This document shows positions 1 through 64,000 of a stretch of 64,000 bases of DNA, in pieces. The stretch's first letter is position 1, and the number at the start of each line of letters is the position of its first letter. The notes under the pieces are model-generated. The model did not search any database, was not told the origin of the DNA, and saw only the letters and a program-made list of their open reading frames with translations. The translations under genes and the position numbers were made by a program. Origin of the DNA: Prauserella halophila (lineage in GTDB: Bacteria; Actinomycetota; Actinomycetes; Mycobacteriales; Pseudonocardiaceae); NCBI RefSeq assembly GCF_024171895.1, contig NZ_JAMTCQ010000013.1, forward strand, positions 186,001 to 250,000. Direction: 5' to 3'.

Positions 1-2
1 GG

Positions 3-1496
3 CTCGCAGTCGACCTCGTCACCGACCCCGCCGCCGCAATCTCGCTGCCGACACAGACGGGAATGCAGGACAAGACCCTGGTGGCAGGGCTGGTCGACGG
101 ACGGAACATCTGGCGCACCGACCTCGACAAGGCGCTGACCACGGCGACGACCTTACTTGGCAGCGCCGGTGAGCTCGCCGTGGGCACTTCGTGCTCGCTG
201 CTGCACGTGCCCTACGACGTCGAACCGGAGGACATCGATCCTCAGATCAAGTCGTGGCTGGCGTTCGCCGCTCAGAAGGTGCACGAAGTGGTCACACTGG
301 GTAAGGCCCTGCGGAAAGGACGAGGCGCGGTGGCCACCGACCTCGACGTCGCACGCGCGGCGATCACCGATCGCGCCAGCGCAGACCGCGCGCGCGATTC
401 CCACGTGCGCGTACGCGTGGAGGCGCTACGCCCGGAGGACGCCCGCCGCGCCGACTACCCGGTGCGCCGCGACGCCCAGGCCACGACACTGGGGCTGCCA
501 CCGTTGCCGACGACGACGATCGGGTCATTTCCCCAGACCACCGACGTCCGCAAGGCGCGTGCACAGCTACGGAACGGCAGCATCGACGAAACCATCTACC
601 GCCAGCGGATGCGCGAGGAGATCGAACGGGTGATCCGCCTGCAGGAGGATCTCGGCCTGGACGTACTCGTCCACGGCGAACCCGAGCGCAACGACATGGT
701 TCAGTACTTCTCCGAGTACTTGGAGGGGTTCACCTCCACCCACAACGGCTGGGTCCAGTCATATGGATCCCGGTGCGTCCGCCCACCCATCCTGTTCGGC
801 GACGTCTCACGGCCACGGCCGATGACAGTCGACTGGGCGACCTATGCCCAGAGCCTCACGTCGCAACCGGTCAAAGGGATGCTCACCGGCCCCGTCACCA
901 TTTTGGCGTGGTCGTTCGTCCGCGACGACCAGCCGCTCGTCGACACGGCCAAGCAAGTCGCCCTCGCGATCCGCGACGAAGTGCACGACCTCGAAACGGC
1001 CGGAATCAGGATCGTACAGGTCGATGAACCGGCGCTGCGGGAGCTACTGCCGCTGCGCGCGGTTCAGCACAAGGAGTACCTGAACTGGGCCGTCGAGTCA
1101 TTCCGGCTCGCGACCTCCAGCGCCGCCGACACCACCCAGATCCACACGCACCTGTGCTACTCGGAGTTCGGCGACGTCATCGACGCGATCGTGGCACTCG
1201 ACGCCGACGTCACCAGCATCGAAGCGGCCCGTTCGCGGATGGAGGTACTCGACGACCTCAACGACGTCGGCTACACCAAGGGCGTCGGACCGGGGGTCTA
1301 CGACATCCACTCTCCCCGAGTTCCCCAGAGCGCCGAAATCACCCACCTTCTCCAAGCCGCGTTACAGGCCGTTCCGGCCGAACGACTGTGGGTCAACCCC
1401 GACTGCGGCCTCAAGACACGCAGCTACGCGGAAGTCGAACAGGCACTACGAAACATGATCGCCGCCACTGCACAAACGCGCGCCAGGCTAAACTGA
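3..1496 (+). CDS. metE: Cobalamin-independent methionine synthase, 3' part (5-methyltetrahydropteroyltriglutamate-homocysteine methyltransferase)
   Basis: Transfers the methyl group of 5-methyltetrahydropteroyl-polyglutamate to homocysteine in the last step of methionine synthesis, in the cytosol. The reading frame is open from base 3, so the N-terminal third lies outside the window; about 498 residues remain of a family length near 755. Visible are the end of the N-terminal barrel ([15 protein letters not shown]), the linker, and the full catalytic barrel: [50 protein letters not shown] and NPDCGLKTR. The last two motifs hold the His-x-Cys and Cys zinc ligands. Two strong hairpins follow the stop. 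MetE and the cobalamin-regulated nrdAB that follows are both B12-sparing enzymes, so their adjacency is logical, but I see no riboswitch for metE because its start is not here. Confidence 0.97.
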
Positions 1497-1504
1497 CCAG
1501 CCGC

Positions 1505-1541
1505 GGGGGTGGGCCGACGCTCCGCTCGGCGGCCCACCCCC
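1505..1541 (+). terminator. GC-rich hairpin after metE
   Basis: A perfect 12-bp stem (GGGGGTGGGCCG with CGGCCCACCCCC) and a 13-nt loop begin 8 bases after the metE stop. There is no U-tract, which is usual for actinobacterial terminators. Confidence 0.7.
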
Positions 1542-1633
1542 ACTCCGGCGTGCCGCCCGGCCCTGCGAAATTGATTCACAGATTCACGGATGTCGAAAAC
1601 CCGTCAATCCCACCAAACCCACGTTCCGAGTAC

Positions 1634-1675
1634 CTGACCGCAGCGCGCGGCTTCGAAGCCGCGCGCTGCGGTCAG
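1634..1675. terminator. Perfect 42-bp palindrome, probable bidirectional terminator
   Basis: Two 21-base arms are exact reverse complements with no spacer; the centre is TTCGAA. Because it is symmetric it would fold identically in RNA from either strand. It lies 138 bases after metE and may back up the first hairpin or block transcription from the other side. A protein-binding or chromosome-organising role is also possible. Confidence 0.55.
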
Positions 1676-2062
1676 CCAGCGAGGTTCGCACAACCGCGCG
1701 CACCGCTGCTTCCGTCGAGTACAGGAGTACGGCCTCACCGACGACAAGGTGAGGACCCGGAGCGACCGCGATTGTGGCGAACCAATCCGTGTCCAGAACC
1801 GACCCCGAGAATCGGGACACGGTCGGTGTCGTCGAAGAACCTTCGACGCAACGCGATCGCGTCAGGCAGGGCAAGGTCGAACCGACTCGCCCGGCCATTA
1901 TCCACCAGGTGGGAACGCGTAGTTGGCCCAGCACCGGGCGCGACCTCCCAGCGTCCCGCGCCCTGCCCTACAGCGGTATCGACAATGTCTCCTGCACCAC
2001 TCCCAACCGCACAGGTAGCTGCCCAGCAAACACGCCCACGTCGACACCTCATTCGTCATGGT
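1676..2062. other. No recognisable gene between two hairpins
   Basis: About 390 bases enclosed by the 42-bp palindrome and the next hairpin. Reading frames of 105-133 codons exist on both strands (for example 1735-2052 and 1584-1934 on the minus strand), but none has a convincing ribosome binding site, domain or sequence I recognise. It may be a decayed gene. Confidence 0.5.
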
Positions 2063-2101
2063 CCGCTCGGTGCCGCCCCGTGACGGGGCGGCACCGAGCG
2101 G
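2063..2101. terminator. 19-bp perfect hairpin
   Basis: Two 19-base arms (CCGCTCGGTGCCGCCCCGT and its complement) separated by a single G. It is a strong terminator-like structure just upstream of the iron box and insulates nrdAB from upstream transcription. Confidence 0.65.
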
Positions 2102-2166
2102 CGTTCTCACCACCGCTCGCAGCGGGGTCGCCAACGCAACGGATGCCGCCCTCTCCGTCACTGAAC

Positions 2167-2185
2167 TTAGGATAGCCTAGCCTAA
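2167..2185. promoter_or_regulatory. IdeR/DtxR iron box
   Basis: TTAGGATAGCCTAGCCTAA matches the 19-bp IdeR/DtxR consensus TTAGGTTAGGCTAACCTAA at 16 of 19 positions and keeps both outer arms. An ATG at 2191 follows at once, opening a 98-codon frame that runs into the riboswitch and has no recognisable product. The box may therefore belong to a lost gene, or may add iron control to the nrdAB transcript. Confidence 0.7.
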
Positions 2186-2348
2186 TCGACATGAAAAGAC
2201 TTCGCCCGGAAGCGACGGGCCGCGCTCGGTCACAGTCCTGCCCACAACACCCGACCGAGTTCGCGGACCCCGCGCCCCTGTTGACACTGCCCGACGGCCC
2301 GGCCGAGATCGCGCACGCCGACTTCGCCAAAACGGGAGCAGTGTCGAC

Positions 2349-2395
2349 ACACCCATATTGGGGGATGCGAGGTCATCGATCACAAGATGTAGCAT
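2349..2395 (+). promoter_or_regulatory. Candidate pair of NrdR boxes and nrdAB promoter
   Basis: ACACCCATATTGGGGG (2349-2364) and TCACAAGATGTAGCAT (2380-2395) loosely resemble the NrdR consensus acaCwAtATaTwGtgt. Their centres are about 31 bp apart, the three-turn spacing typical of NrdR pairs. The second box contains TAGCAT, which could be a -10 element placing the transcript start just before the riboswitch. Each box alone is a weak match; position and spacing are the argument. Confidence 0.4.
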
Positions 2396-2402
2396 GTTCG
2401 GT

Positions 2403-2597
2403 GTTGGTGGTCCGCGGATGCCGTGCGACGGTGTCCGCGGGGCAAGAGGGAACCCGGTGTGAATCCGGGACTGCCCCGCAGCGGTGAGCGGGAACGACCG
2501 CCGTCAGAAGCACTGGATCGCAACGAATCCGGGAAGCGACGGTCATTAGGTCGGCACGAGGTGCCGGTGCCTGCGAGTCCGAAGACCTGCCACCGGC
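2403..2597 (+). promoter_or_regulatory. Adenosylcobalamin riboswitch controlling nrdAB
   Basis: The conserved core is readable: GGGAACCCGGTGTGAATCCG, then ACTGCCCCGCAGCGGTGAGC, GTCAGAAGCACTGG, and the B12 box CGAGTCCGAAGACCTGCC. The closing helix P1 pairs GUUGGUGG (2403-2410) with CCACCGGC (2590-2597). It lies 143 bases ahead of the nrdA start codon. Streptomyces class Ia nrdAB operons are known to be switched off by a B12 riboswitch when the AdoCbl-dependent class II enzyme NrdJ can work, and the same logic is inferred here. No clear terminator follows, so control may be translational. Confidence 0.95.
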
Positions 2598-2740
2598 GCG
2601 CGTACTGGCAGTGCGCGCTGTCCCCGGCCTCGCGGGAGGGCCGACGCGGACGACGAACGAGGGCAGATGACTGCGCTGTGGTTCGTCGCACGTCCGGCTG
2701 TTCGCGAGTGCCGTCCACGACCTCGCGAGGAGAGAGCGAC

Positions 2741-5638
2741 GTGACAGAACCGGCCACCGCCGTATCACCCACCGCCCCGAAACCGTCGCCGACCGTTCGT
2801 GTACTTCGACGCGACGGCACGACGTCCGACTTCGATGCCGGCAAAATCGCGGGCGCGCTGACCGAGGCTTTCGTCGCCGTCGAAGGTGACAGCGCCGCGG
2901 CGGCGCAGTCGCGCCTGCACCCGCTGGTGTCGGACCTGACCGAGCAAGTGCGCGCCGCCCTGACACGACACGCAGGCCCAGCACCGGTACTGCACATCGA
3001 ACAAATCCAGGACCAGGTCGAACTGGCGCTGATGCGCGGCGGTTATCACCAGGTCGCACGGGCCTACGTGCTGTACCGGGAAGAGCACGCCGCAGCACGG
3101 CGGGTCACCACCAAATCGGACGACGACACCGCTCCCGCCCTGACGGTCGTCGGCAACGACGGGGAAAGGCGGCCACTGGACTGGACACGGGTGTGCACGA
3201 TCGCCGACCGGGCCGGCTCAGGTCTGTCCGACGTGGACGTGCCGGCCGTGCTGCGCGAACTCCGGGCCGGTCTCTACGACGGGATGAGTGCGGCCGAGCT
3301 CGATGAAGCACTCGTCATGGCCGCGCGCACGTTCGTCGAGCGCGCGCCGGAGTACTCGCAGATGAGCGCGCGACTGTTGCTGGACACGCTGCAACGGGAG
3401 GCGCTGTCGTTCGTCACGGGTGAGCCGGCGGAGACCGACCAGCAGCAGATCCGTGTCCACTACGCCACCTACTTCGTCGACTACGTGCGGCGCGGTGTCG
3501 AGCTGGACATGCTCGACCCCGAGCTGGCCACCTTCGATCTCCAACGCCTCGGCGACGCCCTCGAGGCCGATCGGGACCTCGCATTCGATTTCCTCGGCCT
3601 CCAGACGCTCTATGACCGCTACTTCCTGCATCACGACGGCAAGCGCTTCGAGTTGCCGCAAGCGTTCTTCATGCGCGTGGCGATGGGGCTCGCGTTGCGC
3701 GAGGACGATCGGGAGGCACGGGCGATCGAGTTCTACCGGGCACTGTCGTCGTTCGACTTCATGTGCTCGACGCCGACACTGTTCAACGCCGGCACCACGC
3801 GACCGCAGCTTTCGTCGTGCTTTCTGACCACGGTGGATGACGATCTGAACTCGATTTTCCAGTCGTATCGCAACAACGCCCTGCTCGCGAAGTACTCGGG
3901 CGGACTCGGGAACGATTGGACCCCGGTCCGCGGACTCGGCGCGCACATCAAGGGCACCAATGGCACCTCCCAGGGCGTGGTTCCGTTCCTGAAGATCGCC
4001 AACGACACCGCGGTCGCGGTCAACCAGGGCGGCAAACGCAAGGGTGCGGCGTGTGCCTACCTGGAGACCTGGCACATCGATGTCGAGGAGTTCCTGGAAC
4101 TGCGCAAGAACACCGGCGACGACCGGCGGCGCACACCTGACATGAACACCGCGAACTGGGTTCCGGACGAGTTCCTGCGCCGGGTGGAGGCCGACGAGAA
4201 GTGGACGCTGTTCTCCCCGGATGAGGTGCCGGATCTGCACGACCTCTACGGAGCCGAGTTCGCCGAACGGTACCGGCACTACGAGGCCGCCGCCCAGCGC
4301 GGCGAGATCAGGGTGTTCCGGCAGGTCCGCGCGCTCGACCTGTGGCGGCGCATGCTGACGATGCTGTTCGAGACCGGGCATCCGTGGATCACCTTCAAGG
4401 ACCCGTGCAACCTGCGCTCGCCGCAACAGCACGCCGGTGCCGTGCACTCGTCCAACCTGTGCACCGAGATCACGCTCAACACCAGTGCCGACGAGGCCGC
4501 GGTCTGCAACCTCGGATCGGTCAACCTGGCCCGGCACGTCACAGCCGAGGGCATCGACCACGAACGGCTGGAACGCACGACCCGGACCGCGGTGCGGATG
4601 CTGGACAACGTCATCGATATCAACTTCTACACGATTCCCGAGGCCAGCAGGTCGAACCTGAAGCACCGCCCGGTCGGGCTCGGGCTCATGGGATACGCCG
4701 ACGCACTGTTCGCCCAGCGGATCCCGGTGTCGTCGCCCGAAGCAGTGGAGTTCGCGGACCACAGCATGGAGCTCGTCTCTTACCATGCGATCGCCGCCTC
4801 CAGTGAGCTGGCCGGCGAGCGTGGCAGCTATACGTCGTTCGACGGATCGTTGTGGAGCCGAGGGATCCTGCCCATCGACTCGCTGCGTTTCGTCGACGAG
4901 GCACGCGGCAGGGACGCCGAACTCGATTATTCGTCCACTCTCGACTGGGACAACCTGCGGGAACGCGTGCGCACACAGGGTATGCGCAATTCCAATGTCA
5001 TGGCTATCGCACCGACGGCAACCATCTCCAACATCTGCGGTATCACCCAGTCGATCGAGCCGGTCTATCGCAATCTCTACGTCAAGGCCAACATGTCGGG
5101 CGACTTCACGGCGATCAATCCGTCACTGGTACACGATCTGCGGGCACGTGGCTTGTGGGACGAGGCGATGGTCGCCGATCTGAAGTACTCCGATGGCAGC
5201 GTCCGCGCGATCGACCGCATCCCCGACGAGCTGAAGGAACTATACGCGACCGCGTTCGAGATCGACTCCTCGTGGCTGATCAAGGCCGCCGCGCGCCGGC
5301 AGAAGTGGATCGACCAGGCTCAGTCGCTGAACTTGTACGTGACAGGCGCCAGCGGCCACACACTCGACGCGCTGTATCGGCTGGCGTGGCGCAGCGGCCT
5401 CAAGACCACCTACTACCTGCGATCCACCGCGGCCACCCATGTGGAGAAGAGCACCCTGCGTGGCACCGACGGCAAGCTCAATGCGGTATCGGCCCAGCTG
5501 GCCACCGGAAAGCCAACCGACTCGACAGCATCACCCGGAACGACAGCATCACCCGGAACGACAGCATCACCCGGCACGACACCGGCGCCGGTGTCGGCCT
5601 GTTCGGTGGATGAACCGGAGTGCGAAGCCTGCCAGTGA
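2741..5638 (+). CDS. nrdA: Ribonucleoside-diphosphate reductase large subunit
   Basis: Catalytic alpha subunit (965 aa) that reduces NDPs to dNDPs with the beta subunit encoded downstream. I chose the GTG at 2741, preceded by GAGGAGAG; the frame is open further upstream but that part is riboswitch. Two ATP-cone domains are visible, at about residues 20-125 and 140-225, giving allosteric activity control. The barrel carries SSCFLTT (first redox Cys), NLCTEI (Asn, thiyl Cys, Glu), [10 protein letters not shown] (second redox Cys) and TTYYLRS (radical-transfer tyrosines). The C-terminus ends in a Cys-rich tail ([12 protein letters not shown]) that relays electrons from thioredoxin, joined by a repeated TASPGT linker. 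nrdB follows 50 bases on. Confidence 0.97.
5523..5581 (+). repeat. 18-bp tandem repeat in the nrdA tail linker
   Basis: Three copies of CGACAGCATCACCCGGAA (5523-5540, 5541-5558, 5559-5576; the last has one mismatch) plus a 5-base partial copy encode a Thr-Ala-Ser-Pro-Gly-Thr linker between the barrel and the terminal cysteines. The repeat is in frame, so copy-number changes would alter linker length without breaking the gene. Confidence 0.9.
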
Positions 5639-5688
5639 CGAGCACACACGACCCGCGACCACGCACGCCAGGAAAGAGATCCACCACC

Positions 5689-6768
5689 ATGACCAATGAT
5701 CCCACCGCCGTCGCCGCCACGACAGGCCTCGGCGCGATCCACCGAGGCGCCGGCCGGGTCGACGCCGGCGAGAAATCGATGATCAACGCCCGTGCCGACG
5801 TCAACCAACTGTTGCCGATGAAGTACGGCTGGGCTTGGGAGAAGTACCTCGCCGGATGCGCCAACCACTGGATGCCGACCGAGGTGTCGATGCAGGCCGA
5901 CATCGCGCTATGGCGCTCGCGTGACGGGCTGACCGCCGACGAGCGTTTGATGCTCACACGCAACCTGGGATTCTTCGCGACCGCGGAGTCCCTGGTGGCC
6001 AACAACACCGTGCTCGCCGTCTACCGCCACATCACCAACCCTGAGTGCCGCCAGTACCTACTCCGACAGGCGTTCGAGGAGGCCGTGCACACGCACACGT
6101 TCCAATACATCTGCGAAAGCCTGGGACTGGACGAAGGCGAGCTGTTCAACGCCTACCGCGAAGTCCCGGCGATCGCCGACAAGGACTCGTGGGCTCTGCG
6201 CTACACGCAGAACCTGGAGAGTCCCGGCTTCGCGACCGGCACTCCGGAGACCGACCAGGCGTTCCTGCGGGACCTCATCGCGTTCTACGTCGTGTTCGAA
6301 GGCATGTGGTTCTACACCGGGTTCGCGCAGATCCTGTCGCTCGGCAGGCGAAACAAGATGGTCGGTATCGCCGAACAGTACCAATATATCCTGCGCGATG
6401 AGTCCGTTCACCTGAACTTCGGTATCGACTGCATCAACCAGATCAAGCTGGAGAATCCCCACCTGTGGAGCCCACAGTTCCAGGATGAGGTGCGGCATAT
6501 GCTCGCCGAGGCATGTGAACTCGAGGTCGCCTACGGCCGTGACACCATGCCCCGTGGCATCCTGGGGATCAACGCCGACCTGTGCGCGCAGTACATGCAC
6601 TTCATCACCAATCGCCGCTGTGTCCAACTCGGACTGGAACCGCTGTTCGCCGAGGTCGACAACCCGTTCCCGTGGATGTCCGAAACGATGGACCTACAGA
6701 AGGAGAAGAATTTCTTCGAGACCAGGGTGGTCGAATACCAGTCTGGCGCCACCTTGGACTGGAACTGA
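5689..6768 (+). CDS. nrdB: Ribonucleoside-diphosphate reductase small subunit, class Ic-like (Phe at the radical site)
   Basis: Beta subunit (359 aa) that generates the oxidant for NrdA. The ATG at 5689 follows AGGAAAGAGA. Dimetal ligands are readable as E100 (TAES), E131 and H134 (EEAVHTH), E204 (FEGMWF), E238 and H241 (RDESVH). In class Ia the first ligand is Asp and a radical Tyr sits four residues after the first His. Here the first ligand is Glu and position 138 is Phe (HTHTFQY), with Tyr at 140. This is the arrangement of the Chlamydia class Ic protein, which uses a Mn/Fe centre without a tyrosyl radical. The C-terminus ([20 protein letters not shown]) also looks like that group. The metal content is inference. 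Confidence 0.95.
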
Positions 6769-6784
6769 GCTCACAGCCGAAGGT

Positions 6785-6825
6785 CCGTGGGCGTCTCCGC
6801 GATATCGACGCGGAGACGCCCACGG
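6785..6825 (+). terminator. nrdAB terminator
   Basis: A perfect 17-bp stem (CCGTGGGCGTCTCCGCG with its complement) and a 7-nt loop ATATCGA, 16 bases after the nrdB stop. Confidence 0.8.
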
Positions 6826-7307
6826 GCTGCGCTTCTCACTGTGTAGCGGGCCGCAACGACCTCATCGGATCCCTCGGGCACGCCGTGCGTCGTGCCGGGT
6901 GGCCTTGGCAAGCCCGTGACTCTGGGCAGCGACGGCTGGCAGGAACCCGGTTGACCGCCGCAAGTCCCCGCGTCCGATGCCCGGCCGCACAGCGGTATCA
7001 ACACCGCAACCTGTACCACGGGGCTGCTGAAGGGGTGTGACTCTGAGTTCGGTCCGCCGGGACGGCCACGTCGCCGGCTGCACGTTACACGGCGATCGTG
7101 GAGGCCAGTTCCGCAGTCAGAAGGCGCAGCAAGCCCGGTAGCGCCACCCCATGCGCGGCTCGATGGGCCAGATCGGCGCTGCCGGTGACAACGCCGCCGC
7201 ACCCGGCTCGGCCGACTCACCCCATCGAATACGAAACCATCACGACCCAGACCGCCACCCCGACGGCCTCACCACTGCCACAGCTTCCCTCAGCAGCCCC
7301 GGCCGAC
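6826..7307. other. Intergenic, no gene recognised
   Basis: About 480 bases between the convergent ends of nrdB and pobA. Short frames of up to 150 codons exist but read as low-complexity Arg/Pro/Ser protein and lack ribosome binding sites. Confidence 0.5.
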
Positions 7308-8510
7308 TCAGCCGAGGCAGTCAGACGACGGCCAGCCGGTGTAGCTCTCAGCGAGGTACGTTGATCCTGCCGTGGACCGGACCACAGCGGAAAGCTCGGC
7401 AACCTGGCGGCGCAGATCGAACTCGTCGGCCTGTGGTGGACGGTGCAACATCGAGGTCATCCAGTAGGAGAAGTGCTGGGACCGCCACACCCGGTCGAGG
7501 GCGCGCTCGGAGTACTCCTCGAGCAGATCGTCGTCGCTCTTGGTCAGCGCCCGGTCGAGAACCTCGGCAAGAACGCGCACATCGGCGAGTGCAAGGTTGA
7601 GACCTTTCGCCCCGGTCGGCGGGACGGTGTGGGCAGCATCGCCGGCAAGCAACATACTGCCGTAACGCATCGGCTCGACAACGTTACTACGAAAACGCAG
7701 CACCGTCTTGTCAACGATGGGGCCTTCATTGAGATCGCAACCGTTCGCCCCGACACGGGCCTGAAGCTCGGCCCAGATCCGATCATCCGACCACGCGTCG
7801 ACATCCTCGTCGGGATCACACTGGAAATACATGCGCTGCATCGTCTCGGTACGCTGGCTGATCAACGCGAAACCGCGTTCGGAGTGGTTGTAGATCAGCT
7901 CCGGTGCGCTCCTGGGCGCCTCACAGAGGATACCGAACCATCCGAACGGATACTCCTTGCGGTACTGGCGAAGGTCGGAGGCAGGGATCTCGTGCCGGCA
8001 CATGCTGTGGGAACCATCGGCACCCACGAGATACCGGCAGCGGACTTCCTGCGCGGTTCCCTCGGAGTCGGTGAACCGAATCGACGGCCGATCACCGGTG
8101 ATGTCGTGAACAGTCGTTCCACTGACCCCGAACCGCACATCGGCACCCGCGGCCGCACGGGCATCGGCGAGGTCGATGAACACCTCGGTCTGCGGGTACA
8201 ACCACACGGAGGCCCTGGCGAGCTCCTCAAAATCGATGTGGTGCACCTCGCCGCCGAACGCGAAGTACGTGCCGTGATGCTGGTGACCCTCCCGCAGTAC
8301 TCGGTCGGATACCCCGGTATCGGCGAGCAAACGAACACTGTCGGCTTCCAAGATGCCCGCACGGACAGTCCGTTCGATCTCGAGCCGGCTGCGATGGTCG
8401 ACAACAACAGAATCGATACCCCTGCGGGCCAACAGATGGGAGAGCATCAGGCCGGCCGGACCTCCACCGACGATGCCTACCTGTGTCGTGGTGATCCGTG
8501 GTGCACTCAT
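7308..8510 (-). CDS. pobA: 4-hydroxybenzoate 3-monooxygenase
   Basis: Single-component FAD enzyme (400 aa, usual length) converting 4-hydroxybenzoate, O2 and NAD(P)H to protocatechuate. FAD-binding GGGPAG is at residues 15-20, RAGILE at 50-55, the DG motif (YLVGADGSHS) near 160-168, and the GD motif (LLAGDAAHTVPPTGAKGLNLA region) at 287-307. The substrate-binding residues of the Pseudomonas enzyme have counterparts: Y207 (ELIY), S218 and R220 (FALISQR), and a C-terminal AESYTG tyrosine. The ATG has GGAG 8 bases upstream. An AraC regulator in the same orientation lies 500 bases upstream. No pca ring-cleavage genes are in the window. Confidence 0.94.
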   Translation of the reverse strand: MSAPRITTTQVGIVGGGPAGLMLSHLLARRGIDSVVVDHRSRLEIERTVRAGILEADSVRLLADTGVSDRVLREGHQHHGTYFAFGGEVHHIDFEELARASVWLYPQTEVFIDLADARAAAGADVRFGVSGTTVHDITGDRPSIRFTDSEGTAQEVRCRYLVGADGSHSMCRHEIPASDLRQYRKEYPFGWFGILCEAPRSAPELIYNHSERGFALISQRTETMQRMYFQCDPDEDVDAWSDDRIWAELQARVGANGCDLNEGPIVDKTVLRFRSNVVEPMRYGSMLLAGDAAHTVPPTGAKGLNLALADVRVLAEVLDRALTKSDDDLLEEYSERALDRVWRSQHFSYWMTSMLHRPPQADEFDLRRQVAELSAVVRSTAGSTYLAESYTGWPSSDCLG

Positions 8511-9012
8511 GCTTCGTTCTCCGCTTCGTCGAGGACCTGCAGGGCACGAGCGAAAGCATGGTCAAGGCCCCGCTCCTACACGGATGCTCGCGATGATCTG
8601 CGAGGCCTGATGCGCCGCTCCCGCCGTGCCACTGCCACAGCATGTGGCCGTACAGATCACGACACCAGCTGTTGCTTTCACTGAGTGGAAGATGCGTTGC
8701 ATCCCCATCCCGCCCGCCTGGTGGCGCCGGACCGATTCGACAACGGCGATGTCGATCGACGTCTCTTCGAACGTCCTGACTGTCAAGCTTCTCAGGACGC
8801 ACTTGCGGCCGGGTCGCGGTTCCATCGAACCCACCGTGGTGGTCGAGGCCCTCAAACCCAGCGGGGCACCTACCGGACCAGCGACGCTGAAAGCGCCCTC
8901 CGGCTCTGGAAGGCGACGTGTTCGGACACTTGTGAGAGCCAGTGGTGAACCAGGTCAATCGTGATCGCGGGCGGACCGAGTCCGAGTCCGGATCAGGAGA
9001 CCCGTCAGTACA
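8511..9012. other. pobA upstream region
   Basis: About 500 bases between the AraC gene and pobA, both reading leftward. It should hold the pobA promoter and regulator sites, but I cannot name an operator. No frame here looks coding. Confidence 0.45.
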
Positions 9013-9897
9013 TCACGAAGCCTGGCCGGTGCGCTGCGCCGCACGAAAGGCCGCCGGTGTGTGGCCCGCACGTTGAACGAAATACTTGACGAAATTGCTG
9101 GCATCATGAAACCCCAGCCGACTGGCGATCTGGGCCACGGAATCGTCCTCGTGGGCCAGGAGCCGCTTGGCCTCGAGAATGATTCGCTGATCGATGAACT
9201 CCTTGGCCCCCATGCCCACTGCCGCCAAAGTGGCTCGTCTCAACGTACGCGGCGAGTATCCGAGGGTGTGGGCGTAATAGCCGACCTCTCGGTGATGTGC
9301 GAACCGGGCCTCCACAGCGTCGCGGAACACTGTAAAGGGCTCCCTGTGCCCCTCGGTGGGGCTGCCGAGCAGGCTTTGGGGGTCGGTGAACGTGAGCAGT
9401 AGTGCGGATAATAGGTGGCGCAGAATGGCATGGCGGGCTGAGCTCGTCCTGGGGATCAGATCGTATTCGTGTCGCAGATGACGAAGTGCGAGGTCGGCGC
9501 CTTCAGCGCGGTCTCCCGCGAGGGACCACAGGGTGCGGCCGTGGGGGTTGTCGAGTCCGATGTCGGTGGCGGTCGGTCGATCCACGAACTCCTGCTTGAA
9601 GAGCACCACCGCACCCGCGACCTCACCAAGGTCAGCGAAGCGTTGCACCTGTCCTGGCCGGACCCACAGCCAGGCACCGTCACCCACGACGTATTCCCGG
9701 AAGTCGACGGTGTGTATCAGAAGCCCACTCTGGACATGGACGATGAGATGGAAGCCGGGTCGCTCGGTGCGGCCGCCGACACCTGCTCGACGCATCCGCC
9801 GGTCGAGTTCAGCCAGGGACAGCACTTCCAGTGGATCGCCCCTCGACGGTGGCTCGTACAGCACCGGCTCGATGGCAGTGAATCCCTCGTTGACCAT
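9013..9897 (-). CDS. AraC-family transcriptional regulator, probable pobA activator
   Basis: A 294-aa protein with an N-terminal cupin-like effector domain (about residues 40-125) and a C-terminal double helix-turn-helix (about 190-285) containing YAHTLGYSPRTLRRAT and the second-helix signature VAQIASRLGFHDASNFVKYF. GGAAGG stands 8 bases before the ATG. It is the nearest regulator to pobA and faces it, and AraC-type activators of pobA (PobC/PobR) are known, so control of 4-hydroxybenzoate use is the likely job. The effector is inferred from context only. Confidence 0.85.
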   Translation of the reverse strand: MVNEGFTAIEPVLYEPPSRGDPLEVLSLAELDRRMRRAGVGGRTERPGFHLIVHVQSGLLIHTVDFREYVVGDGAWLWVRPGQVQRFADLGEVAGAVVLFKQEFVDRPTATDIGLDNPHGRTLWSLAGDRAEGADLALRHLRHEYDLIPRTSSARHAILRHLLSALLLTFTDPQSLLGSPTEGHREPFTVFRDAVEARFAHHREVGYYAHTLGYSPRTLRRATLAAVGMGAKEFIDQRIILEAKRLLAHEDDSVAQIASRLGFHDASNFVKYFVQRAGHTPAAFRAAQRTGQAS

Positions 9898-10185
9898 GGG
9901 CTCGTCCTTCCACCTCCTCGGTTCGCCGCACCAACCCGGCTACTTCCGAACGAAGGCTGAGATCAATCAGCGGGAGGATCTCGAGCGGCGCTCCTCCACC
10001 CGGCGGTTCGAGTAAACCCTCGACACCTGATGTCCGCTTTTGACCATACGTCGTCCTCTCCGTACCTCGTTCGCGGCGCCCTCGCTTCCTACCATAGAGA
10101 GTGTCCGGAAAAGACCGCACTACTGGGGCCGGTGGGCGATCACCGCCTGTCGGCAGCAACCGCACTGCTCTCCCTGGAGTCCATT

Positions 10186-10821
10186 ATGAACCATCTGGAA
10201 CTGACCTACGCTTTCGATGCCTACTGCGGCTGGTGTTACGGCTTCGGGTCGGCTGTGAGGGCCCTCGCGTCCGACAACGCCGACCGGCTCACCATCCGCG
10301 TCCTCTCCGGCGGCCTGTTCTCCGGGGATCGCGCACAGCCGATCGGCGCCTACCCGCACATCCCCGGTGCCAACAGGCGGATCAGCCAGCTCACGGGGGT
10401 GGAGTTCGGAGCAGGCTACGAGCGCGTCTTGTCCGAGGGAACGGTGGTGATGGACTCCATGGACGCAGCCACCGGGCTGGTGGCACTGCGGCGCCAGCAG
10501 CCGGACGCGGCGCTCGATTTCGCCGGCGCCATGCAGCGAGCATGGTACGTTGACGGCCGCAGCCTGTCGGATGTCGCGGTCTACCGCGACATCGCCGCTG
10601 CCCACGGGATCGACGCCGACGTCGTGGCGAAGGACCTGACCGATCCGGCGGTTCGCGTCGAGGCTGAACGCGACATTCGCGAGCTGCGCCGGCTCGGGGT
10701 CGACCACTACCCGACCCTCCTGCTGCACACCGGCAACGGCGTGCAGCAGCTCGGCGGGGCGGTCTCCAGCGCCGCGACGCTCAACGCGGCTCTCGACCAG
10801 CACCTCGCACGTCACCAGTAA
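10186..10821 (+). CDS. DsbA-family thiol-disulfide oxidoreductase-like protein
   Basis: A 211-aa cytosolic protein (no signal peptide) with a thioredoxin-fold active site near the N-terminus, AYCGWCYGF (CxxC), and a likely cis-Pro loop late in the chain (DHYPTLLLH). The helical insert between them is typical of the DsbA/FrnE group. I chose the ATG at 10186, whose protein starts right at the first beta strand; the upstream extension is Arg/Ser-rich with no motif. Members act as cytosolic disulfide oxidoreductases or isomerases, and the partner is unknown. It is divergent from the AraC gene and 149 bases ahead of an SDR-like gene. Confidence 0.8.
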   Translation: MNHLELTYAFDAYCGWCYGFGSAVRALASDNADRLTIRVLSGGLFSGDRAQPIGAYPHIPGANRRISQLTGVEFGAGYERVLSEGTVVMDSMDAATGLVALRRQQPDAALDFAGAMQRAWYVDGRSLSDVAVYRDIAAAHGIDADVVAKDLTDPAVRVEAERDIRELRRLGVDHYPTLLLHTGNGVQQLGGAVSSAATLNAALDQHLARHQ

Positions 10822-10970
10822 CCCGATGCCGGTGCCTGTCGGGTGACCAGGCGGCGTCAACTGGAACGCAGGACCACACCGACCAACCCCGACTGGACCA
10901 CGAGGTCCCCGCCACCGATCCCACTGTCAGGCGCACTGGCAACCTGCCATCAACCGAAGGAACGCACATC

Positions 10971-11621
10971 ATGAGCAACATCGCAGTCATCGGCGCCAAC
11001 GGCACCATCGGCTCCGCCATCGTCGGCGAAGCCCTCGATCGCAACCACACCGTGACAGCGGTGGTCCGCGACCCCGCCAAGGTCGCCGCCGAGCACCCCA
11101 ACCTCACCATTGAAACCGGCGATGTCCTCGACCAACAGGCCATCACTCGTGTCGCCGAGGGCGAGGATGTCGTGGTCAGCGCCATCGGCGGTGGCGACGG
11201 GCCTGGCCACCTCGCCACCATCGCTCCTGCCGCCATCGCGCTCACCGCCGGTCTGCGCGATCTCGGCGATCAGAAACCGCGGCTCATCGCCGTAGGAGGT
11301 GCCGGTTCGCTGTACACAGGCGACGGTAATCAGGTGTGGGACACGCCCGGCCTGCCGGAGTTCCTGCTCCAGATCATGCACGCCCACGGCGAGGCCCTCG
11401 ACTACTACCGCACCGTGGACGACGTCGAGTGGACCAATATCAGCCCAGCAGCGAACATCGCCCCCGGCACGAGGACCGGCACCTATCGAACTGCCCTCGA
11501 CGAACTCCTCGTGAATGATCAGGGCGAGAGCACCATCTCGGTCGAGGACTACGCCGTCGCAGTGGTCGATGAGATCGAGACGCCGAGGCACATCCGCCGG
11601 CGGTTCGCCGTCGGCGACTGA
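10971..11621 (+). CDS. NAD(P)-binding protein, atypical SDR / NADH-flavin reductase-like
   Basis: A 216-aa protein with an N-terminal Rossmann motif (IAVIGANGTIGSAIVGEA, GxxGxxG) and the general plan of the YwnB/BVR-B group of atypical short-chain dehydrogenases, which lack the YxxxK pair. GVGAGSLY-type and SPAANIAPG-type strands fit that group. GAAGGA precedes the ATG. Its substrate is unknown; relatives are described as NADH-flavin reductases or stress-response proteins. A strong terminator follows. Confidence 0.78.
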   Translation: MSNIAVIGANGTIGSAIVGEALDRNHTVTAVVRDPAKVAAEHPNLTIETGDVLDQQAITRVAEGEDVVVSAIGGGDGPGHLATIAPAAIALTAGLRDLGDQKPRLIAVGGAGSLYTGDGNQVWDTPGLPEFLLQIMHAHGEALDYYRTVDDVEWTNISPAANIAPGTRTGTYRTALDELLVNDQGESTISVEDYAVAVVDEIETPRHIRRRFAVGD

Positions 11622-11663
11622 AGCGTGAGCCCGCGTCGACCGGACGTCGACCGGATCATGCGG

Positions 11664-11710
11664 CCGCTGGTTCGTTCCGCAGGAGACCGCTCTGCGGAAC
11701 GAACCAGCGG
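11664..11710 (+). terminator. Hairpin after the SDR-like gene
   Basis: A perfect 19-bp stem (CCGCTGGTTCGTTCCGCAG with its complement) and a 9-nt loop, 43 bases after the stop. Confidence 0.8.
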
Positions 11711-12043
11711 GCTACCGGCTACCGGCTCAGGTGACGGACCGGATGAGCCGAGATGGCCACTCGCTCATCCGACACTCGCGTGCCGAAAGGCTGAGGCACA
11801 CGTTCCGGCACGCCATGAGAGTCGGAAGTCCGCCGAGGACGGCTGCTGTCGCGGTAAGGGACGTGGTGGTGTACAACACCGACGGCGGGCTTGCAGATAT
11901 GTCCGCGCTCCTCGACGCAAGGCTGGCCGCCGGGAGTGCGGTGTCGGATGCAGCGCTTGGGCCGGACCCGATTCGCGGACGAACCTTCTTGGGGATCGAA
12001 GGCCACGGTGCTCTGCGGGGCCGACCGGGTCCACTGAGGACTT
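11711..12043. other. Intergenic, no gene recognised
   Basis: About 330 bases between a rightward terminator and the end of the leftward arginase-like gene. A plus-strand frame (11731-12060) contains a short hydrophobic stretch (AVAVRDVVVYNTDGG) that could be a gene fragment, but I cannot assign it. Confidence 0.4.
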
Positions 12044-12964
12044 TCAAGCACGGCTCTTGAGCGCGGATCGCGCGAGGTCGGTCAGCAGAGGGACGAGTAC
12101 GGCCGGCGCGCTCGGGTCCACCGCCACGTCGTAGGAGGTGAGGCTCAGTGCCTCGATTCTCAGCTCGCCCGCGGCACGCTCGACTGCCCACCGGACCTGG
12201 TCCGGTGAAGGACCTCCCGTAGCCGCATGGAGATTGCCCCGCATGTACGAAGCATCGATGACGTCCGCGTCCACATGGACGTACACCCGGTCCACGTGGC
12301 GCCGCAACGCCGTCAGGGCCTCGGCGAAGGTCTTCTCGAAGGTCGAGCCACGCATCGCGACCGGATCCACGAGGTGACCGATCCCCCGAAACTCCCTGTC
12401 CCGAGGATCAACGAAGGAAAGGTCGTGCAGCCCGACCTGCATGATGTGGTGCTCGGGCATCACGTGGAATCCGTCGATCCGCTCGCTCCACCGTTTCCAA
12501 CACCGACCGGCGATGACCGAGACCGGCATGCCCTCGAACAGACCGTCCGGCGACGTCTCCGGTGTCTCGGCATCGTGGTGTGCGTCCAACCAGATCATCC
12601 CGAGCGCCGGGTCGTCGAGTCCGCCGACCGTACCGATCGAGCTGTTGCAGCCGCCGGCCGCGACAACTGGGAAGAGTCCACGGCTCTTGGCTTGCCTGAC
12701 AGCGGCCGAAAGCCCGTTGTTCTGGACGAGCTGGCGCACCATCTGATCGCCCGGGGACAGTGGTCGACCTCCTGCGTCGCTGCTCTTCGCATCGTCGAGG
12801 TCGTCGAGCCACACGCTCTCGGTGGGCCCGAAGGCGCTGTCGAAGGCTTCGGGAACGGCATCCGGGCCAAGGAGCACCTCCGGACCCCGCGCCATCTGGT
12901 AGCCGTGGTCGTCGCTGCGGCGTCCGAACTGGTACGGCAGCCCGATCAGGTTGATGTCTGACAT
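12044..12964 (-). CDS. Arginase/ureohydrolase-family protein with an altered metal site
   Basis: A 306-aa protein of the arginase/agmatinase fold. Usual motifs are GGDHS, DAHxD and DxDxxDP. Here they read GGCNS (residues 104-108), LDAHHD (126-131) and VDADVIDA (231-238). D127, H129, D131, D232 and D234 are kept, but the His that normally binds the first manganese is Asn107 and the preceding Asp is Cys106. An equivalent His-to-Asn change is described for DcsB, a hydroxyarginine hydrolase of the cycloserine pathway with a single Mn. The function may be hydrolysis of a guanidino compound or something else. The ATG at 12964 is the first that starts at the fold; it lies 79 bases after the KPR-like gene and is probably cotranscribed with it. 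Confidence 0.8.
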   Translation of the reverse strand: MSDINLIGLPYQFGRRSDDHGYQMARGPEVLLGPDAVPEAFDSAFGPTESVWLDDLDDAKSSDAGGRPLSPGDQMVRQLVQNNGLSAAVRQAKSRGLFPVVAAGGCNSSIGTVGGLDDPALGMIWLDAHHDAETPETSPDGLFEGMPVSVIAGRCWKRWSERIDGFHVMPEHHIMQVGLHDLSFVDPRDREFRGIGHLVDPVAMRGSTFEKTFAEALTALRRHVDRVYVHVDADVIDASYMRGNLHAATGGPSPDQVRWAVERAAGELRIEALSLTSYDVAVDPSAPAVLVPLLTDLARSALKSRA

Positions 12965-13043
12965 ACCTGAGTGGTCCCTTCGTAACGGGTCAGCCGCCCT
13001 CCACCTCGCCGTGCCACAGGTCGCCGAGATCCGGCGAAGCCGA

Positions 13044-13994
13044 TTACGAGCCGCAGACGTGTGGCGACCGGCCGGCCGCAGAGTTGTGCGACCAGGTTCG
13101 ACCTGCACGGACGTCCTCGCAGAGCCTCGCAAGAATCGGCGTCCGAAGACGGTGGGCACGAGCGAGTTCGACGACGGCTCCGCCGATCGACTCGACCTCC
13201 GTCGGCCGGCCGTCCAGCACGTCACGGAGCATCGAGGTCTGGTGTTCCCCATGGTCGCGATAGGCCGAGCGGATCGCATCGTGGACAGCGGCTTCATCCA
13301 CCCCCACGCCTTCCGCGCGTGCCACAGAGACCACTTCGGAAACGACCCGTTCCACCAGCGATGCGATGTGGTCGTCTGCCCCCATCTCCCCGACCGTCCT
13401 TCCGGTCACCGCGCTCGTGAGGTTGAGACCAGCGTTGAATGCCAACTTCTCCCAGATCGATACGTGGACATCCGGTACCCCGACGATGTCGAAGCCCGTG
13501 GCCGACAAGACGGAACGCACAGCCGCGACATCGGAGATGCCGTCCATCGCCCCCATCACCACGCGGCTCTCCCTTGTCGAGTGCACGAGGCCAGGGCGGA
13601 CCATGTCGGACGGGGCGGTGGTCACGCCGAGGACGACCTGCGCGCTCCCCAGCGAACGCCGCAGTAGTGCCAGATGCCCGAGGCCGTTCTGGAGCGAGAC
13701 GACTGCGGTGTCAGCGCCGAAGATCTGCGGACACGCTTCCATCGCAGGGCCGAGGTGGAAGGACTTCGTGAACAGGAGAACCATATCCGCGGGTCCGTTC
13801 GCGTGCTCCGGCAGCGAAGCGGTGACCGACGCGTGATGCTCACGGCTGTCGAGGACGACGGTCACTCCGTTGCTCGCCAGCACCTCGACGGTCGTCGGGT
13901 CGACATCGATGAAATGCACGTCCTTACCGGCAGCGGCGAGTAGTCCTCCGAACAGTTGGCCCATTGCCCCTGCTCCCAGTACTGCGATTGTCAT
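13044..13994 (-). CDS. Ketopantoate reductase (PanE/ApbA) family 2-hydroxyacid dehydrogenase
   Basis: A 316-aa NAD(P)-dependent enzyme. The Rossmann motif GAGAMG is at residues 7-12, LQNGLG at 101-106, and the catalytic set WEKLAFNAGLN gives K183, N187 and N191, matching ketopantoate reductase. The ATG at 13994 follows GGAGCGAACCTC. KPR-family enzymes include NAD-dependent D-mandelate dehydrogenase of enterococci as well as pantothenate enzymes. Here it lies downstream of an amidase and MHS transporter and opposite benzoylformate decarboxylase and benzaldehyde dehydrogenase, with no pan genes nearby. Oxidation of mandelate to benzoylformate is therefore an attractive inference. Confidence 0.85.
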   Translation of the reverse strand: MTIAVLGAGAMGQLFGGLLAAAGKDVHFIDVDPTTVEVLASNGVTVVLDSREHHASVTASLPEHANGPADMVLLFTKSFHLGPAMEACPQIFGADTAVVSLQNGLGHLALLRRSLGSAQVVLGVTTAPSDMVRPGLVHSTRESRVVMGAMDGISDVAAVRSVLSATGFDIVGVPDVHVSIWEKLAFNAGLNLTSAVTGRTVGEMGADDHIASLVERVVSEVVSVARAEGVGVDEAAVHDAIRSAYRDHGEHQTSMLRDVLDGRPTEVESIGGAVVELARAHRLRTPILARLCEDVRAGRTWSHNSAAGRSPHVCGS

Positions 13995-14182
13995 GAGGTT
14001 CGCTCCATCCTGAATCGGTACCACGACGTACGAGGCTCACCTGTCGTCACGAGCCGCGCGCCCATTTCCGCTGGCCGGAAGGGAAAGGTCGGAGTCGCTC
14101 GATCCCGCGCACTTGACCGGGACTTGCTGATAACCGAGGCGGTCCGCAGAAGGTCCGGATGCACGCACGAGCGGACGGACGG

Positions 14183-15637
14183 TCATGAACGTCGTCCTTC
14201 CCCGCCTGTTGCGGCGCCCTCTCCGGACGGTTCAACGGAGTCATTGCCGGCGTCCGTCCGGAAGACGTGTCCCGCTCCGCCCTCGCCGGCGTGCTGTTCG
14301 ACTTCTGCAGGCGACGTGACGCCTTTGAAGCTGTTGTCGGGAAACCCCGTGAAGTAGGAGTCCCGCAACAGCAGGAGACTCGAGAGGGAGATGAGCACGA
14401 AGGCGATCACATACCCCCCGATCGACAAGGAGGTACCGGTGGTCTGCAGCAACCATTCGGCGATGGCCGGGGCGAAGCCACCGCCGACAATCCCCCCTAC
14501 CGCGTAAGGCAACGACGCCGCCGTGTAGCGCAAACGCGTGGGGAACAGCTCCGCGAACATCGCACTCTGCGGACCGTAGGAAAGACCCAGTGCCACGGCG
14601 AGCACGAACACGCCCCCGGCAAACGCGATGATCGAGCGGGTGTCGACGAGCATGAACATCGGGACGATCCACAGCCCCATCAGCACGTACCCGATAGCCA
14701 TCATGCGTCGGCGGCCCAGTCGGTCGGACCAGAATCCGCCGAGGACGGTGGCGCCGATCCAAATCAGAGCCGCCAGCATCAGCACGAACAAGGTGACGCC
14801 TGAATCCATGTTCAGGCTGTTGGAGGTGTAGGACAGCAGGTATCCGATCAAGAGGTAGCCAGCGAGGATGTTGGCCACGAAAGAGCCGGCAGCCAGGATC
14901 ATCTGCCACCAGTAGCGCTGCAGGGCGTCTTTGAGCGGAACGCGCAGCTCGGAGGACGATTCTTTGAATTCGGTGAAGGCTGGACTCTCGGAGATCGAGG
15001 TGCGGATTTTCAGGCCGATCACCACGAGCAGGACACTGATGAAAAACGGAACGCGCCATCCCCAAGCCGCGAACTGTTCCGGAGTGGTGAGGAGCTGCAC
15101 CAGGAAGAACACGCCGGTGGACAGGACGAGGCCGGCTGGGGTGCCGATCTGGGAGAAGACTCCGTAGAAGCCGCGTCGTCGGGCGGGGGCGTATTCGATG
15201 GACATCAGGGCAGCGCCACCCCACTCACCGCCAGTGCTGAGACCTTGCATGAAGCGGAAGATGACCAGCAACAGCGGAGCGGCCACGCCGATCTGGTCGT
15301 ATGTGGGCAGCACTCCCATGCCGAGGCTGGCAAGGCCCATGAGCGCGAGGGTTCCGATCAAGGTGGCCTTGCGCCCGTACCGGTCACCGAAATGGCCGGC
15401 GATGATCCCGCCCAATGGGCTGGCGATGAAGCTGGCCGCGACCGAGCCGAGCGACACGATCAACGCATTGGGGCCGAGCGCTCCGAAGTACTGGGTGCTG
15501 AAGATCAGCCCGGCAGCGGAGATGTAGGCGAAGGACAGGTACCACTCGATGGTGGAACCGATCCCGCTGGCGAGCCGAACCCGGAACAGCTCGGCAGGAG
15601 TCGGCCCGGAACGCGCCGATGGAGTACTCGTGCTCAT
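14183..15637 (-). CDS. MFS transporter, metabolite:H+ symporter (MHS) family
   Basis: A 484-aa inner-membrane protein with 12 predicted hydrophobic helices. MHS/ShiA-type signatures are STIEWY near the N-terminus, GHFGDRYGRKATL after helix 2, FMQGLSTGGEWGGAAL, and GGFWSDRLGRRRMM in the central loop. These porters import organic and aromatic acids with protons. It ends in a long hydrophilic Gly/Glu tail. Only 11 bases separate it from the upstream amidase gene, so the two are one operon; the likely cargo is mandelate, mandelamide or a related aromatic acid. GAAGGACC precedes the ATG. Confidence 0.88.
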   Translation of the reverse strand: MSTSTPSARSGPTPAELFRVRLASGIGSTIEWYLSFAYISAAGLIFSTQYFGALGPNALIVSLGSVAASFIASPLGGIIAGHFGDRYGRKATLIGTLALMGLASLGMGVLPTYDQIGVAAPLLLVIFRFMQGLSTGGEWGGAALMSIEYAPARRRGFYGVFSQIGTPAGLVLSTGVFFLVQLLTTPEQFAAWGWRVPFFISVLLVVIGLKIRTSISESPAFTEFKESSSELRVPLKDALQRYWWQMILAAGSFVANILAGYLLIGYLLSYTSNSLNMDSGVTLFVLMLAALIWIGATVLGGFWSDRLGRRRMMAIGYVLMGLWIVPMFMLVDTRSIIAFAGGVFVLAVALGLSYGPQSAMFAELFPTRLRYTAASLPYAVGGIVGGGFAPAIAEWLLQTTGTSLSIGGYVIAFVLISLSSLLLLRDSYFTGFPDNSFKGVTSPAEVEQHAGEGGAGHVFRTDAGNDSVEPSGEGAATGGEGRRS

Positions 15638-15648
15638 GATGTGGTCCT

Positions 15649-17139
15649 TCAGGAAGCGAAGAGGCGATTCGGGACAGGTACGAGATGGTTAGGAGAGGTG
15701 GTATCGAGGATCTGCGGCGCCAGTTGTGCGGCGAGTACCAACAACCGGTCGTCGTCTCCGGGCGGGCAGGTCAGTTCGATCCCGACAGGGAGGCAGGAGT
15801 CGGGCCCTCGGCCCGCGGGCAGGGAGATTCCGGGTAATCCGAGGGTTCCGCCGAAGTCGCCATGACGGATGAGGGTGGCAAAGGTCGGCACCGGTCGACC
15901 GTTGAGCTGGATGGTGTGCTCCTCGTCCAACCCTGGCGCGACCACCGGAGTAGTCGGGAAGATCAGCCCTGCGGCTCCCGCGTCCCGTAGCCGGGACACG
16001 AACTCCTCCTGCAGTGCGTGGCGTGCGAGAAGGGCCGCTTGATACCGCGCGGAGGTGGCCGACCCGAGGCCGGTACGTAACGCACTGGCCACATCGGGCA
16101 GACAGACCTGATCGAGGACGGCCGCGAGCGAGATGCCCCCGTGCTCGTCGAAGTAGCGCTGCAGTGCCTCCTCTGCCTCGCCCCACACGAGGGCGAAGGC
16201 GATGTCGTGGGCTCGATCGATGAGGTCGTCGACATCCACGGTCACGATGCGGACCTCGCGCTCTCCGAGCCGGTGCAGTGTGGCGGCGAGGACTGCGGAC
16301 ACATCGGAGTCGAGATCGTGCCGATGGGACGGACTGATCCCGAGAGTCACCGGCGATGTGGAACGTCCCGGTTCGTGAGCGCTCCGCCCGGATAGCACGG
16401 CGTCCACTGCAAGGATGTCTTCCATGCTCCGGGCGATGGGGCCGGCCGTATCCCGGGTCGGGGCAAGTGGAACCGTCCCGCCCTCGGGATATCGGCCAAC
16501 AGAGGGCCGGAAACCGAGGACGCCACAGAGGGCTGCGGGAACCCGAACGGAACCGCCGGTGTCAGCACCGATACTGATCGGGGCGATGCCCAAGGCAACG
16601 GCCGCGGCGGACCCGCCACTGCTGCCGCCACTGATCCGCTGCGGGGCCCATGGGTTCTTGGGCACCCCGTGCAAGCCGCTGTGCGAGGTACCGCCCAGGG
16701 AGAGTTCATGCATCACGGTCTTGCCCGCAACGACCGCTCCGGCCTCCACCAGTCGCTGGACCAGCGGAGCATGCCTGGAAGCGATGTTGTCGGCCAAGGC
16801 AGGGGTCCCGGCGGTCGAAGCCACCCCGGCGACGTCGATGCTGTCCTTCACCACTACAGGCACCCCGGCCAGGAGCCCGTCTTGGCCCGTCTGCTTGATC
16901 GGATCCGCGAGCAGGGTGGTCAGCGCGTTGTAGTCCTGGACCTGTTCGCCCCGATCGTGCAGGGCCTGCCGGTATTCCTCGGCATCCAATGCGCCGTCAT
17001 CGATCATCCGGCGTGCCTCAGTAGCGGTCAGGTCGATCATCTTTCCGACTTGATCAGGGGTCGGTGACCGCCGCGGCTGATTCCCTGTCATCGGAGGGGC
17101 CAGCAGGAGATACAGCCGCTCCCAAAGGCCGTTCCGCAC
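15649..17139 (-). CDS. Amidase-signature hydrolase, probable mandelamide-type amidase
   Basis: A 496-aa amidase-signature enzyme with the Ser-cisSer-Lys triad: Lys in VVVKDSID, the bridging Ser in SGGSSGGSAAAVA, and the nucleophile in GADTGGSVRVPAAL. The GTG at 17139 has GGGAA 8 bases upstream; ATGs at 17091 and 17038 are alternatives with poorer sites. The length is near that of Pseudomonas mandelamide hydrolase (MdlY). It is divergent from benzoylformate decarboxylase across a symmetric promoter region, which is why I favour release of mandelate or another aryl-acid from its amide. Substrate is inferred from context; amidases of this family are diverse. Confidence 0.85.
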   Translation of the reverse strand: MRNGLWERLYLLLAPPMTGNQPRRSPTPDQVGKMIDLTATEARRMIDDGALDAEEYRQALHDRGEQVQDYNALTTLLADPIKQTGQDGLLAGVPVVVKDSIDVAGVASTAGTPALADNIASRHAPLVQRLVEAGAVVAGKTVMHELSLGGTSHSGLHGVPKNPWAPQRISGGSSGGSAAAVALGIAPISIGADTGGSVRVPAALCGVLGFRPSVGRYPEGGTVPLAPTRDTAGPIARSMEDILAVDAVLSGRSAHEPGRSTSPVTLGISPSHRHDLDSDVSAVLAATLHRLGEREVRIVTVDVDDLIDRAHDIAFALVWGEAEEALQRYFDEHGGISLAAVLDQVCLPDVASALRTGLGSATSARYQAALLARHALQEEFVSRLRDAGAAGLIFPTTPVVAPGLDEEHTIQLNGRPVPTFATLIRHGDFGGTLGLPGISLPAGRGPDSCLPVGIELTCPPGDDDRLLVLAAQLAPQILDTTSPNHLVPVPNRLFAS

Positions 17140-17443
17140 CAGCGGAGTTCCCGTTGGCCGAGGAGAGCACGCACGTCTGTGTGAAGCATGTCATCACCGT
17201 ATAAACCATCTTCCAATCAATCCACTAGATATTTCTAATCCTCTCGATAAAGAGCCTCTATTCGACCCCTTTGTGGCGCCGTACCCGCGCATCGCCAGCC
17301 CATCGAGCGGCACACGCAGTGCACCCAGCCCCCGTGGCCCGTTCTCATAAAGTCCATCTATTACAGATCGAAAATCTGTTTAGTGGATTTATTGCCTCTT
17401 CGGCCCTACCGTCGGTCGCAGAGGAAGGGAGCCCACAACAACC
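17140..17443. promoter_or_regulatory. Divergent promoter region with mirrored AATCCACTA sites
   Basis: An AT-rich island in GC-rich DNA. AATCCACTA occurs at 17219-17227 and its exact complement TAGTGGATT at 17381-17389, one facing each divergent gene. Each site sits beside a similar AT-rich stretch (GATATTTCTAATC on one side; ACAGAT-CGAAA-ATCTGT, a small hairpin, on the other). This mirror symmetry suggests one regulator serving both arms, most simply the LysR protein encoded at 20996-21937. Confidence 0.55.
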
Positions 17444-19072
17444 ATGACCAGCTCCGCGCAGGATCCGTCCCCCAATCCGATCCAGTCGACAGTGAAGGAA
17501 GCCACATACGAACTGCTGCGGCAGAACGGGTTGACCACGATTTTCGGGAACCCGGGCTCGAATGAGCTGCCGTTCCTCGGGGAGATGCCCGAGGACTTTC
17601 GGTACGTGTTGGGGCTGCACGAAGGTGTGGTGATGGGCATCGCCGACGGGTACGCCCAAGCTTCAGGTCAGGCCGCCTTCGTGAATTTGCATGCCGCCTC
17701 AGGAACCGGCAATGCCATGGGTGCACTCACCAACGCCTGGTATTCCCACACTCCACTGGTCATCTCCGCCGGCCAGCAGGTCCGCTCCACCATCGGCATG
17801 GAAACCATGCTGGCCAACGTCGACGCGCCCCTGCTTCCGCTCCCGTTGGTGAAGTACAGCGCGGAACCGGCCGCACCCACCGATGTCCCTCGGGCGCTGG
17901 GGCAGGCCATCCATACGGCGAACCAGAATCCGAAGGGCCCCACCTACGTCTCCATCCCTTACGACGATTGGGACGTCGAGGCCGGACCCGTCAGCGAGCA
18001 CGTCGCCGACCGGATGGTTCAGGCCGCCGGCGCACCGACGGCCTCCCAGCTGCAACACCTCATCGCGACCCTGAGTTCAGCGAACAGCCCGGTGCTCGTC
18101 CTGGGGCCGGACGTGGACGCCGCTCGCGCCAACACTGACGCAGTCACCCTGGCAGAAGAGCTGAGCCTGCCGGTGTGGGTCGCTCCCTCGGCTCCCCGGT
18201 GCCCCTTCCCCACCGGCCACACGAACTTTCGCGGCGTCCTCCCGGCCTCGATGGACGGAATCTCGGCTCTGTTGGATGGACACGACCTCATCGTCGTGAT
18301 CGGCGCCCCGGTCTTTCGATACCACCAGCACGAACCCGGCGACCTCCTTCCGGCCGGGTCCCGACTGCTGCACATCACCTGCGATCCCGCTGAAGCAGCA
18401 CGAGCCCCCATGGGTGACGCCCTGGTGGCCGATATCGCCGAAGTGCTGCGGTTGCTGGCTACCGAGATGCCGGCAGCCGGACGCCCACCGCTGTCGCGGC
18501 GTGTGATCCCGTCCGCCCCCCAGTCGGTCGGTGAGGCCCTGGCTCCGGAAACCGTGTTCGATGTCATCAATGCGGTGGCCCCCGAAGACGCCGTCTTCGT
18601 CAACGAGGCGACCTCCACCGTGGGAGCGCTGTGGGATCGCGTGGAGATGCGTCACCCGGGTAGCTACTTCTTCCCCGCGTCCGGCGGACTGGGCTTCGGC
18701 ATGCCGGCCGCAGTCGGGGTGCAACTGGCCTGCCCGGACCGGCGGGTGATCGGGATCATCGGAGACGGATCGGCCAACTACGGAATCACCGCGCTGTGGA
18801 CAGCCGCCCGGGAACGGATTCCCACCGTTTTCATCATTCTCAACAACGGCACCTACGGGGCGTTGCGCGCCTTCGCCACGCTGCTCGAGTGCGGGGAGAC
18901 CCCGGGGCTGGACGTGCCCGGAATCGACTTCTGCGCCCTGGCCCGCGGATACGGGGTGGCAGCGACACGAGCTCCGACACCGGAAACCCTCGAGGAGGAA
19001 CTCACCACAGCCTTGCAATCCTCCTCCCCCACTGTCATCGAGGTCTTCACCACGACCATCAGCCCGTTCTGA
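17444..19072 (+). CDS. mdlC: Benzoylformate decarboxylase (ThDP-dependent)
   Basis: Decarboxylates benzoylformate to benzaldehyde with thiamine diphosphate and Mg. The 542-aa chain shows the known active-site set of the Pseudomonas enzyme: S39 in NPGSNELPF, E60 in GLHEGVV, H83 in NLHAASGTGNA and H294 in FRYHQHEPG. The ThDP motif starts at GDGSANYG (440-447) and ends with the Asn pair LNNGTYG (467-468). An upstream GAGGAAGGGAG serves the ATG. The aldehyde product is passed to the dehydrogenase encoded 69 bases downstream. Related ThDP enzymes act on phenylpyruvate or oxalyl-CoA, but these catalytic His positions favour benzoylformate. Confidence 0.92.
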   Translation: MTSSAQDPSPNPIQSTVKEATYELLRQNGLTTIFGNPGSNELPFLGEMPEDFRYVLGLHEGVVMGIADGYAQASGQAAFVNLHAASGTGNAMGALTNAWYSHTPLVISAGQQVRSTIGMETMLANVDAPLLPLPLVKYSAEPAAPTDVPRALGQAIHTANQNPKGPTYVSIPYDDWDVEAGPVSEHVADRMVQAAGAPTASQLQHLIATLSSANSPVLVLGPDVDAARANTDAVTLAEELSLPVWVAPSAPRCPFPTGHTNFRGVLPASMDGISALLDGHDLIVVIGAPVFRYHQHEPGDLLPAGSRLLHITCDPAEAARAPMGDALVADIAEVLRLLATEMPAAGRPPLSRRVIPSAPQSVGEALAPETVFDVINAVAPEDAVFVNEATSTVGALWDRVEMRHPGSYFFPASGGLGFGMPAAVGVQLACPDRRVIGIIGDGSANYGITALWTAARERIPTVFIILNNGTYGALRAFATLLECGETPGLDVPGIDFCALARGYGVAATRAPTPETLEEELTTALQSSSPTVIEVFTTTISPF

Positions 19073-19141
19073 CCTGAACCAGCACTGGACGACGACCGCA
19101 GCGCAACGCCGCGCACCGACGCATCTTCTGGAAGGACCGCC

Positions 19142-20635
19142 ATGAGCATCGAGATCGAAACCGCCCCTGCTCAACAGACCGAGTGGGTCCCGCAGCAGCA
19201 GTTCATCGCCGGCATCTGGCGGGACGGCAGGTCCCAGAGAACGCTGGGCCTGACCAACCCTTACACCCAAGACGCGCTCGGATCCGTCCAACAGGCCTCC
19301 GTCGACGACCTCGAAGAGGCCTACCGGGCGGCCGCCGCGGCACAGGCCAACTGGTCGGCAACCGCCCCGATGTCCCGCCAGGACATACTGTTCCGAGCGG
19401 CGGAGATCTTCGAGACCCGCAAGCAGGAGATCATCGACTGGCTCGTCGCGGAGTCCGGCAGCACCGTTCTCAAGGCAGAGGTGGAGGTCGCCGCCGCCCG
19501 CGCAATCACCGTCGAGGCGGCCTCCTACCCCTACCGGGCTCACGGCCGCATCCTGGAATCCAACGTCCCTGGCAAGGAGAACCGCGTCTACCGCGGTCCC
19601 TTGGGGGTCGTCGGGGTCATCAGCCCCTGGAACTTCCCCTTGCACCTGTCTCAGCGCTCGGTCGCCCCGGCCCTGGCGTTGGGCAACGCGGTGGTACTCA
19701 AGCCGGCCAGTGACACCGCGATCACCGGCGGGCTGCTCCTGGCCAAGATCTTCGAGGATGCCGGCCTGCCAGCGGGTGTCCTCAACGTGGTGGTCGGCTC
19801 CGGCAGCGAGATCGGCGACGCCTTCGTGGAGCATCCGGTTCCGGCCCTGATCTCATTCACCGGCTCCACGCCGGTGGGTCAGAACGTCGGCCGGATCGCC
19901 GCCAGCGGCAAACATCTCAAGCACGTCGCGCTGGAACTCGGCGGGAACAGTCCGTTCGTCGTTCTCGCCGATGCCGACCTCGACCAGTCGGTCCGAGCCG
20001 CGGCCATGGGCAAGTTCCTCCATCAGGGACAGATCTGCATGGCTGTCAACCGGATCATCGTCGAGGACGCCATCTATGACGAATTCGTTCGCCGGTTCAC
20101 CGACCACGTGCGCACCATCAAGGTCGGGGACCCGGCCGACCCTTCTACCGTGGTCGGTCCGGTGATCAACCGCTCCCAGCGTGACACGCTGTTGGAGAAG
20201 ATCCGCACGGCCAGGGCAGAGGGCGCCCATGCGGTCCTGGAAGGCGAGGTGAGCGGCAACGTCGTGCCCCCACACATCTTCACCGACGTCACCGCGGACA
20301 TGGAGATCGCCCGCGAGGAGATCTTCGGTCCCCTGGTCAGCATCCAACGGGTGGCGGACGAGGCAGAGGCCTTGTCGGTAGCCAACAACACCGAGTTCGG
20401 GCTGGCCAGCGCTGTCTTCACCGGCGACCTAGAGCGGGGAGTCGCCTTCGCCCGAAACATCAAGGCCGGCATGACTCACGTCAACGACATCCCGGTCAAC
20501 GACGAAGCCCACGTCTCTTTCGGCGGAGAAGGAAACTCCGGGCTGGGCCGATTCAACGGCGAATGGGCGATCGACGAGTTCACCACCGACCATTGGATCA
20601 GTGTCCAACGCACTCCCCGCCAATATCCCTTCTGA
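19142..20635 (+). CDS. Benzaldehyde dehydrogenase (aldehyde dehydrogenase family)
   Basis: A 497-aa NAD(P)-dependent aldehyde dehydrogenase oxidising, by context, benzaldehyde to benzoate. Visible are [11 protein letters not shown] (cofactor-binding loop), [27 protein letters not shown] (general-base Glu) and GQICMAVNR (catalytic Cys), then EEIFGPL. GGAAGGACCGCC precedes the ATG. It is the second gene of the rightward mandelate-type transcript after mdlC and is followed by a bidirectional terminator. Benzaldehyde dehydrogenases such as MdlD and XylC are close in length. Substrate choice rests on the neighbour. Confidence 0.88.
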
Positions 20636-20995
20636 AATCCCTGGCCGCCGGTGTGAGACAGGTGTAGACAGGCGTAGCCACGGGTTCGTGCCAGTGCTTC
20701 GGTACAGGCACGGCCACCCTGCGAGGAAGCCAGCCGCCCCGTCGCCCGCGCCTGTCGTGCTCTGCACATCCGTACGTGCGTCGCCTCATGCCGAGTCCTG
20801 TCAGGCCGCACTGCACGGTGGTCGTATGCACGACCCAGCGCCGGGCCCGCGACACGCGGGCGGCGGGCCCGGCCCTTCAACTCTCTCGAGGGAAAGCCAT
20901 GGACGAAAAGGTCCCGAATGCGGTTCCCGGACGGGGCCGCCCAGTACACGACGCGGCGGGGCGAATGTGATCACTCACAGTGCCGGTCCGGTCTC
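20636..20995. other. Intergenic between convergent genes
   Basis: About 360 bases between the dehydrogenase and the leftward LysR gene. I see only the hairpin listed at 20840-20873 and no coding frame. Confidence 0.5.
20840..20873. terminator. Bidirectional hairpin terminator
   Basis: GCCGGGCCCGC pairs with GCGGGCCCGGC (11 bp) around a 12-base loop, between convergent genes. Confidence 0.65.
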
Positions 20996-21937
20996 TCAGG
21001 TCGGCCGCCCCTGGGACCCGGCCACGGCGCGAGTCAGCACGTCGAGAAACCAGGACAGAGCAGTCGAGCGAGTCGGGGTGTCCTGCCAATAGAGATTCAC
21101 GTCGAAGCTGCTGATCTCGAAGGGCAGTTCCTTGACCACCACTGGCCACAACCGTCCGAACAGAGTGGCGACTTGAGAAGGAACAATCACCGCCAGATCA
21201 CTGTTGGCCAGCACTCCGGGAAGCACCGCGAAATGGTGCACTCGAAGGTTCACTTTCCGTTCCACACCCATGGCACGGAGGGCAGCATCCACCTGGTAAT
21301 GCCCCGTGGATTGGTCAATGACCACGTGCCGCAACTCGCTGAACTCCTCGATCGTCATCGTCGGCCCGGCCCCGGCCAGTCGTTCTGGCAGCACACACAC
21401 GTAGCGCTCCGCAGAGATGATGTTCCGGCGTGCCTTGCCCGGGAATTCCACGCTGGCGATGGCCGCATCGATCTCCCCCCGCTCCAGCCACTCGGGTACG
21501 CGGTCGACCTGCATGGGCACTACTTCCAAGGCGACACCGGGAGCCTCGCTCATCAGTTGATCCACGAGTGCGGGCAGGAACGTCAGCTCGCCCAGATCCG
21601 ACAGGCACAACCGGAAGTTTCGGCGCGAGGTTGCCGGGTCGAAAGAGGTGACGCTGTCCACGACCAGATCGATCTCGTTCACCGACCGTTTGAACACCTC
21701 GAACAGCTCAGCAGCCCTGGCCGTGGGAATCATCCCCTCCGGATTCCTGATAAACAGGGGGTCGGCGAGCTGCTTGCGCAACTGAGCCAATGCATAGCTC
21801 ACGGCCGGCTGCGATACGGACAACGCTTCTGCCGTGCTGGTGAGGCTCTTCGTCTCATAAATGAGATTAAATATCCTGACGAGCCGCAGATCGAGGGTGG
21901 ACACCCAACTGATGGTACTCAACGGAACTCGATCCAT
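20996..21937 (-). CDS. LysR-family regulator, probable mandelate/benzoylformate operon control
   Basis: A 313-aa LysR-type regulator. The N-terminal winged helix-turn-helix spans about residues 12-70 (LVRIFNLIYETKSLTSTAEA and SQPAVSYALAQLRKQL), followed by a periplasmic-binding-like effector domain. The ATG at 21937 leaves a normal length before the HTH; frames upstream of it are Arg-rich and implausible. It is convergent with the benzaldehyde dehydrogenase gene, and the mirrored AATCCACTA sites at 17.2-17.4 kb are its most likely targets. The effector is unknown; an aromatic acid such as mandelate or benzoylformate is inferred. Confidence 0.85.
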   Translation of the reverse strand: MDRVPLSTISWVSTLDLRLVRIFNLIYETKSLTSTAEALSVSQPAVSYALAQLRKQLADPLFIRNPEGMIPTARAAELFEVFKRSVNEIDLVVDSVTSFDPATSRRNFRLCLSDLGELTFLPALVDQLMSEAPGVALEVVPMQVDRVPEWLERGEIDAAIASVEFPGKARRNIISAERYVCVLPERLAGAGPTMTIEEFSELRHVVIDQSTGHYQVDAALRAMGVERKVNLRVHHFAVLPGVLANSDLAVIVPSQVATLFGRLWPVVVKELPFEISSFDVNLYWQDTPTRSTALSWFLDVLTRAVAGSQGRPT

Positions 21938-22560
21938 CCCGGGACCATTCCAGTCCGGGATGACAGCCGGTAATTCACCACGAACAGGCTGCGCACGACA
22001 TGGGCGTCGAGGACGCTGACGACGCGAACGTTGCGGCACGGATGATCTCGTCCGCGCATCAGGGGCACGGCCGAGAACAAGACGTTCTCCGCGGCCGGAG
22101 CTGCCGCCGCTATCTGCTTTTGCCTGGCACAGGCGTTGTCGTGTCCCCGAGATCGAGTCGGCCAGCCGCAGGACATCCATGACTGCGTGTTAGAGGTGGC
22201 GGGCCCGCTGGCATCCCGCCGACACTCCACTGCTCTGAGAACCGACCGGGCAGTACGACCCCGGAGGGCACGTCCCAGTCCTGATCCGCAAGCGGCATCC
22301 GGGCCGCGTTGCCTCCGATTGCCGCGACCGGTACGGGAAGAGCCATCGCACATCGCCGGCACCCGCTGAGCGCGTCACGGGCTTCCACTCCTGGGGCCGC
22401 GGACAAACACCGTGCGGTATCCGGACGGCGCCTGCGCGATCCGGATAGCCCAGCACTCCCCGGCGACCTAACGTGACCGCGGCGGACACGGCGTCGGTAT
22501 CCGCCGGCAACCGACGGTCGCTCAGTCCGCGCACGTCCGGTACGCCGTTGGGAGTAAGCC
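21938..22560. other. Divergent intergenic region, no gene recognised
   Basis: About 620 bases between the LysR start and the FAD-synthetase start. Frames of 60-210 codons occur on both strands, but they are Arg/Pro-rich and overlap each other. It should contain two divergent promoters; I cannot place them. Confidence 0.4.
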
Positions 22561-23412
22561 GTGATCCGGGAAATGCATCGACACAGCGCGGTGTGGCATG
22601 GAATCAGCGAGGTGCCCGCCGACTGGCCAGCTTGCGCCGTCGCCCTCGGAGTCTTCGACGGTGTACACCGCGGGCACGCGTGGTTGATCGAGAACACGCT
22701 TCGCGCTGCCCGCAAGTCCGGCCTGCCTACGGTCGTGGTCACCTTCGATCCGCACCCGGCTCAGGTACTCGGCCTGCCACGCGACACCTCGGCGCTGAGC
22801 ACTGTCGACCGACGAGCGGGGCTCGTCCGAGAGCTCGGCGTCGACCGCGTGTGCGTCCTGCCCTTCACTCATCAACTGGCCAGGATGAGTCCCGAGGAGT
22901 TCGTGGAGCACATACTGGTCGACGTACTGCACGCCACGACCGTCGTCGTCGGTGCCAATTTCACCTTCGGTCACCGAGGCGCCGGCAACGTCGAGACGCT
23001 CCGCCACCTCGGCCACCGCCACGGATTCACCACGCACGGCGTCCACCTGCTCCCCACCGACTCGACGCGGTGCTCCTCGACCCACATCCGGGAATGCCTG
23101 GGACGCGGCGACATCCGCTCGGCCACCCGCGCACTCGGCCGCCCGCACGAGGTGGAGGGCATTCTCTCCCCCAGCGGCGAAATCGCCATCGCGACAGGAA
23201 CAGCGCTTCCTCATCCAGGTCACTACGCAGGACTGATCTCCGGGCGCACCGTCGACCTTCTCGTTGCCCGAACGCCGGGGAGCGATTCACCGACCTTGCG
23301 GCTGTGCTCACCGGACGCACCCTCGACAGCCCGGACGCCTGTCCGAGTTCAATTCGTGGACCGCCTCGCGCTTCGTCCGGAGTCCGGCATCGCGTCCGGC
23401 AGACATCAATGA
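22561..23412 (+). CDS. FAD synthetase-like protein (RibF N-terminal domain without a functional flavokinase domain)
   Basis: A 283-aa relative of bifunctional RibF. The adenylyltransferase half is intact: GVFDGVHRGH (residues 30-39), VTFDPHPAQVL, FGHRGAGN and SSTHIRECLGRGD. The C-terminal third resembles the start and end of a riboflavin kinase domain (GRPHEVEGIL and VRVQFVDRL) but lacks the conserved Gly-x-Pro-Thr-Ala-Asn nucleotide motif, so it probably makes FAD from FMN only. GGAG stands 7 bases before the GTG. With many flavoprotein genes nearby it may be a dedicated FAD supplier. The stop overlaps a following ATG. Confidence 0.82.
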   Translation: MIREMHRHSAVWHGISEVPADWPACAVALGVFDGVHRGHAWLIENTLRAARKSGLPTVVVTFDPHPAQVLGLPRDTSALSTVDRRAGLVRELGVDRVCVLPFTHQLARMSPEEFVEHILVDVLHATTVVVGANFTFGHRGAGNVETLRHLGHRHGFTTHGVHLLPTDSTRCSSTHIRECLGRGDIRSATRALGRPHEVEGILSPSGEIAIATGTALPHPGHYAGLISGRTVDLLVARTPGSDSPTLRLCSPDAPSTARTPVRVQFVDRLALRPESGIASGRHQ

Positions 23413-23840
23413 GCTGCGGTGGGGCGTGCGGGCACTGCGACTGCGCACCGGGCGACGCCGCAAGCTCGGACTACGTCTGGTCCGCGGGATCCGATTCCCG
23501 ATCCGGCGACGGCGTGGATGTGGAGCTTGTCCAAGTTCCGCTCACCGATACACCGGGACCGTTGATGACGGTCGTGCCCGAACGGCCCCTTGTTCGCCTC
23601 GACCGTATGCAACGCGGTCTCTGTAGGGCAGACCGTCACAGCGGCGCCGGCACCGACGGAGCTCGCCGGATCGACACCCGAATCTCGACCTCGCGAGCGG
23701 GGTCGAGAATATGCAGGTCACAAGGGTGTGCCGGGTCGGACCCGAACCGACGGCCCAAGGACTATGAGGCATCCGGCAGCGGCTTGCTCAGCGATCTGGT
23801 CGACGATCGAACTGCCTGCTCACGCAGCTCGGACGAGTAG
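23409..23840 (+). CDS. Hypothetical protein with N-terminal Cys cluster
   Basis: A 143-codon frame whose ATG overlaps the FAD-synthetase stop (ATGA), a layout that suggests translational coupling. It starts MSCGGACGHCDCAP, a cluster of four cysteines that could bind metal or an iron-sulfur centre. The remainder is Arg/Ser/Gly-rich and unfamiliar. It could be chance reading through non-coding GC-rich DNA, so confidence is low. Confidence 0.3.
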   Translation: MSCGGACGHCDCAPGDAASSDYVWSAGSDSRSGDGVDVELVQVPLTDTPGPLMTVVPERPLVRLDRMQRGLCRADRHSGAGTDGARRIDTRISTSRAGSRICRSQGCAGSDPNRRPKDYEASGSGLLSDLVDDRTACSRSSDE

Positions 23841-23932
23841 CGCTCCGACGTACGCGCCGACATGACTTCCGGCTAGTGTCGGTTCCACACTGTGCTTTCA
23901 AAGATGAAGCCGACCGGACACCTGAGGTTCAC

Positions 23933-24865
23933 ATGCCGAGCTATACGCTGCGCCAGCTCGAGTACCTTGTCGCCGTCGCGGATGCGGGGTCGATCTCGGC
24001 GGCCGCGAGCGCACTCCACGTCACGCCGACAGCCGTCGCCTCCGCGATCACCGAACTCGAACGCACGCTGCACACGCAGCTGATGGTCCGGCGCAAGGCG
24101 CACGGAGTCGTCCTCACCCCGACCGGGACGTTCCTCTACAACCGTGCCACCACGCTGCTCCGAGACGCCGACGAGCTACAACTGGCCACGGCGAGCGGTG
24201 GAGCCGAACTGGTCGGTCCTCTGGTTCTGGGCTGCTACGCGACGCTGGCGCCCACCATCGTTCCCACGCTGATGCGCTGGGTCGCAGAACACCACCCTTC
24301 CGTCGACTTGACCGTCGTCACCGGTAGTCAGGCCGAGCTGCCACACCGGCTGCTCACCGGTTCGCTGGACCTGGCGGTCGGCTACGACATGGGTCTGCCG
24401 TCGGGACTCGACTCGGCCGTACTGTACGAAGCGCCGCCGTACGTGCTCTTGCCGGAGGATCATCCCGCCGCGTCAGCAGAGTCGGTCAGCCTGGCCGATC
24501 TCGCCGCGGAGCCGATGATCCTGCTCAACTTCCCGCCCGCCCAGGAGCACACGCTGATGCTCTACGCGGACGCGGGCGTCACGCCGAACATCGTGCAGCG
24601 GACCACGGACTTCGAGCTCACCCGCTCGCTGGTCGCACACGGCTTCGGATACACGATTCTCATCCAGCGGCCCACCTCCCCCACGACCTACGACGGCATG
24701 GCCCTCGCCGTCCGCGAGATCAGCCCCTCCGTCCGGCCCGCCGTCGTCCGCATGATGTGGCCCCACGACGTGCGGTTGACCGACCGAGCGAGTGCTCTTG
24801 TGGACTTCGCCCAGACGAACGGGCATCTGCTCGACCCGCGCACCCGCCGGACCGGACCGCCGTGA
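23933..24865 (+). CDS. LysR-family regulator upstream of the P450 operon
   Basis: A 310-aa LysR-type regulator: winged HTH at residues 1-60 (LRQLEYLVAVADAGSISAAA, HVTPTAVASAITELERTL) and an effector domain with LVLGCYATLAPTIVPTL. The ATG at 23933 follows GAGG. The P450 operon starts 103 bases after its stop in the same direction, so it could read through or control the intervening promoter. The effector is unknown. Confidence 0.86.
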   Translation: MPSYTLRQLEYLVAVADAGSISAAASALHVTPTAVASAITELERTLHTQLMVRRKAHGVVLTPTGTFLYNRATTLLRDADELQLATASGGAELVGPLVLGCYATLAPTIVPTLMRWVAEHHPSVDLTVVTGSQAELPHRLLTGSLDLAVGYDMGLPSGLDSAVLYEAPPYVLLPEDHPAASAESVSLADLAAEPMILLNFPPAQEHTLMLYADAGVTPNIVQRTTDFELTRSLVAHGFGYTILIQRPTSPTTYDGMALAVREISPSVRPAVVRMMWPHDVRLTDRASALVDFAQTNGHLLDPRTRRTGPP

Positions 24866-24932
24866 ACCAAACCTGAAGTTCGGTCCATGCCAATCTTTCG
24901 GAAGTTTACTTCGGTAGGCGGTCGAATTCACA

Positions 24933-24955
24933 CTTCTGACCAACGGAGTCAGAAG
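24933..24955 (+). promoter_or_regulatory. Leader hairpin next to the P450 ribosome binding site
   Basis: CTTCTGAC and GTCAGAAG are perfect 8-base arms around a 7-base loop. The 3' arm overlaps the Shine-Dalgarno AGAAGGG of the P450 whose ATG is at 24969, so folding would hide the site. It could equally be an operator. Confidence 0.45.
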
Positions 24956-24968
24956 GGACACGTCAACG

Positions 24969-26159
24969 ATGACCGTGGACACGACACACCCTCGATCCAT
25001 TCCCTCGGCGGACTGGGTCACCATCCCCGATCTCTACGCGGACCCGTACCCGATCTACCGACACCTCCGCGCCGAGTCGCCCATCCACTGGGTTCCCGCA
25101 GTCGATCGTTACCTGGTCATCGGGTACGAAGCCTGCCACACGATCGAGCTCGACCAAGAACGCTTCACTGCGGACGAGACCAACTCGCTCATGAAGCGTT
25201 CGATGGGGCACAGCATGCTCCGCAAGGACGACCCGGAACACGACGTCGAACGTAAGGCCTACGGCGGAGTGCTCCGCCCCAAGGCGATCAAGCAGCAGTG
25301 GACCAGGGTCTTCGAGCAGAGTTTCTCGACGTATCTGGGACGGCTCCGCGAGGCCGGTCCCGGCGCGGACCTGGTGACGGAGTTCGCCGCGCCGTTCGCC
25401 GCGGAGAACCTCCGCGTGATCATGGGTTTCGAGAACGCCACGCAGGAGGACCTCCAGCGGTGGTCGCAGACTCTGATCGACGGGACCGGGAACTACGCCG
25501 ACGATCCCGACGTGTGGGCCGCGGCCGAACGCTCGTCCCACGAAGTCGACGTGGCCATCGACGAGATGCTGCCGATCCTGCGCGATCGTCCGAACGGCAG
25601 TTTGTTGTCGGCGCTCGGCGCGTCCGGGATGCCGCTGGAGCCGCTGCGGGCGAACTTCAAGATGACGATCGGCGGTGGACTCAACGAGCCTCGGGACGCG
25701 ATCGCGACGACGGCGTGGGCTCTGCTCAGCCACCCCACCCAGCTCGCCTCCGTGGTCGCCGACGGCCGCTGGTCCGATGCGTTCGAGGAGTCGATCCGGT
25801 GGGTGGCCCCGATCAGCATGTACCCGCGCGAGGCCACCCGGGACACCGAGCTGTGCGGCCTGCACATCCCCCAGGGTGCGCGCCTGGGTATCGCGATCGG
25901 TGCGGCGAACAGGGACCCGGACGTCTTCGTCGACGCCGAGTCCTACGACATCGACCGACCCAGGAAACCCCATCTCGCCTTCGGCGGGGGCAATCACTTC
26001 TGCGCGGGAGCCTGGGTCGCCCGCGCCTCCGTGGTGAATGTCGCCCTGCCGGGTCTGTTCCGCGAGTTGCCCGGCCTGCGGCTCGATCCCGACCGGTCCG
26101 CAAGGTGCGGCGGCTGGGTGTTCCGCGGCGTGACGTCGCTGCCCGTTCTCTGGGACTGA
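24969..26159 (+). CDS. Cytochrome P450, GcoA/CYP255-like
   Basis: A 396-aa soluble P450. The heme loop is HLAFGGGNHFCAG with the thiolate Cys345. The I-helix reads IGGGLNEPRDA in place of the usual (A/G)GxxT, so the acid-alcohol pair is absent; guaiacol O-demethylase GcoA (CYP255A) has a similar AMQEPGH segment, and the C-terminus GWVFRGVTSLPVLW is also GcoA-like. EAIR-type ExxR appears as EESIRW. Aromatic O-demethylation or ring or side-chain oxidation is inferred. Electrons should come from the ferredoxin and reductase encoded next. A deleted copy of this gene lies at 45.3 kb. Confidence 0.9.
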   Translation: MTVDTTHPRSIPSADWVTIPDLYADPYPIYRHLRAESPIHWVPAVDRYLVIGYEACHTIELDQERFTADETNSLMKRSMGHSMLRKDDPEHDVERKAYGGVLRPKAIKQQWTRVFEQSFSTYLGRLREAGPGADLVTEFAAPFAAENLRVIMGFENATQEDLQRWSQTLIDGTGNYADDPDVWAAAERSSHEVDVAIDEMLPILRDRPNGSLLSALGASGMPLEPLRANFKMTIGGGLNEPRDAIATTAWALLSHPTQLASVVADGRWSDAFEESIRWVAPISMYPREATRDTELCGLHIPQGARLGIAIGAANRDPDVFVDAESYDIDRPRKPHLAFGGGNHFCAGAWVARASVVNVALPGLFRELPGLRLDPDRSARCGGWVFRGVTSLPVLWD

Positions 26160-26189
26160 CCGCCGAATCCGATCTTTCGAGGAGTTCCC

Positions 26190-26516
26190 ATGCCCAAAGT
26201 GATCTTCCACCACGACAACGGCGAGACCGATGTCGTCGAATCGCCCGACGGCACCTCCGTGATGAAGGTGGCTCTGCAGAACGCCGTCGCCGGCATCGTC
26301 GGCGAGTGCGGCGGCCAGGCCATGTGCGCGACCTGCCACGTCTACGTCCGCGACGGCTACCTCGATCGGTTGCCGGAGATCAGCGAGGACGAAGAAGAGA
26401 TGTTGGAATGCACGGCCGCATCGCGGGACGAGACCCACAGCAGACTCGGGTGCCAGGTGGTCCTCGGCCCGGATCTCGAGGAGGTCGAGGTCGATGTGCC
26501 CGGCTCACAAATCTGA
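26190..26516 (+). CDS. [2Fe-2S] ferredoxin, putidaredoxin/adrenodoxin type
   Basis: A 108-aa electron carrier between the reductase and the flanking P450s. Cluster ligands are C40, C46, C49 and C88 (GECGGQAMCATCHVYV and RLGCQ), the C-x5-C-x2-C plus C spacing of vertebrate-type ferredoxins. GAGGAG precedes the ATG, 30 bases after the P450 stop; its end overlaps the next gene by 23 bases. The acidic patch EDEEEMLE is the usual docking surface. Confidence 0.94.
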   Translation: MPKVIFHHDNGETDVVESPDGTSVMKVALQNAVAGIVGECGGQAMCATCHVYVRDGYLDRLPEISEDEEEMLECTAASRDETHSRLGCQVVLGPDLEEVEVDVPGSQI

Positions 26517-27762
26517 AGCGGCCACCACGAGCGTTGTCGTGATCGGCGCAGGCCACGCGGGCGTCCAGACAGCCGAGGCCCTCCGAACCATGGGCCACAC
26601 CGGCCCGCTGACGCTGGTCGGTGACGAGCCGGCCCTGCCCTACCAACGGCCACCGCTGTCGAAGGAACACCTCGACATCGCCGACGCCGAACCGCTTCCC
26701 TTACGCGGCACGCAGTTCTTCACCGAGCAGCAGATCCAGCTGTGCACCGGCGTCACGGTTACGATGATCGACCGGTCGAGCAGCAGGGTTCACCTGTCCG
26801 ACGGCCGCGAACTGCCCTACGACTGCCTCGTGCTCGCGTGCGGTGCCGCGAACCGCAGCCTGCCGGTCCCCGGCTCCGACCTCGACGGTGTCCACTCCTT
26901 ACGCACCCTCGCCGATGCCGAGGCCGTACGGGCCGCGATGGCCGGATGCGAATCCGCACTCGTCGTCGGGGCCGGGTTCATCGGGCTCGAATTCGCCGCA
27001 GCCGCCCGGAAGCGCGGCCTCCCCGTCACCGTGGTGGAGGCTGCCGAGCGACCCTTGGGCCGTGCGCTGTCGGCCGAGATGGCCGAGCACATCACCGAGG
27101 CTCACCGCAGCAACGGGGTCGACCTGCGGCTCGGTGCGGGCGTGACCGCCTTCCTCGGCGACAACGGTCGAGTCCGCGGCGCGATCGGAACGGACGGCAC
27201 CGAGTACACCGCCGACCTGGTCCTCGTGGGCGTCGGTGTCGTCCCGCGGGACGAGCTCGCCGTGCAGGCCGGGTTGGCGGTGGACAACGGGATCGTCGTC
27301 GACGAGCACCTTCGCACGAGCGACCCCGACATCTATGCGATCGGGGACTGCGCCAGCTTCCCGCATCTGTTCACGGGCACCCGAGTTCGTCTCGAGTCGG
27401 TGCAGAACGCCACCGACCAGGCCCGGCACGTGGCGGCGGCGGTTCTGGGCCGAGAGGACCCCGGCGGATATCGGGAAGTGCCGTGGTTCTGGAGCCACCA
27501 GGGGCAGCTGAAGCTGCAGATCGCCGGCCTCCGATCATCCGACGACCGTGCCCTCGTCCTCGGCGACCCAGCCGACGGCAAGTTCTCCGTGTGCTCCTAC
27601 CGCGGGCAGCGGCTCGTCGCAGTGGAATCGCTCAACCGGCCGGCCGACCATATGGCCGCCCGCAGGCTGCTGGCCGAGGGACGTTCGCCCGCACCGGAGC
27701 AACTGGCCGATCCCGACTTCTCGTTGAAGACCTTCGCCAGAGCGCTCGCACCCACCCCCTGA
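26494..27762 (+). CDS. NAD(P)H-dependent ferredoxin reductase (putidaredoxin reductase type)
   Basis: A 422-aa FAD flavoprotein that passes electrons from NAD(P)H to the ferredoxin. It has the FAD Rossmann motif (VVVIGAGHAGVQTAEAL, about residues 12-28), YQRPPLSK, the NAD-binding motif (ALVVGAGFIGLEFA, about 155-168) and the second FAD motif DIYAIGDCAS (about 280). The start overlaps the ferredoxin gene, indicating coupled translation. With both P450s it completes a class I three-component system, unlike GcoA which uses a single reductase GcoB. Confidence 0.93.
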   Translation: MCPAHKSEAATTSVVVIGAGHAGVQTAEALRTMGHTGPLTLVGDEPALPYQRPPLSKEHLDIADAEPLPLRGTQFFTEQQIQLCTGVTVTMIDRSSSRVHLSDGRELPYDCLVLACGAANRSLPVPGSDLDGVHSLRTLADAEAVRAAMAGCESALVVGAGFIGLEFAAAARKRGLPVTVVEAAERPLGRALSAEMAEHITEAHRSNGVDLRLGAGVTAFLGDNGRVRGAIGTDGTEYTADLVLVGVGVVPRDELAVQAGLAVDNGIVVDEHLRTSDPDIYAIGDCASFPHLFTGTRVRLESVQNATDQARHVAAAVLGREDPGGYREVPWFWSHQGQLKLQIAGLRSSDDRALVLGDPADGKFSVCSYRGQRLVAVESLNRPADHMAARRLLAEGRSPAPEQLADPDFSLKTFARALAPTP

Positions 27763-27787
27763 GCACATCACACCACGAGGAACCGCC

Positions 27788-28987
27788 ATGACGACGACCA
27801 CCACCGAGGCGCCCATCGCCGATTGGGTCGATCCCGCGGACCTGATGCTCGACCCCTACCCCACCTACCGACGACTCCTGCGCGAGGCACCCGTTGCCTG
27901 GGTACCCGCACTCGGCAGATACCTGGTGACCTCGTCCGCGGCCTGCCGTGCCATCGAAGAGGACCAGGAGACGTTCTCCGCGGCAGTGCGCGGCGGCGGC
28001 GCGACCATGGCCAGAGCCATGGGCGCGACCCCGATGCTGCGCAAGGACGATCCCGACCATGCCCGGGAGCGGAAAGCGATCAACACATCGCTGCGCCCGA
28101 AAGGCCTGCGGGCGTACTGGGCTCCGATCTTCGAGCGGAACGCCCGGAATCATCTGGAGACGCTGCGCTCGTACGGCCCGGACGAGTCCGATCTCAACCG
28201 TGATTACGCAGCCCCGGTGGCGTCACAGAACCTCATCGACCTGCTGGGACTCGAGGGCGTGACCGTCGATGATCTCCGCCGGTGGTCCCACGCATTCGTC
28301 GCAGGCACCGGGAATCTGCTCGACGACGCAGAGATATGGCGTCGCTGCGACGCAGCCCAAGACGAAGTCGACTCACTGCTGAACGAGCTCATCCCGTTCT
28401 ACCGCGAGGCTCCCGACAGATCCATCACCTCGGCGCTGATCGCGAGTGGTCTTCCTGCCGAGCAGGTCGCCGCGAACGTCAAACTGGTTATTTCCGGCGG
28501 CATGAACGAGCCGCAGCACGCCGTGACGAACGCGGTGTGGGCGTTGTCCCACCACCCCGAGCAGCGCCGCCGTGTCCTTGCCGACCCGTCCCTGTGGGCG
28601 GTGGTGTTCGACGAGGCTGTCCGCTGGCAGTCACCGATCGGTATGTATCCGAGGGAGACCACCCGGGCGGTCACTCTGCAAGGAGTACAGCTCCCGGCCG
28701 GAGCACCCGTCGGGGTGGTCGTCGGCGCGGCCAACCGCGACCCGGCCGCGTTCGCGCGTCCCGACGAGTTCGACATCGACCGTGAGCGCAGGCCGCACCT
28801 CGCGTTCGGCAGCGGCGTACACCTCTGCGCCGGCCACTGGGCCGCCCGGATAGCCATCGGCGAAGTCGCCGTCCCGTTGCTGTACGAAGAACTCCCCGGC
28901 CTGGGCACCGACCCGAGACGGCCCGAGACTTGGGACGGCTGGGTCTTCCGAGGTTTAACGGCACTGCCCGTGACCTGGGACGCGTGA
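27788..28987 (+). CDS. Second cytochrome P450, GcoA/CYP255-like
   Basis: A 399-aa paralogue of the P450 at 24969. The heme loop HLAFGSGVHLCAGHW gives Cys347. The I-helix reads ISGGMNEPQHA, again without the Thr of the usual acid-alcohol pair, and the C-terminus (GWVFRGLTALPVTW) matches its neighbour. Both N-termini share ADWVxPxDLxxDPYPxYR. GAGGAACCGCC precedes the ATG, 25 bases after the reductase. Two P450s sharing one redox pair suggests successive or alternative oxidation of related substrates, or a heteromeric arrangement. Confidence 0.9.
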   Translation: MTTTTTEAPIADWVDPADLMLDPYPTYRRLLREAPVAWVPALGRYLVTSSAACRAIEEDQETFSAAVRGGGATMARAMGATPMLRKDDPDHARERKAINTSLRPKGLRAYWAPIFERNARNHLETLRSYGPDESDLNRDYAAPVASQNLIDLLGLEGVTVDDLRRWSHAFVAGTGNLLDDAEIWRRCDAAQDEVDSLLNELIPFYREAPDRSITSALIASGLPAEQVAANVKLVISGGMNEPQHAVTNAVWALSHHPEQRRRVLADPSLWAVVFDEAVRWQSPIGMYPRETTRAVTLQGVQLPAGAPVGVVVGAANRDPAAFARPDEFDIDRERRPHLAFGSGVHLCAGHWAARIAIGEVAVPLLYEELPGLGTDPRRPETWDGWVFRGLTALPVTWDA

Positions 28988-29067
28988 CAGCGGGTCCCGC
29001 GCATTCCCTTCCACCGTCTGCCGGGCCCACCGGCGGCATCGTTTCGCCTCAACGAAGAGGAACAGAA

Positions 29068-30465
29068 ATGACAACATCCCCACCCACTGCAAGTACGTCA
29101 GAACAGAACTCACGGCGAGTCGCCTTCGCGACAGTCATCGGTACGACCATCGAGTGGTACGACTTCTTCATCTACGGCACGGCCGCCGGCCTCGTGTTCA
29201 CCCAGCTGTTCTTCGCTCCGGCGGGCTCGGAGATCGGACTGTTGCTGTCGTTCGCGACCGTCGGCATCAGCTTCGTCTTCCGGCCGTTGGGCGCGTTTCT
29301 CGCCGGCCACTTCGGCGACCGCATCGGCAGACGGGCCATGCTCGTCATCACCCTGGTGATGATGGGCGGCGCGACGGCCGTCATCGGCCTCCTGCCGACC
29401 TACGAGGACACGGGCGTGCTCGCCCCGATCCTGCTGCTGGTCCTGCGCATCCTGCAGGGCATCTCCGCCGGTGGCGAGTGGGGCGGTGCCGTCCTGATGG
29501 CCGTCGAGCACGCGCCACCGCATCGTCGCGGTCGCGCGGGAGCGTTCCCGCAGATCGGCGTACCGCTCGGGATGCTCCTCGCCTCCGGTGTTACCGCGTT
29601 GATGACCGGCGTGATCGCGCCCGGACAAGCCTTCCTCGACTGGGGATGGCGGGTCCCGTTCCTGCTGAGCGCGGTGTTGATCGGCGTAGGATACGTGGTT
29701 CGGCGCTCGGTTGACGAAAGTCCGGTGTTCGCCGAGATGGCAGCGAAAAAGCAGCGGACCAAGGCTCCGATCATCGAGCTGTTCCGCAGACATTGGTTGC
29801 TCATCGTCCTCGCTGCCTTCGTCTTCGCGGGAAACAACGCTGCGGGGTACATGACCACCGGCGGCTTCATCACCAACTACGCCACCGACCCGGAAGGAGA
29901 GGTCGCGCTCGAGCGAACCCCGGTGCTGCTGGCCATAACCGGGGCGGCGGCCCTGTGGACCCTCACGACATTCCTGTCGGGCATCATCGCCGATCGATTC
30001 GGCCGCAAACGCACCTACCTGATCGGCTACGCCAGCCTGATCCTGACCGTGATCCCGATGTTCGCCCTGGTCAACACCGGCCGCATCTGGCCGCTCTTCC
30101 TGGGCCTCGCGCTGTTCACCGTCGGACTGGGCCTCGCGTACGGCCCTCAGTCCGCCTGGTACGCCGAGATCTTCCCGGCTTCGGTGCGGTTCTCCGGGGT
30201 GGCCATATCGTACGCACTCGGCGCGATCCTCGGAGGTGCGTTCGCACCGATGATCGCCACAACGCTGGTCCAGGCGACCGGGAGCATCTACACGGTCGCC
30301 GGCTACCTGCTCGCCATGTTCGCACTCGCCGTCCTCGCCTGCGCACTCCTGCGGGATCGCTCGGGAATCGACCTCGGTGTCGACAACCAGGCCGAGCAGG
30401 AGCGCGGCGCAACCGTGTTCTCGGCGGCCCGGTCCTCGGCCGACGAACCGGTGCACGTGCGGTAG
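29068..30465 (+). CDS. MFS transporter, MHS family
   Basis: A 465-aa 12-helix inner-membrane symporter ending the P450 operon. MHS signatures are GTTIEWYDFFIYGTAA, GHFGDRIGRRAML, ILQGISAGGEWGGAVL and IADRFGRKRTYL. The ATG at 29068 follows GAAGAGG; the frame is open further upstream but overlaps the P450 end. It likely imports the aromatic acid or ether that the P450s oxidise. It is homologous to the MHS transporter at 14.2-15.6 kb. Confidence 0.88.
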   Translation: MTTSPPTASTSEQNSRRVAFATVIGTTIEWYDFFIYGTAAGLVFTQLFFAPAGSEIGLLLSFATVGISFVFRPLGAFLAGHFGDRIGRRAMLVITLVMMGGATAVIGLLPTYEDTGVLAPILLLVLRILQGISAGGEWGGAVLMAVEHAPPHRRGRAGAFPQIGVPLGMLLASGVTALMTGVIAPGQAFLDWGWRVPFLLSAVLIGVGYVVRRSVDESPVFAEMAAKKQRTKAPIIELFRRHWLLIVLAAFVFAGNNAAGYMTTGGFITNYATDPEGEVALERTPVLLAITGAAALWTLTTFLSGIIADRFGRKRTYLIGYASLILTVIPMFALVNTGRIWPLFLGLALFTVGLGLAYGPQSAWYAEIFPASVRFSGVAISYALGAILGGAFAPMIATTLVQATGSIYTVAGYLLAMFALAVLACALLRDRSGIDLGVDNQAEQERGATVFSAARSSADEPVHVR

Positions 30466-30512
30466 GTCCTGGCCGCCCGCCAGAGGTGGATCTACCTCGT
30501 CGACGGGGGCCG

Positions 30513-30546
30513 CCCCGCGGGCTCGGCGTTCGCCGAGCCCGCGGGG
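30513..30546 (+). terminator. P450 operon terminator
   Basis: A perfect 16-bp stem (CCCCGCGGGCTCGGCG with its complement) and a TT loop, 48 bases after the transporter stop. Confidence 0.8.
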
Positions 30547-30609
30547 CCCGGCCGGGCGCGGTACTGTCCGGGTTCAAGCGTCGGCGTTGTCGCTACGGAA
30601 GGAGCGTGC

Positions 30610-31638
30610 ATGACCGGATCACCGGTCGCAGGTGTGCGCCGCGAAGGTCCCCTGCCCCCGGTTGCGTTCGCCACCGAGTCGGTGCTCGCGTGGCAGCGTG
30701 TGGTGTCGTCGTCGTTCGTGCCCCTGGTGGTCGACGACCTCAGCGACGGACGGTTCGCCGGCACCATTCGCGGCCGGGTCATCGACGGTGTGTTCTTCTC
30801 CCGACTGCAGGTCAGTCCGCACGAGGTACACCGCACACCGGCGCTCATCGGCGCCTCCGAGAGGTTGTTCTACAAGATCATGCTGCTGGTCGACGGCCGT
30901 GGCGAGCTCGTGCAGGACGCACGCAGCGCGACGATGGTGCCGGGAAGCGTGAGCGTCTACGACACCGCGCGGCCGTACGATCTGCGCTTCCCGGATCACG
31001 TGGACGCCGTCGTGATCATGTTTCCGCGCGATCTGATCGACCCGAGCCCGGACCACGTCCGCGCCATCACGGCGATCTCACTGGGCCCCGAGGAACGGCT
31101 GACGAGGCTGGTCGCCCCGCTGTTGACGGAGATCTCCAGTGACTTCGGCGCACTGGAGGGGCCCGTCGCCGCGCGGGTGGTGCGCACCGCCGTGGATCTG
31201 ATCTCTGCGCTGCTGAGCACCGCAGCCCTGGCACACACCGCGGAGGGTGACCACGAGCACCTGTCGCTGATGCTACGCATCCGCCAGTACATCACCGACA
31301 ACCTGGGCGACGCCGACCTCAATCCGGACAGCATCGCCCGGGCGGTCTACATCTCCACTCGCCACCTGCATGCGCTTTTTCACGAACAGGGCACGACCGT
31401 CTCGGAGTGGATCCGCGAACAGCGCATCGATGCGATCCGCCGGGAACTCGCCGATCCGCTGCACGCCAACCGGTCGATCGCCGACATCGCCACCAGCTGG
31501 GGCTACCCGGACGCGTCCCACTTCTCGCGCACGTTCCGCCAACGGGTCGGGGTGTCCCCCAGCGCGTTTCGCCGCGCCGCACGGGAGCCCCAGCGGCGCG
31601 GCGAACCACGACCGGCTCAGGGAGAGGCCACTGGGTAG
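30610..31638 (+). CDS. AraC-family regulator (FeaR/NitR-like architecture)
   Basis: A 342-aa regulator: an N-terminal AraC-binding-like sensor domain (about residues 25-200) and a C-terminal double HTH (about 225-325) with SIARAVYISTRHLHALFHEQ and IADIATSWGYPDASHFSRTF. GGAAGGAGCGTGC precedes the ATG. It sits between the P450 operon and the convergent StyA-like operon and could control either. FeaR-type regulators respond to aromatic amines or aldehydes; the effector here is unknown. Confidence 0.85.
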   Translation: MTGSPVAGVRREGPLPPVAFATESVLAWQRVVSSSFVPLVVDDLSDGRFAGTIRGRVIDGVFFSRLQVSPHEVHRTPALIGASERLFYKIMLLVDGRGELVQDARSATMVPGSVSVYDTARPYDLRFPDHVDAVVIMFPRDLIDPSPDHVRAITAISLGPEERLTRLVAPLLTEISSDFGALEGPVAARVVRTAVDLISALLSTAALAHTAEGDHEHLSLMLRIRQYITDNLGDADLNPDSIARAVYISTRHLHALFHEQGTTVSEWIREQRIDAIRRELADPLHANRSIADIATSWGYPDASHFSRTFRQRVGVSPSAFRRAAREPQRRGEPRPAQGEATG

Positions 31639-31919
31639 TCGAGCACAATCGCGCCACCGGTGGCGTAGTTCGGCACATCGGCCTGCACGGCTTCGCCCTC
31701 CGGTGAGGACAACGCGGCCGCCAACGTCTCGGCGTCGGGGAAGTCGGCTTCGAACACGGCGAAATAGGTCTCTTCCGACGCCGAACGGACAGCGAGGCTG
31801 TAGCGCCAATCGAGCAGTCCCGGCAATTGTGCAGCCAGCGGCAGGTGCGTGTTCTCGTAGTACGACCGAAACGCCTCGGGGTCGGTCGGATGCGGATAGA
31901 GAACCAACAGTTTGTGCAT
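31617..31919 (-). CDS. EthD-domain small protein
   Basis: A 100-aa ferredoxin-like-fold protein of the EthD group (LLVLYPHPTDPEAFRSYYEN, HLPLAAQLPGLLDWRYS). Its ATG overlaps the stop of the StyA-like gene (ATGA), so the two are coupled. EthD proteins accompany oxygenases and are thought to bind or turn over reactive products or to help the enzyme, but no single activity is established. The C-terminus overlaps the end of the AraC gene on the other strand by 22 bases. Confidence 0.82.
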   Translation of the reverse strand: MHKLLVLYPHPTDPEAFRSYYENTHLPLAAQLPGLLDWRYSLAVRSASEETYFAVFEADFPDAETLAAALSSPEGEAVQADVPNYATGGAIVLDYPVASP

Positions 31920-33178
31920 CAGTGCGCCTTCACTTCGGTGGGGTCCTGGCCGATCTCGGCATGTCGGGCGATCGCGGCGTCCACTCGCTCGGGAGTGGCC
32001 ACGAGGTCGCCGTTGCGGTGAGGATAGCTGAAGTTCTCGGTGAACTCGTCGCACAACGTGCGCATCTGTGCCATCGCGCCGATCAGTTTCTGCAGATGTG
32101 GCGGTGTGGGCGTCTCGATCATGGTGTTCACCCACGTGCTCAGTCCGTCGACGCGTTCCCTGCGCCGTAATGCGACCTTCTGTGCGAAACGCTCGTCGAC
32201 CACGCCGTCCTCGATAATCGCGTCTGCTGCCACCTGTGCCTCGAACGACGCGGAGTTGGCACCCTGCCCGGTCACCGGGTCCACAGTGGCGTGCGCGTCG
32301 CCCAGGGCCAACACGACGGTTCCGTCCCCGAGGAGCCGGTAATCCTCACGCACCACCGGGCGCACCGCGCCCTGCAGGATATCGCCGGGACGCATCAAGG
32401 CGAACCGGGATTCGTCGATGCGTTCGTGGACCGTCGGGTGGTGCTCCTTCAGCTTCTCCAGGGTGAGCTTGCGGTATGCCTCGGGGTCCTCGGACTGCTT
32501 CTGCGTCATCAGCACCTCGAGATCGCCACCAGGCACGTTCTCGCACAGCAACGCACTGGCCCAGCCGTCGAAGGTGGTGATGGGCAGGTCGAGCAGTTCG
32601 CCGTGGCCGGGCGAGATGCTCATGGTCACCGAGCGTGGTTCGGTCTGCGCCACGCCGTCCCAGAAGCCCACGGCCAGATGCCGTTGCGGCTTCGCATAGG
32701 GCGAGACGTCGGGCCGTTCGCCGAAGTACTCGGCGAACGAACGTTTTCCCGCAGCGACCACGATCAGGTCATGCACGCGCGCGAGCTGGTCGAAGTCGGC
32801 CGGTTCGACCGAGCGCTGTTCGATGGTGCCGCCGCGCTCCTCGTACTCGGCCATCAACCGCGGCAGATAGATCCGGTAGTCCAGAACCCGCGACGGGCGC
32901 AGGAAGTCACCGCGGAACACGGGAGGACCGTCCGGAACGTTCAGGTGGTGGTAATGCACCTGGTAGCCGTACTCGTCGACCGGCCAGAAGTTCACCCCCA
33001 TCGCGTTCTCCCTGGCGATGGTCGGCGCGTGGTGCGAGACGCTGTTCTGCGGCGGTCCCGACGCGATCTGATCGGCGGTCTGGTTGGTGTAGATCCGGGT
33101 GCGGACCCCGGCCTGCTGGAGCAGCAGCGCGAGGTGCAGCCCCGCCGTGCCCGCTCCGATGATCCCGATGTCTGGCAT
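31919..33178 (-). CDS. styA: Styrene monooxygenase-like FAD epoxidase component
   Basis: A 419-aa oxygenase component that uses reduced FAD from a separate reductase to epoxidise vinyl-arenes. It starts MPDIGIIGAGTAGLHLALLLQ (FAD Rossmann), and the diagnostic SMO stretches are present: SVTMSISPGHGELLDLP, ALLCENVPGGDLEVL, MRPGDILQGAVRPVVR and GDAHATVDPVTGQGANSASF. These are close to Pseudomonas StyA in order and spacing. GAGGAG precedes the ATG at 33178. The reductase is encoded divergently 330 bases away, an unusual split, since styA and styB are normally adjacent in one operon. No styrene-oxide isomerase gene is present. Confidence 0.9.
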   Translation of the reverse strand: MPDIGIIGAGTAGLHLALLLQQAGVRTRIYTNQTADQIASGPPQNSVSHHAPTIARENAMGVNFWPVDEYGYQVHYHHLNVPDGPPVFRGDFLRPSRVLDYRIYLPRLMAEYEERGGTIEQRSVEPADFDQLARVHDLIVVAAGKRSFAEYFGERPDVSPYAKPQRHLAVGFWDGVAQTEPRSVTMSISPGHGELLDLPITTFDGWASALLCENVPGGDLEVLMTQKQSEDPEAYRKLTLEKLKEHHPTVHERIDESRFALMRPGDILQGAVRPVVREDYRLLGDGTVVLALGDAHATVDPVTGQGANSASFEAQVAADAIIEDGVVDERFAQKVALRRRERVDGLSTWVNTMIETPTPPHLQKLIGAMAQMRTLCDEFTENFSYPHRNGDLVATPERVDAAIARHAEIGQDPTEVKAH

Positions 33179-33508
33179 CTGCGTCTCCTCGTTGAGCCGT
33201 GCCGTGGTAGCGCCGACGTGGTCGGCCGCAGTCATCCTGGCGTGTGGAGCGCGCCTCAGCACAGTCTCACGCGCCGCTGTTCGCTCAGGTGCAGAAGCGG
33301 TGCACTGGCTGTCAACTCGCCGCGCCAGCCCCCGTGCGATGCCCGGGGCGCACTATCCAACGGACGCACGAGTCTGTGCAACCACGGCAAGGGAGCGGAA
33401 TCGGGGTAGCGGCCGTCACCTCCGGTTGCGGACGCTGCTTGACGTCGATGTACATCCGGCGCCGAGCCCACCGCATGTCGGCGACCCCGAAAAGACGAGG
33501 AGCGATCG
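33179..33508. promoter_or_regulatory. Divergent promoter region between StyA-like and flavin reductase genes
   Basis: Contains the perfect 10-bp palindrome GATGTACATC at 33447-33456, immediately downstream of TTGACG (33439-33444), a plausible -35 for the reductase gene. I find no matching site on the StyA side. No coding frame is recognised. Confidence 0.35.
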
Positions 33509-34012
33509 ATGATGACCGCACCTTCCACCTCCGCTGCCGCCTACGAGGACCCGGCCGAGCTCGCGCTGGTGCTGCGCGGCTGCCTCGGCCGGTTCGCAAC
33601 CGGTGTCGCCGTGGTCACCTTCGACGGCGTGTCGAAACGACACGGGTTGACGGTCAATTCGTTCACGTCGGTGTCGCTGGACCCGCCGCTCGTGCTCGTG
33701 GCCATCCAGCGTTCGGTGCGTGCACACGCACTGCTGAGTGGCAGGCCGTTCACGGTCAACGTGCTCGGCGCCGACCAGCGCGACGTCGCGATGCACTTCG
33801 CGGGCAAGCCGAACCTGGAGCCCGACTGGGTCGAAGGTGCCCACGCTCCCCGGTTGGCCGACCCTGCCTCGTGGTTCGAGTGCACGCCCTGGGCCGAACA
33901 CGACGGCGGCGACCACACCCTGTTCCTGGGCCGGGTCGACCATTTCGGCCATCGCAGGGGCGACTACCTGGCTTTCGTCGACGGTGGCTTCGTGACCATC
34001 CCCGAGGCATGA
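33509..34012 (+). CDS. Flavin reductase (StyB/HpaC-like)
   Basis: A 167-aa short-chain flavin reductase that uses NAD(P)H to reduce free flavin for a partner monooxygenase, most likely the divergent StyA-like enzyme. Motifs are FATGVAVVTF, GLTVNSFTSVSLDPPLVLVA and FTVNVLGADQ, with GDHTLFLGRV near the end. GACGAGGAGCG precedes two tandem ATGs. A strong hairpin follows directly. It could also serve other flavin-dependent enzymes nearby. Confidence 0.87.
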   Translation: MMTAPSTSAAAYEDPAELALVLRGCLGRFATGVAVVTFDGVSKRHGLTVNSFTSVSLDPPLVLVAIQRSVRAHALLSGRPFTVNVLGADQRDVAMHFAGKPNLEPDWVEGAHAPRLADPASWFECTPWAEHDGGDHTLFLGRVDHFGHRRGDYLAFVDGGFVTIPEA

Positions 34013-34015
34013 ACT

Positions 34016-34056
34016 CACGGAAGTCCCCGGCACGCGGTGTGCCGGGGACTTCCGTG
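34016..34056. terminator. Bidirectional terminator
   Basis: A perfect 18-bp stem (CACGGAAGTCCCCGGCAC with its complement) with a 5-nt loop starts 3 bases after the reductase stop, between convergent genes. Confidence 0.85.
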
Positions 34057-34069
34057 TGTCCGCGCTCGG

Positions 34070-35467
34070 TCAGCCGCTGATGACCTGCGGCTGGCCGAGA
34101 TGCTTGAGCCCTTCGACGCCGAACTCGAGACCGTACCCGGACTGCTTGGCACCGCCGAACGGAACACGGGGATCGATCGCACCGTGCTTGTTGATCCAGA
34201 CTGTGCCGGCCTCCAGTCGCGCGGCGATCGCCTTGGCGCGCTCCCGATCGGCGGACCACACCGAGGCACCCAGTCCGACGTCGAGTCCGTTGGCCATCGC
34301 CACCGCGTCGTCAACCGACGAGTACTTGACGATCGGAAGTACCGGGCCGAACTGCTCACGCGCGACGAGTGGGTTCGCATCGTCGATGTCGGCCACGATG
34401 GTCGCCGGATAGAAGAACCCGCGCCGGTCCTCGGCCGGATTCCCGCCGACGACGATGCGAGCATCCGCATCCTTCGCCGCCTGGACCAGGTCGGCGACGA
34501 TGTCGTACTGAGCCCTGTTCTGCAACGGCCCGAGTACGTGGTTCTCGTCGAGTCCGATTCCCATCGGTGTGGCTGCAGCAACGCGTGCCAGCGCGTCGAC
34601 GACGTCGTCGTAGACGTCCTCGTGCACGTACAGGCGCTTGAGTGCGGCGCACGTCTGGCCGGTGTTGATGAACGCACCCCAGAACAGATCCTCGGCGATG
34701 GCCGCGGGGTCGACGTCCGGCAACACGATGCCGGCGTCGTTGCCCCCGAGTTCGAGAGTCAACCGCTTCACCGTGTCCGCCGACGACCGGATGATGGCCT
34801 TGCCGGTCGCCGTCGATCCGGTGAACATGAGCTTGTCGACGCTCTCATGCGCCACCAGCACCTCCCCGATCTCGCGGCCGCCCGGAACCACGTGGAGCAC
34901 ATCGTCGGGTAGCTCGGTGTTGAGTACGTGCACCAGCGCCAGTACCGACAGCGGCGTGTACTCGGACGGCTTGAGCACCACGGTGTTGCCCATGCGCAGC
35001 GCAGGCGCCAACTGCCAGACACTGATCATCATGGGCCAGTTCCACGGTCCGACGGCGCCCACGACCCCGAACGGCCGGTAGTGCAGTTCCGCGTCCTCGG
35101 TCACCGTCTGCGGTTCGAGCTCGAACGAAGCCGTGGCGCGCAGCCACCCCACGCACGCATCGACCTCGAACCGTGCATTGGGGCCGTTGAGCGGTTTCCC
35201 CTGTTCCCGCGACAGCAGCACCGCAAGCGCCTCCGCGCTGTCCTCGACTGCCTGCGCAGCCCGGGTGAGCAGGGCGCTGCGCTCGGCGTGTCCCCGTGCT
35301 TCCCACCTCGGCTGGGCCGCGCGAGCAGCCTCGACAGCCGCATCCAGATCCGCACGGTCGTGCTCCGGTGCCCGCCCGACGGGCTCACCGGTGGCCGGGT
35401 CGATGATCTCCCTGCCACCGGAGGACGGCTGCACAACGGCGAGTAGGTCTTCGGCCTTCGCGAACAT
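34070..35467 (-). CDS. Aldehyde dehydrogenase, last gene of the homoprotocatechuate operon
   Basis: A 465-aa NAD(P)-dependent aldehyde dehydrogenase with PWNWPMMISVWQLAPAL, LKPSEYTP, FTGSTATGKAI, LELGGNDAGIV (Glu) and NTGQTCAALKR (Cys). I prefer the ATG at 35467, which has GGAG 6 bases upstream; the ATG at 35479 is an alternative. It lies 30 bases after the MobA-like gene. Position suggests oxidation of an arylacetaldehyde (from styrene oxide, tyramine or phenethylamine) to the arylacetate that feeds the operon; this is inference. Confidence 0.86.
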   Translation of the reverse strand: MFAKAEDLLAVVQPSSGGREIIDPATGEPVGRAPEHDRADLDAAVEAARAAQPRWEARGHAERSALLTRAAQAVEDSAEALAVLLSREQGKPLNGPNARFEVDACVGWLRATASFELEPQTVTEDAELHYRPFGVVGAVGPWNWPMMISVWQLAPALRMGNTVVLKPSEYTPLSVLALVHVLNTELPDDVLHVVPGGREIGEVLVAHESVDKLMFTGSTATGKAIIRSSADTVKRLTLELGGNDAGIVLPDVDPAAIAEDLFWGAFINTGQTCAALKRLYVHEDVYDDVVDALARVAAATPMGIGLDENHVLGPLQNRAQYDIVADLVQAAKDADARIVVGGNPAEDRRGFFYPATIVADIDDANPLVAREQFGPVLPIVKYSSVDDAVAMANGLDVGLGASVWSADRERAKAIAARLEAGTVWINKHGAIDPRVPFGGAKQSGYGLEFGVEGLKHLGQPQVISG

Positions 35468-35497
35468 GGCGTTCTCCATTCTCGACGGGCCGGCGAT

Positions 35498-37399
35498 TCA
35501 GTCGCCGGCGTAACGCTCGCCGCCGACCAGGCTCTCGAAGAACGTCGCGAGCTCGTCGGTGGCCTCGAGCGGAAGGATGGTGGCGACGTAGTGATCCGGG
35601 CGGACGACGACGAGCACACCGTCGCGGTCGACGCCGCGTCCGTCGAAGATGTCCTCGACCGGATCGGCGGCGTACACCTTCTCGTAGTCGACACATGCGT
35701 ACGGACCGACCTGCGGCAGGTACGCCCTCGGCACCGCGTTCATCTCGACACCGACGTGGTCCTGCTGGTAGACCACCTTGACGTCGAACCAGGCGTCGAT
35801 GTCGGCGTCCTCGGGCGTGTAGGCAAGCGGCGAGCGCGGCGAAGATGTGATCCACTCCGCGAAACGTGTGGCCTTCGACCGCTCCCCCGCGGCCGGCCGG
35901 TCGGCGAACACATAGATCCGCCAGCGCCCGTCCGCGCGGTGGTGGTGACCGAGGTGCACCGGGTTCGCATCGCACACCCGCGTCACTGGGTGAGACTTGA
36001 AGCGTTTGCCGATCGGAAACCCTGTTGCCAGCTCCTGGTACCTGGCGTCGCCGGTGATCAGCGACGGGTCGTACTGGGTCATCATCCCAGCGGGGAATTC
36101 GGCTGTCTTCACGTAGAAGTCGGCCAAGGCGTTCGGGTCGCCGAGCTCGTCGGGCGTGGCGGCCATCATGCGCGACCATTCCCTGTCGAAGTCGATCAGG
36201 TTCTGCGCGATGACCTGTCGTTCGGAGGAGTAGGTGTCCAGCAGCGATTCCGGGGCCCGGCCGTCGAGCACGTGTCCCAGTTTCCACGCGATGTTCCATC
36301 CGTCCTGAATGGAGACGTTCATGCCCTGTCCGGCCTTGGCGCTGTGCGTATGGCAGGCGTCGCCGGTGATGAACACCCGCGGTGTACGTGTTCCCGCGAG
36401 TTCGGCCGGCACGTCGTCGAACCTGTCGGCGATCCGGTGACCCACTTCGTACACGCTGCGCCAGCAGACGTGCTTCACGGTCAGGGTGTAGGGGTGCAGG
36501 ATCCGATTCGCCCGCGCCTCCACCTCGGCCTGGGTGGTCTCGCGGACCTCTCCGTGGTCGTCCTCGGAGACCTCACCGAGGTCGACGTACATCCGGAACA
36601 GATGGTTGCCCTCGCGCGGGATGTGCAGAATGCTCCCGCCGTCGTGGGACTGGATGGCGCATTTGGTGCGGATGTCGGGAAAATCGGTCTCGGCGAGCAC
36701 GTCCATCACGCCCCAGGCGTGGTTGGCCTGGTCGCCGACCAGTTCCCGGCCGATCGACTCACGCACCCGGCTGCGCGCGCCGTCACAACCGACCACGTAC
36801 TTCGCCCGGACGACCCGCTCCTTCCCCTCGTTCGGGCCCGTGCTGTGCCGCAACGTCACCGTGACCGGGTACTGTCCCTCGTCGGCGACCTCGCAGGTGA
36901 CGAACTCGTATCCGTAGTCCGGTTCCAGCCTCGCCGGCGCGTTGCGCGCGGCCTCCGCGAAGTGGTCCAGCACGCGCGCCTGATTGACGATCAGGTGCGG
37001 GAACTCGCTGACGCCCGCCTCGTCGTCGGGAGCACGGGAGGTGCGCACGATGTTCTCGGGGTTGTCCGGATCCGGCGCCCAGAAGCACATCTCCGTGATC
37101 CGGTAGGCCTCCTCGGTGATCCGGCCCGCGAACCCGAACGCCTGGAACGTCTCGACGCTGCGCGCCTGGATGCCGTCGGCCTGCCCGACCTCCAACCGTC
37201 CCGGACGGCGTTCGACCACCCGCGTCACGACGTGCGGGAACTGGGCGAGCTGAGCGGCGGCGACCATCCCGGCGGGACCGCTGCCCACGATGAGAGCGTC
37301 GACCTCGTCGGGAAGCTCGGCCGGCCGATCCACACCGGTCCCGGCAGCCGGCTGAACGCGGGGATCACCCGAAACGTAGCCGTGGTGGTGGAACTGCAC
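35498..37399 (-). CDS. MobA-type aromatic hydroxylase (3-hydroxybenzoate 4-monooxygenase family)
   Basis: A 633-aa FAD monooxygenase of the phenol hydroxylase class with a C-terminal thioredoxin-like domain (about residues 460-630). Motifs: VDALIVGSGPAGMVAAAQLA, GQADGIQARSVETFQAFGF, YVVGCDGARSRVRESIG (DG motif) and VFITGDACHTHSAKAGQGMN (GD motif). The N-terminus MQFH and many stretches resemble Comamonas 3-hydroxybenzoate 4-hydroxylase. Because it sits inside a homoprotocatechuate operon lacking HpaBC, I infer that it hydroxylates 3- or 4-hydroxyphenylacetate to homoprotocatechuate. GGAG precedes the GTG at 37399. Confidence 0.88.
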   Translation of the reverse strand: MQFHHHGYVSGDPRVQPAAGTGVDRPAELPDEVDALIVGSGPAGMVAAAQLAQFPHVVTRVVERRPGRLEVGQADGIQARSVETFQAFGFAGRITEEAYRITEMCFWAPDPDNPENIVRTSRAPDDEAGVSEFPHLIVNQARVLDHFAEAARNAPARLEPDYGYEFVTCEVADEGQYPVTVTLRHSTGPNEGKERVVRAKYVVGCDGARSRVRESIGRELVGDQANHAWGVMDVLAETDFPDIRTKCAIQSHDGGSILHIPREGNHLFRMYVDLGEVSEDDHGEVRETTQAEVEARANRILHPYTLTVKHVCWRSVYEVGHRIADRFDDVPAELAGTRTPRVFITGDACHTHSAKAGQGMNVSIQDGWNIAWKLGHVLDGRAPESLLDTYSSERQVIAQNLIDFDREWSRMMAATPDELGDPNALADFYVKTAEFPAGMMTQYDPSLITGDARYQELATGFPIGKRFKSHPVTRVCDANPVHLGHHHRADGRWRIYVFADRPAAGERSKATRFAEWITSSPRSPLAYTPEDADIDAWFDVKVVYQQDHVGVEMNAVPRAYLPQVGPYACVDYEKVYAADPVEDIFDGRGVDRDGVLVVVRPDHYVATILPLEATDELATFFESLVGGERYAGD

Positions 37400-37454
37400 A
37401 ATTTCTCCTCACGACATTGCGAGAAATTCGGTTCTTCCGCGATGGGAACAGGTC

Positions 37455-38921
37455 TCACGCATAGGGATCGGGCATCAGGGTGTACTTGGTCTCCAGATAC
37501 TCCTGGATCCCCTCCTGAGAGCCCTCGCGGCCGAGACCGGACTGCTTGACGCCGCCGAAGGGCGCGGCCGCATTGGAGACGACCCCGACGTTGAGGCCCA
37601 TCATCCCGGTGTCGATCTCGTCGATCAGGCGCTGGCCTCGGCGGGTGTCGCGGGTGTAGGCGTAGCCGACGAGTCCGTAGGGCGTGGCGTTGGCCAGTTC
37701 GATCGCTTCCTCCTCCGAGGAGAAGGTGGCGATCGGCAGCACCGGACCGAAGATCTCCTGCCGCATCACCTCGGCGTCCGGTGGCACGTCGGTGAGCACG
37801 GTCGGCTGGTAGAAGGTGCCCGGCCTCTCTCCCCGGGACCCGCCGGTGCGGACCCGGGCGCCGCGATCGACCGCGTCGTCGACGAGGGCTGCGACGCTGT
37901 CGACGGCCTTGCGGTCGATCAGCGGCCCGATGTCGACCCCGTCGTCGGTGCCGCGCCCGGTCCGCATTCCCGCGACGCGCTCGGTGACGCGCCGGCTGAA
38001 CTCCTCGGCCACGTCCTCGTGGACGTAGCAGCGATTGGCGGCCGTGCAGGCCTGTCCGATGTTGCGGAACTTGGCGGCCAGCGCGCCGTCGACCGCCGCT
38101 TCCAGGTCGGCGTCGTCGAAGACCAGCAGCGGTGCGTTGCCGCCGAGTTCCATGCTGGTGCGCAGCACTCCCTCGGCGGCCTGTTCCAGTAGCCGGACGC
38201 CGACCTCGGTGGAGCCGGTGAACGACAGCTTCCGCAACCGCGGGTCGCTGATCAGCGGTCCGCTCACAGCGCCGGACTTCGTCGTCGTGACCACGTTGAC
38301 CACACCCTCCGGCACTCCCGCCTGCTCCAGCAGCCGGGTCAGCATCAGCGTGGTCAGCGGGGTCAGGGCCGGTGGTTTGATCACGACCGTGCAGCCCGCG
38401 GCCAGGGCCGGTGCGATCTTGCGGGTCGCCATCGCCAGCGGGAAGTTCCACGGCGTGATGAGCAGCGACGGCCCGACCGGCCGATGGGTCACCACCATCT
38501 GGCCGGTGCCCTCAGGGCTGGCACCGTAGCGGCCGTCGATGCGGACCGCTTCCTCGCTGAACCAACGCAGGAACTCTCCGCCGTACCCGACCTCCCCGCG
38601 TGCCTCGTGCAGCGGCTTGCCCATTTCCAGCGTCATCAGGAGGGCGAGCTCTTCGGTGTGCTCCTGCACCAGGTCGAAGGTGCGGCGCAGGATCTCGGCA
38701 CGGTGCCGTGCCGGGGTGCGGGCCCAATCCCGTCCCGCGCCCACAGCAGCGTTCAACGCGGTGGCACCGTCCGCGGGCTCGGCATCGGCGACCTCGGCGA
38801 TCACCGCTCCGGTGGCAGGGTCGTGCACCGGAAAGGTGCCGCCGCTTCCCGGAATCCATTGTCCGGCCACGAACAGTTCGGTGGGAACACGCCCGAGAAG
38901 ATCGCGCTCTGCCGCGGTCAT
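37455..38921 (-). CDS. gabD: Succinate-semialdehyde dehydrogenase
   Basis: A 488-aa aldehyde dehydrogenase of the GabD type: GSGGTFPVHDPATGAVIAEV, LLMTLEMGKPL, PWNFPLAMATRKIAPALAAG, MELGGNAPLLV (Glu), IGQACTAANR (Cys) and GLVGYAYTRD. It oxidises the succinic semialdehyde released by the final aldolase of the pathway to succinate for the TCA cycle. Its ATG overlaps the hpaD stop (ATGA), so expression is coupled to ring cleavage. Confidence 0.88.
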   Translation of the reverse strand: MTAAERDLLGRVPTELFVAGQWIPGSGGTFPVHDPATGAVIAEVADAEPADGATALNAAVGAGRDWARTPARHRAEILRRTFDLVQEHTEELALLMTLEMGKPLHEARGEVGYGGEFLRWFSEEAVRIDGRYGASPEGTGQMVVTHRPVGPSLLITPWNFPLAMATRKIAPALAAGCTVVIKPPALTPLTTLMLTRLLEQAGVPEGVVNVVTTTKSGAVSGPLISDPRLRKLSFTGSTEVGVRLLEQAAEGVLRTSMELGGNAPLLVFDDADLEAAVDGALAAKFRNIGQACTAANRCYVHEDVAEEFSRRVTERVAGMRTGRGTDDGVDIGPLIDRKAVDSVAALVDDAVDRGARVRTGGSRGERPGTFYQPTVLTDVPPDAEVMRQEIFGPVLPIATFSSEEEAIELANATPYGLVGYAYTRDTRRGQRLIDEIDTGMMGLNVGVVSNAAAPFGGVKQSGLGREGSQEGIQEYLETKYTLMPDPYA

Positions 38922-39991
38922 AGCGAGGCTCCCAGCTTGAAGCCCTTGTCCTCGTCGCCCTTGCGGGCGTAGGAGAACCCGTCCGCGCCGACCGTGACGG
39001 CCATTTCACTGCTGTCGGTGCGCTTCACGAGCGGCTGCGGGTCGCCGTCGAGGTCCAGCACCGGTGAGGCCTCGGTGTACCAGGACGGCACGACGGGGTT
39101 GCCCCACCAGTCGCGCCGCTGGTTGTCGTGCACGTCCCAGGTCACCGTCGGGTTGTCGGGGTCGCCGGTGTAGTAGTCCTGGGTGTAGATCTCCACTCGG
39201 TGCCCGTCGGGGTCGCGGATGTAGAGATAGAAGGCGTTCGACACGCCGTGACGGCCGGGCCCGCGTTCGATCACGTCGGACATCCGGAGCGCCCCGAGCT
39301 TGTCGCAGATGGACAGGATGTTGTGCTTCTCGTGCGTGGAAAACGCGATGTGGTGCAGCCTCGGCCCGTCGCCACCGGTGAGAGCGGTGTCGTGCACGGT
39401 GTCCTTGCGCCGCAGCCACGCCGCATAGGTCGTGCCCTCGTCGTCCTGGATGTCCTCGGTCACCCGGAAACCCAGGTCCTCCAGGTACTTCCGGCCCGTG
39501 GGGACGTCGGGGGTGACCTGGTTGAAGTGGTCGAGGCGCACCAGCGCGCCCGGGGTGTAGAGGTCGTAACGCCACGCGAGCCGCTCGACGTGGGCCACCT
39601 CGTAGAAGAACTCGTACGGGAAGCCCAGCGGATCGGTCACGCGCACGGAATCGCCGATTCCCTTGGCGAAACCGTCGGCCCGGCGTTCGGTGCGGCAACC
39701 ACGCGCCGAGAACCACGCCTCGGCCCGGTCCACGTCCTCCGGCGTGCGCACCCGGTAGGCGAACGCCGCCGCCGCGGCCACCGGACCTTTGCGCAGCACC
39801 AGGTTGTGGTGGATGAACTCCTCCAGGGTGCGGAGATAAATGGCCTCGTCGTCCTCCTCGGTGACCACCAGACCGAGGACGTCGACGTAGAACTCGCGTG
39901 CCCGGGCCAGGTCGGTGACCACGAGGTCGAGGTAGGCGCAGCGCACGATGTCCGGAGGAGTCAGATCCGCTGGAGATTCCGAGACAGTCAT
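38918..39991 (-). CDS. hpaD: Homoprotocatechuate 2,3-dioxygenase
   Basis: A 357-aa type I extradiol dioxygenase that opens 3,4-dihydroxyphenylacetate to 5-carboxymethyl-2-hydroxymuconate semialdehyde. The sequence lines up with the Brevibacterium fuscum enzyme without gaps through the active site: Fe ligands H155 (RLDHFNQV), H214 (RLHHIAF) and E267 (HRVEIYTQ), and the acid-base H200 (DTVHDTAL), all at the same numbers. EEFIHHNLVLR and NPVVPSWYTEAS are also shared. GAAGGACTG precedes the ATG, 29 bases after hpaE. This is the best functional anchor for the operon. Confidence 0.96.
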   Translation of the reverse strand: MTVSESPADLTPPDIVRCAYLDLVVTDLARAREFYVDVLGLVVTEEDDEAIYLRTLEEFIHHNLVLRKGPVAAAAAFAYRVRTPEDVDRAEAWFSARGCRTERRADGFAKGIGDSVRVTDPLGFPYEFFYEVAHVERLAWRYDLYTPGALVRLDHFNQVTPDVPTGRKYLEDLGFRVTEDIQDDEGTTYAAWLRRKDTVHDTALTGGDGPRLHHIAFSTHEKHNILSICDKLGALRMSDVIERGPGRHGVSNAFYLYIRDPDGHRVEIYTQDYYTGDPDNPTVTWDVHDNQRRDWWGNPVVPSWYTEASPVLDLDGDPQPLVKRTDSSEMAVTVGADGFSYARKGDEDKGFKLGASL

Positions 39992-40020
39992 CGTTGAACA
40001 GTCCTTCGCATGCGTGGCGC

Positions 40021-41514
40021 TCAGGCGCCGAACTTGGGGGTGTGGGCTGGAGTCAGCGAGATGTGCATGGCCTGCTGGTCGGAGTAGAAGTCCAGCGACC
40101 GGTAGCCGCCCTCGTGACCCAGCCCCGAGGCCTTGACTCCACCGAACGGGGTGCGCAGATCACGCACGTTGTGCGAGTTCAACCACACCATGCCGGCGTC
40201 GATGCGCTGGCCGACGTTGTGGGCGCGTTCCAGATTCGTGGTCCACACGTAGGCTGCCAGTCCGTACTTGACGTCGTTGGCCAGCCGCAGTGCCTCCTCG
40301 TCGGTGTCGAACGGAGTGATCGCCACGACCGGGCCAAAGATCTCTTCTTGGAAGATCCGCGCCGTCGGCGGCACGTCCACGAACACGGTCGGCTGCACGT
40401 AGTTTCCGGATTCCAAGCCCGGTGGGCGTCCACCGCCGACGGCGAGCGTCGCTTCGGTCTTGCCGATCTCGATGTACTCGGTGACCTTCGCGTAGTGCTC
40501 CGGGTGCACCAACGCGCCGACCTCGGTGGCCGGATCGTGCGGATCACCGACCTTCACGTTCTTCGCCCGCTCCACGTATCGGCGCACGAACTCGTCGTAG
40601 ATGGAACGCTCGACCAGGATCCGGCTTCCGGCCGTGCAGCGCTCGCCGTTGAGCGAGAACACGCCGAACACCGTCGAGTCGATCGCCGCGTCCAGGTCGG
40701 CGTCGGCGAACACCACGGCCGGGCTCTTGCCGCCCAGCTCCATCGACAGTCCCTTGAGCGTCGGGGCCGCGTTGGCGAAGATCAGGCTGCCGGTAGCCGA
40801 CTCGCCGGTGAACGAGATCAGTCGCACGTCCTCGTGCTTGACCAGCGCGTCCCCTGCTTCCTCCCCGATACCGTTGACCAGGTTGAACACCCCGTCGGGA
40901 ACCCCGGCCTCGCGGAAGATCTCCGGCCACAACCCGGCCGACAGCGGCGTGAACTCGGCAGGTTTGAGCACCACCGCGCACCCGGATGCCAACGCGGGCG
41001 CCAGCTTCCAGCTTTCGAGCATGAACGGCGTGTTCCAGGGCGTGATCAGCCCCGCGACACCCTTCGGCTTGCGGTTGACGTAGTTGACCTGCTTGCTCGG
41101 CACCTTGTAGGTGTCGTCGGCCTGAGCAACGATCAGGTCGGCAAAGAACCGGAAGTTCTCCGCGGCCCGGTTGGCTTGCCCGAGCGCCTGCGTGATCGGC
41201 AGGCCGGTGTCGAAGGTCTCCAGCTCGGCAAGCCGCTCGTTGCGGGTCTCGACGATGTCGGCGATGCGGTTGAGGATCCGGGCGCGTTCCCGCGGGAGCA
41301 TTCCCGGCCACGGCCCCTCCTCGAATGCCTGCTGGGCGACGGCGACGGCGCGGTCGATGTCGGCCTGCTTACCAGCGGACGCTTCCCGGTAGGTCTGGTT
41401 CGACACGGGTTCGATGACGTCGAACGTACCGCCGTCGAGACTGTCGACGAACTCCCCGCCGATGAAGTGCTGGATGCGCTCGGGCAGGTTCTCCGGTACG
41501 TGCTGAATACTCAT
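40021..41514 (-). CDS. hpaE: 5-carboxymethyl-2-hydroxymuconate semialdehyde dehydrogenase
   Basis: A 497-aa NAD-dependent aldehyde dehydrogenase that oxidises the HpaD product. HpaE-type features: ERIQHFIGGEFVDSLDGGTF, TPWNTPFMLESWKLAPALA, MELGGKSPAVVFADADLD (Glu), FSLNGERCTAGSR (Cys) and GLAAYVWTTN. The ATG at 41514 overlaps the stop of the upstream aldolase gene (ATGA). The frame is open further upstream but that is the aldolase gene in another frame. Confidence 0.93.
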   Translation of the reverse strand: MSIQHVPENLPERIQHFIGGEFVDSLDGGTFDVIEPVSNQTYREASAGKQADIDRAVAVAQQAFEEGPWPGMLPRERARILNRIADIVETRNERLAELETFDTGLPITQALGQANRAAENFRFFADLIVAQADDTYKVPSKQVNYVNRKPKGVAGLITPWNTPFMLESWKLAPALASGCAVVLKPAEFTPLSAGLWPEIFREAGVPDGVFNLVNGIGEEAGDALVKHEDVRLISFTGESATGSLIFANAAPTLKGLSMELGGKSPAVVFADADLDAAIDSTVFGVFSLNGERCTAGSRILVERSIYDEFVRRYVERAKNVKVGDPHDPATEVGALVHPEHYAKVTEYIEIGKTEATLAVGGGRPPGLESGNYVQPTVFVDVPPTARIFQEEIFGPVVAITPFDTDEEALRLANDVKYGLAAYVWTTNLERAHNVGQRIDAGMVWLNSHNVRDLRTPFGGVKASGLGHEGGYRSLDFYSDQQAMHISLTPAHTPKFGA

Positions 41515-42470
41515 GCTCGGTTCCCTCCAGCGATGGTGTCGGTGTCCTCGACCGGCGAGAGATAGTCGACCCCTTCGTCGAGCAGAGCGCGGATCTTGTC
41601 CTTGCCCGCGTCGGTCGGGGTGATCAGCGGCGAGCGGACGTGGCCGGAGCGGATCAGGCCCCGCTGGGCCAGCACCCACTTGACCGGCGCCGGGTTGGTC
41701 TCCACGAAGATCAGGTCCACCAGCGGGTGCACGCCGTAGTGGATGTCCAGCGCCTCGTCCATGCGTCCACCGTGGAATGCGTCGTACATCTTCTTCGTCG
41801 CACCGGGCGCGATGTTGGCCGTCGCGCTGACGAAACCCGTACCGCCCAGGGCCAGCAGCGGCAGACACAGCAGCTCGATCCCGGACCACACCAGCAGATC
41901 CCTACCTGCGGCCTTGATGACGCGTGAGAAGTGCTCGAAGTCCTTGGTCGTTTCCTTGACTCCGACGAAGTTCGGCACGTCCCGGTGCAACCGGGCCACC
42001 GTTTCCGGTGCGATCTCCACGGCGGTGCGGCTGGGCACGTTGTAGGCGATGATCGGCAGCTCGGGGTATTCCTCGGCCACCGTCTTGTACCAGACGTAGA
42101 GCGCCTCCTGCGTGGGACGCGCGTAGTACGGGGTGATGACGAGTGCCGCGTCCACGCCCGCGTCGTAGGCCGCACCGGTGAGCGCGATCGTCTCGTCCAG
42201 CTTGGCCGATCCGGTTCCCGGCACGACCGGTGCGCGCCCGTCGACCGCCTTGAGGACCGTGCGGATCGCCTCTGCGCGCTCGTCGATGGTCTGCGCGCTC
42301 GGTTCGCCGGTGGAGCCACCGATGGAGACCCCGTCGGAGCCCTGCTTGAGCTGCCAGTTCACCAGGTTGGCCAGGGATTCGTGGTCCACCGCGCCGTCGT
42401 CGGTGAACGGGGTGATCACCGGGGCGATCGACCCTGTCAGTTGCTCCGGGCGGGTGCGCCAGTTCGTCAT
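41511..42470 (-). CDS. DapA/NAL-family class I aldolase, probable replacement for HpaI
   Basis: A 319-aa member of the dihydrodipicolinate synthase family. GGSTGEPS (51-58), Tyr143 (IIAYNVPSRT) and the Schiff-base Lys172 (VGVKETTKD) are present. GGAAGG precedes the ATG, which overlaps the stop of the upstream fusion gene (ATGA); its own stop overlaps the hpaE start. The operon lacks the class II aldolase HpaI, so I infer that this enzyme cleaves 2,4-dihydroxyhept-2-ene-1,7-dioate to pyruvate and succinic semialdehyde. A hydratase-aldolase role, known elsewhere in this family, would also cover the missing HpaH. Confidence 0.87.
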   Translation of the reverse strand: MTNWRTRPEQLTGSIAPVITPFTDDGAVDHESLANLVNWQLKQGSDGVSIGGSTGEPSAQTIDERAEAIRTVLKAVDGRAPVVPGTGSAKLDETIALTGAAYDAGVDAALVITPYYARPTQEALYVWYKTVAEEYPELPIIAYNVPSRTAVEIAPETVARLHRDVPNFVGVKETTKDFEHFSRVIKAAGRDLLVWSGIELLCLPLLALGGTGFVSATANIAPGATKKMYDAFHGGRMDEALDIHYGVHPLVDLIFVETNPAPVKWVLAQRGLIRSGHVRSPLITPTDAGKDKIRALLDEGVDYLSPVEDTDTIAGGNRA

Positions 42471-43963
42471 TCCGTTCCTTCCTGTCCTGTTCGCTCCGCC
42501 TCGTAGCGGCGACGCCATTCGCCGGTCAGCGGGTAGAGCCCGTCCACCGCCGCGCCTTCGGCAACACGGGCGGCGATCCACTCCTCTTCGGCCTCCTGCT
42601 CGATCGCGGCCTCCAGCACCTCGTCGAGCAGCGCGGGCGGGATGACCAGCACACCGTCGTCGTCACCGACGACGACGTCGCCCGGCTGCACGGTCGCGCC
42701 GCCGCAGGCCACCGTGATGTCGCTGTCCCAGGGCACATGCTTACGTCCGAGTACCGCAGGGTGCGGACCGTTGGAGAACGTGGGGATCTGCAGGTCGGCG
42801 ACCGTGGTGTAGTCCCGCACCCCGCCGTCGGTGACGATGCCCGCCGCTCCCAATACCTGCGCACGCAACGCGAGGATGTCGCCAACGGTGCCACTGCCGC
42901 GTTCACCACGCGCCTCGACCACGAGCACATCGCCCGACTTCAGTGCGTCGAAGGCGCGCTTCTGCGTGTTGTAGCCACCACCGTGGCTGCGGAACAGGTC
43001 CTCCCGGGCCGGCACGAACCGCAGCGTGCGAGCACGTCCGATGAGTTTGTTGCCGGGCTTGTTGGTACGGACACCGTCGATGGACAGCTGGTTGTAGCCA
43101 TGCTTACGCAGCTGCGCCGACAACGTCGCCACTGCCACCTTCTGCAGCTTCGCCCGAGTCTCGTCGGTGAGTTCGAACGGAGCCGGCAGTCCGGCGGCCT
43201 CGGCACTCCCCCAGGCCTCGGCGCGCTGGTGGTCGTCGACCGCCGGCTGTGCGCTGAACTCCGGCAGCCGCTCGGTCCCTTCGACGACGGTCGTGCGCAG
43301 CCTGCCGGTCGTGTGCTCGGTACCGGGCACGTCCACTTCGACCTCGACGACGTCCCCCGGCTCGACCACCGACGCGCCGGCGGGTGTGCCGGTGAGCACG
43401 ACGTCGCCGGGTTCGAGAGTGATCAGCTGGGACAGATCGGCGACCAGTTCGCCGAACGGAAAGACGACGGTGCCGGACGAGTCGTCCTGCACCAGCCGGT
43501 CCCCCACCCAGGTACGCACCCGCAGTTTCGCCGGGTCGATGTCGGCGGCGGGGATGAGCCCGGGGCCGAGCGGTGTGTAGCCGTCACCACCCTTGGAACG
43601 CAGATTCGACCCCTTGTCCGCGGCGCGCAGATCGTAGACGCCGAGATCGTTCGCCGCCGTCACCGCAGCGACGTACGTCCAACCATCCTGCCTCGGCACC
43701 CGCCAGGCTTCTGTGCCGATGACCAGTGCGATCTCACCCTCGAAGGCGAACAGCTCGGCACCCGCCGGGCGTTCCGCCACCTCATCGGTAACCGCCAAGG
43801 AGGTCACCGGTTTGAGGAAGTACGACGGCTTCGACGGCGCCCGGCCACGCTGGGCTATCCGCGACGGATAGTTCAGGTGAACCGCGATGACCTTGCCCGG
43901 CCGCCCGACGAGCGGGTGGTGAACGAGGCCGTCGACTGAGAAACGCACTGCATCGGACGACAT
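42467..43963 (-). CDS. Fusion of fumarylacetoacetate-hydrolase-family domain (HpaG-like) and RraA-like aldolase/decarboxylase domain
   Basis: A 498-aa two-domain enzyme. The FAH-family half (about 1-245) has FEGEIALVIG, TAANDLGVYDLR, GGDGYTPLGPGLI and GDVVLTGTPAG, as in HpaG isomerase/decarboxylases. The second half (about 260-490) is RraA/HMG-aldolase-like, with TDGGVRDYTTVADLQIP and GDVVVGDDDGVLVIP. RraA-type enzymes can cleave or decarboxylate oxo-acids. The fusion may combine decarboxylation of 5-oxopent-3-ene-1,2,5-tricarboxylate with isomerisation. First gene of the operon; no clear Shine-Dalgarno and a promoter right at the ATG suggest a leaderless message. Confidence 0.88.
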   Translation of the reverse strand: MSSDAVRFSVDGLVHHPLVGRPGKVIAVHLNYPSRIAQRGRAPSKPSYFLKPVTSLAVTDEVAERPAGAELFAFEGEIALVIGTEAWRVPRQDGWTYVAAVTAANDLGVYDLRAADKGSNLRSKGGDGYTPLGPGLIPAADIDPAKLRVRTWVGDRLVQDDSSGTVVFPFGELVADLSQLITLEPGDVVLTGTPAGASVVEPGDVVEVEVDVPGTEHTTGRLRTTVVEGTERLPEFSAQPAVDDHQRAEAWGSAEAAGLPAPFELTDETRAKLQKVAVATLSAQLRKHGYNQLSIDGVRTNKPGNKLIGRARTLRFVPAREDLFRSHGGGYNTQKRAFDALKSGDVLVVEARGERGSGTVGDILALRAQVLGAAGIVTDGGVRDYTTVADLQIPTFSNGPHPAVLGRKHVPWDSDITVACGGATVQPGDVVVGDDDGVLVIPPALLDEVLEAAIEQEAEEEWIAARVAEGAAVDGLYPLTGEWRRRYEAERTGQEGTE

Positions 43964-43971
43964 GTGTCAGG

Positions 43972-43983
43972 ATCGTATACGAT
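43972..43983. promoter_or_regulatory. GntR-type operator overlapping the hpa promoter
   Basis: ATCGTATACGAT is a perfect 12-bp palindrome with the GTATAC centre common in operators of FCD-type GntR regulators. It overlaps a candidate leftward -10 (TATACG, with TTGAGA 15 bases upstream) and lies 9 bases from the first codon of the fusion gene. The divergent GntR gene starts 96 bases to the right, so the regulator could repress both. Confidence 0.65.
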
Positions 43984-44078
43984 GACATATCTGATCTCAA
44001 CAGAAGATGAGCACGCATCTCCGGGGCACGGACCACGGTCCGGCAAAATGGAGCGTCACATCGTCGAAACGAGGGCTC

Positions 44079-44756
44079 ATGACTAGCGATGCACCGGCCG
44101 AAGGCATGGCCACGAGCAAGTCACAGCTGGCTTACGAGTGGCTCCGCGACCGGATCGTCTCGCACCGCTTCACACCCGGCTACCGGTTGGTGCTCAGCCA
44201 ACTCGCCGCTGAACTCGGCGTGAGTACCGTCCCGGTCCGCGAGGCCGTCCGCCGACTGGAAGCCGAGGGCCTGGTCACCTACGAGAAGAACGTCGGCGCG
44301 CAGGTCGCTCTGGTTGACGAGGACGAGTACGTCACGACCATGCAGACTCTCGCCGTCGTCGAGGGCGCCGCCACCGGGTTCTCCGCACCACTGTTGACCA
44401 ACGACGACGTCGGTAGAGCGCGCGAGATCAACCAGCGCATGCGCGACAGCCTCGAGCACTTCGACCCGCGCCGCTTCACCGAGTTCAACGAGGAGTTCCA
44501 CAAAGCCCTGTTCCTGCACTGCCCGAACGAGCACCTGATCGACTTGGTGCACCGCGGGTGGAGCCGGCTGCGCATGCTGCGCAGCTCCACCTTCAGTTTC
44601 GTTCCCGGCCGCGCCGTCGAGTCGGTCGCCGAGCACGACGAGCTGGTCGACCTGATCGAGAACAAGGCCGACCCGATCGAGATCGAGCTCGCCGCCCGCC
44701 GCCACCGCACTGCCACCCTCGACGCCATGCTGACGTTCCGACATGCCCACGACTAG
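44079..44756 (+). CDS. GntR-family (FCD) regulator of the homoprotocatechuate operon
   Basis: A 225-aa regulator: winged HTH at about residues 15-80 (LAYEWLRDRIVSHRFTPGYR, VSTVPVREAVRRLEAEGLV) and an FCD all-alpha effector domain (about 90-220) with FNEEFHKALF and the His-rich REL-type metal or ligand pocket (ESVAEHDELVDLI). The ATG at 44079 follows GAGGG; a longer frame starts at 44007 but has no ribosome site. It is divergent from the operon with a matching palindrome between them. A catabolic intermediate is the likely inducer. Confidence 0.9.
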   Translation: MTSDAPAEGMATSKSQLAYEWLRDRIVSHRFTPGYRLVLSQLAAELGVSTVPVREAVRRLEAEGLVTYEKNVGAQVALVDEDEYVTTMQTLAVVEGAATGFSAPLLTNDDVGRAREINQRMRDSLEHFDPRRFTEFNEEFHKALFLHCPNEHLIDLVHRGWSRLRMLRSSTFSFVPGRAVESVAEHDELVDLIENKADPIEIELAARRHRTATLDAMLTFRHAHD

Positions 44757-44842
44757 CGTGCGACGGATCGTGCGCTCGAGGTAACCCACGTACGCATGCC
44801 GCGACGGGGCAAAGGGGCTGCTGAATCCGGTGACAGGTCTGG

Positions 44843-44975
44843 TCACGCTGCCTGAGTGGTCAGCGCGGTCATCACGGTCTCGTATTCGACGGCGAGTTCA
44901 ATCGGCTGAGTCGTTCTTTGGCATCGGCGGTGGTGGTAGGACCGTTCGGTCCAGGTGACGATCGCGATCCGAGTC
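44843..44975 (-). pseudogene. C-terminal fragment of an IS3-family transposase
   Basis: The minus-strand frame ends RIAIVTWTERSYHHRRCQRT then TQPIELAVEYETVMTALTTQ-A-A-stop, which is the usual end of an IS3-type OrfB (W-ER-Y-x-RRR...TPIEYE). Nothing upstream on that strand continues the transposase, so only the tail survives. Confidence 0.6.
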
Positions 44976-45272
44976 CGTCATGGGTTCGCCGCGATCGGAA
45001 GACAGCAGGCCGACCGGTGATCTTCGGGCCAGCCGCCGCACGCCGCGCAACCGCGGTCTCGGGCGCGTTTACAACGAGGGCCGATTCCATCCGGCCAGCG
45101 GGCATTCGATCGCTTCCCCTGTGCTGCGGTGTGGCGGAGCACCCACCTGTTCAGGGCATGCCCGACATATCCACAATTAAGTTTCGGTATTTAGTGAGTT
45201 TTTTTGAACTTTACTTGGTTTGATGTGGTGGCTCACACTTTGGCCGGTCCTGCAAGGAGGGCGACGTCAACG
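44976..45272. other. Intergenic, with a relic of a P450 leader
   Basis: The stretch before 45273 (AACTTTACTTGG and GGCGACGTCAACG directly before ATG) resembles the leader of the P450 gene at 24969, which has AAGTTTACTTCGG and GGACACGTCAACG. The copied segment therefore began upstream of the coding region. Local A+T-rich bases (TTTTTTTGAACTT) stand out from the surroundings. Confidence 0.5.
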
Positions 45273-45600
45273 ATGACTGTGGACATGAGTGAGTCATGGC
45301 CGACCCCGACGGCCGATTGGGTGACGACCCCCGAATCTCCGCTCCGGACGTTGTGCTGTCGGTTCTGGGCGCATCCAGGATTCCTATCGAATCGTTGCGG
45401 ACCAACATCAAGACGACAAACAGAGGGAGTCTCAACGAGCATCGCGACGCTCTCGTGACGACGGTCTGGGCCCTTCCGGCCCACCCCGATCGGCTGGCGA
45501 GTGTGCGGTCCGGGGACCGCTGGTTCGACTCCTTCGAGGAGTCCATCCGCTATATCGTCCCGATCAGCATGTACCCGCGTGAGGCAACGGCGTCCGACAG
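45273..45600 (+). pseudogene. Internally deleted cytochrome P450 remnant
   Basis: Starts MTVDMSESWPTPTADWVTTP, matching the N-terminus of the P450 at 24969. After a frame change it resumes at VLSVLGASRIPIESLRTN and continues through SLNEHRDALVTTVWALPAHP and FEESIRYIVPISMYPREA, matching about residues 210-295 of that P450. About 190 residues are missing in between, and everything after PREAT, including the heme Cys loop, is gone. The I-helix reads NRGSLNEHRD, a degenerate form of GGGLNEPRD. Confidence 0.8.
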
Positions 45601-45653
45601 AATGCACCGCGGCGACGTACTCCGCTCGGTGGTGATCCTGTGAGCCCCATCGG

Positions 45654-45797
45654 CCAGGTCGGCACATCCGGCACCTTTCCCTCGGCGGCGGCGCCCGGGA
45701 CGTGGACAACAACGTCTGGATCGTTCGCGACGGCCGGGCGATCGTCATCGATAAGGAGGCACCGCACCTCGAAGACTGGATCACCTGCGGTCACTGA
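45654..45797 (+). pseudogene. Possible N-terminal fragment of a metallo-beta-lactamase-fold hydrolase
   Basis: In one frame the DNA reads GGGARDVDNNVWIVRDGRAI-VIDKEAPHLEDWITCGH-stop. The DNNVWIV...IVID pattern is typical of the first strands of MBL-fold hydrolases. It has no proper start and stops early. It lies directly behind the P450 remnant, so both may come from one rearranged segment. Confidence 0.4.
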
Positions 45798-45859
45798 TCG
45801 TGTGGCACGTATCGAGGCATGACAGCGCTGAGACGCGATTGGACGACGGGGAGAACACA

Positions 45860-48178
45860 ATGAGCGGGGCTGCGGGGCGTGTACCCGCCCGAGTGACGAG
45901 TTTCGTCGGCCGTGACGACGAACTGGCGGCCGTGCGGGAGTCGCTGGCACAGTGTCGCCTCGTGTCCTTGGCCGGCTCTGGGGGCGTGGGCAAGACCCGC
46001 CTGGCTGTTGAGACTGCGCGAGCGCTCGACAGCGAGGTTCCGGACGGCGCCTGGTTCGTGTCCTTGGCTCACCTGACCGACCCGGCACAAGTGGCGCAAG
46101 CAGTGGTCAATGCGCTGGCAATGAAATTCTCGACGACCAACGTCGTGGACCACCTCGTGGCCAGCCTCATGGATCGGGACATGCTGGTCGTGTTGGACAA
46201 CTGTGAACACGTCCTCAGTGGTTGCCAGGCCTTCGTTGCCCGCGTACTGAGCATGGCGCCGGGAGTGCGTTTCCTGACCGCGAGCCGTCAGGCACTGGGC
46301 ATCAGCGGTGAGCGCGTCGTCGAAGTACGCCCTCTGGCGGCCCCGGACCCCGACGCCGCGCTGCGGGTGCAGGACGCGAGCCGCTATCCGGCGATCCAGT
46401 TGCTCGACGAACGCGCCAGCGCGATCAGTTCCCACTACCGGCTGACCGACGAGAGCATCGACCTGGTGGCACAACTGGTACGGCGGCTCGACGGGCTGCC
46501 GCTGGCCATCGAACTCGCCGCGGCCCGTTTGCGCTCGCTGTCCCTTCGCGAACTGCTCGATCGGGTCAGCGACCGCTTCCGGATACTCGGCGGCGGCGAT
46601 CCGACGGATCTCCCCCAACACCGCACGCTCCGGGCGCTGGTCGAGTGGAGCCACGAGTTGTGTTCACCGGACGAGCAACGCCTCTGGGCGCGGATGTCGG
46701 TGTTCACCGAGAGCACCGATCTGGAGTCGGTCGAGGCGATCTGCGCAGACCACGAATCCACCGACGTGGTGGATACCCTCGATGCACTTGTCGCGAAATC
46801 CATTCTCATCACCGAGACGACGCCCTGCGGACTGCGGTATCGGATGCTGGAGTCGATCAGCGAGTACGGCCGGGAACGGCTGCACGCCGGTGGCGAGGAG
46901 CAGACGCTGCGACACCGCCACCGCGAGCACTTCCTCGAGCTGGCCAACCGGGTCGGCGCCGCGTTCTGGGGCCCGGACCAAGCACGTCACCTCGCGCACT
47001 TGACGACCGAACTGCCCAACTTCGGCACGGCGCTCGACTCGTTCGGCGGTGACGATGACAAGCAGGCGCAACGGAACGCTCTGGCGCTCGCGGCCCGATT
47101 ACGGATTCTGTGGGTGATGGGCGGTCACTTGCAGGAAGGCCGGCGGCGTCTGGAACAGGCACTCGCCGCGCACACCACGGCCTGCCCGGAACGCGTGGAG
47201 GCGTTGTGGTCCTGCGCCTGGGTTGCCCTCCTGCAGGGCGACCAGGACGCAACGCGAGACCGCCTGGACGAATGCGCGAGGCTCAAGGCCGCCGCGGGCC
47301 CGCACACCCGCAGCTTCTGCGCCACCTGGCAGGGATCACTTGCCCTGTTCCAAGGTGATCTCGACGCCGCCGTGGAGCACTTCACCGCGGCGGCGGCCGG
47401 GCACCGCACGGAAGGTTCGGCCGAAGGCCTGCTCATGTCGCTGTTCCAGCTCGCCCTGACCCACGCGTTGCTCGGCAACCCGACCGAAGCGCACCGGCTG
47501 TGCGACGAAGCGGTGGCTGGCAGCACCACCATCGGCGACGACTGGGCCCACTCCTACGCACTGTGGACCCGCGCGCACGTCGCCGTGGCCGAGGGCCGGC
47601 TCGAGGATGCGATCACAGCCGGATGTCAGAGCCTCGAATTGAGCATGCCGCTGGACAACCAGCTCGGGATCGTGCTCGTATTCGAGGTACTCGCTGTCGC
47701 CTCGGTGGCAGCAGGCCGCCATCATGAGGGCGCCACGCTCCTGGGCCTGGCCGAGACGGCGTGGCGCAAGGTCGGAACCGACCTACAGGCTTTCGGTCCG
47801 CAACTCGCCAATCTCCGCGGCCAGGCCGAGGCGCGGGCCCGCGCCGCACTGGGCGCCGCCAAGTTCCAGCAAGCGCATCGGGAAGCCGCAGGTTTCAACT
47901 ACGCCCAGGTGTGTACCTATCTCGACATTCTCGCCCGCACCTACAGCGATGACGCGGACGCCGCACCAGGCTCGCCGGAACAGACAACCCTGACCCGGCG
48001 CGAACGCGAGGTCGCGGCGTTGGTCGGCAAGGGCCTCAGCAACCGGGACATCGCCGCCCAGCTCGTCTTGTCCCACCGCACCGTCGAAGGACATGTCGAG
48101 CACATTCTCGCCAAGCTCGGGTTCCGATCACGCGCCGAGATCGCGGTGTGGGCGACCGCCCGCGAACCCGCCACGTGA
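45860..48178 (+). CDS. LAL-type LuxR regulator (NB-ARC ATPase, TPR, LuxR HTH)
   Basis: A 772-aa signal-transduction regulator. The N-terminal ATPase starts FVGRDDEL and has Walker A GSGGVGKTRLA (about residues 39-49) and Walker B MLVVLDNCEHV (about 110). TPR-like helices fill about 380-680, and a LuxR HTH ends the protein (LTRREREVAALVGKGLSNRD...HRTVEGHVEHILAKLGFRSR). GGGGAGAACAC precedes the ATG at 45860. It is followed by an inverted repeat and then the second StyA/StyB-like pair, which it probably activates. The ligand is unknown. Confidence 0.9.
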   Translation: MSGAAGRVPARVTSFVGRDDELAAVRESLAQCRLVSLAGSGGVGKTRLAVETARALDSEVPDGAWFVSLAHLTDPAQVAQAVVNALAMKFSTTNVVDHLVASLMDRDMLVVLDNCEHVLSGCQAFVARVLSMAPGVRFLTASRQALGISGERVVEVRPLAAPDPDAALRVQDASRYPAIQLLDERASAISSHYRLTDESIDLVAQLVRRLDGLPLAIELAAARLRSLSLRELLDRVSDRFRILGGGDPTDLPQHRTLRALVEWSHELCSPDEQRLWARMSVFTESTDLESVEAICADHESTDVVDTLDALVAKSILITETTPCGLRYRMLESISEYGRERLHAGGEEQTLRHRHREHFLELANRVGAAFWGPDQARHLAHLTTELPNFGTALDSFGGDDDKQAQRNALALAARLRILWVMGGHLQEGRRRLEQALAAHTTACPERVEALWSCAWVALLQGDQDATRDRLDECARLKAAAGPHTRSFCATWQGSLALFQGDLDAAVEHFTAAAAGHRTEGSAEGLLMSLFQLALTHALLGNPTEAHRLCDEAVAGSTTIGDDWAHSYALWTRAHVAVAEGRLEDAITAGCQSLELSMPLDNQLGIVLVFEVLAVASVAAGRHHEGATLLGLAETAWRKVGTDLQAFGPQLANLRGQAEARARAALGAAKFQQAHREAAGFNYAQVCTYLDILARTYSDDADAAPGSPEQTTLTRREREVAALVGKGLSNRDIAAQLVLSHRTVEGHVEHILAKLGFRSRAEIAVWATAREPAT

Positions 48179-48190
48179 CCGGTTCTGACC

Positions 48191-48217
48191 GAACCACGTG
48201 GTCCACCCACGTGGTTC
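48191..48217. promoter_or_regulatory. Inverted repeat of GAACCACGTGG ahead of the second StyA-like operon
   Basis: GAACCACGTGG and CCACGTGGTTC are perfect 11-base arms with a 5-base spacer; each arm contains the palindrome CCACGTGG, and a further CCACGTG lies at 48170-48176. It is 85 bases upstream of the next start codon. It may be the binding site of the LuxR-type regulator or the terminator of its gene. Confidence 0.5.
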
Positions 48218-48302
48218 CCCGGATCCCCTGACATGACCGGCGTCACATCCTTGTGAACAGACGCGATCCGCAATGCGTATCCACACCTACAAGGAGGTAG
48301 AC

Positions 48303-49598
48303 GTGCGTTCGATCGCCATCATCGGTACCGGACAAGGTGGGCTGCAGCTCGCCTTCGGCTTGCTCAGCGACGGCTATGAGGTCACGGTGTACTCCGACCG
48401 CACTCCGGAGCAGATCGCCGCCGGCCGCCTGCCTTCGAGCAACGGCCTCTTCGGACGTGCGGTCGCTCGCGAGCGCGCTCTCGACATCTGCTTCTGGGAC
48501 GGCGAGCCGCCGCTGATCGAACAGACCGATGCCAAGCTCACCGATCCCGAGGGCCACCTCGCCGTCGAGTTCACCGGCCGGTTCGCCCAGTACGGGCAGT
48601 CGGTCGACCAGCGGCTGAAGTTCAGCACCTGGCTCGAGGCGTTCGCCGGTCGCGGGGGCAAGATCGTCTACGGTGCGGTCGACCTGGCAGGCCTCGACGA
48701 GATCGCGGCGGTCAACGACCTCACGATCGTCGCCGCAGGCAAGGGCGAGATCGCAAAGATCTTCTCTGTCGACCAGACACGGACTCCCTATCAGCGCCCG
48801 CAACGCTCGATCGGCATGATCTCGCTCATCAACACCGAGCACCCGGCACCCGACGGCGTCTCCTACAACATCCGGCCCGGGATCGGTGAGGCGTTCGGAA
48901 TCCCGATGCTCACCGCGGCCGGACCGGCCGTCACCTGGGTGATGGAGGCTCTGCCCGGCGGTCCCATGGATCGCTGGTCCCAGGCCACCACGGCCGAGGA
49001 GATGCTGGAGCTGACGAAACGCACGTTCGCCGACTTCTTCCCCTGGGAAATGGCGCGCTACACCGAGGCTCACATCTCGGACCCGAACGGATGGTTGTGC
49101 GGAGCGGTACCCCCGCTGGTGCGTGAACCGATCGCCCTGCTGCCATCCGGCCGGAAGGTGGTCGGCATGGCCGACGTCCTCGTCCTCAACGACCCGTGCT
49201 GCGGTCAGGGCGCCAACAACGCGAGTACGCACGCCGAGGTCATGCATCGGCTGATCCTCGACCGTGGCTCACAACCGTTCGACGAGACCTGGATGCAGGC
49301 CACCTTCGACCGGTTCTGGGACCAGGCCCAGCATCCCACGAAGTTCACGAACACGATGCTCGCCTTCAACAACCCGGGCTCCGCCCCGCCCGAGCACGCG
49401 ATGGAGCTGCTCACCACCGCGACGCAGGTGCCGGAGGTCGCCCACCGCTTCGTCAACGCCTTCAACGACCCCTCCGACCTCGAGAACTTCTTCTACGACC
49501 CGGAGCTGACCACGCGATACCTCGCGGAGGCACGCGCACGCCACGAGTTGCGACTGCGTGGGCGCGCCGACCTGAGCTCGGTGGGAGGGAAGGGATGA
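48303..49598 (+). CDS. Second styrene/indole monooxygenase-like FAD oxygenase
   Basis: A 431-aa relative of StyA, divergent from the one at 31.9 kb. FAD motif IAIIGTGQGGLQLAFGLL (Gln where StyA has Ala), TVYSDRTPEQIAAGRLPSSN, and the late motif VLNDPCCGQGANNASTHAEV matching the GQGAN signature. I chose the GTG at 48303 because AAGGAGG lies 5 bases upstream; an in-frame ATG at 48273 is less likely. The stop overlaps the flavin reductase start (ATGA). Epoxidation of a vinyl-arene or oxidation of indole is plausible; substrate unknown. Confidence 0.86.
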   Translation: MRSIAIIGTGQGGLQLAFGLLSDGYEVTVYSDRTPEQIAAGRLPSSNGLFGRAVARERALDICFWDGEPPLIEQTDAKLTDPEGHLAVEFTGRFAQYGQSVDQRLKFSTWLEAFAGRGGKIVYGAVDLAGLDEIAAVNDLTIVAAGKGEIAKIFSVDQTRTPYQRPQRSIGMISLINTEHPAPDGVSYNIRPGIGEAFGIPMLTAAGPAVTWVMEALPGGPMDRWSQATTAEEMLELTKRTFADFFPWEMARYTEAHISDPNGWLCGAVPPLVREPIALLPSGRKVVGMADVLVLNDPCCGQGANNASTHAEVMHRLILDRGSQPFDETWMQATFDRFWDQAQHPTKFTNTMLAFNNPGSAPPEHAMELLTTATQVPEVAHRFVNAFNDPSDLENFFYDPELTTRYLAEARARHELRLRGRADLSSVGGKG

Positions 49599-50110
49599 TG
49601 ACTCTCGAGGAACGCCCGCTGCTCCCTGCAGACGACCCGCGGCATTACCGGCGCTCGCTCGGCTGCTTCCCCACCGGCATCACGGTCATGACCGCCGCGC
49701 ACGCCAGCACCCGGGTCGGGGTAACCGCGAACTCGTTCGCCTCGGTCTCGCTCGACCCGCCCCTCGTGCTGTGGGCGCTGCGGACCGACTCACCAAGCCT
49801 GTCCGTGTTCCACGACGCGAGACACTTCGCCGTGAACGTGCTCGCCTGGCACCAGGAAGACCTGTCCCGGCGCTTCGCCAAGCCGGCCGACGACAAGTTC
49901 GACGGCCTGACTCTCACCGAAGGCCTGGGCGGTGCGCCCCTGCTCGACGGGTGCGCCGCGCGGTTCGAAACCCGCATCGCACACCAGATCCCCAGCGGGG
50001 ACCACGTCCTGCTCGTCGGGGAAGTCCTGCGCTACAACAACTTCCACCGCGAGCCTCTGGTCTTCCTACGGGGCGACCATCTCTGGCTCGACCAGCCCAC
50101 CATCGGCTGA
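49595..50110 (+). CDS. Flavin reductase partner of the second StyA-like oxygenase
   Basis: A 171-aa StyB/HpaC-like reductase with FPTGITVMTA, VGVTANSFASVSLDPPLVLW, FAVNVLAWHQEDLS and GDHVLLVGEV. The first of two adjacent ATGs overlaps the oxygenase stop and follows GGAGGGAAGGG. It supplies reduced flavin to its coupled oxygenase. About 19 bases after the stop begins a truncated aldehyde dehydrogenase. Confidence 0.88.
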   Translation: MMTLEERPLLPADDPRHYRRSLGCFPTGITVMTAAHASTRVGVTANSFASVSLDPPLVLWALRTDSPSLSVFHDARHFAVNVLAWHQEDLSRRFAKPADDKFDGLTLTEGLGGAPLLDGCAARFETRIAHQIPSGDHVLLVGEVLRYNNFHREPLVFLRGDHLWLDQPTIG

Positions 50111-50129
50111 TCGCGAGAGGAACCCACAC

Positions 50130-50279
50130 ATGCGAAACCAGCTCTACATCAACGGCCAGTGGCGTGCCGGCCGGGCAGGCTCGTTCCCCACCGTCGACCC
50201 CGCCGCCGGCAGAACCATCACCGAGGTCACTCACACCAGCGCCGAAGACGTCGATGACGCGCGTCGTCCGTGCCGTTGA
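50130..50279 (+). pseudogene. Aldehyde dehydrogenase truncated after 49 codons
   Basis: Begins like an intact aldehyde dehydrogenase (MRNQLYINGQWRAGRAGSFP, TVDPAAGRTITEV, SAEDVDDA) with a good ribosome site (GAGAGG), then loses similarity at DDA and stops at 50277. The next bases belong to a recombinase remnant on the other strand. The gene was probably the phenylacetaldehyde-type dehydrogenase of this oxygenase operon before an insertion removed the rest. Confidence 0.8.
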
Positions 50280-50695
50280 TCTTCTCGCGCAGCTGCGTCC
50301 GCCGCGCGATCACCGGATCGGTCCCGGCGAACACGACACCACGAACACTGTCGCCGCGCCGCGGTTCGACCAACCGATGCTCCGCGAGCTCGCCGAGAGC
50401 CGCGGTGGTGGACTCGCAGTCGCCGGTAGACCGCTTGCAGCGCGTCGGCAACCTCGACATCGCCAGCCAACGCGGTGGTATCGGTGTAGTGGCGCAGCGT
50501 CGTGTCCAACCGCCGGTGCCGCAGTCGCCGCCGCGCACGCTCGAACGGGCCCATCCCGACCAACGTGGTCGCCGCCGTGTGCCGCACCCGGTGCAAACCC
50601 GCCACCGCTCCACGTACTCGCGCCACAACGCCGTCGTCGCCGCGCTCACCGACACCCGTCCCGGCCGGTACGACTTCACCGGACCAACCACCAAC
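50255..50695 (-). pseudogene. Frameshifted tyrosine recombinase (integrase) remnant
   Basis: Segments in two minus-strand frames join into one integrase C-terminus: VKSYRPGRVSVSAATTALWR, then GLHRVRHTAATTLVGMGPFE and LRHRRLDTTLRHYTD, then VVFAGTDPVIARRTQLREKI. The HxxR...LRH(R)..TT..HY core of tyrosine recombinases is clear. At least two frame changes and a missing N-terminal catalytic region make it inactive. It abuts the cut aldehyde dehydrogenase. Confidence 0.65.
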
Positions 50696-51063
50696 CCACC
50701 GCAGGCCGCGCGTGACGACCGTCACCAGCACACAACGTCTACTCGTCCAACATGAAGTGCCGCACGTTGAATGCCGCATCCTTCTGCGACTGGAGCGATG
50801 CTGGTCAAGAGAGGGGGATCCGACGCCGTGTCACGATACACCGCCCTCCGCATCGCCGAGCATCAAGCTATGTCCGTGCCGCCAACGCCCCCCGCGCCTC
50901 TCAAACCGAACCAGCAGTCCAGCCACCTCGTCGACCTGGTCCCAACTCAGTGGAGTCCGACAGATTCGGTGACGTCCGCATGCCCCCATCCCACGAACTC
51001 CCCGTCGTAGACACACCGGGTCCGAGCAGAAGCGACGGAGCCGCACTTTACTAAACTCACCGT
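50696..51063. other. No gene recognised upstream of the TetR gene
   Basis: About 370 bases with short overlapping frames on both strands (for example 50831-51046 minus) and no recognisable domain. It carries the TetR promoter at its right end: TTTACTAA at 51047-51054, about 9 bases before the start codon, with no Shine-Dalgarno, so the message may be leaderless. Confidence 0.4.
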
Positions 51064-51684
51064 ATGCCGAAGGTCAGTGATAGCTACAAGGACACTCGCC
51101 GCGCCGAGATCCTGGAGGCGGCGCAGCGATGCTTCTTGCGCGATGGCTTCCACGGGACCTCGATGCAGAACCTATTCGACGAGTCGGGCCTGTCATCAGG
51201 GGCCGTGTACCGTTACTTTCCGGGCAAGGAAGCGTTAATCATCGCCCTCGCCGAATACAGAATGCGCGAAACCCTCGATATCGTCCACACTGCTGCGTCG
51301 GACATACGCGGCCGGTCAATCGGCGAGATGATCACGGAGTTGATCAGCCTCCTGGGGATGCGCGATGCCAAGGACGGCTTCGCGAGGCTCGCAGTTCTGA
51401 TCTGGGCCGAGTCGGTGCACAACCAGAAGCTCAGAGAGGCACTCAGCGAGCTGTTCGCGCAACTCCGCTCCGAGTTGACCGGCATCGTTCGCAAGCACCA
51501 GCAGGCAGGCACCCTGCCTGCTGAAGTTGCCGCCGAGGCGCTGGCTGACGGGGTGTTCAGCTCACTGACCGGGTACGTCTTGCAGCTCGCTGTGCTGGGG
51601 CCTCAGTCGATCAGCGGAGCGGCGAACGCGCTACACGCGCTTTACCCGCAGACCCTGCCGGTCGATTTCACGCCAGCAGAGTAG
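51064..51684 (+). CDS. TetR-family regulator of the LLM/CoA-ligase cluster
   Basis: A 206-aa TetR-type repressor: N-terminal HTH (about residues 10-57) with RRAEILEAAQRCFLRDGFHG and GLSSGAVYRYFPGKEALI, then an all-alpha ligand domain. It sits at the left edge of the cluster, and two nearly identical motifs at 51724-51749 and 62778-62803 are the natural candidates for its operators. Acyl-CoA esters are frequent ligands in such catabolic regulons; this is inference. Confidence 0.88.
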   Translation: MPKVSDSYKDTRRAEILEAAQRCFLRDGFHGTSMQNLFDESGLSSGAVYRYFPGKEALIIALAEYRMRETLDIVHTAASDIRGRSIGEMITELISLLGMRDAKDGFARLAVLIWAESVHNQKLREALSELFAQLRSELTGIVRKHQQAGTLPAEVAAEALADGVFSSLTGYVLQLAVLGPQSISGAANALHALYPQTLPVDFTPAE

Positions 51685-51723
51685 TCCGGGTCCACCGCAA
51701 GCTCGAACCCAGACAGGTTGTTC

Positions 51724-51749
51724 AAAAAAAACGAGCATTCGTCTTGACT
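51724..51749 (+). promoter_or_regulatory. Operator/-35 motif of the rightward arm
   Basis: An A-tract followed by CGAGCATTCGTCTTGACT. The TTGACT at the end is a good -35. On the opposite strand at 62778-62803 the same motif recurs with 21 of 26 bases identical. It contains a CGA-N4-TCG dyad as a possible TetR site. Confidence 0.6.
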
Positions 51750-51803
51750 GTGGCTCCGGTCCAACATCAGACTCGCCGGTGTCGACGGCGAACGGAGCTC
51801 GAG

Positions 51804-52178
51804 ATGACTGCACTACGCGACTGCGAGCGCATGGAGTACCCGCAGCTAGCCGAGCGGGTGTCGGCCCTCGCCAAGGGACTGTCCCGAGTAGGTCTCGCCG
51901 GGTACGGCGACATGCTCGTCGTCACGTGCACCGGACATAGCGCCGATCGTGCAGTCGCGGTGTCAGCTGCCGAACGGACCGGCTTATCGGTCTCATGTCT
52001 GGATCCGGATGAGGTGGGCCTTCACGCGGCACTGCGTGCCCGTCCCACCGTCGTACTGGCCTGCCACGAGGGCAGCGCCGCGGTGGCCGCATCCCAGCTG
52101 CCATGCCGCATCTTCGGTGATCGTCCTGGAATGGCGTGGTGGCGCAGTCTCGAGCTCCTGCACAGGCTGTCGGAGTAA
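51804..52178 (+). CDS. Small protein resembling the N-terminal part of acyl-CoA ligases
   Basis: A 124-aa protein whose pattern (YPQLAERVSALAKGLSRVGL, GDMLVVTCTGHSADRAVAVS, AAERTGLSVSCLDP) follows the first subdomain of AMP-forming ligases but ends before the ATP-binding P-loop. ACGGAG precedes the ATG at 51804. It may be a truncated ligase or a retained non-catalytic domain; it has no frameshift and an intact position as first gene of the arm, ahead of the MFS gene. Confidence 0.55.
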   Translation: MTALRDCERMEYPQLAERVSALAKGLSRVGLAGYGDMLVVTCTGHSADRAVAVSAAERTGLSVSCLDPDEVGLHAALRARPTVVLACHEGSAAVAASQLPCRIFGDRPGMAWWRSLELLHRLSE

Positions 52179-52196
52179 TTCCGAAGGAGAACTGGA

Positions 52197-53540
52197 ATGA
52201 ACAACGAAGTTCGTCCCGACCCAGCTCGATCCAACACCGGCCGCCTCGGACGCGCCCAAGTCGGCATCACCGTCCTCTGCGCCCTGGTAGTACTCATCGA
52301 CGGGTTCGACACACAGGCAATCGCACTGGTCGCGCCCGATATCGCCGCAGAGTGGCAGGTACCGACCGCCACCTTCGGAGTGGTGTTCGGGGTGGGGTTG
52401 CTCGGGGGTGCCATCGGCGCCATTATCTTCGGCTGGGCCGGTGACCGGTTTGGCCGCAAACCCACAGTCCTGTTCGCGGTCGCACTTCTCGGAGTCGCCT
52501 CCTCGCTGACTCCCCTAGCCGGCTCGGTCGGCGAGCTGACATTCCTACGGCTCGTCACCGGGTTCGGCCTCGGCGGTGCGCTACCCGGGGTTATCGCAAT
52601 CACCTCCGAATACACGCCGCAGCGCCTGCGGACGGCCGTGGTCAGCATGATGTACTGCGGCTTCCCGCTGGGCGCCGTGCTGGGCGGGCTCATCACCGTG
52701 CGCATGGTGCCCGCACTCGGATGGCAGAGCGTGTTCGTGCTCGGTGGCGCCGCGCCGTTGTTGTTGCTACCGATCCTGGCCATCTGGCTGCCGGAATCGG
52801 CGCGCTTCCTCGCAGTGAAGGGCTCGACCGCGCGCCTGAACAAAGTTCTGCGTCGGACCGGTCTCGATGCTCCTCCAGAAGCGGAAGACACCGGATCCAC
52901 TGAGCACTCGTCTGTCGTCCGGCTTTTCACTGACGGGCGTGCGACGGGAACGCTGCTGATCTGGACCGCACTGTTTTTGAGCCTGCTGATGTCCTACCTG
53001 CTGATCAACTGGCTCCCCCTACTAGCGAGACAGGCAGGACTGAGCTCGACCACCGCCACGTTCGGGGTGGTTCTTCTCAACCTCGGTTCGATTATCGGCA
53101 CGATTGTGATCGGTCGACTCACAATCCGCAGCCGCCCCGCAGTCGTTGTCGGGACCGCTTTCGCCTTGGGTGCAGTGGCAATCACCGGGATCGCGTTCAG
53201 CCAACAATCGGGGACGTGGATGCTGGTCGCGGCGCTGTTCGCGGGCGGACTCAGCATCGGTGCCCAAATTTCCAGCCTCGGAATATGCGTGAACCTCTAC
53301 GACACCTCGGTCCGTGCGACCGGCGTCGGCTGGGCCGTCGGCATCGGACGCGTGGGCGGCATCGTCGGTCCGGTGGTCGGCGGGCTCCTCATCGGTGTCG
53401 GAATCAGCACACCCAACCTGTTCCTCGTCACGGCGCTGGCCTCCCTTCTCGCCGCTGCAGCCATTCTCGGTATCGCGCGGCGTCGTGCGACCACCACTGA
53501 TCACCCGGCTGCTCAACCTACGAAGGCGACGGAACGATGA
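52197..53540 (+). CDS. MFS transporter, aromatic acid:H+ symporter (AAHS) family
   Basis: A 447-aa 12-helix transporter. AAHS features: DGFDTQAIALVAPDIAAEW in helix 1, GWAGDRFGRKPTVLF after helix 2, GFGLGGALPGVIAITSEYTP and WLPESARFL. The family imports benzoate-like and other ring acids; the Asp in DGFD is needed for transport. GAAGGAG precedes the ATG. Its stop overlaps the start of the next gene (ATGA). It probably imports the substrate of the cluster. Confidence 0.9.
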   Translation: MNNEVRPDPARSNTGRLGRAQVGITVLCALVVLIDGFDTQAIALVAPDIAAEWQVPTATFGVVFGVGLLGGAIGAIIFGWAGDRFGRKPTVLFAVALLGVASSLTPLAGSVGELTFLRLVTGFGLGGALPGVIAITSEYTPQRLRTAVVSMMYCGFPLGAVLGGLITVRMVPALGWQSVFVLGGAAPLLLLPILAIWLPESARFLAVKGSTARLNKVLRRTGLDAPPEAEDTGSTEHSSVVRLFTDGRATGTLLIWTALFLSLLMSYLLINWLPLLARQAGLSSTTATFGVVLLNLGSIIGTIVIGRLTIRSRPAVVVGTAFALGAVAITGIAFSQQSGTWMLVAALFAGGLSIGAQISSLGICVNLYDTSVRATGVGWAVGIGRVGGIVGPVVGGLLIGVGISTPNLFLVTALASLLAAAAILGIARRRATTTDHPAAQPTKATER

Positions 53541-54475
53541 CCCCCAACGGAATGCCTGTCGGGGTGATCGGCCTGGGAGGGATGGGAACGGCGTACGCTC
53601 GCCGACTGCTGGGGCGCGGATTCCCAGTCTTGGGCTTCGACATCGCAGAAGGAGCACGCGAGCGCCTGCACGCCGCAGGCGGCATAGTGGCCCGTAACGG
53701 GTCGGAAGTGGCTTCGCAATGCGAGGTTGTGCTGACGGCAGTGGACACGGTGACTGCCTTCGATTCCGTGGTCGACGAGATCCTGTCCAGTCGCGGAACA
53801 GGGTGGGTTATCGACACGAACACCGTCTCGCGCAGACAGAAGGAGCGCGTACGCCAAGCCCTGGCACGGGTGGGCTGGTCGATGCTGGACTGCACGGTGA
53901 GTGGCAGTCCGGCGATGGTCCTCAACGACACGTACAGCTTCTTCGTGAGCGGCGGCGTCGACTCCACGTGTTGCGTCGGACGGGTGATCGACTGTCTCGC
54001 CTCGAAGGTCTTCGATCTGGGCGAGTTCGGCAACGCAAGCACTATGAAGCTGATCATCAACCATTTGTTGATGGTCCATAACGCCGCAGCGGCAGAGGCT
54101 ATGAGCCTGGGGCGCAAAGCCGGACTGCCGCCGTCCTTGATCTACGACGCGGTCACGTCGAGTGGCGGCTCGTCCCGGATGTTCGAGATCCGCGGCAAGG
54201 CGATGGCAGAAGACCGCCATCCGGCTGGAACTGCCTTGGAGCTGCTGGTTGACAAGGATGGCGTCGCGATCGCCGACCTCGCCCGATCACTACGTCACCC
54301 CGCGCCCGTGTTCGCCGCTGCCTACCAGGCCCACATGATCGGGCTGGCGCAAGGCTGGGGAAGCCTGGACCCCAGCGCGATGTCCGCGGTGTACGAGTCA
54401 CTGTCCGGCCAACGCCCACTCGGCCCTACCGCGGCCGACCTCGACGAAACGCCCGCAGCGGAAGAGACACCATGA
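53537..54475 (+). CDS. 3-hydroxyisobutyrate dehydrogenase-family oxidoreductase
   Basis: A 312-aa NAD(P)-dependent beta-hydroxyacid dehydrogenase. It has the Rossmann motif VGVIGLGGMGTAYARRLL, the substrate motif DCTVSGSPAM (usual DAPVSGG), and the catalytic Lys in GNASTMKLIINHLL. Coupled to the transporter by an ATGA overlap. Relatives oxidise 3-hydroxyisobutyrate, tartronate semialdehyde or sulfolactaldehyde, and some reduce glyoxylate. In this cluster it could oxidise a hydroxy-acid intermediate. Confidence 0.86.
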   Translation: MTPNGMPVGVIGLGGMGTAYARRLLGRGFPVLGFDIAEGARERLHAAGGIVARNGSEVASQCEVVLTAVDTVTAFDSVVDEILSSRGTGWVIDTNTVSRRQKERVRQALARVGWSMLDCTVSGSPAMVLNDTYSFFVSGGVDSTCCVGRVIDCLASKVFDLGEFGNASTMKLIINHLLMVHNAAAAEAMSLGRKAGLPPSLIYDAVTSSGGSSRMFEIRGKAMAEDRHPAGTALELLVDKDGVAIADLARSLRHPAPVFAAAYQAHMIGLAQGWGSLDPSAMSAVYESLSGQRPLGPTAADLDETPAAEETP

Positions 54476-55582
54476 ATCGGTCATGGGAGGCCGCCATGGC
54501 GTGAGAAAGCCATGCTGATTGGTGACTCCTCGGAGATTCGCGCGGCAGCTGCGGCCGTTCAGTCGGTGTCGCCGTTGCGGGCTGTTCTACGTCCGCAACG
54601 GCGACACCGGCACACTCAGTGGAGGTCAGGGACCAGAGCGCGATCACTGCGCTGGCCGCGGGTCACGATGCCCGCCACGGCCGCCTGAGGTTGTATTGCC
54701 CAGCAGGTGTCCTGTGCAGACAGTTCGGAACCGGCGGCCTCTGGGCCCCGGGGATCCCTAGTCGTGACCTGGGAGCAAAGCCGGCCGTGCCGTGTTCGGG
54801 TCGGCCCCGATACGATCGCCCCGGTTCAGGACCGGCGTCGTTATTCGGCCGCCGGGGTCGCCGTGGTGATTGCCCGAACGACGTAGGTGGAGCCGTGGTC
54901 GATCGGAGATCGTGCGGCAATCCAGGCGTGGGTGTGTGATTCGGCCCGCTCCATCGCGGATGAGCACGACCGCGGCGAGAGTCATGAACAGGCTGAGCAT
55001 CGACTCGCCGAGAACGCTGACGCATGCGTCGGCGTCACCGACCGAACCGATCAGGGTCGCGAGTCGTTGCAGCGCAGAGTTTTCGGTGTATCGCACCGAG
55101 GTGAATTCGAAGGCGGAAACGTCGCCAGTATCGAGCGGGATTTGGACTGCGGTCCTGACACAGCCCCAGCCTGCACACTCCCGACCGTCACCCGGAAACA
55201 GAGGATGGCCGGTTCTCGGGGTCTGGCTGCGCCGTTCCCGCGGCCTTTCGTGGCTCCTGATCGGGGGCTGTAGCTGCGCTGTTTCCAGTCCCGATAGGTC
55301 CGCTCTGCGACCCGTACGCCCGCTCGCGCGGAACCGCGCAGATCGACCCGACCCAGCGACCAGAGGCCCGATGCTCCGCGATGAATCCGGGAATCACCAC
55401 TGGCAGAGGCCGGGCTCCGCCACGTCCCTCGGGATTGCGTTCGCCTGCGTAGCTCTCGCGGTGCCGGCGCACGAGCGCGGGCCGATGCGTTCGGACTCGG
55501 CCGCGTGTGAAACCGGCACGGTCGCCGCAGTCACGGCATCTCACACCGAGGACGGTTCAACCTTGTTCCCGCGGCTCCACGG
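54476..55582. other. 1.1 kb between convergent arms, no gene recognised
   Basis: Frames up to 243 codons (54870-55601 plus) and several minus-strand frames exist, but they are Arg/Ser/Pro-rich, overlap each other and carry no motif. A minus-strand stretch near 54960-55096 (LGESMLSLFMTLAAVVLI) could be a membrane-segment relic. I see no clear terminator. The region may hold decayed mobile DNA. Confidence 0.45.
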
Positions 55583-55936
55583 TCACGGTTCGGGCCCATA
55601 GACCAGTACGAGCAGCCCGGCATGGGTTCGAATGAGGGCTCGGTACTCGTGTCCTCCACTGTGGATCGGACCGACCAGATCCGCCCCACCGTCGAGAAGC
55701 GGGGCGATCGCGGTCCCGACGCGATCAGTCTTCGCCGTCAGGACCAGCTCGCCGGGAGCCGGATGATCCTCCGGGCCGGCGAGTGCTACCCCTAGGTTCG
55801 CCGACGACGGGTCAAGCGCTGCATACCGATTCCCGTCACGGAACTCCACGGTGGTGGACAGCGCCGCGAGGTCGTCGATCATCGCGTCCATCTCGGGGGC
55901 AGTGACTAGCACGTTCTTCAGCTGCAACCGGGTCAT
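55583..55936 (-). CDS. VOC/glyoxalase-fold small protein
   Basis: A 117-aa single-domain protein with the strand pattern of the vicinal-oxygen-chelate fold: LKNVLVTAPEMDAMIDDLAA, VEFRDGNRYAALDP, HPAPGELVLTAKTD and LLVLVYGPEP. The usual metal-binding His/Glu set is not obvious, so it may bind ligand without catalysis. Its ATG overlaps the flavin reductase stop (ATGA); it is the last gene of the leftward arm. Confidence 0.65.
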   Translation of the reverse strand: MTRLQLKNVLVTAPEMDAMIDDLAALSTTVEFRDGNRYAALDPSSANLGVALAGPEDHPAPGELVLTAKTDRVGTAIAPLLDGGADLVGPIHSGGHEYRALIRTHAGLLVLVYGPEP

Positions 55937-56442
55937 GCCGCGCGCTCCGGCTCGAGGAGAGACCGGAATCGGCTGCGATGGAACACGAGCGGCGCCGTGT
56001 CGGCAGTGGTTTCCAGTCGCTCGATCTCGAGCAGCACGATCACGTGGTCCCCAGCGTCCAACTCGGCATGCATGCGACAATCGAGCCAGGCGACGGCTCC
56101 GTTGAGGAACACCGCTCCAGTTTCCGACGCCGTCCAGGCCAGGTTCACGAACCTGTCTCCGCTTCTGGCCGACAGCGACCGACACGCCGCCTCCTGCCCG
56201 GAGGCGAGAATGCTGACCCCGAGCTTGTGCCGGGATCGTAGCCGCGGCCACGTCGTCGACGACTTCTGCACGCAGACCGACACCAGCGGTGGCTCCAATG
56301 AGACGCCCGTGAAGGCGCTCGCCGCCATTCCATCCGGACCGCTGGGACCCTGCGTGCACAACGCCGTCACGCCGGTCGGGAAGCTTCCGAAGGTGGTGCG
56401 GATCTCACGCTCGTCAAGCTGGCTGACAGATTGCATTCCCAT
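55933..56442 (-). CDS. Flavin reductase for the LLM monooxygenase
   Basis: A 169-aa HpaC/StyB-like flavin reductase: FGSFPTGVTALCTQ, MAASAFTGVSLEPPLVSVCV, LGVSILASGQ and GDHVIVLLEIERLE. GAGGAGG precedes the ATG at 56442, 20 bases after the ligase stop. It should deliver reduced FMN to the luciferase-like monooxygenase at the head of the same operon, as in two-component Baeyer-Villiger and desulfurising systems. Confidence 0.87.
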   Translation of the reverse strand: MGMQSVSQLDEREIRTTFGSFPTGVTALCTQGPSGPDGMAASAFTGVSLEPPLVSVCVQKSSTTWPRLRSRHKLGVSILASGQEAACRSLSARSGDRFVNLAWTASETGAVFLNGAVAWLDCRMHAELDAGDHVIVLLEIERLETTADTAPLVFHRSRFRSLLEPERAA

Positions 56443-56461
56443 GGCGACCTCCTCCGCTCGA

Positions 56462-58021
56462 TCAATGGATCTTGCGCTCAAGTCCGGTCCAGTAGTGATC
56501 TCGCAGTTCGCGCTTGAGCACCTTGCCCGCGGAGCTGCGCGGCAAGCTTCCGGTGATATCGACGCGTTTGGGGGTCTTGACGCTGCCGAGCCGGTCCTTG
56601 CACAGGGCGATAATCTCGTCCTCCGTGATCTGCGCGCCGCTGTTGAGCTCCAAGACTGCGGTGACCCGCTCACCCCAGTCTTCGTCGGGGATTCCGATGA
56701 CCGCGCAGTCCTGGACCGCCGGATGACCCCAGATGACCTGCTCGATCTCCTGCGGATAGATGTTCAAGCCACCGGAAATGATCATGTCTTTCTTGCGGTC
56801 GACCAAGTGTAGTCTGCCACCACCATCGAGCCAGCCGACGTCGCCGGTGTGCAGCCAACCACCGACGAGGGTCACGGCGGTGGTCTGCTCATCCCGGTAA
56901 TAGCCAGGGGTCACCATGTCACCGCGTATGCACACTTCGCCGGGCTCACCGCTGGGCACCTCATGGCCGGCGTCGTCGAGGATCTTCAGTTCGATGAACG
57001 GCGTCGGGTATCCGCAGCTGGTCAGGACCTCGTCCGGCGCGATCTCACCGTCCACCCAATGATCCTGTGGGGCCAACCACGTGCACATAGCCGGTGCCTC
57101 GGACTGGCCGAAGAACTGCGCCATACACGGGCCGAAGACCGTCAGTGCCCGTTTGAGCTTGTCCAGTGACATCGGGGCAGCGGCGTAGGCGAAGTACCGG
57201 ACCGAGCTGAAGTCCCGCTCCTCGATGCCCGGGTGGTCGAGCATCCGATACACCACAGTGGGCGGCAGAAAGAACTCCGTGACCCTGTGGGTCTCGATGG
57301 TGTCGAGCATCAGCCCGACGTCGGCGCCGGGGAGGATGACGACCGAACCCCCGCGGGCGAGCGCGGCCAACGACATCATCCCCGCTGCGTGGGTGAGCGG
57401 CGCCGCCACCATGACCACGGGCCGCTCGCCGGCCTCATACGTGAAACTCACCATGTAGCCGGCGAGGAAGTTGTAGAGCACGCGCTGTGTCAGCATGACG
57501 CCCTTGGACCGGCCCGTGGTTCCGCCGGTCGGCATGAGGACCGCCAGGTCCTCCCGGTCGCTGGGCAGATCGAGCGGGGTCGCATCCGCGCCCGCCAGCC
57601 ACTGTTCCAGCGACGGGATGTCGCCGATCTCTTGGTCGAGGCACACCAGGAGCTTCAGGCCCGGAAGCTCCGCACGGAGTTTGTCCACCATTTCCCGGTA
57701 TCCACTGTGGAAGAACAGCACGGTGCACTCGAACTGGCCGAGCACGTGGCGGGTGTCGTCGAACGCACTGTTCGGGTTCGCCGGAATCCACGTGACATTG
57801 GCGCGGTGGAAACCGAAGGCGCACAAGAAGGACACCGCGCTGTTGGTCGACAACACAGCCGCATGCGTGCCCGGACCGTGGCCAAGCGCGCGGAGCGTGT
57901 TGGCCACGCGATAGGTGAAGACCTGTGCCTCACGGTAGGTCCAGCTGCGATCTCCGTCGACCATGCACTGCTCGTCCGCGCCGTAGGTCGCGCCACGGTC
58001 TAGGAAGTGGGTGAACAACAT
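56462..58021 (-). CDS. AMP-forming acyl/aryl-CoA ligase
   Basis: A 519-aa member of the adenylate-forming family that makes CoA thioesters from a carboxylic acid, ATP and CoA. P-loop PTGGTTGRSKGVML, FFGQSEAPAM, YYRDEQTTAV, GWLHTGDVGWLDGGGRLHLV and the C-terminal Lys region SLPRSSAGKVLKREL are all intact. The thiolase and two crotonases upstream work on CoA esters, so this ligase probably activates the ring acid or its cleavage product. The exact acid is unknown. Confidence 0.9.
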   Translation of the reverse strand: MLFTHFLDRGATYGADEQCMVDGDRSWTYREAQVFTYRVANTLRALGHGPGTHAAVLSTNSAVSFLCAFGFHRANVTWIPANPNSAFDDTRHVLGQFECTVLFFHSGYREMVDKLRAELPGLKLLVCLDQEIGDIPSLEQWLAGADATPLDLPSDREDLAVLMPTGGTTGRSKGVMLTQRVLYNFLAGYMVSFTYEAGERPVVMVAAPLTHAAGMMSLAALARGGSVVILPGADVGLMLDTIETHRVTEFFLPPTVVYRMLDHPGIEERDFSSVRYFAYAAAPMSLDKLKRALTVFGPCMAQFFGQSEAPAMCTWLAPQDHWVDGEIAPDEVLTSCGYPTPFIELKILDDAGHEVPSGEPGEVCIRGDMVTPGYYRDEQTTAVTLVGGWLHTGDVGWLDGGGRLHLVDRKKDMIISGGLNIYPQEIEQVIWGHPAVQDCAVIGIPDEDWGERVTAVLELNSGAQITEDEIIALCKDRLGSVKTPKRVDITGSLPRSSAGKVLKRELRDHYWTGLERKIH

Positions 58022-58050
58022 CGTCGTTGCCTCCTTGGCTAATGGTCCGT

Positions 58051-59295
58051 CTACGCCCCTGGAGCGGAGAAGATGGCGACAGTCGCCGCAGCCTCCTCGA
58101 CGCCGAAAATCCCGCCGCCGTTCTCGAGTACCGCGTGGCGTGCGCCGTCGACCTGCCGCTCATCGGCGCGGCCCCGCAGCTGCATCACGAGTTCATGCGT
58201 CTGGGCGAGTCCCGTCGCGGCTATCGGGTGTCCTCGTGACTCCAGTCCGCCCGATACGTTGATCGGGATCGAGCCACCGAGCGTGGTTTCCCCCCGCTCC
58301 GCGGCGAGACCCCCCTCTCCCCGACGCGCCAGCCCCAGATTCTCCGCGTGCAACAACTCGCCGAACGCGGTCGCGTCGTGGAGTTCCGCCACGTTCATCT
58401 CGCCGGGCCCGAGACCGGCTACCTCGTACGCGCGGTCCGCGGTCAACTTGGTGATGTGACGATCCCAGTCGTGCGCATCGCGGTCGACTCCGGATGCGAG
58501 CTCTAGCGCTGCGATTGTCACGGCCTGACCGGTCGCCCCGAGTGCGCGGGCCTTATCCGCCGAGCACACGAGCACCGCGGCTGCGCCGTCGGAGTAAGGC
58601 GAGCACATCGGCACGGTGAGCGGATATGCCAGCGGCCGGGCGGCGAGCACTTCGTCGATCCGGAACTCTTTCTGAAAGTGGCAGTTCGGATTGAAGGTCG
58701 AGTGATAGTGATTCTTCGACGATATCGCCGCCAGCTGAGCCTGCGTCGAGCCGAAGTCGTGCATGTGCGCGCGAGCCCAGAAGCCGTAGATGTCCATGAA
58801 GATCGAGCGGTCGCCCTCGACTTCCAGTACTGTGTCGTCGCCTGCGAGGTCTCGCAACGCCAGGAGGACCCCCTCCCGGTCGTGTACGTCCATGCCCCCT
58901 TCGAACAACGCATCGCGGCGCGCGGAGTCGTCCGTGGACAGCTTTTCGGCACCAACGGCCATGACGCAATCGGCCAGGCCCGCCTTGACATGGGCCCAAG
59001 CGAGGTGGAGTGCCGTCGTGCCAGAGGCGCACGCATTCTCCGTGTTGACGATGGGCACACCCTCGAACCCCAGTGGCCGCACGGCCATCTGGCCCGGGTT
59101 CGCTGTTTGGCCCTCGATCAGCCCCTGACCGACATTGGCGAAGAACAGGGCTCCAACATCCGCCGCCTCGGCCCCTGCGTCATCCAGACAGGTTGTGATG
59201 GCCTCGGCTGTCATGGCTTTGACACTGCGGTCTGGGAAGACGCCGAAGTGGGTCATCCCGACACCGACGATGTAGACACGGTCCGCGTTCACCAT
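58051..59295 (-). CDS. Thiolase-family acetyl-CoA acyltransferase (SCP-x type)
   Basis: A 414-aa thiolase of the lipid-transfer/SCP-x type. Nucleophile Cys in NTENACASGTTALHLAW, His in GGLESRGHPIAATG, and NGGGIFG at the place of the second Cys motif. The ATG at 59295 follows GAGGTG. It should release acetyl-CoA or propionyl-CoA from a 3-ketoacyl-CoA in the last step of the cluster. SCP-x-like thiolases are common in steroid and terpenoid side-chain breakdown. Confidence 0.88.
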   Translation of the reverse strand: MVNADRVYIVGVGMTHFGVFPDRSVKAMTAEAITTCLDDAGAEAADVGALFFANVGQGLIEGQTANPGQMAVRPLGFEGVPIVNTENACASGTTALHLAWAHVKAGLADCVMAVGAEKLSTDDSARRDALFEGGMDVHDREGVLLALRDLAGDDTVLEVEGDRSIFMDIYGFWARAHMHDFGSTQAQLAAISSKNHYHSTFNPNCHFQKEFRIDEVLAARPLAYPLTVPMCSPYSDGAAAVLVCSADKARALGATGQAVTIAALELASGVDRDAHDWDRHITKLTADRAYEVAGLGPGEMNVAELHDATAFGELLHAENLGLARRGEGGLAAERGETTLGGSIPINVSGGLESRGHPIAATGLAQTHELVMQLRGRADERQVDGARHAVLENGGGIFGVEEAAATVAIFSAPGA

Positions 59296-59305
59296 GGCAG
59301 TCACC

Positions 59306-60097
59306 TCATCGTCCGACGAAGCGTGCCGGCCGGCGCTCGTGGAACGCGGCATTGCCCTCGGCCCGGTCCTCGGAGTGCGCCAGATCAGCGAAGGAGTTGA
59401 CCTCCAGCCGGACCGCCTCGTTCAAGCTGAGTCCTGCGGAACGCCGCGCCACGTCCTTCATATAGCGTTGCGCGAGCGGGCCGCGAGTGGCCAGCACTTC
59501 GGCGAAACGCAGGGTCTCCGCGACCAGATCGGCCTGCGGGATGATCCGGTTGACCAGCCCGATCCGCAGCGCGTGCTCGGCGCCGATGCGGTCGCCGGAG
59601 AGGATGATCTCCATCGCGTTGCCCAGACCGACGATGTGCGGCAACCGCACGCAGCCGCCGTCACACGGGTGCATGCCCCGATTGACATCGTGAATCGCGA
59701 ACACCGCATCCGGCGCGCAAAAGCGGATGTCCGTGGCGAGGGCCAGCTCGAGGCCACCCGAGATCGCGTACCCATTGATGGCGGAAATGATCGGCTTGGT
59801 CACGCGAAGTCCGCGGGTGATGCCTCCGAACCCGTAGCCGTCGACGAAGCGCTCCCGGAAGTACGGTGCGGGCTCACCCACGTAGCGTGGGGAGAACGTC
59901 TTCAGGTCGGCACCGGAGCAGAACGCCCCGTCGGCGCCAGTCACGACGGCGACACGGAGCGTCTCGTCCGCCTGAAACTCGGTGAAGGCCGCAATGAGCG
60001 CCTCATTCGCCTCGTAGTCGAGGGCGTTCCTCTTCTCCGGGGCATTCACGGTGATGAGCAATACGGCGCCGGTGCGCTCGGTCAGTACGGCAGACAT
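59306..60097 (-). CDS. Enoyl-CoA hydratase/isomerase (crotonase) family protein 1
   Basis: A 263-aa crotonase. Oxyanion-hole motifs are AFCSGADLKTF and INGYAISGGLELALATDIRF; GMHPCDGG and the IVGLGNAMEIILSGDRI helix follow. The start at 60097 has GGGAAGG 6 bases upstream. It shares most of its sequence with the next gene upstream, pointing to tandem duplication, and lies 2 bases from it. Hydration, isomerisation or C-C hydrolysis are all possible in this family. Confidence 0.85.
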   Translation of the reverse strand: MSAVLTERTGAVLLITVNAPEKRNALDYEANEALIAAFTEFQADETLRVAVVTGADGAFCSGADLKTFSPRYVGEPAPYFRERFVDGYGFGGITRGLRVTKPIISAINGYAISGGLELALATDIRFCAPDAVFAIHDVNRGMHPCDGGCVRLPHIVGLGNAMEIILSGDRIGAEHALRIGLVNRIIPQADLVAETLRFAEVLATRGPLAQRYMKDVARRSAGLSLNEAVRLEVNSFADLAHSEDRAEGNAAFHERRPARFVGR

Positions 60098-60099
60098 CG

Positions 60100-60897
60100 T
60101 CACCTTCCCTTGAACGTAGCGGGGCGCTTCTCAGCGAACGAGGCGTAGCCTTCTCGGAGGTCCTCGGTATCAGCGAGATCCCGGAACGAGCGCGTCTCCA
60201 TACGCAACGCCTCGTCCAGGTTCATTCCGATCGCGCTGCGGATGACGTCCTTGGCGAACCGCTGGGCGAGCGGAGCCCTGGTTGCGAGCCGCTCCGCGAA
60301 CTCGAGCGTCCGCTCGAGCAGTTCATCCTGCGGGAACACGCGGTTCACGAGACCGATGCGCAAAGCGTGCGCAGCGTCGATCCGCTCTCCGGACAGGATC
60401 AGCTCCATCGCGTTGCCATGCCCTACGACGTGCGGCAGCCGGATGCTCCCGCCGTCGCAGGAGTGAAAGCCCCAATTGACGTCCTGCAGACCGAATATGG
60501 CGGTATCCGTACAAAAACGGATGTCGGCGGCCAGGGCCAACTCGAGCCCACCCGAAAGGCAGTAGCCGTTGATCGCCGTGACGACCGGCTTGGTGCCGGA
60601 GAAGTTCCGGGTGATACCACCGAATCCGGGACCGTCCGTGTACTCCACCCGGAAGTCGGCGCTCGACTTTCCGTCGAGGTACCGGCGCGGGTAATCGGTC
60701 ATGTCGGCGCCGGCACAGAAGGCTTTGTCCCCCGCACCCGTGAGCACGGCGACATAGGCGTCGGCGTCCGCCTCGAACTCATCGAAGGCCTCGATCAACT
60801 CCTGGTTGGTGTCATAGTCGAGGGCGTTCATCTTCTCCGGCCGGTCGATCGTGAGGATCGTTACCCGCCCTCGGCTTTCCTTGAGGATCTTGGACAT
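60100..60897 (-). CDS. Enoyl-CoA hydratase/isomerase (crotonase) family protein 2
   Basis: A 265-aa crotonase with AFCAGADMTDY and INGYCLSGGLELALAADIRF, then GFHSCDGGSIRLPHVVG. Paralogue of its neighbour; retention of both suggests two different substrates or a mixed trimer. GAGGAGG precedes the ATG at 60897, 5 bases after the hydrolase stop. Neither copy shows the clear Glu pair of classical enoyl-CoA hydratase in the usual context, so ring hydrolase activity as in 6-oxocamphor hydrolase should be considered. Confidence 0.85.
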   Translation of the reverse strand: MSKILKESRGRVTILTIDRPEKMNALDYDTNQELIEAFDEFEADADAYVAVLTGAGDKAFCAGADMTDYPRRYLDGKSSADFRVEYTDGPGFGGITRNFSGTKPVVTAINGYCLSGGLELALAADIRFCTDTAIFGLQDVNWGFHSCDGGSIRLPHVVGHGNAMELILSGERIDAAHALRIGLVNRVFPQDELLERTLEFAERLATRAPLAQRFAKDVIRSAIGMNLDEALRMETRSFRDLADTEDLREGYASFAEKRPATFKGR

Positions 60898-60902
60898 CGT
60901 GC

Positions 60903-61667
60903 TCACACCTCCTCGAGGAACCCGGTGAGGAGCGCCTCGAACGTTCGTGGGTCGTCGATCATCGGGAAATGGCCGCATCCTGGCAGCACCTCGACACGGC
61001 CACCGGGCAGCAGCCGGCGGAACTCCTCGAGGCAGTCGATGGACGGTCCGTCCGCGCCGAGCACCGCCATGGCCGGGACCGCCAACCGCGACATCGCCTC
61101 TACCAGATCGTAGTCCCGCACCGCCCACAGGATGTCGACCATGGAATGCACGCCTGCCTTCTGCCGGTCGACGTTCCATCGGTGAAACAACTCGGGCGTG
61201 AGCTCGCGAAACCGGGGAGCGACGGTATCGAACGGCTGGACGAGTTCGGCGAACATGCTCTCTATCCAGTCCCAGTTATCGGCCCACCACTGCTGCGGAC
61301 GCAACTGGGTGTCGATGATGATCGCCTTATCAACACGCTCCGAGAAGCTCGCTCCCAGCTCGACGGCCAGCGTACCGCCGATAGAGCAACCGGCGACGCT
61401 CGTCCGCTGCACACCGAGCTGGTCGAGCAAGGCGATGGCTGCGCGCGCGTGGTCGTGCACGCTCAGGTGTCGGGTGTGAGGAGCGGAATCGCCGTGCCCG
61501 ATCAGGTCCCAGACAATCACCCTACGGTTGCCGGCCAGCCGCTCGACGTTGTCGTCGAATTCGTGCAGCGACGTGCCGCCGGAATGCGCAAGCAGCAACG
61601 TCGGCCCGGCGCCGTGATCGACGTAGTGGACGCGGCCGTACTCGGTTTCCACGAAACCCTCGCCCAT
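60903..61667 (-). CDS. Alpha/beta hydrolase
   Basis: A 254-aa serine hydrolase: oxyanion strand LLLAHSGGTSLHEF, IVWDLIGHGDS, nucleophile elbow GCSIGGTLA, a late acid in VLGADGPSIDC, and the His in GCGHFPMIDDP. Close in plan to lactone or C-C-bond hydrolases of catabolic clusters. Its ATG shares one base with the LLM stop, and GGAGATGAC precedes it. A lactone made by a Baeyer-Villiger-type monooxygenase would be a fitting substrate; this is inference. Confidence 0.86.
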   Translation of the reverse strand: MGEGFVETEYGRVHYVDHGAGPTLLLAHSGGTSLHEFDDNVERLAGNRRVIVWDLIGHGDSAPHTRHLSVHDHARAAIALLDQLGVQRTSVAGCSIGGTLAVELGASFSERVDKAIIIDTQLRPQQWWADNWDWIESMFAELVQPFDTVAPRFRELTPELFHRWNVDRQKAGVHSMVDILWAVRDYDLVEAMSRLAVPAMAVLGADGPSIDCLEEFRRLLPGGRVEVLPGCGHFPMIDDPRTFEALLTGFLEEV

Positions 61668-62686
61668 CAGTCATCTCCCAAGTGCGGCATGACCTGTTCG
61701 GCAAAAGTACGTAGCGAGTCGGGCTCCGCGCTGAAGTCGGCGAGTAGGACGTAGTCGACGCCCAGATCCTCCAGCACCTTCAGCCTCTTGACGACGTCCT
61801 CCGGGTAGCCGATCAAGGCGGCCTCGTCGGCCACAGCCTCCTCGGCTGTGCCAGTGGGCAGGTTCCCCCGCTCGGTGAACGAGGCCCACCTGGTCCCGGT
61901 CTGCGCGCCGAGCGCGTCGAGCTGACGGGCCCGATCGGCATGTGCGCGGCGGAGATCCTCGTCGTTGTCAACCAGGCGCAGGGCCCGGTTCACCGCCACG
62001 CTCTGCGGAGGTACCACGTTCCCCGCCTCGGCCGCGGCCTCGCTGTACTGCGCGATTCGCGTACCGATCAGATCGGGGGCGGCGATCTGATCCAGCAGCA
62101 GCCGGTGCCCGTTCCGGCCGGCCTTCACGGTCGATGCCTCACTGGTGGCACCGACCCAGATCGGTGGGCGTGGGGTCTGGGAGGGCGCCGGGTCGATGAC
62201 GATGTCGTCGAACTCCCAAAACTCCCCCCGGTGGTCGAACCGTTCCCGGGTCGACCAGGCCTGTTTGCAGAACGCGAGAATCTCCTCATAACGAGCCGCA
62301 GCCTCATCCGGCGAGATTCTGAACCCGGCGAACTCGTGGGGGCGGTAGCCCTTACCGACGCCGAAGTCGAATCGACCACCCGAGAGCTGGTCAATCGTGG
62401 CGATCTGCTCGGCGAGCAGGACAGGATTGTGCCAAGGCAGCACGACCACCGAGGTGCCGAGCCGAATCGTCGAGGTCCTCCCGGCGAGATAGGCCAGCAC
62501 CGACAGTGACGAGGACACTTGTCCGTTGCCAGTGAAGTGGTGCTCGACCAGGAAGACACTGTTGAACCCCAGCGCCTCAGCTTCGCAGATGTAGTCGCCG
62601 AAGGTTTGCAAGTTCTGCGCCGACGCAAAGCCCTTGGCTCCCGCACGACTCCCGGCTGAGACGTCCGTCATCAGTCCGAACTTCAT
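61667..62686 (-). CDS. LLM-class (luciferase-like) flavin-dependent monooxygenase
   Basis: A 339-aa TIM-barrel flavoprotein of the bacterial luciferase family: FLVEHHFTGNGQVSSSL, RLGTSVVVLPWHNPVLLAEQ, GGRFDFGVGKGYRPHEFAGF and PIWVGATSEASTVKAGRNGH. The ATG at 62686 follows GGAGGTG. With the flavin reductase of the same operon it forms a two-component system; Type II Baeyer-Villiger enzymes (diketocamphane monooxygenases) and alkanal monooxygenases belong here. It heads the leftward arm, whose promoter carries the shared operator motif. Confidence 0.88.
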   Translation of the reverse strand: MKFGLMTDVSAGSRAGAKGFASAQNLQTFGDYICEAEALGFNSVFLVEHHFTGNGQVSSSLSVLAYLAGRTSTIRLGTSVVVLPWHNPVLLAEQIATIDQLSGGRFDFGVGKGYRPHEFAGFRISPDEAAARYEEILAFCKQAWSTRERFDHRGEFWEFDDIVIDPAPSQTPRPPIWVGATSEASTVKAGRNGHRLLLDQIAAPDLIGTRIAQYSEAAAEAGNVVPPQSVAVNRALRLVDNDEDLRRAHADRARQLDALGAQTGTRWASFTERGNLPTGTAEEAVADEAALIGYPEDVVKRLKVLEDLGVDYVLLADFSAEPDSLRTFAEQVMPHLGDD

Positions 62687-63610
62687 GGGTTGACACACCT
62701 CCACATCGAGTCGGTGTCAATGCCGAGCCCTTCCCGAACAGCCCGACCTAGCCCACCCTCCTCCCTCGTGCAGCTCAAGTCAAGACGAACATTCCTTCTT
62801 TTTCGCTCGCCTGAGCTCATCGCTCTCGCGATGGGCTACCTGGCGCACCGGACAGCTCCAGCGGCACCCGCGTCCCCGTGCACGCACAACCGGCCTCTTC
62901 CCGGGAGCTCCGAGAAGGGGCCCGAAGCTCTCTGCGAACCGGTTACCATCCTTTTCGGACAATCAACACGCACGGAAAGGCTCCACGGTCCTATCCGCGG
63001 GACTACGCCACGTCTGCGGGTCGTGTCCACGATCCTCGGACAAGCCCGCCCCGTGCTCACGCCACATTCAACATCAGGGACTCTCGGAGTCCGGAGCTTC
63101 GACCGGACGCCTTGCGGCGTCACCGTGTTCGGCTACCTGCTCACGTGCGCCGAGGCTGGCGCCAGTGCCACCGTGGCGCTCGCGCCCGGAACCCGCATGC
63201 CTTCAGTCTCCCTCCGCCGGCCGAGGTCTCCAGCAAGGCCGCTCAGGGCCGGCCTCGTGGTGTAGAGTTCGTCCGGTCCAATATGGCGAGGCGCCGCAGC
63301 TGCCGCCCTCGAACCGATGCGCTGATCCGAGATCAGAGAACACGCCACCGGTACCTATCAGTGGAGATACCAGCGTGGTGCGAGTCGTAGTGCGAACTGG
63401 TGGCGACAGCGGATTCAATGGCCCGTGGTGCGAGAACCGCAGCACTGAAATCGCTGGTCAGCATGCCAACGTGGTCGATACGGCAGTCTTCTCATCTCTG
63501 GGTAGCAGGTGCGATGCGTGCCGGACTCCCCGAAACACCTACATGAACCCGAGGGGACGCGGTGCAACCATTGCCTGAACCAGCGGCAGGAAGGCACGGC
63601 TGAAACGCCG
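62687..63610. other. Upstream region of the leftward arm, otherwise empty
   Basis: Holds the promoter and operator of the LLM operon at its left end. Beyond about 62.85 kb I see only short overlapping frames without motifs and a small hairpin GGACTC-TCG-GAGTCC near 63078-63092. It leads into the IS481-type remnant. Confidence 0.45.
62778..62803 (-). promoter_or_regulatory. Operator/-35 motif of the leftward arm
   Basis: Read on the minus strand it is an A-rich tract followed by GGAATGTTCGTCTTGACT, sharing 21 of 26 bases with the motif at 51724-51749, including an identical TTCGTCTTGACT. It lies 91 bases upstream of the LLM start codon. Confidence 0.6.
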
Positions 63611-64000
63611 TCCGTCTCGCCTGCGACGACTGTGCTCAGACGCCCAACGTACGGGTCGACAGCCGCTACTGTTGGCGGACGGAACCGATCTCGCTTGCGA
63701 GCCGAGCTCGTCGCGCGTTGCCAGACTCGCCCGATCGCCCATACTGCCGCCGAGATGGGCATCTCCCGCCAATGCGCGAGTAAGTGGTCAACCGTCACCG
63801 CTGCTTCGGCAATGCGGGGCTGCTCGACCGCCCGAACGCCCCGCACGATCAGCCCACCGCCACTACGGCCGAGGTGGTGGCCCGGATCGAGCAGCTCCGC
63901 CGGCAACGGAAGTACTCCGCCCGCAGGATCGCCACCGAACTGGCCGCCGAGGGCATCACGATCTCGGTCCGCACCGTCGGCCGCCGGCTGCTGGAGCCCG
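63611..64000 (+). pseudogene. IS481-type transposase, frameshifted and cut by the window end
   Basis: One frame gives RNRSRLRAELVARCQTRPIA and EMGISRQCASKW. The homologous continuation VNRHRCFGNAGLLDRPNAPH, then RIEQLRRQRKYSARRIATEL and SVRTVGRRLLEP, lies in another frame. Restoring one G in the run at about 63784-63788 would join them as SKWVNRH, the usual IS481 sequence. The N-terminal HTH half is visible and the DDE core would lie beyond the window. The frameshift suggests an inactive copy unless it is a sequencing error. Confidence 0.7.

Follow-up and report, generated by a model that had tools for sequence, protein, structure and literature searches.

Luciferase-like (LLM) monooxygenases characterised as Baeyer-Villiger enzymes are few, judging from the available text of two reports (PMC9836352, PMC12239570). 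In Sphingobium sp. AntQ-1, the accessible parts of the first report describe an LLM whose gene adjoins that of an alpha/beta hydrolase, is upregulated on anthraquinone and has the highest TPM of all upregulated genes, and propose a type II Baeyer-Villiger monooxygenase (BVMO) role for the LLM from transcripts and metabolites (PMC9836352). In the pdc cluster of Caenibius tardaugens, the LLM EGO55_13860 turns progesterone into testosterone acetate; there the LLM is paired with a separate BVMO, and the text available describes neither a flavin reductase nor a hydrolase or CoA module linked to it (PMC12239570). The locus studied here lies in a window of 64,000 nucleotides (the whole stretch analysed) from Prauserella halophila. 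It is like plasmid pANTQ-1 in that the LLM gene is followed there by the hydrolase gene and then by MFS and TetR genes (sphantq_4473 and sphantq_4474 were matched to RS22575 and RS22580 by order). Unlike in our locus, no crotonase, SCP-x thiolase or AMP-binding ligase stands beside the pANTQ-1 LLM in the stretch shown; moreover, that LLM is 29% identical to ours and belongs to another clade, and its hydrolase gave no match to ours at E 0.01. The likeness to the pdc cluster is that of an LLM Baeyer-Villiger enzyme within a small regulated catabolic set (PMC12239570, as far as its available text goes), and it is the linked flavin reductase, hydrolase and CoA module that set our locus apart.

Gene calls, translations and Pfam/NCBIfam searches confirmed the layout proposed in the initial annotation, a TetR gene and two converging arms with ten enzyme or transporter genes. 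All ten have open frames in addition to that of TetR, counting the VOC-like protein. The eight genes of the minus-strand arm all point the same way, separated by no more than 29 bases or overlapping by 1 to 4; Pfam/NCBIfam matches support the LLM, alpha/beta hydrolase, two crotonases, SCP-x thiolase, AMP-binding CoA ligase and flavin reductase, and the CoA genes sit between the LLM and the flavin reductase. The plus arm encodes an AAHS-family (aromatic/related acid:H+) MFS transporter (52197..53540; TIGR00895 at 352.7 bits, cut-off 418.6, and PF07690) and a 3-hydroxyisobutyrate-dehydrogenase-like beta-hydroxyacid dehydrogenase (53537..54475; PF03446 and PF14833), for which the best NCBIfam model is L-threonate dehydrogenase (161 of 350 bits) and the PDB matches are 3g0o and 3cky. 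Note that an ORF of 124 aa at 51804..52178 (plus strand) was missing from the initial gene list. It may be what is left of the N-terminal part of an AMP-binding ligase (PF00501 at E 5e-4, below the cut-off), with no plasmid relatives at E 0.01 and no similarity to the cluster's own ligase at E 10. The ORFs between the arms (54476-55582) appeared spurious by eye.

A 26-base motif common to both arms, also claimed before, stands at the 5' end of each. Copy 1, operator/-35-like (AAAAAAAACGAGCATTCGTCTTGACT; 51724..51749, plus strand), lies 54 bases before the ORF at 51804, and copy 2 (AAAAAGAAGGAATGTTCGTCTTGACT; 62803-62778, minus strand) lies 91 bases before the LLM start. The copies are identical at 21 of 26 positions; the unbroken run of matches covers the last 12 bases and none of those before them. 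Taken as a single comparison, uncorrected for the number of pairs that the initial annotation may have drawn on, 21/26 was reached by none of 2000 shuffles that kept the mononucleotide composition of the two upstream stretches, and by one of 1985 pairs of stretches drawn at random from the window. No further site was found at up to 9 mismatches in the window or at up to 8 in the 63,909-base island to which the cluster belongs. The genome-wide scan, which used the 12-base core only, gave 38 sites with at most one mismatch, both copies included, versus 22 for the reversed control; seven of the 36 other core sites were checked over all 26 bases, and the closest had 9 mismatches. The TetR/BetI-type regulator (51064..51684, plus strand, 206 aa; PF00440 at E 1.3e-14, PF13977), whose best relative among the plasmid matches listed is 33% identical, is the presumed repressor of both arms. 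Bound at the twin motif, it would keep them silent until it is itself released by the substrate or the corresponding CoA ester.

The LLM (61667..62686, minus strand, 339 aa) was assigned from its sequence and from a model with fold comparison. It has the LLM fold of the type II (FMN, two-component) Baeyer-Villiger oxygenases, and a separate PF01613 flavin reductase is encoded in its operon (55933..56442, minus strand, 169 aa; E 3.4e-39; HsaB-like, 126.5 of 230 bits), presumably as its FMNH2 donor. The fold comparison (Foldseek, best 1000 chains aligned) separated neither FMN from F420 enzymes nor BVMOs from epoxidases. We give little credence to an F420-dependent oxidoreductase whose flavin reductase neighbour would serve another enzyme: the reductase belongs to the LLM operon, the neighbouring styrene-monooxygenase-like gene has a reductase of its own (49595-50110), and the nearest solved sequences to the LLM are luciferase-type enzymes. 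The nearest, RslO1 (E 1.6e-30 versus 5e-7 for 3,6-diketocamphane monooxygenase), is inferred to form an epoxide in the available text of its report (PMC8093152).

In the manner of RslO1 or MsnO8, the LLM might epoxidise or hydroxylate an aromatic or unsaturated substrate, and the hydrolase would then serve another step of the pathway, on an ester or a thioester; we consider this reading unlikely. The hydrolase (60903..61667, minus strand, 254 aa; PcaD model, 121 of 256 bits) has a serine nucleophile in GCSIG, and the serine is present in the GCSIG, GASVG and GASIG motifs of three aligned members. Alpha/beta-fold epoxide hydrolases use an Asp nucleophile, and thus no epoxide hydrolase of that fold stands beside the LLM. 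An epoxide-hydrolase role was ruled out on this ground, and the protein is presumed to be an ester or lactone hydrolase. In addition, a serine hydrolase of the same family lies near LLM genes in two other places, a recurrence that fits ester or lactone formation better. One is a 5-kb contig of an actinobacterium from another class of the phylum (G1001:C223), with relatives of the LLM (50%) and the hydrolase (44%) separated by 0.6 kb on one strand. The other is a Paracoccus plasmid, where a 40% hydrolase adjoins an LLM of another branch (24%) and a flavin reductase lies two genes further along. The G1001 locus also shows, by eye, an MFS-like frame and an opposite-strand TetR-like frame between LLM and hydrolase; unlike our cluster, it has no ligase, thiolase or flavin reductase on its short contig. 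Because of that intervening frame, we reduced our confidence in a Baeyer-Villiger oxygen insertion by the LLM from just short of even to a tentative level somewhat below it.

The arms might instead cleave an N-heterocycle or amide, in the manner of Rut or pyridine systems, by LLM, flavin reductase and hydrolase together. Plasmid p2MP of Arthrobacter 68b, which we take to encode a pyridine pathway, carries relatives of the LLM (26%), the flavin reductase (30%) and the VOC-like protein (35%) within about 10 kb. The last of these also bears on the VOC call of the initial annotation: our protein (55583..55936, minus strand, 117 aa) has no Pfam match of its own at E 0.01, and the call now rests on its relatives, namely the annotated VOC protein of p2MP and the PF00903 matches in three of four relatives tested (the Novosphingobium one had none). 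Against N-heterocycle cleavage, Pfam/NCBIfam searches of the arms found no amidase, amidohydrolase, isochorismatase or succinate-semialdehyde dehydrogenase, the LLM did not group with the Arthrobacter LLM in a tree whose deep forks are weak, and the hydrolase is nearest to PcaD models, so that we hold this reading to be highly improbable. The Rut pyrimidine set comprises RutB (isochorismatase), RutC and RutE with RutA/RutF; neither RutB, RutC nor RutE was found among the proteins of the arms, and a Rut-type cluster was ruled out. In the same tree, with deep forks unsupported and diketocamphane enzymes left out, the AntQ-1 enzymes fell in another starred clade.

Close relatives of the LLM, the hydrolase and the crotonase were sparse in the genomes sampled. 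At E <= 1e-60 the LLM was matched only in its own genome among 394 of the class, and in two of 66 of the class of G1001; at E <= 1e-50 it was matched in its own genome and two others of 397 in the order, with no hydrolase near either of the two in the stretch fetched. The hydrolase at E <= 1e-40 was restricted to its own genome and G1001 among 396 of the phylum, and the crotonase at E <= 1e-70 to its own among 150 of the family. A scan of genome contigs by short exact peptides, which missed the G1001 type, gave 52 LLM relatives, the best full-length matches being 41-46%. A weak hydrolase match (22-34%, E <= 1e-5) lay beside the LLM in eight of the 52 loci, just downstream in seven and just upstream in one; four of the eight are Binatia-type loci of near-identical layout and hence not independent.

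The CoA module consists of an acyl/aryl-CoA ligase (56462..58021, minus strand, 519 aa; PF00501, PF13193; PDB matches FadD8 and feruloyl-CoA synthetase), an SCP-x-type thiolase (58051..59295, minus strand, 414 aa; PF22691, PF00108; PDB match SCP2-thiolase type 1, E 7e-62) that keeps what we take to be the Cys and His motifs of the family, and the crotonases ECH_B (59306..60097, minus strand, 263 aa; PF00378, E 3e-55) and ECH_A (60100..60897, minus strand, 265 aa; PF00378, E 1e-61). Of the enzymes of a self-contained beta-oxidation operon, ligase, enoyl-CoA hydratase and thiolase are present, and acyl-CoA and 3-hydroxyacyl-CoA dehydrogenases are absent from both arms by Pfam/NCBIfam. ECH_A and ECH_B are 59% identical, and in the alignment both have Asp for Glu at the second catalytic position, a change paralleled, we presume, by Asp154 of 6-oxocamphor hydrolase, an enzyme on which our search of the open-licence literature listed no paper. 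This substitution is the one observed sign that the two might have changed from hydration to carbon-carbon (retro-Claisen) hydrolysis and, together with a Baeyer-Villiger LLM and a lactonase belonging to it, would open a cyclic keto acid twice without a P450 or type I BVMO; such a new ring-cleavage pathway we regard as very unlikely.

Ligase and SCP-x thiolase were adjacent in four of the six other genomes matched at E <= 1e-90 (397 searched), and shared a cluster in all five plasmids opened, a biased sample of top matches. These five plasmid modules (Rhodococcus, Burkholderia, Porphyrobacter) resemble ours in their thiolase (43-55%) and ligase (33-49%), which are direct neighbours or have a few genes between them, and in a crotonase in four of five; they differ in having an SDR in all five and an acyl-CoA dehydrogenase in four, and in giving no match to our LLM or hydrolase at E <= 1e-5. 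Conserved synteny recurs at the level of the LLM/hydrolase and ligase/thiolase pairs, and not as wide conservation of the whole set in the sampled genomes. No whole-cluster match was found in the searches made, and the plasmid search with the concatenated proteins gave, among the matches listed, no record covering 80%. As the initial annotation had supposed, our searches returned no identical characterised cluster with a known substrate; likewise, among the papers listed by our searches of the open-licence literature for the cluster, for the chemistry of the LLM or for the ligase/thiolase pair, none dealt with this gene set. Searches on pyridine and on crotonases brought nothing decisive, and PMC13101518, in its available text, names LLM genes by their expression alone and has no bearing here. 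The set is two known modules joined, one with LLM, flavin reductase and alpha/beta hydrolase, the other with CoA ligase, SCP-x thiolase and crotonases plus an AAHS transporter. The building blocks are known, and bringing them together in this way looks new.

These observations also bear on whether the arms are two unrelated pathways, for oxygenation and CoA chemistry, joined by island mosaicism and given a common promoter by duplication. In the loci examined, relatives of one module were found without those of the other, the island contains integrase- and transposase-like remnants (by eye), and the lack of a whole-cluster match points the same way. Against this stand the tight packing of the eight co-directional minus-strand genes, the position of the CoA genes inside the oxygenation genes, and the G1001 contig, where LLM, hydrolase and perhaps a crotonase start (a weak match, 30 aa, E 4e-4) lie within 4 kb. 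Altogether, we judge such a joining quite improbable.

Likeness to camphor catabolism holds at the level of an LLM, a flavin reductase and a CoA ligase, and goes no further; by sequence the LLM is far nearer to RslO1 than to 3,6-diketocamphane monooxygenase. The camphor (CAM) cluster features P450cam and an OTEMO-type BVMO. The absence of a P450 from the arms was borne out, with neither a P450 nor an FAD-type BVMO domain found by Pfam/NCBIfam, and membership in a camphor-type cluster was ruled out on these grounds together with the LLM E-values. Two P450 genes lie 22 kb to the left (24969-28987), outside the island; their best PDB match is 6g71, followed by GcoA-type aromatic O-demethylases.

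The cluster stands at one end of a genomic island, which was probably gained horizontally. The LLM gene is absent from all six congeners searched (E <= 1e-50), and homology to genomes G368 and G544 ends at the same left junction in both (50142..50143). The sequence that continues past this junction in one of the two lies 63.9 kb further on here, with the right junction near C6:300051, and a 103-base direct repeat (94%) of the right end of the island is found at 50260..50362.

We slightly favour the view that the cluster is a TetR-controlled catabolic regulon with the following general logic. The AAHS transporter would import a carboxylic acid; the LLM, with FMNH2 from the flavin reductase of the operon, may insert one oxygen beside a carbonyl; the serine hydrolase would open the lactone or ester so formed. 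The CoA ligase would activate an acid, the paired crotonases hydrate the CoA ester (or hydrolyse it, given the Glu-to-Asp change), the SCP-x thiolase release a short acyl-CoA, and the beta-hydroxyacid dehydrogenase oxidise a hydroxy-acid fragment; both the order of these steps and the substrate are conjectural. Of the catabolic interpretation offered initially, a regulon-like unit under a common motif, with genes of oxygen-insertion and CoA-dependent beta-oxidation type, has stood. Ring opening and an alicyclic or terpenoid substrate are conjecture: relatives of the modules also lie near aromatic-pathway genes, RslO1 is inferred to form an epoxide (PMC8093152, available text), and an alicyclic or terpenoid compound is in our view a doubtful candidate.

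If the regulon reading is right, P. halophila would possess a regulated pathway, borne on an island, in which oxygen insertion by an LLM leads into CoA-dependent shortening, and assays could turn to an LLM together with the hydrolase that may be its partner. The locus is also an instance of catabolic genes gathering, in this genus, at a variable site linked to tRNA-Met.

The genes that the initial annotation had named between window positions 51064 and 62803 were all recovered by ORF listing, translation and domain searches, with open frames, the VOC-like protein being assigned from its relatives only. The plus arm carries, in order, a TetR gene, an ORF of 124 aa that weakly matches the AMP-binding family, an AAHS transporter and a 3HIBDH-like enzyme. 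The minus arm reads LLM (luciferase-like monooxygenase, 61667-62686), alpha/beta hydrolase (60903-61667), crotonase A (60100-60897), crotonase B (59306-60097), SCP-x thiolase, CoA ligase, flavin reductase and VOC-like protein; neighbouring genes are separated by no more than 29 bases or overlap by 1-4. Between the converging ends lies a stretch of 1.1 kb (54476-55582), in which the ORFs appear spurious on visual inspection. The similarity of the 124-aa orphan ORF (51804-52178) is confined to the beginning of AMP-binding ligases; no relatives were found in the plasmid collection.

The proposal that both arms share a 26-base motif at their 5' ends also held: the copies (51724-51749, plus strand; 62803-62778, minus strand) are identical at 21 of 26 positions, a level reached by none of 2000 mononucleotide shuffles and by one of 1985 random stretch pairs. 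No further copy was found in the window at up to 9 mismatches, or in the 63,909-base island that contains the cluster at up to 8. The genome-wide count, which used the 12-base core only, gave 38 sites at up to 1 mismatch, including the two twin copies, compared to 22 for a reversed control; seven of the 36 others were compared with the full 26-mer, the best having 9 mismatches. The motif ends in TTGACT, a -35-like hexamer. A sigma-70-type promoter scan returned one site (1.1 expected), which does not lie at the motif.

The cluster occupies the left end of this accessory segment. The styrene-monooxygenase-like gene just to its left (48273-49598) is 98% identical in the congeneric genomes G368 and G544, and 96% DNA identity to both ends at window 50142 (C6:236142 in contig numbering). 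The first 291 bases of G368 past this break have their counterpart here at C6:300052-300340 (86% identical), so that this genome has 63.9 kb which both relatives lack at that site. The LLM, searched at E <= 1e-50, was absent from all six other genomes of the genus, and absence in all six favours gain here over loss in the relatives. G368 and G544 themselves diverge about 280 bases past the junction, and the site is therefore variable. Window 50260-50362 and the right end of the island carry the two copies of a 103-base direct repeat (94%); just inside that end, two frames resemble, by eye, pieces of a tyrosine integrase. An aldehyde-dehydrogenase-like frame start, also seen by eye, spans the left junction (50131-50270) and ends after about 45 residues. 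ARAGORN placed an intact tRNA-Met (CAT) gene at about C6:323300-323375. A 67-base stretch (C6:323280-323346), comprising 47 bases of its 3' end and 20 bases beyond, is repeated at 89-93% in the relatives' junction and, partly, at window 23708-23770 (63 bases); it also falls inside the right-junction match of 86% identity (copy at about C6:300157-300224).

Right of the cluster, a frame resembling a transposase remnant by eye runs from window 63784-64000 onward, at the window's right edge. The island holds a second catabolic set to the right of the cluster, in L089 (2227-17109; C6:250227-265109), with another LLM (31% to that of the cluster), a DctM-type TRAP transporter, a phosphotriesterase-family protein, a RibB-like protein, an ADP-forming CoA ligase, an acyl-CoA dehydrogenase, and crotonase-like and TetR-like frames; a second flavin reductase (37%) lies at C6:265282-265716.

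The left neighbourhood, outside the island, has aromatic gene content. Homoprotocatechuate-type meta-cleavage genes (34070-43963) include HpaD and HpaE, above NCBIfam cut-offs, a FAA-hydrolase/RraA fusion and a phenol 2-monooxygenase-family enzyme. Two StyA-like styrene/indole monooxygenase genes (31922-33262 and 48273-50110, the latter with its own flavin reductase) score below the cut-off. Two P450s (24969-28987), whose relatives include 6g71 and the aromatic O-demethylase GcoA, enclose a ferredoxin reductase gene; an MFS gene follows them, and LysR and AraC regulators flank the group. Since this neighbourhood has its own regulators, it does not fix the substrate of the cluster. Given the copies of the tRNA-Met end at several places on the contig, this neighbourhood may represent an older island in its own right.

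Among 397 genomes of the order, the ligase adjoins the SCP-x thiolase in four of the six others with the thiolase at E <= 1e-90, and the two lie near each other in all five plasmids opened, which were the top hits of a concatenated query. These plasmid clusters have an SDR (5/5) and mostly an acyl-CoA dehydrogenase, and none gave a match to the LLM at E <= 1e-5; in one (L064), aromatic ring-hydroxylating dioxygenase genes lie about 9 kb off. The thiolase sequence retains the cysteine and histidine motifs of its family. The two crotonases share 59% identity, and a search of 150 family genomes at E <= 1e-70 found no relatives of them outside this genome. The catalytic pair of crotonases is numbered Glu144/Glu164. 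Both enzymes keep the first Glu and have Asp at the second-Glu position of 3-hydroxypropionyl-CoA dehydratase (5zai), where ten other aligned crotonases have Glu in several cases and other residues in several. This change leaves room for altered chemistry, but does not demonstrate it.

Sphingobium AntQ-1 has an LLM and a contiguous alpha/beta hydrolase, upregulated on anthraquinone, with a proposed role in Baeyer-Villiger oxidation and then lactone hydrolysis (PMC9836352); MFS and TetR genes adjoin the pair on the AntQ-1 plasmid stretch. Elsewhere, an LLM of Caenibius tardaugens converts progesterone to testosterone acetate (PMC12239570), and epoxide formation is inferred for RslO1 (PMC8093152). 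In an LLM relative on a Bradyrhizobium MAG contig (L007), the part that matches is interrupted by an in-frame stop. A Baeyer-Villiger step, oxygen insertion beside a carbonyl, is a tentative assignment for the cluster LLM, to which we give slightly less than an even chance. The alicyclic or terpenoid substrate first suggested is one option alongside aryl-alkyl ketones, keto acids and quinones. Sampled or capped searches of genomes, plasmids and literature turned up neither an identical cluster nor a characterised one; the component modules are known. Our best account is a catabolic regulon governed by TetR, where oxygen insertion plus hydrolysis would come before or after CoA activation and thiolytic shortening.
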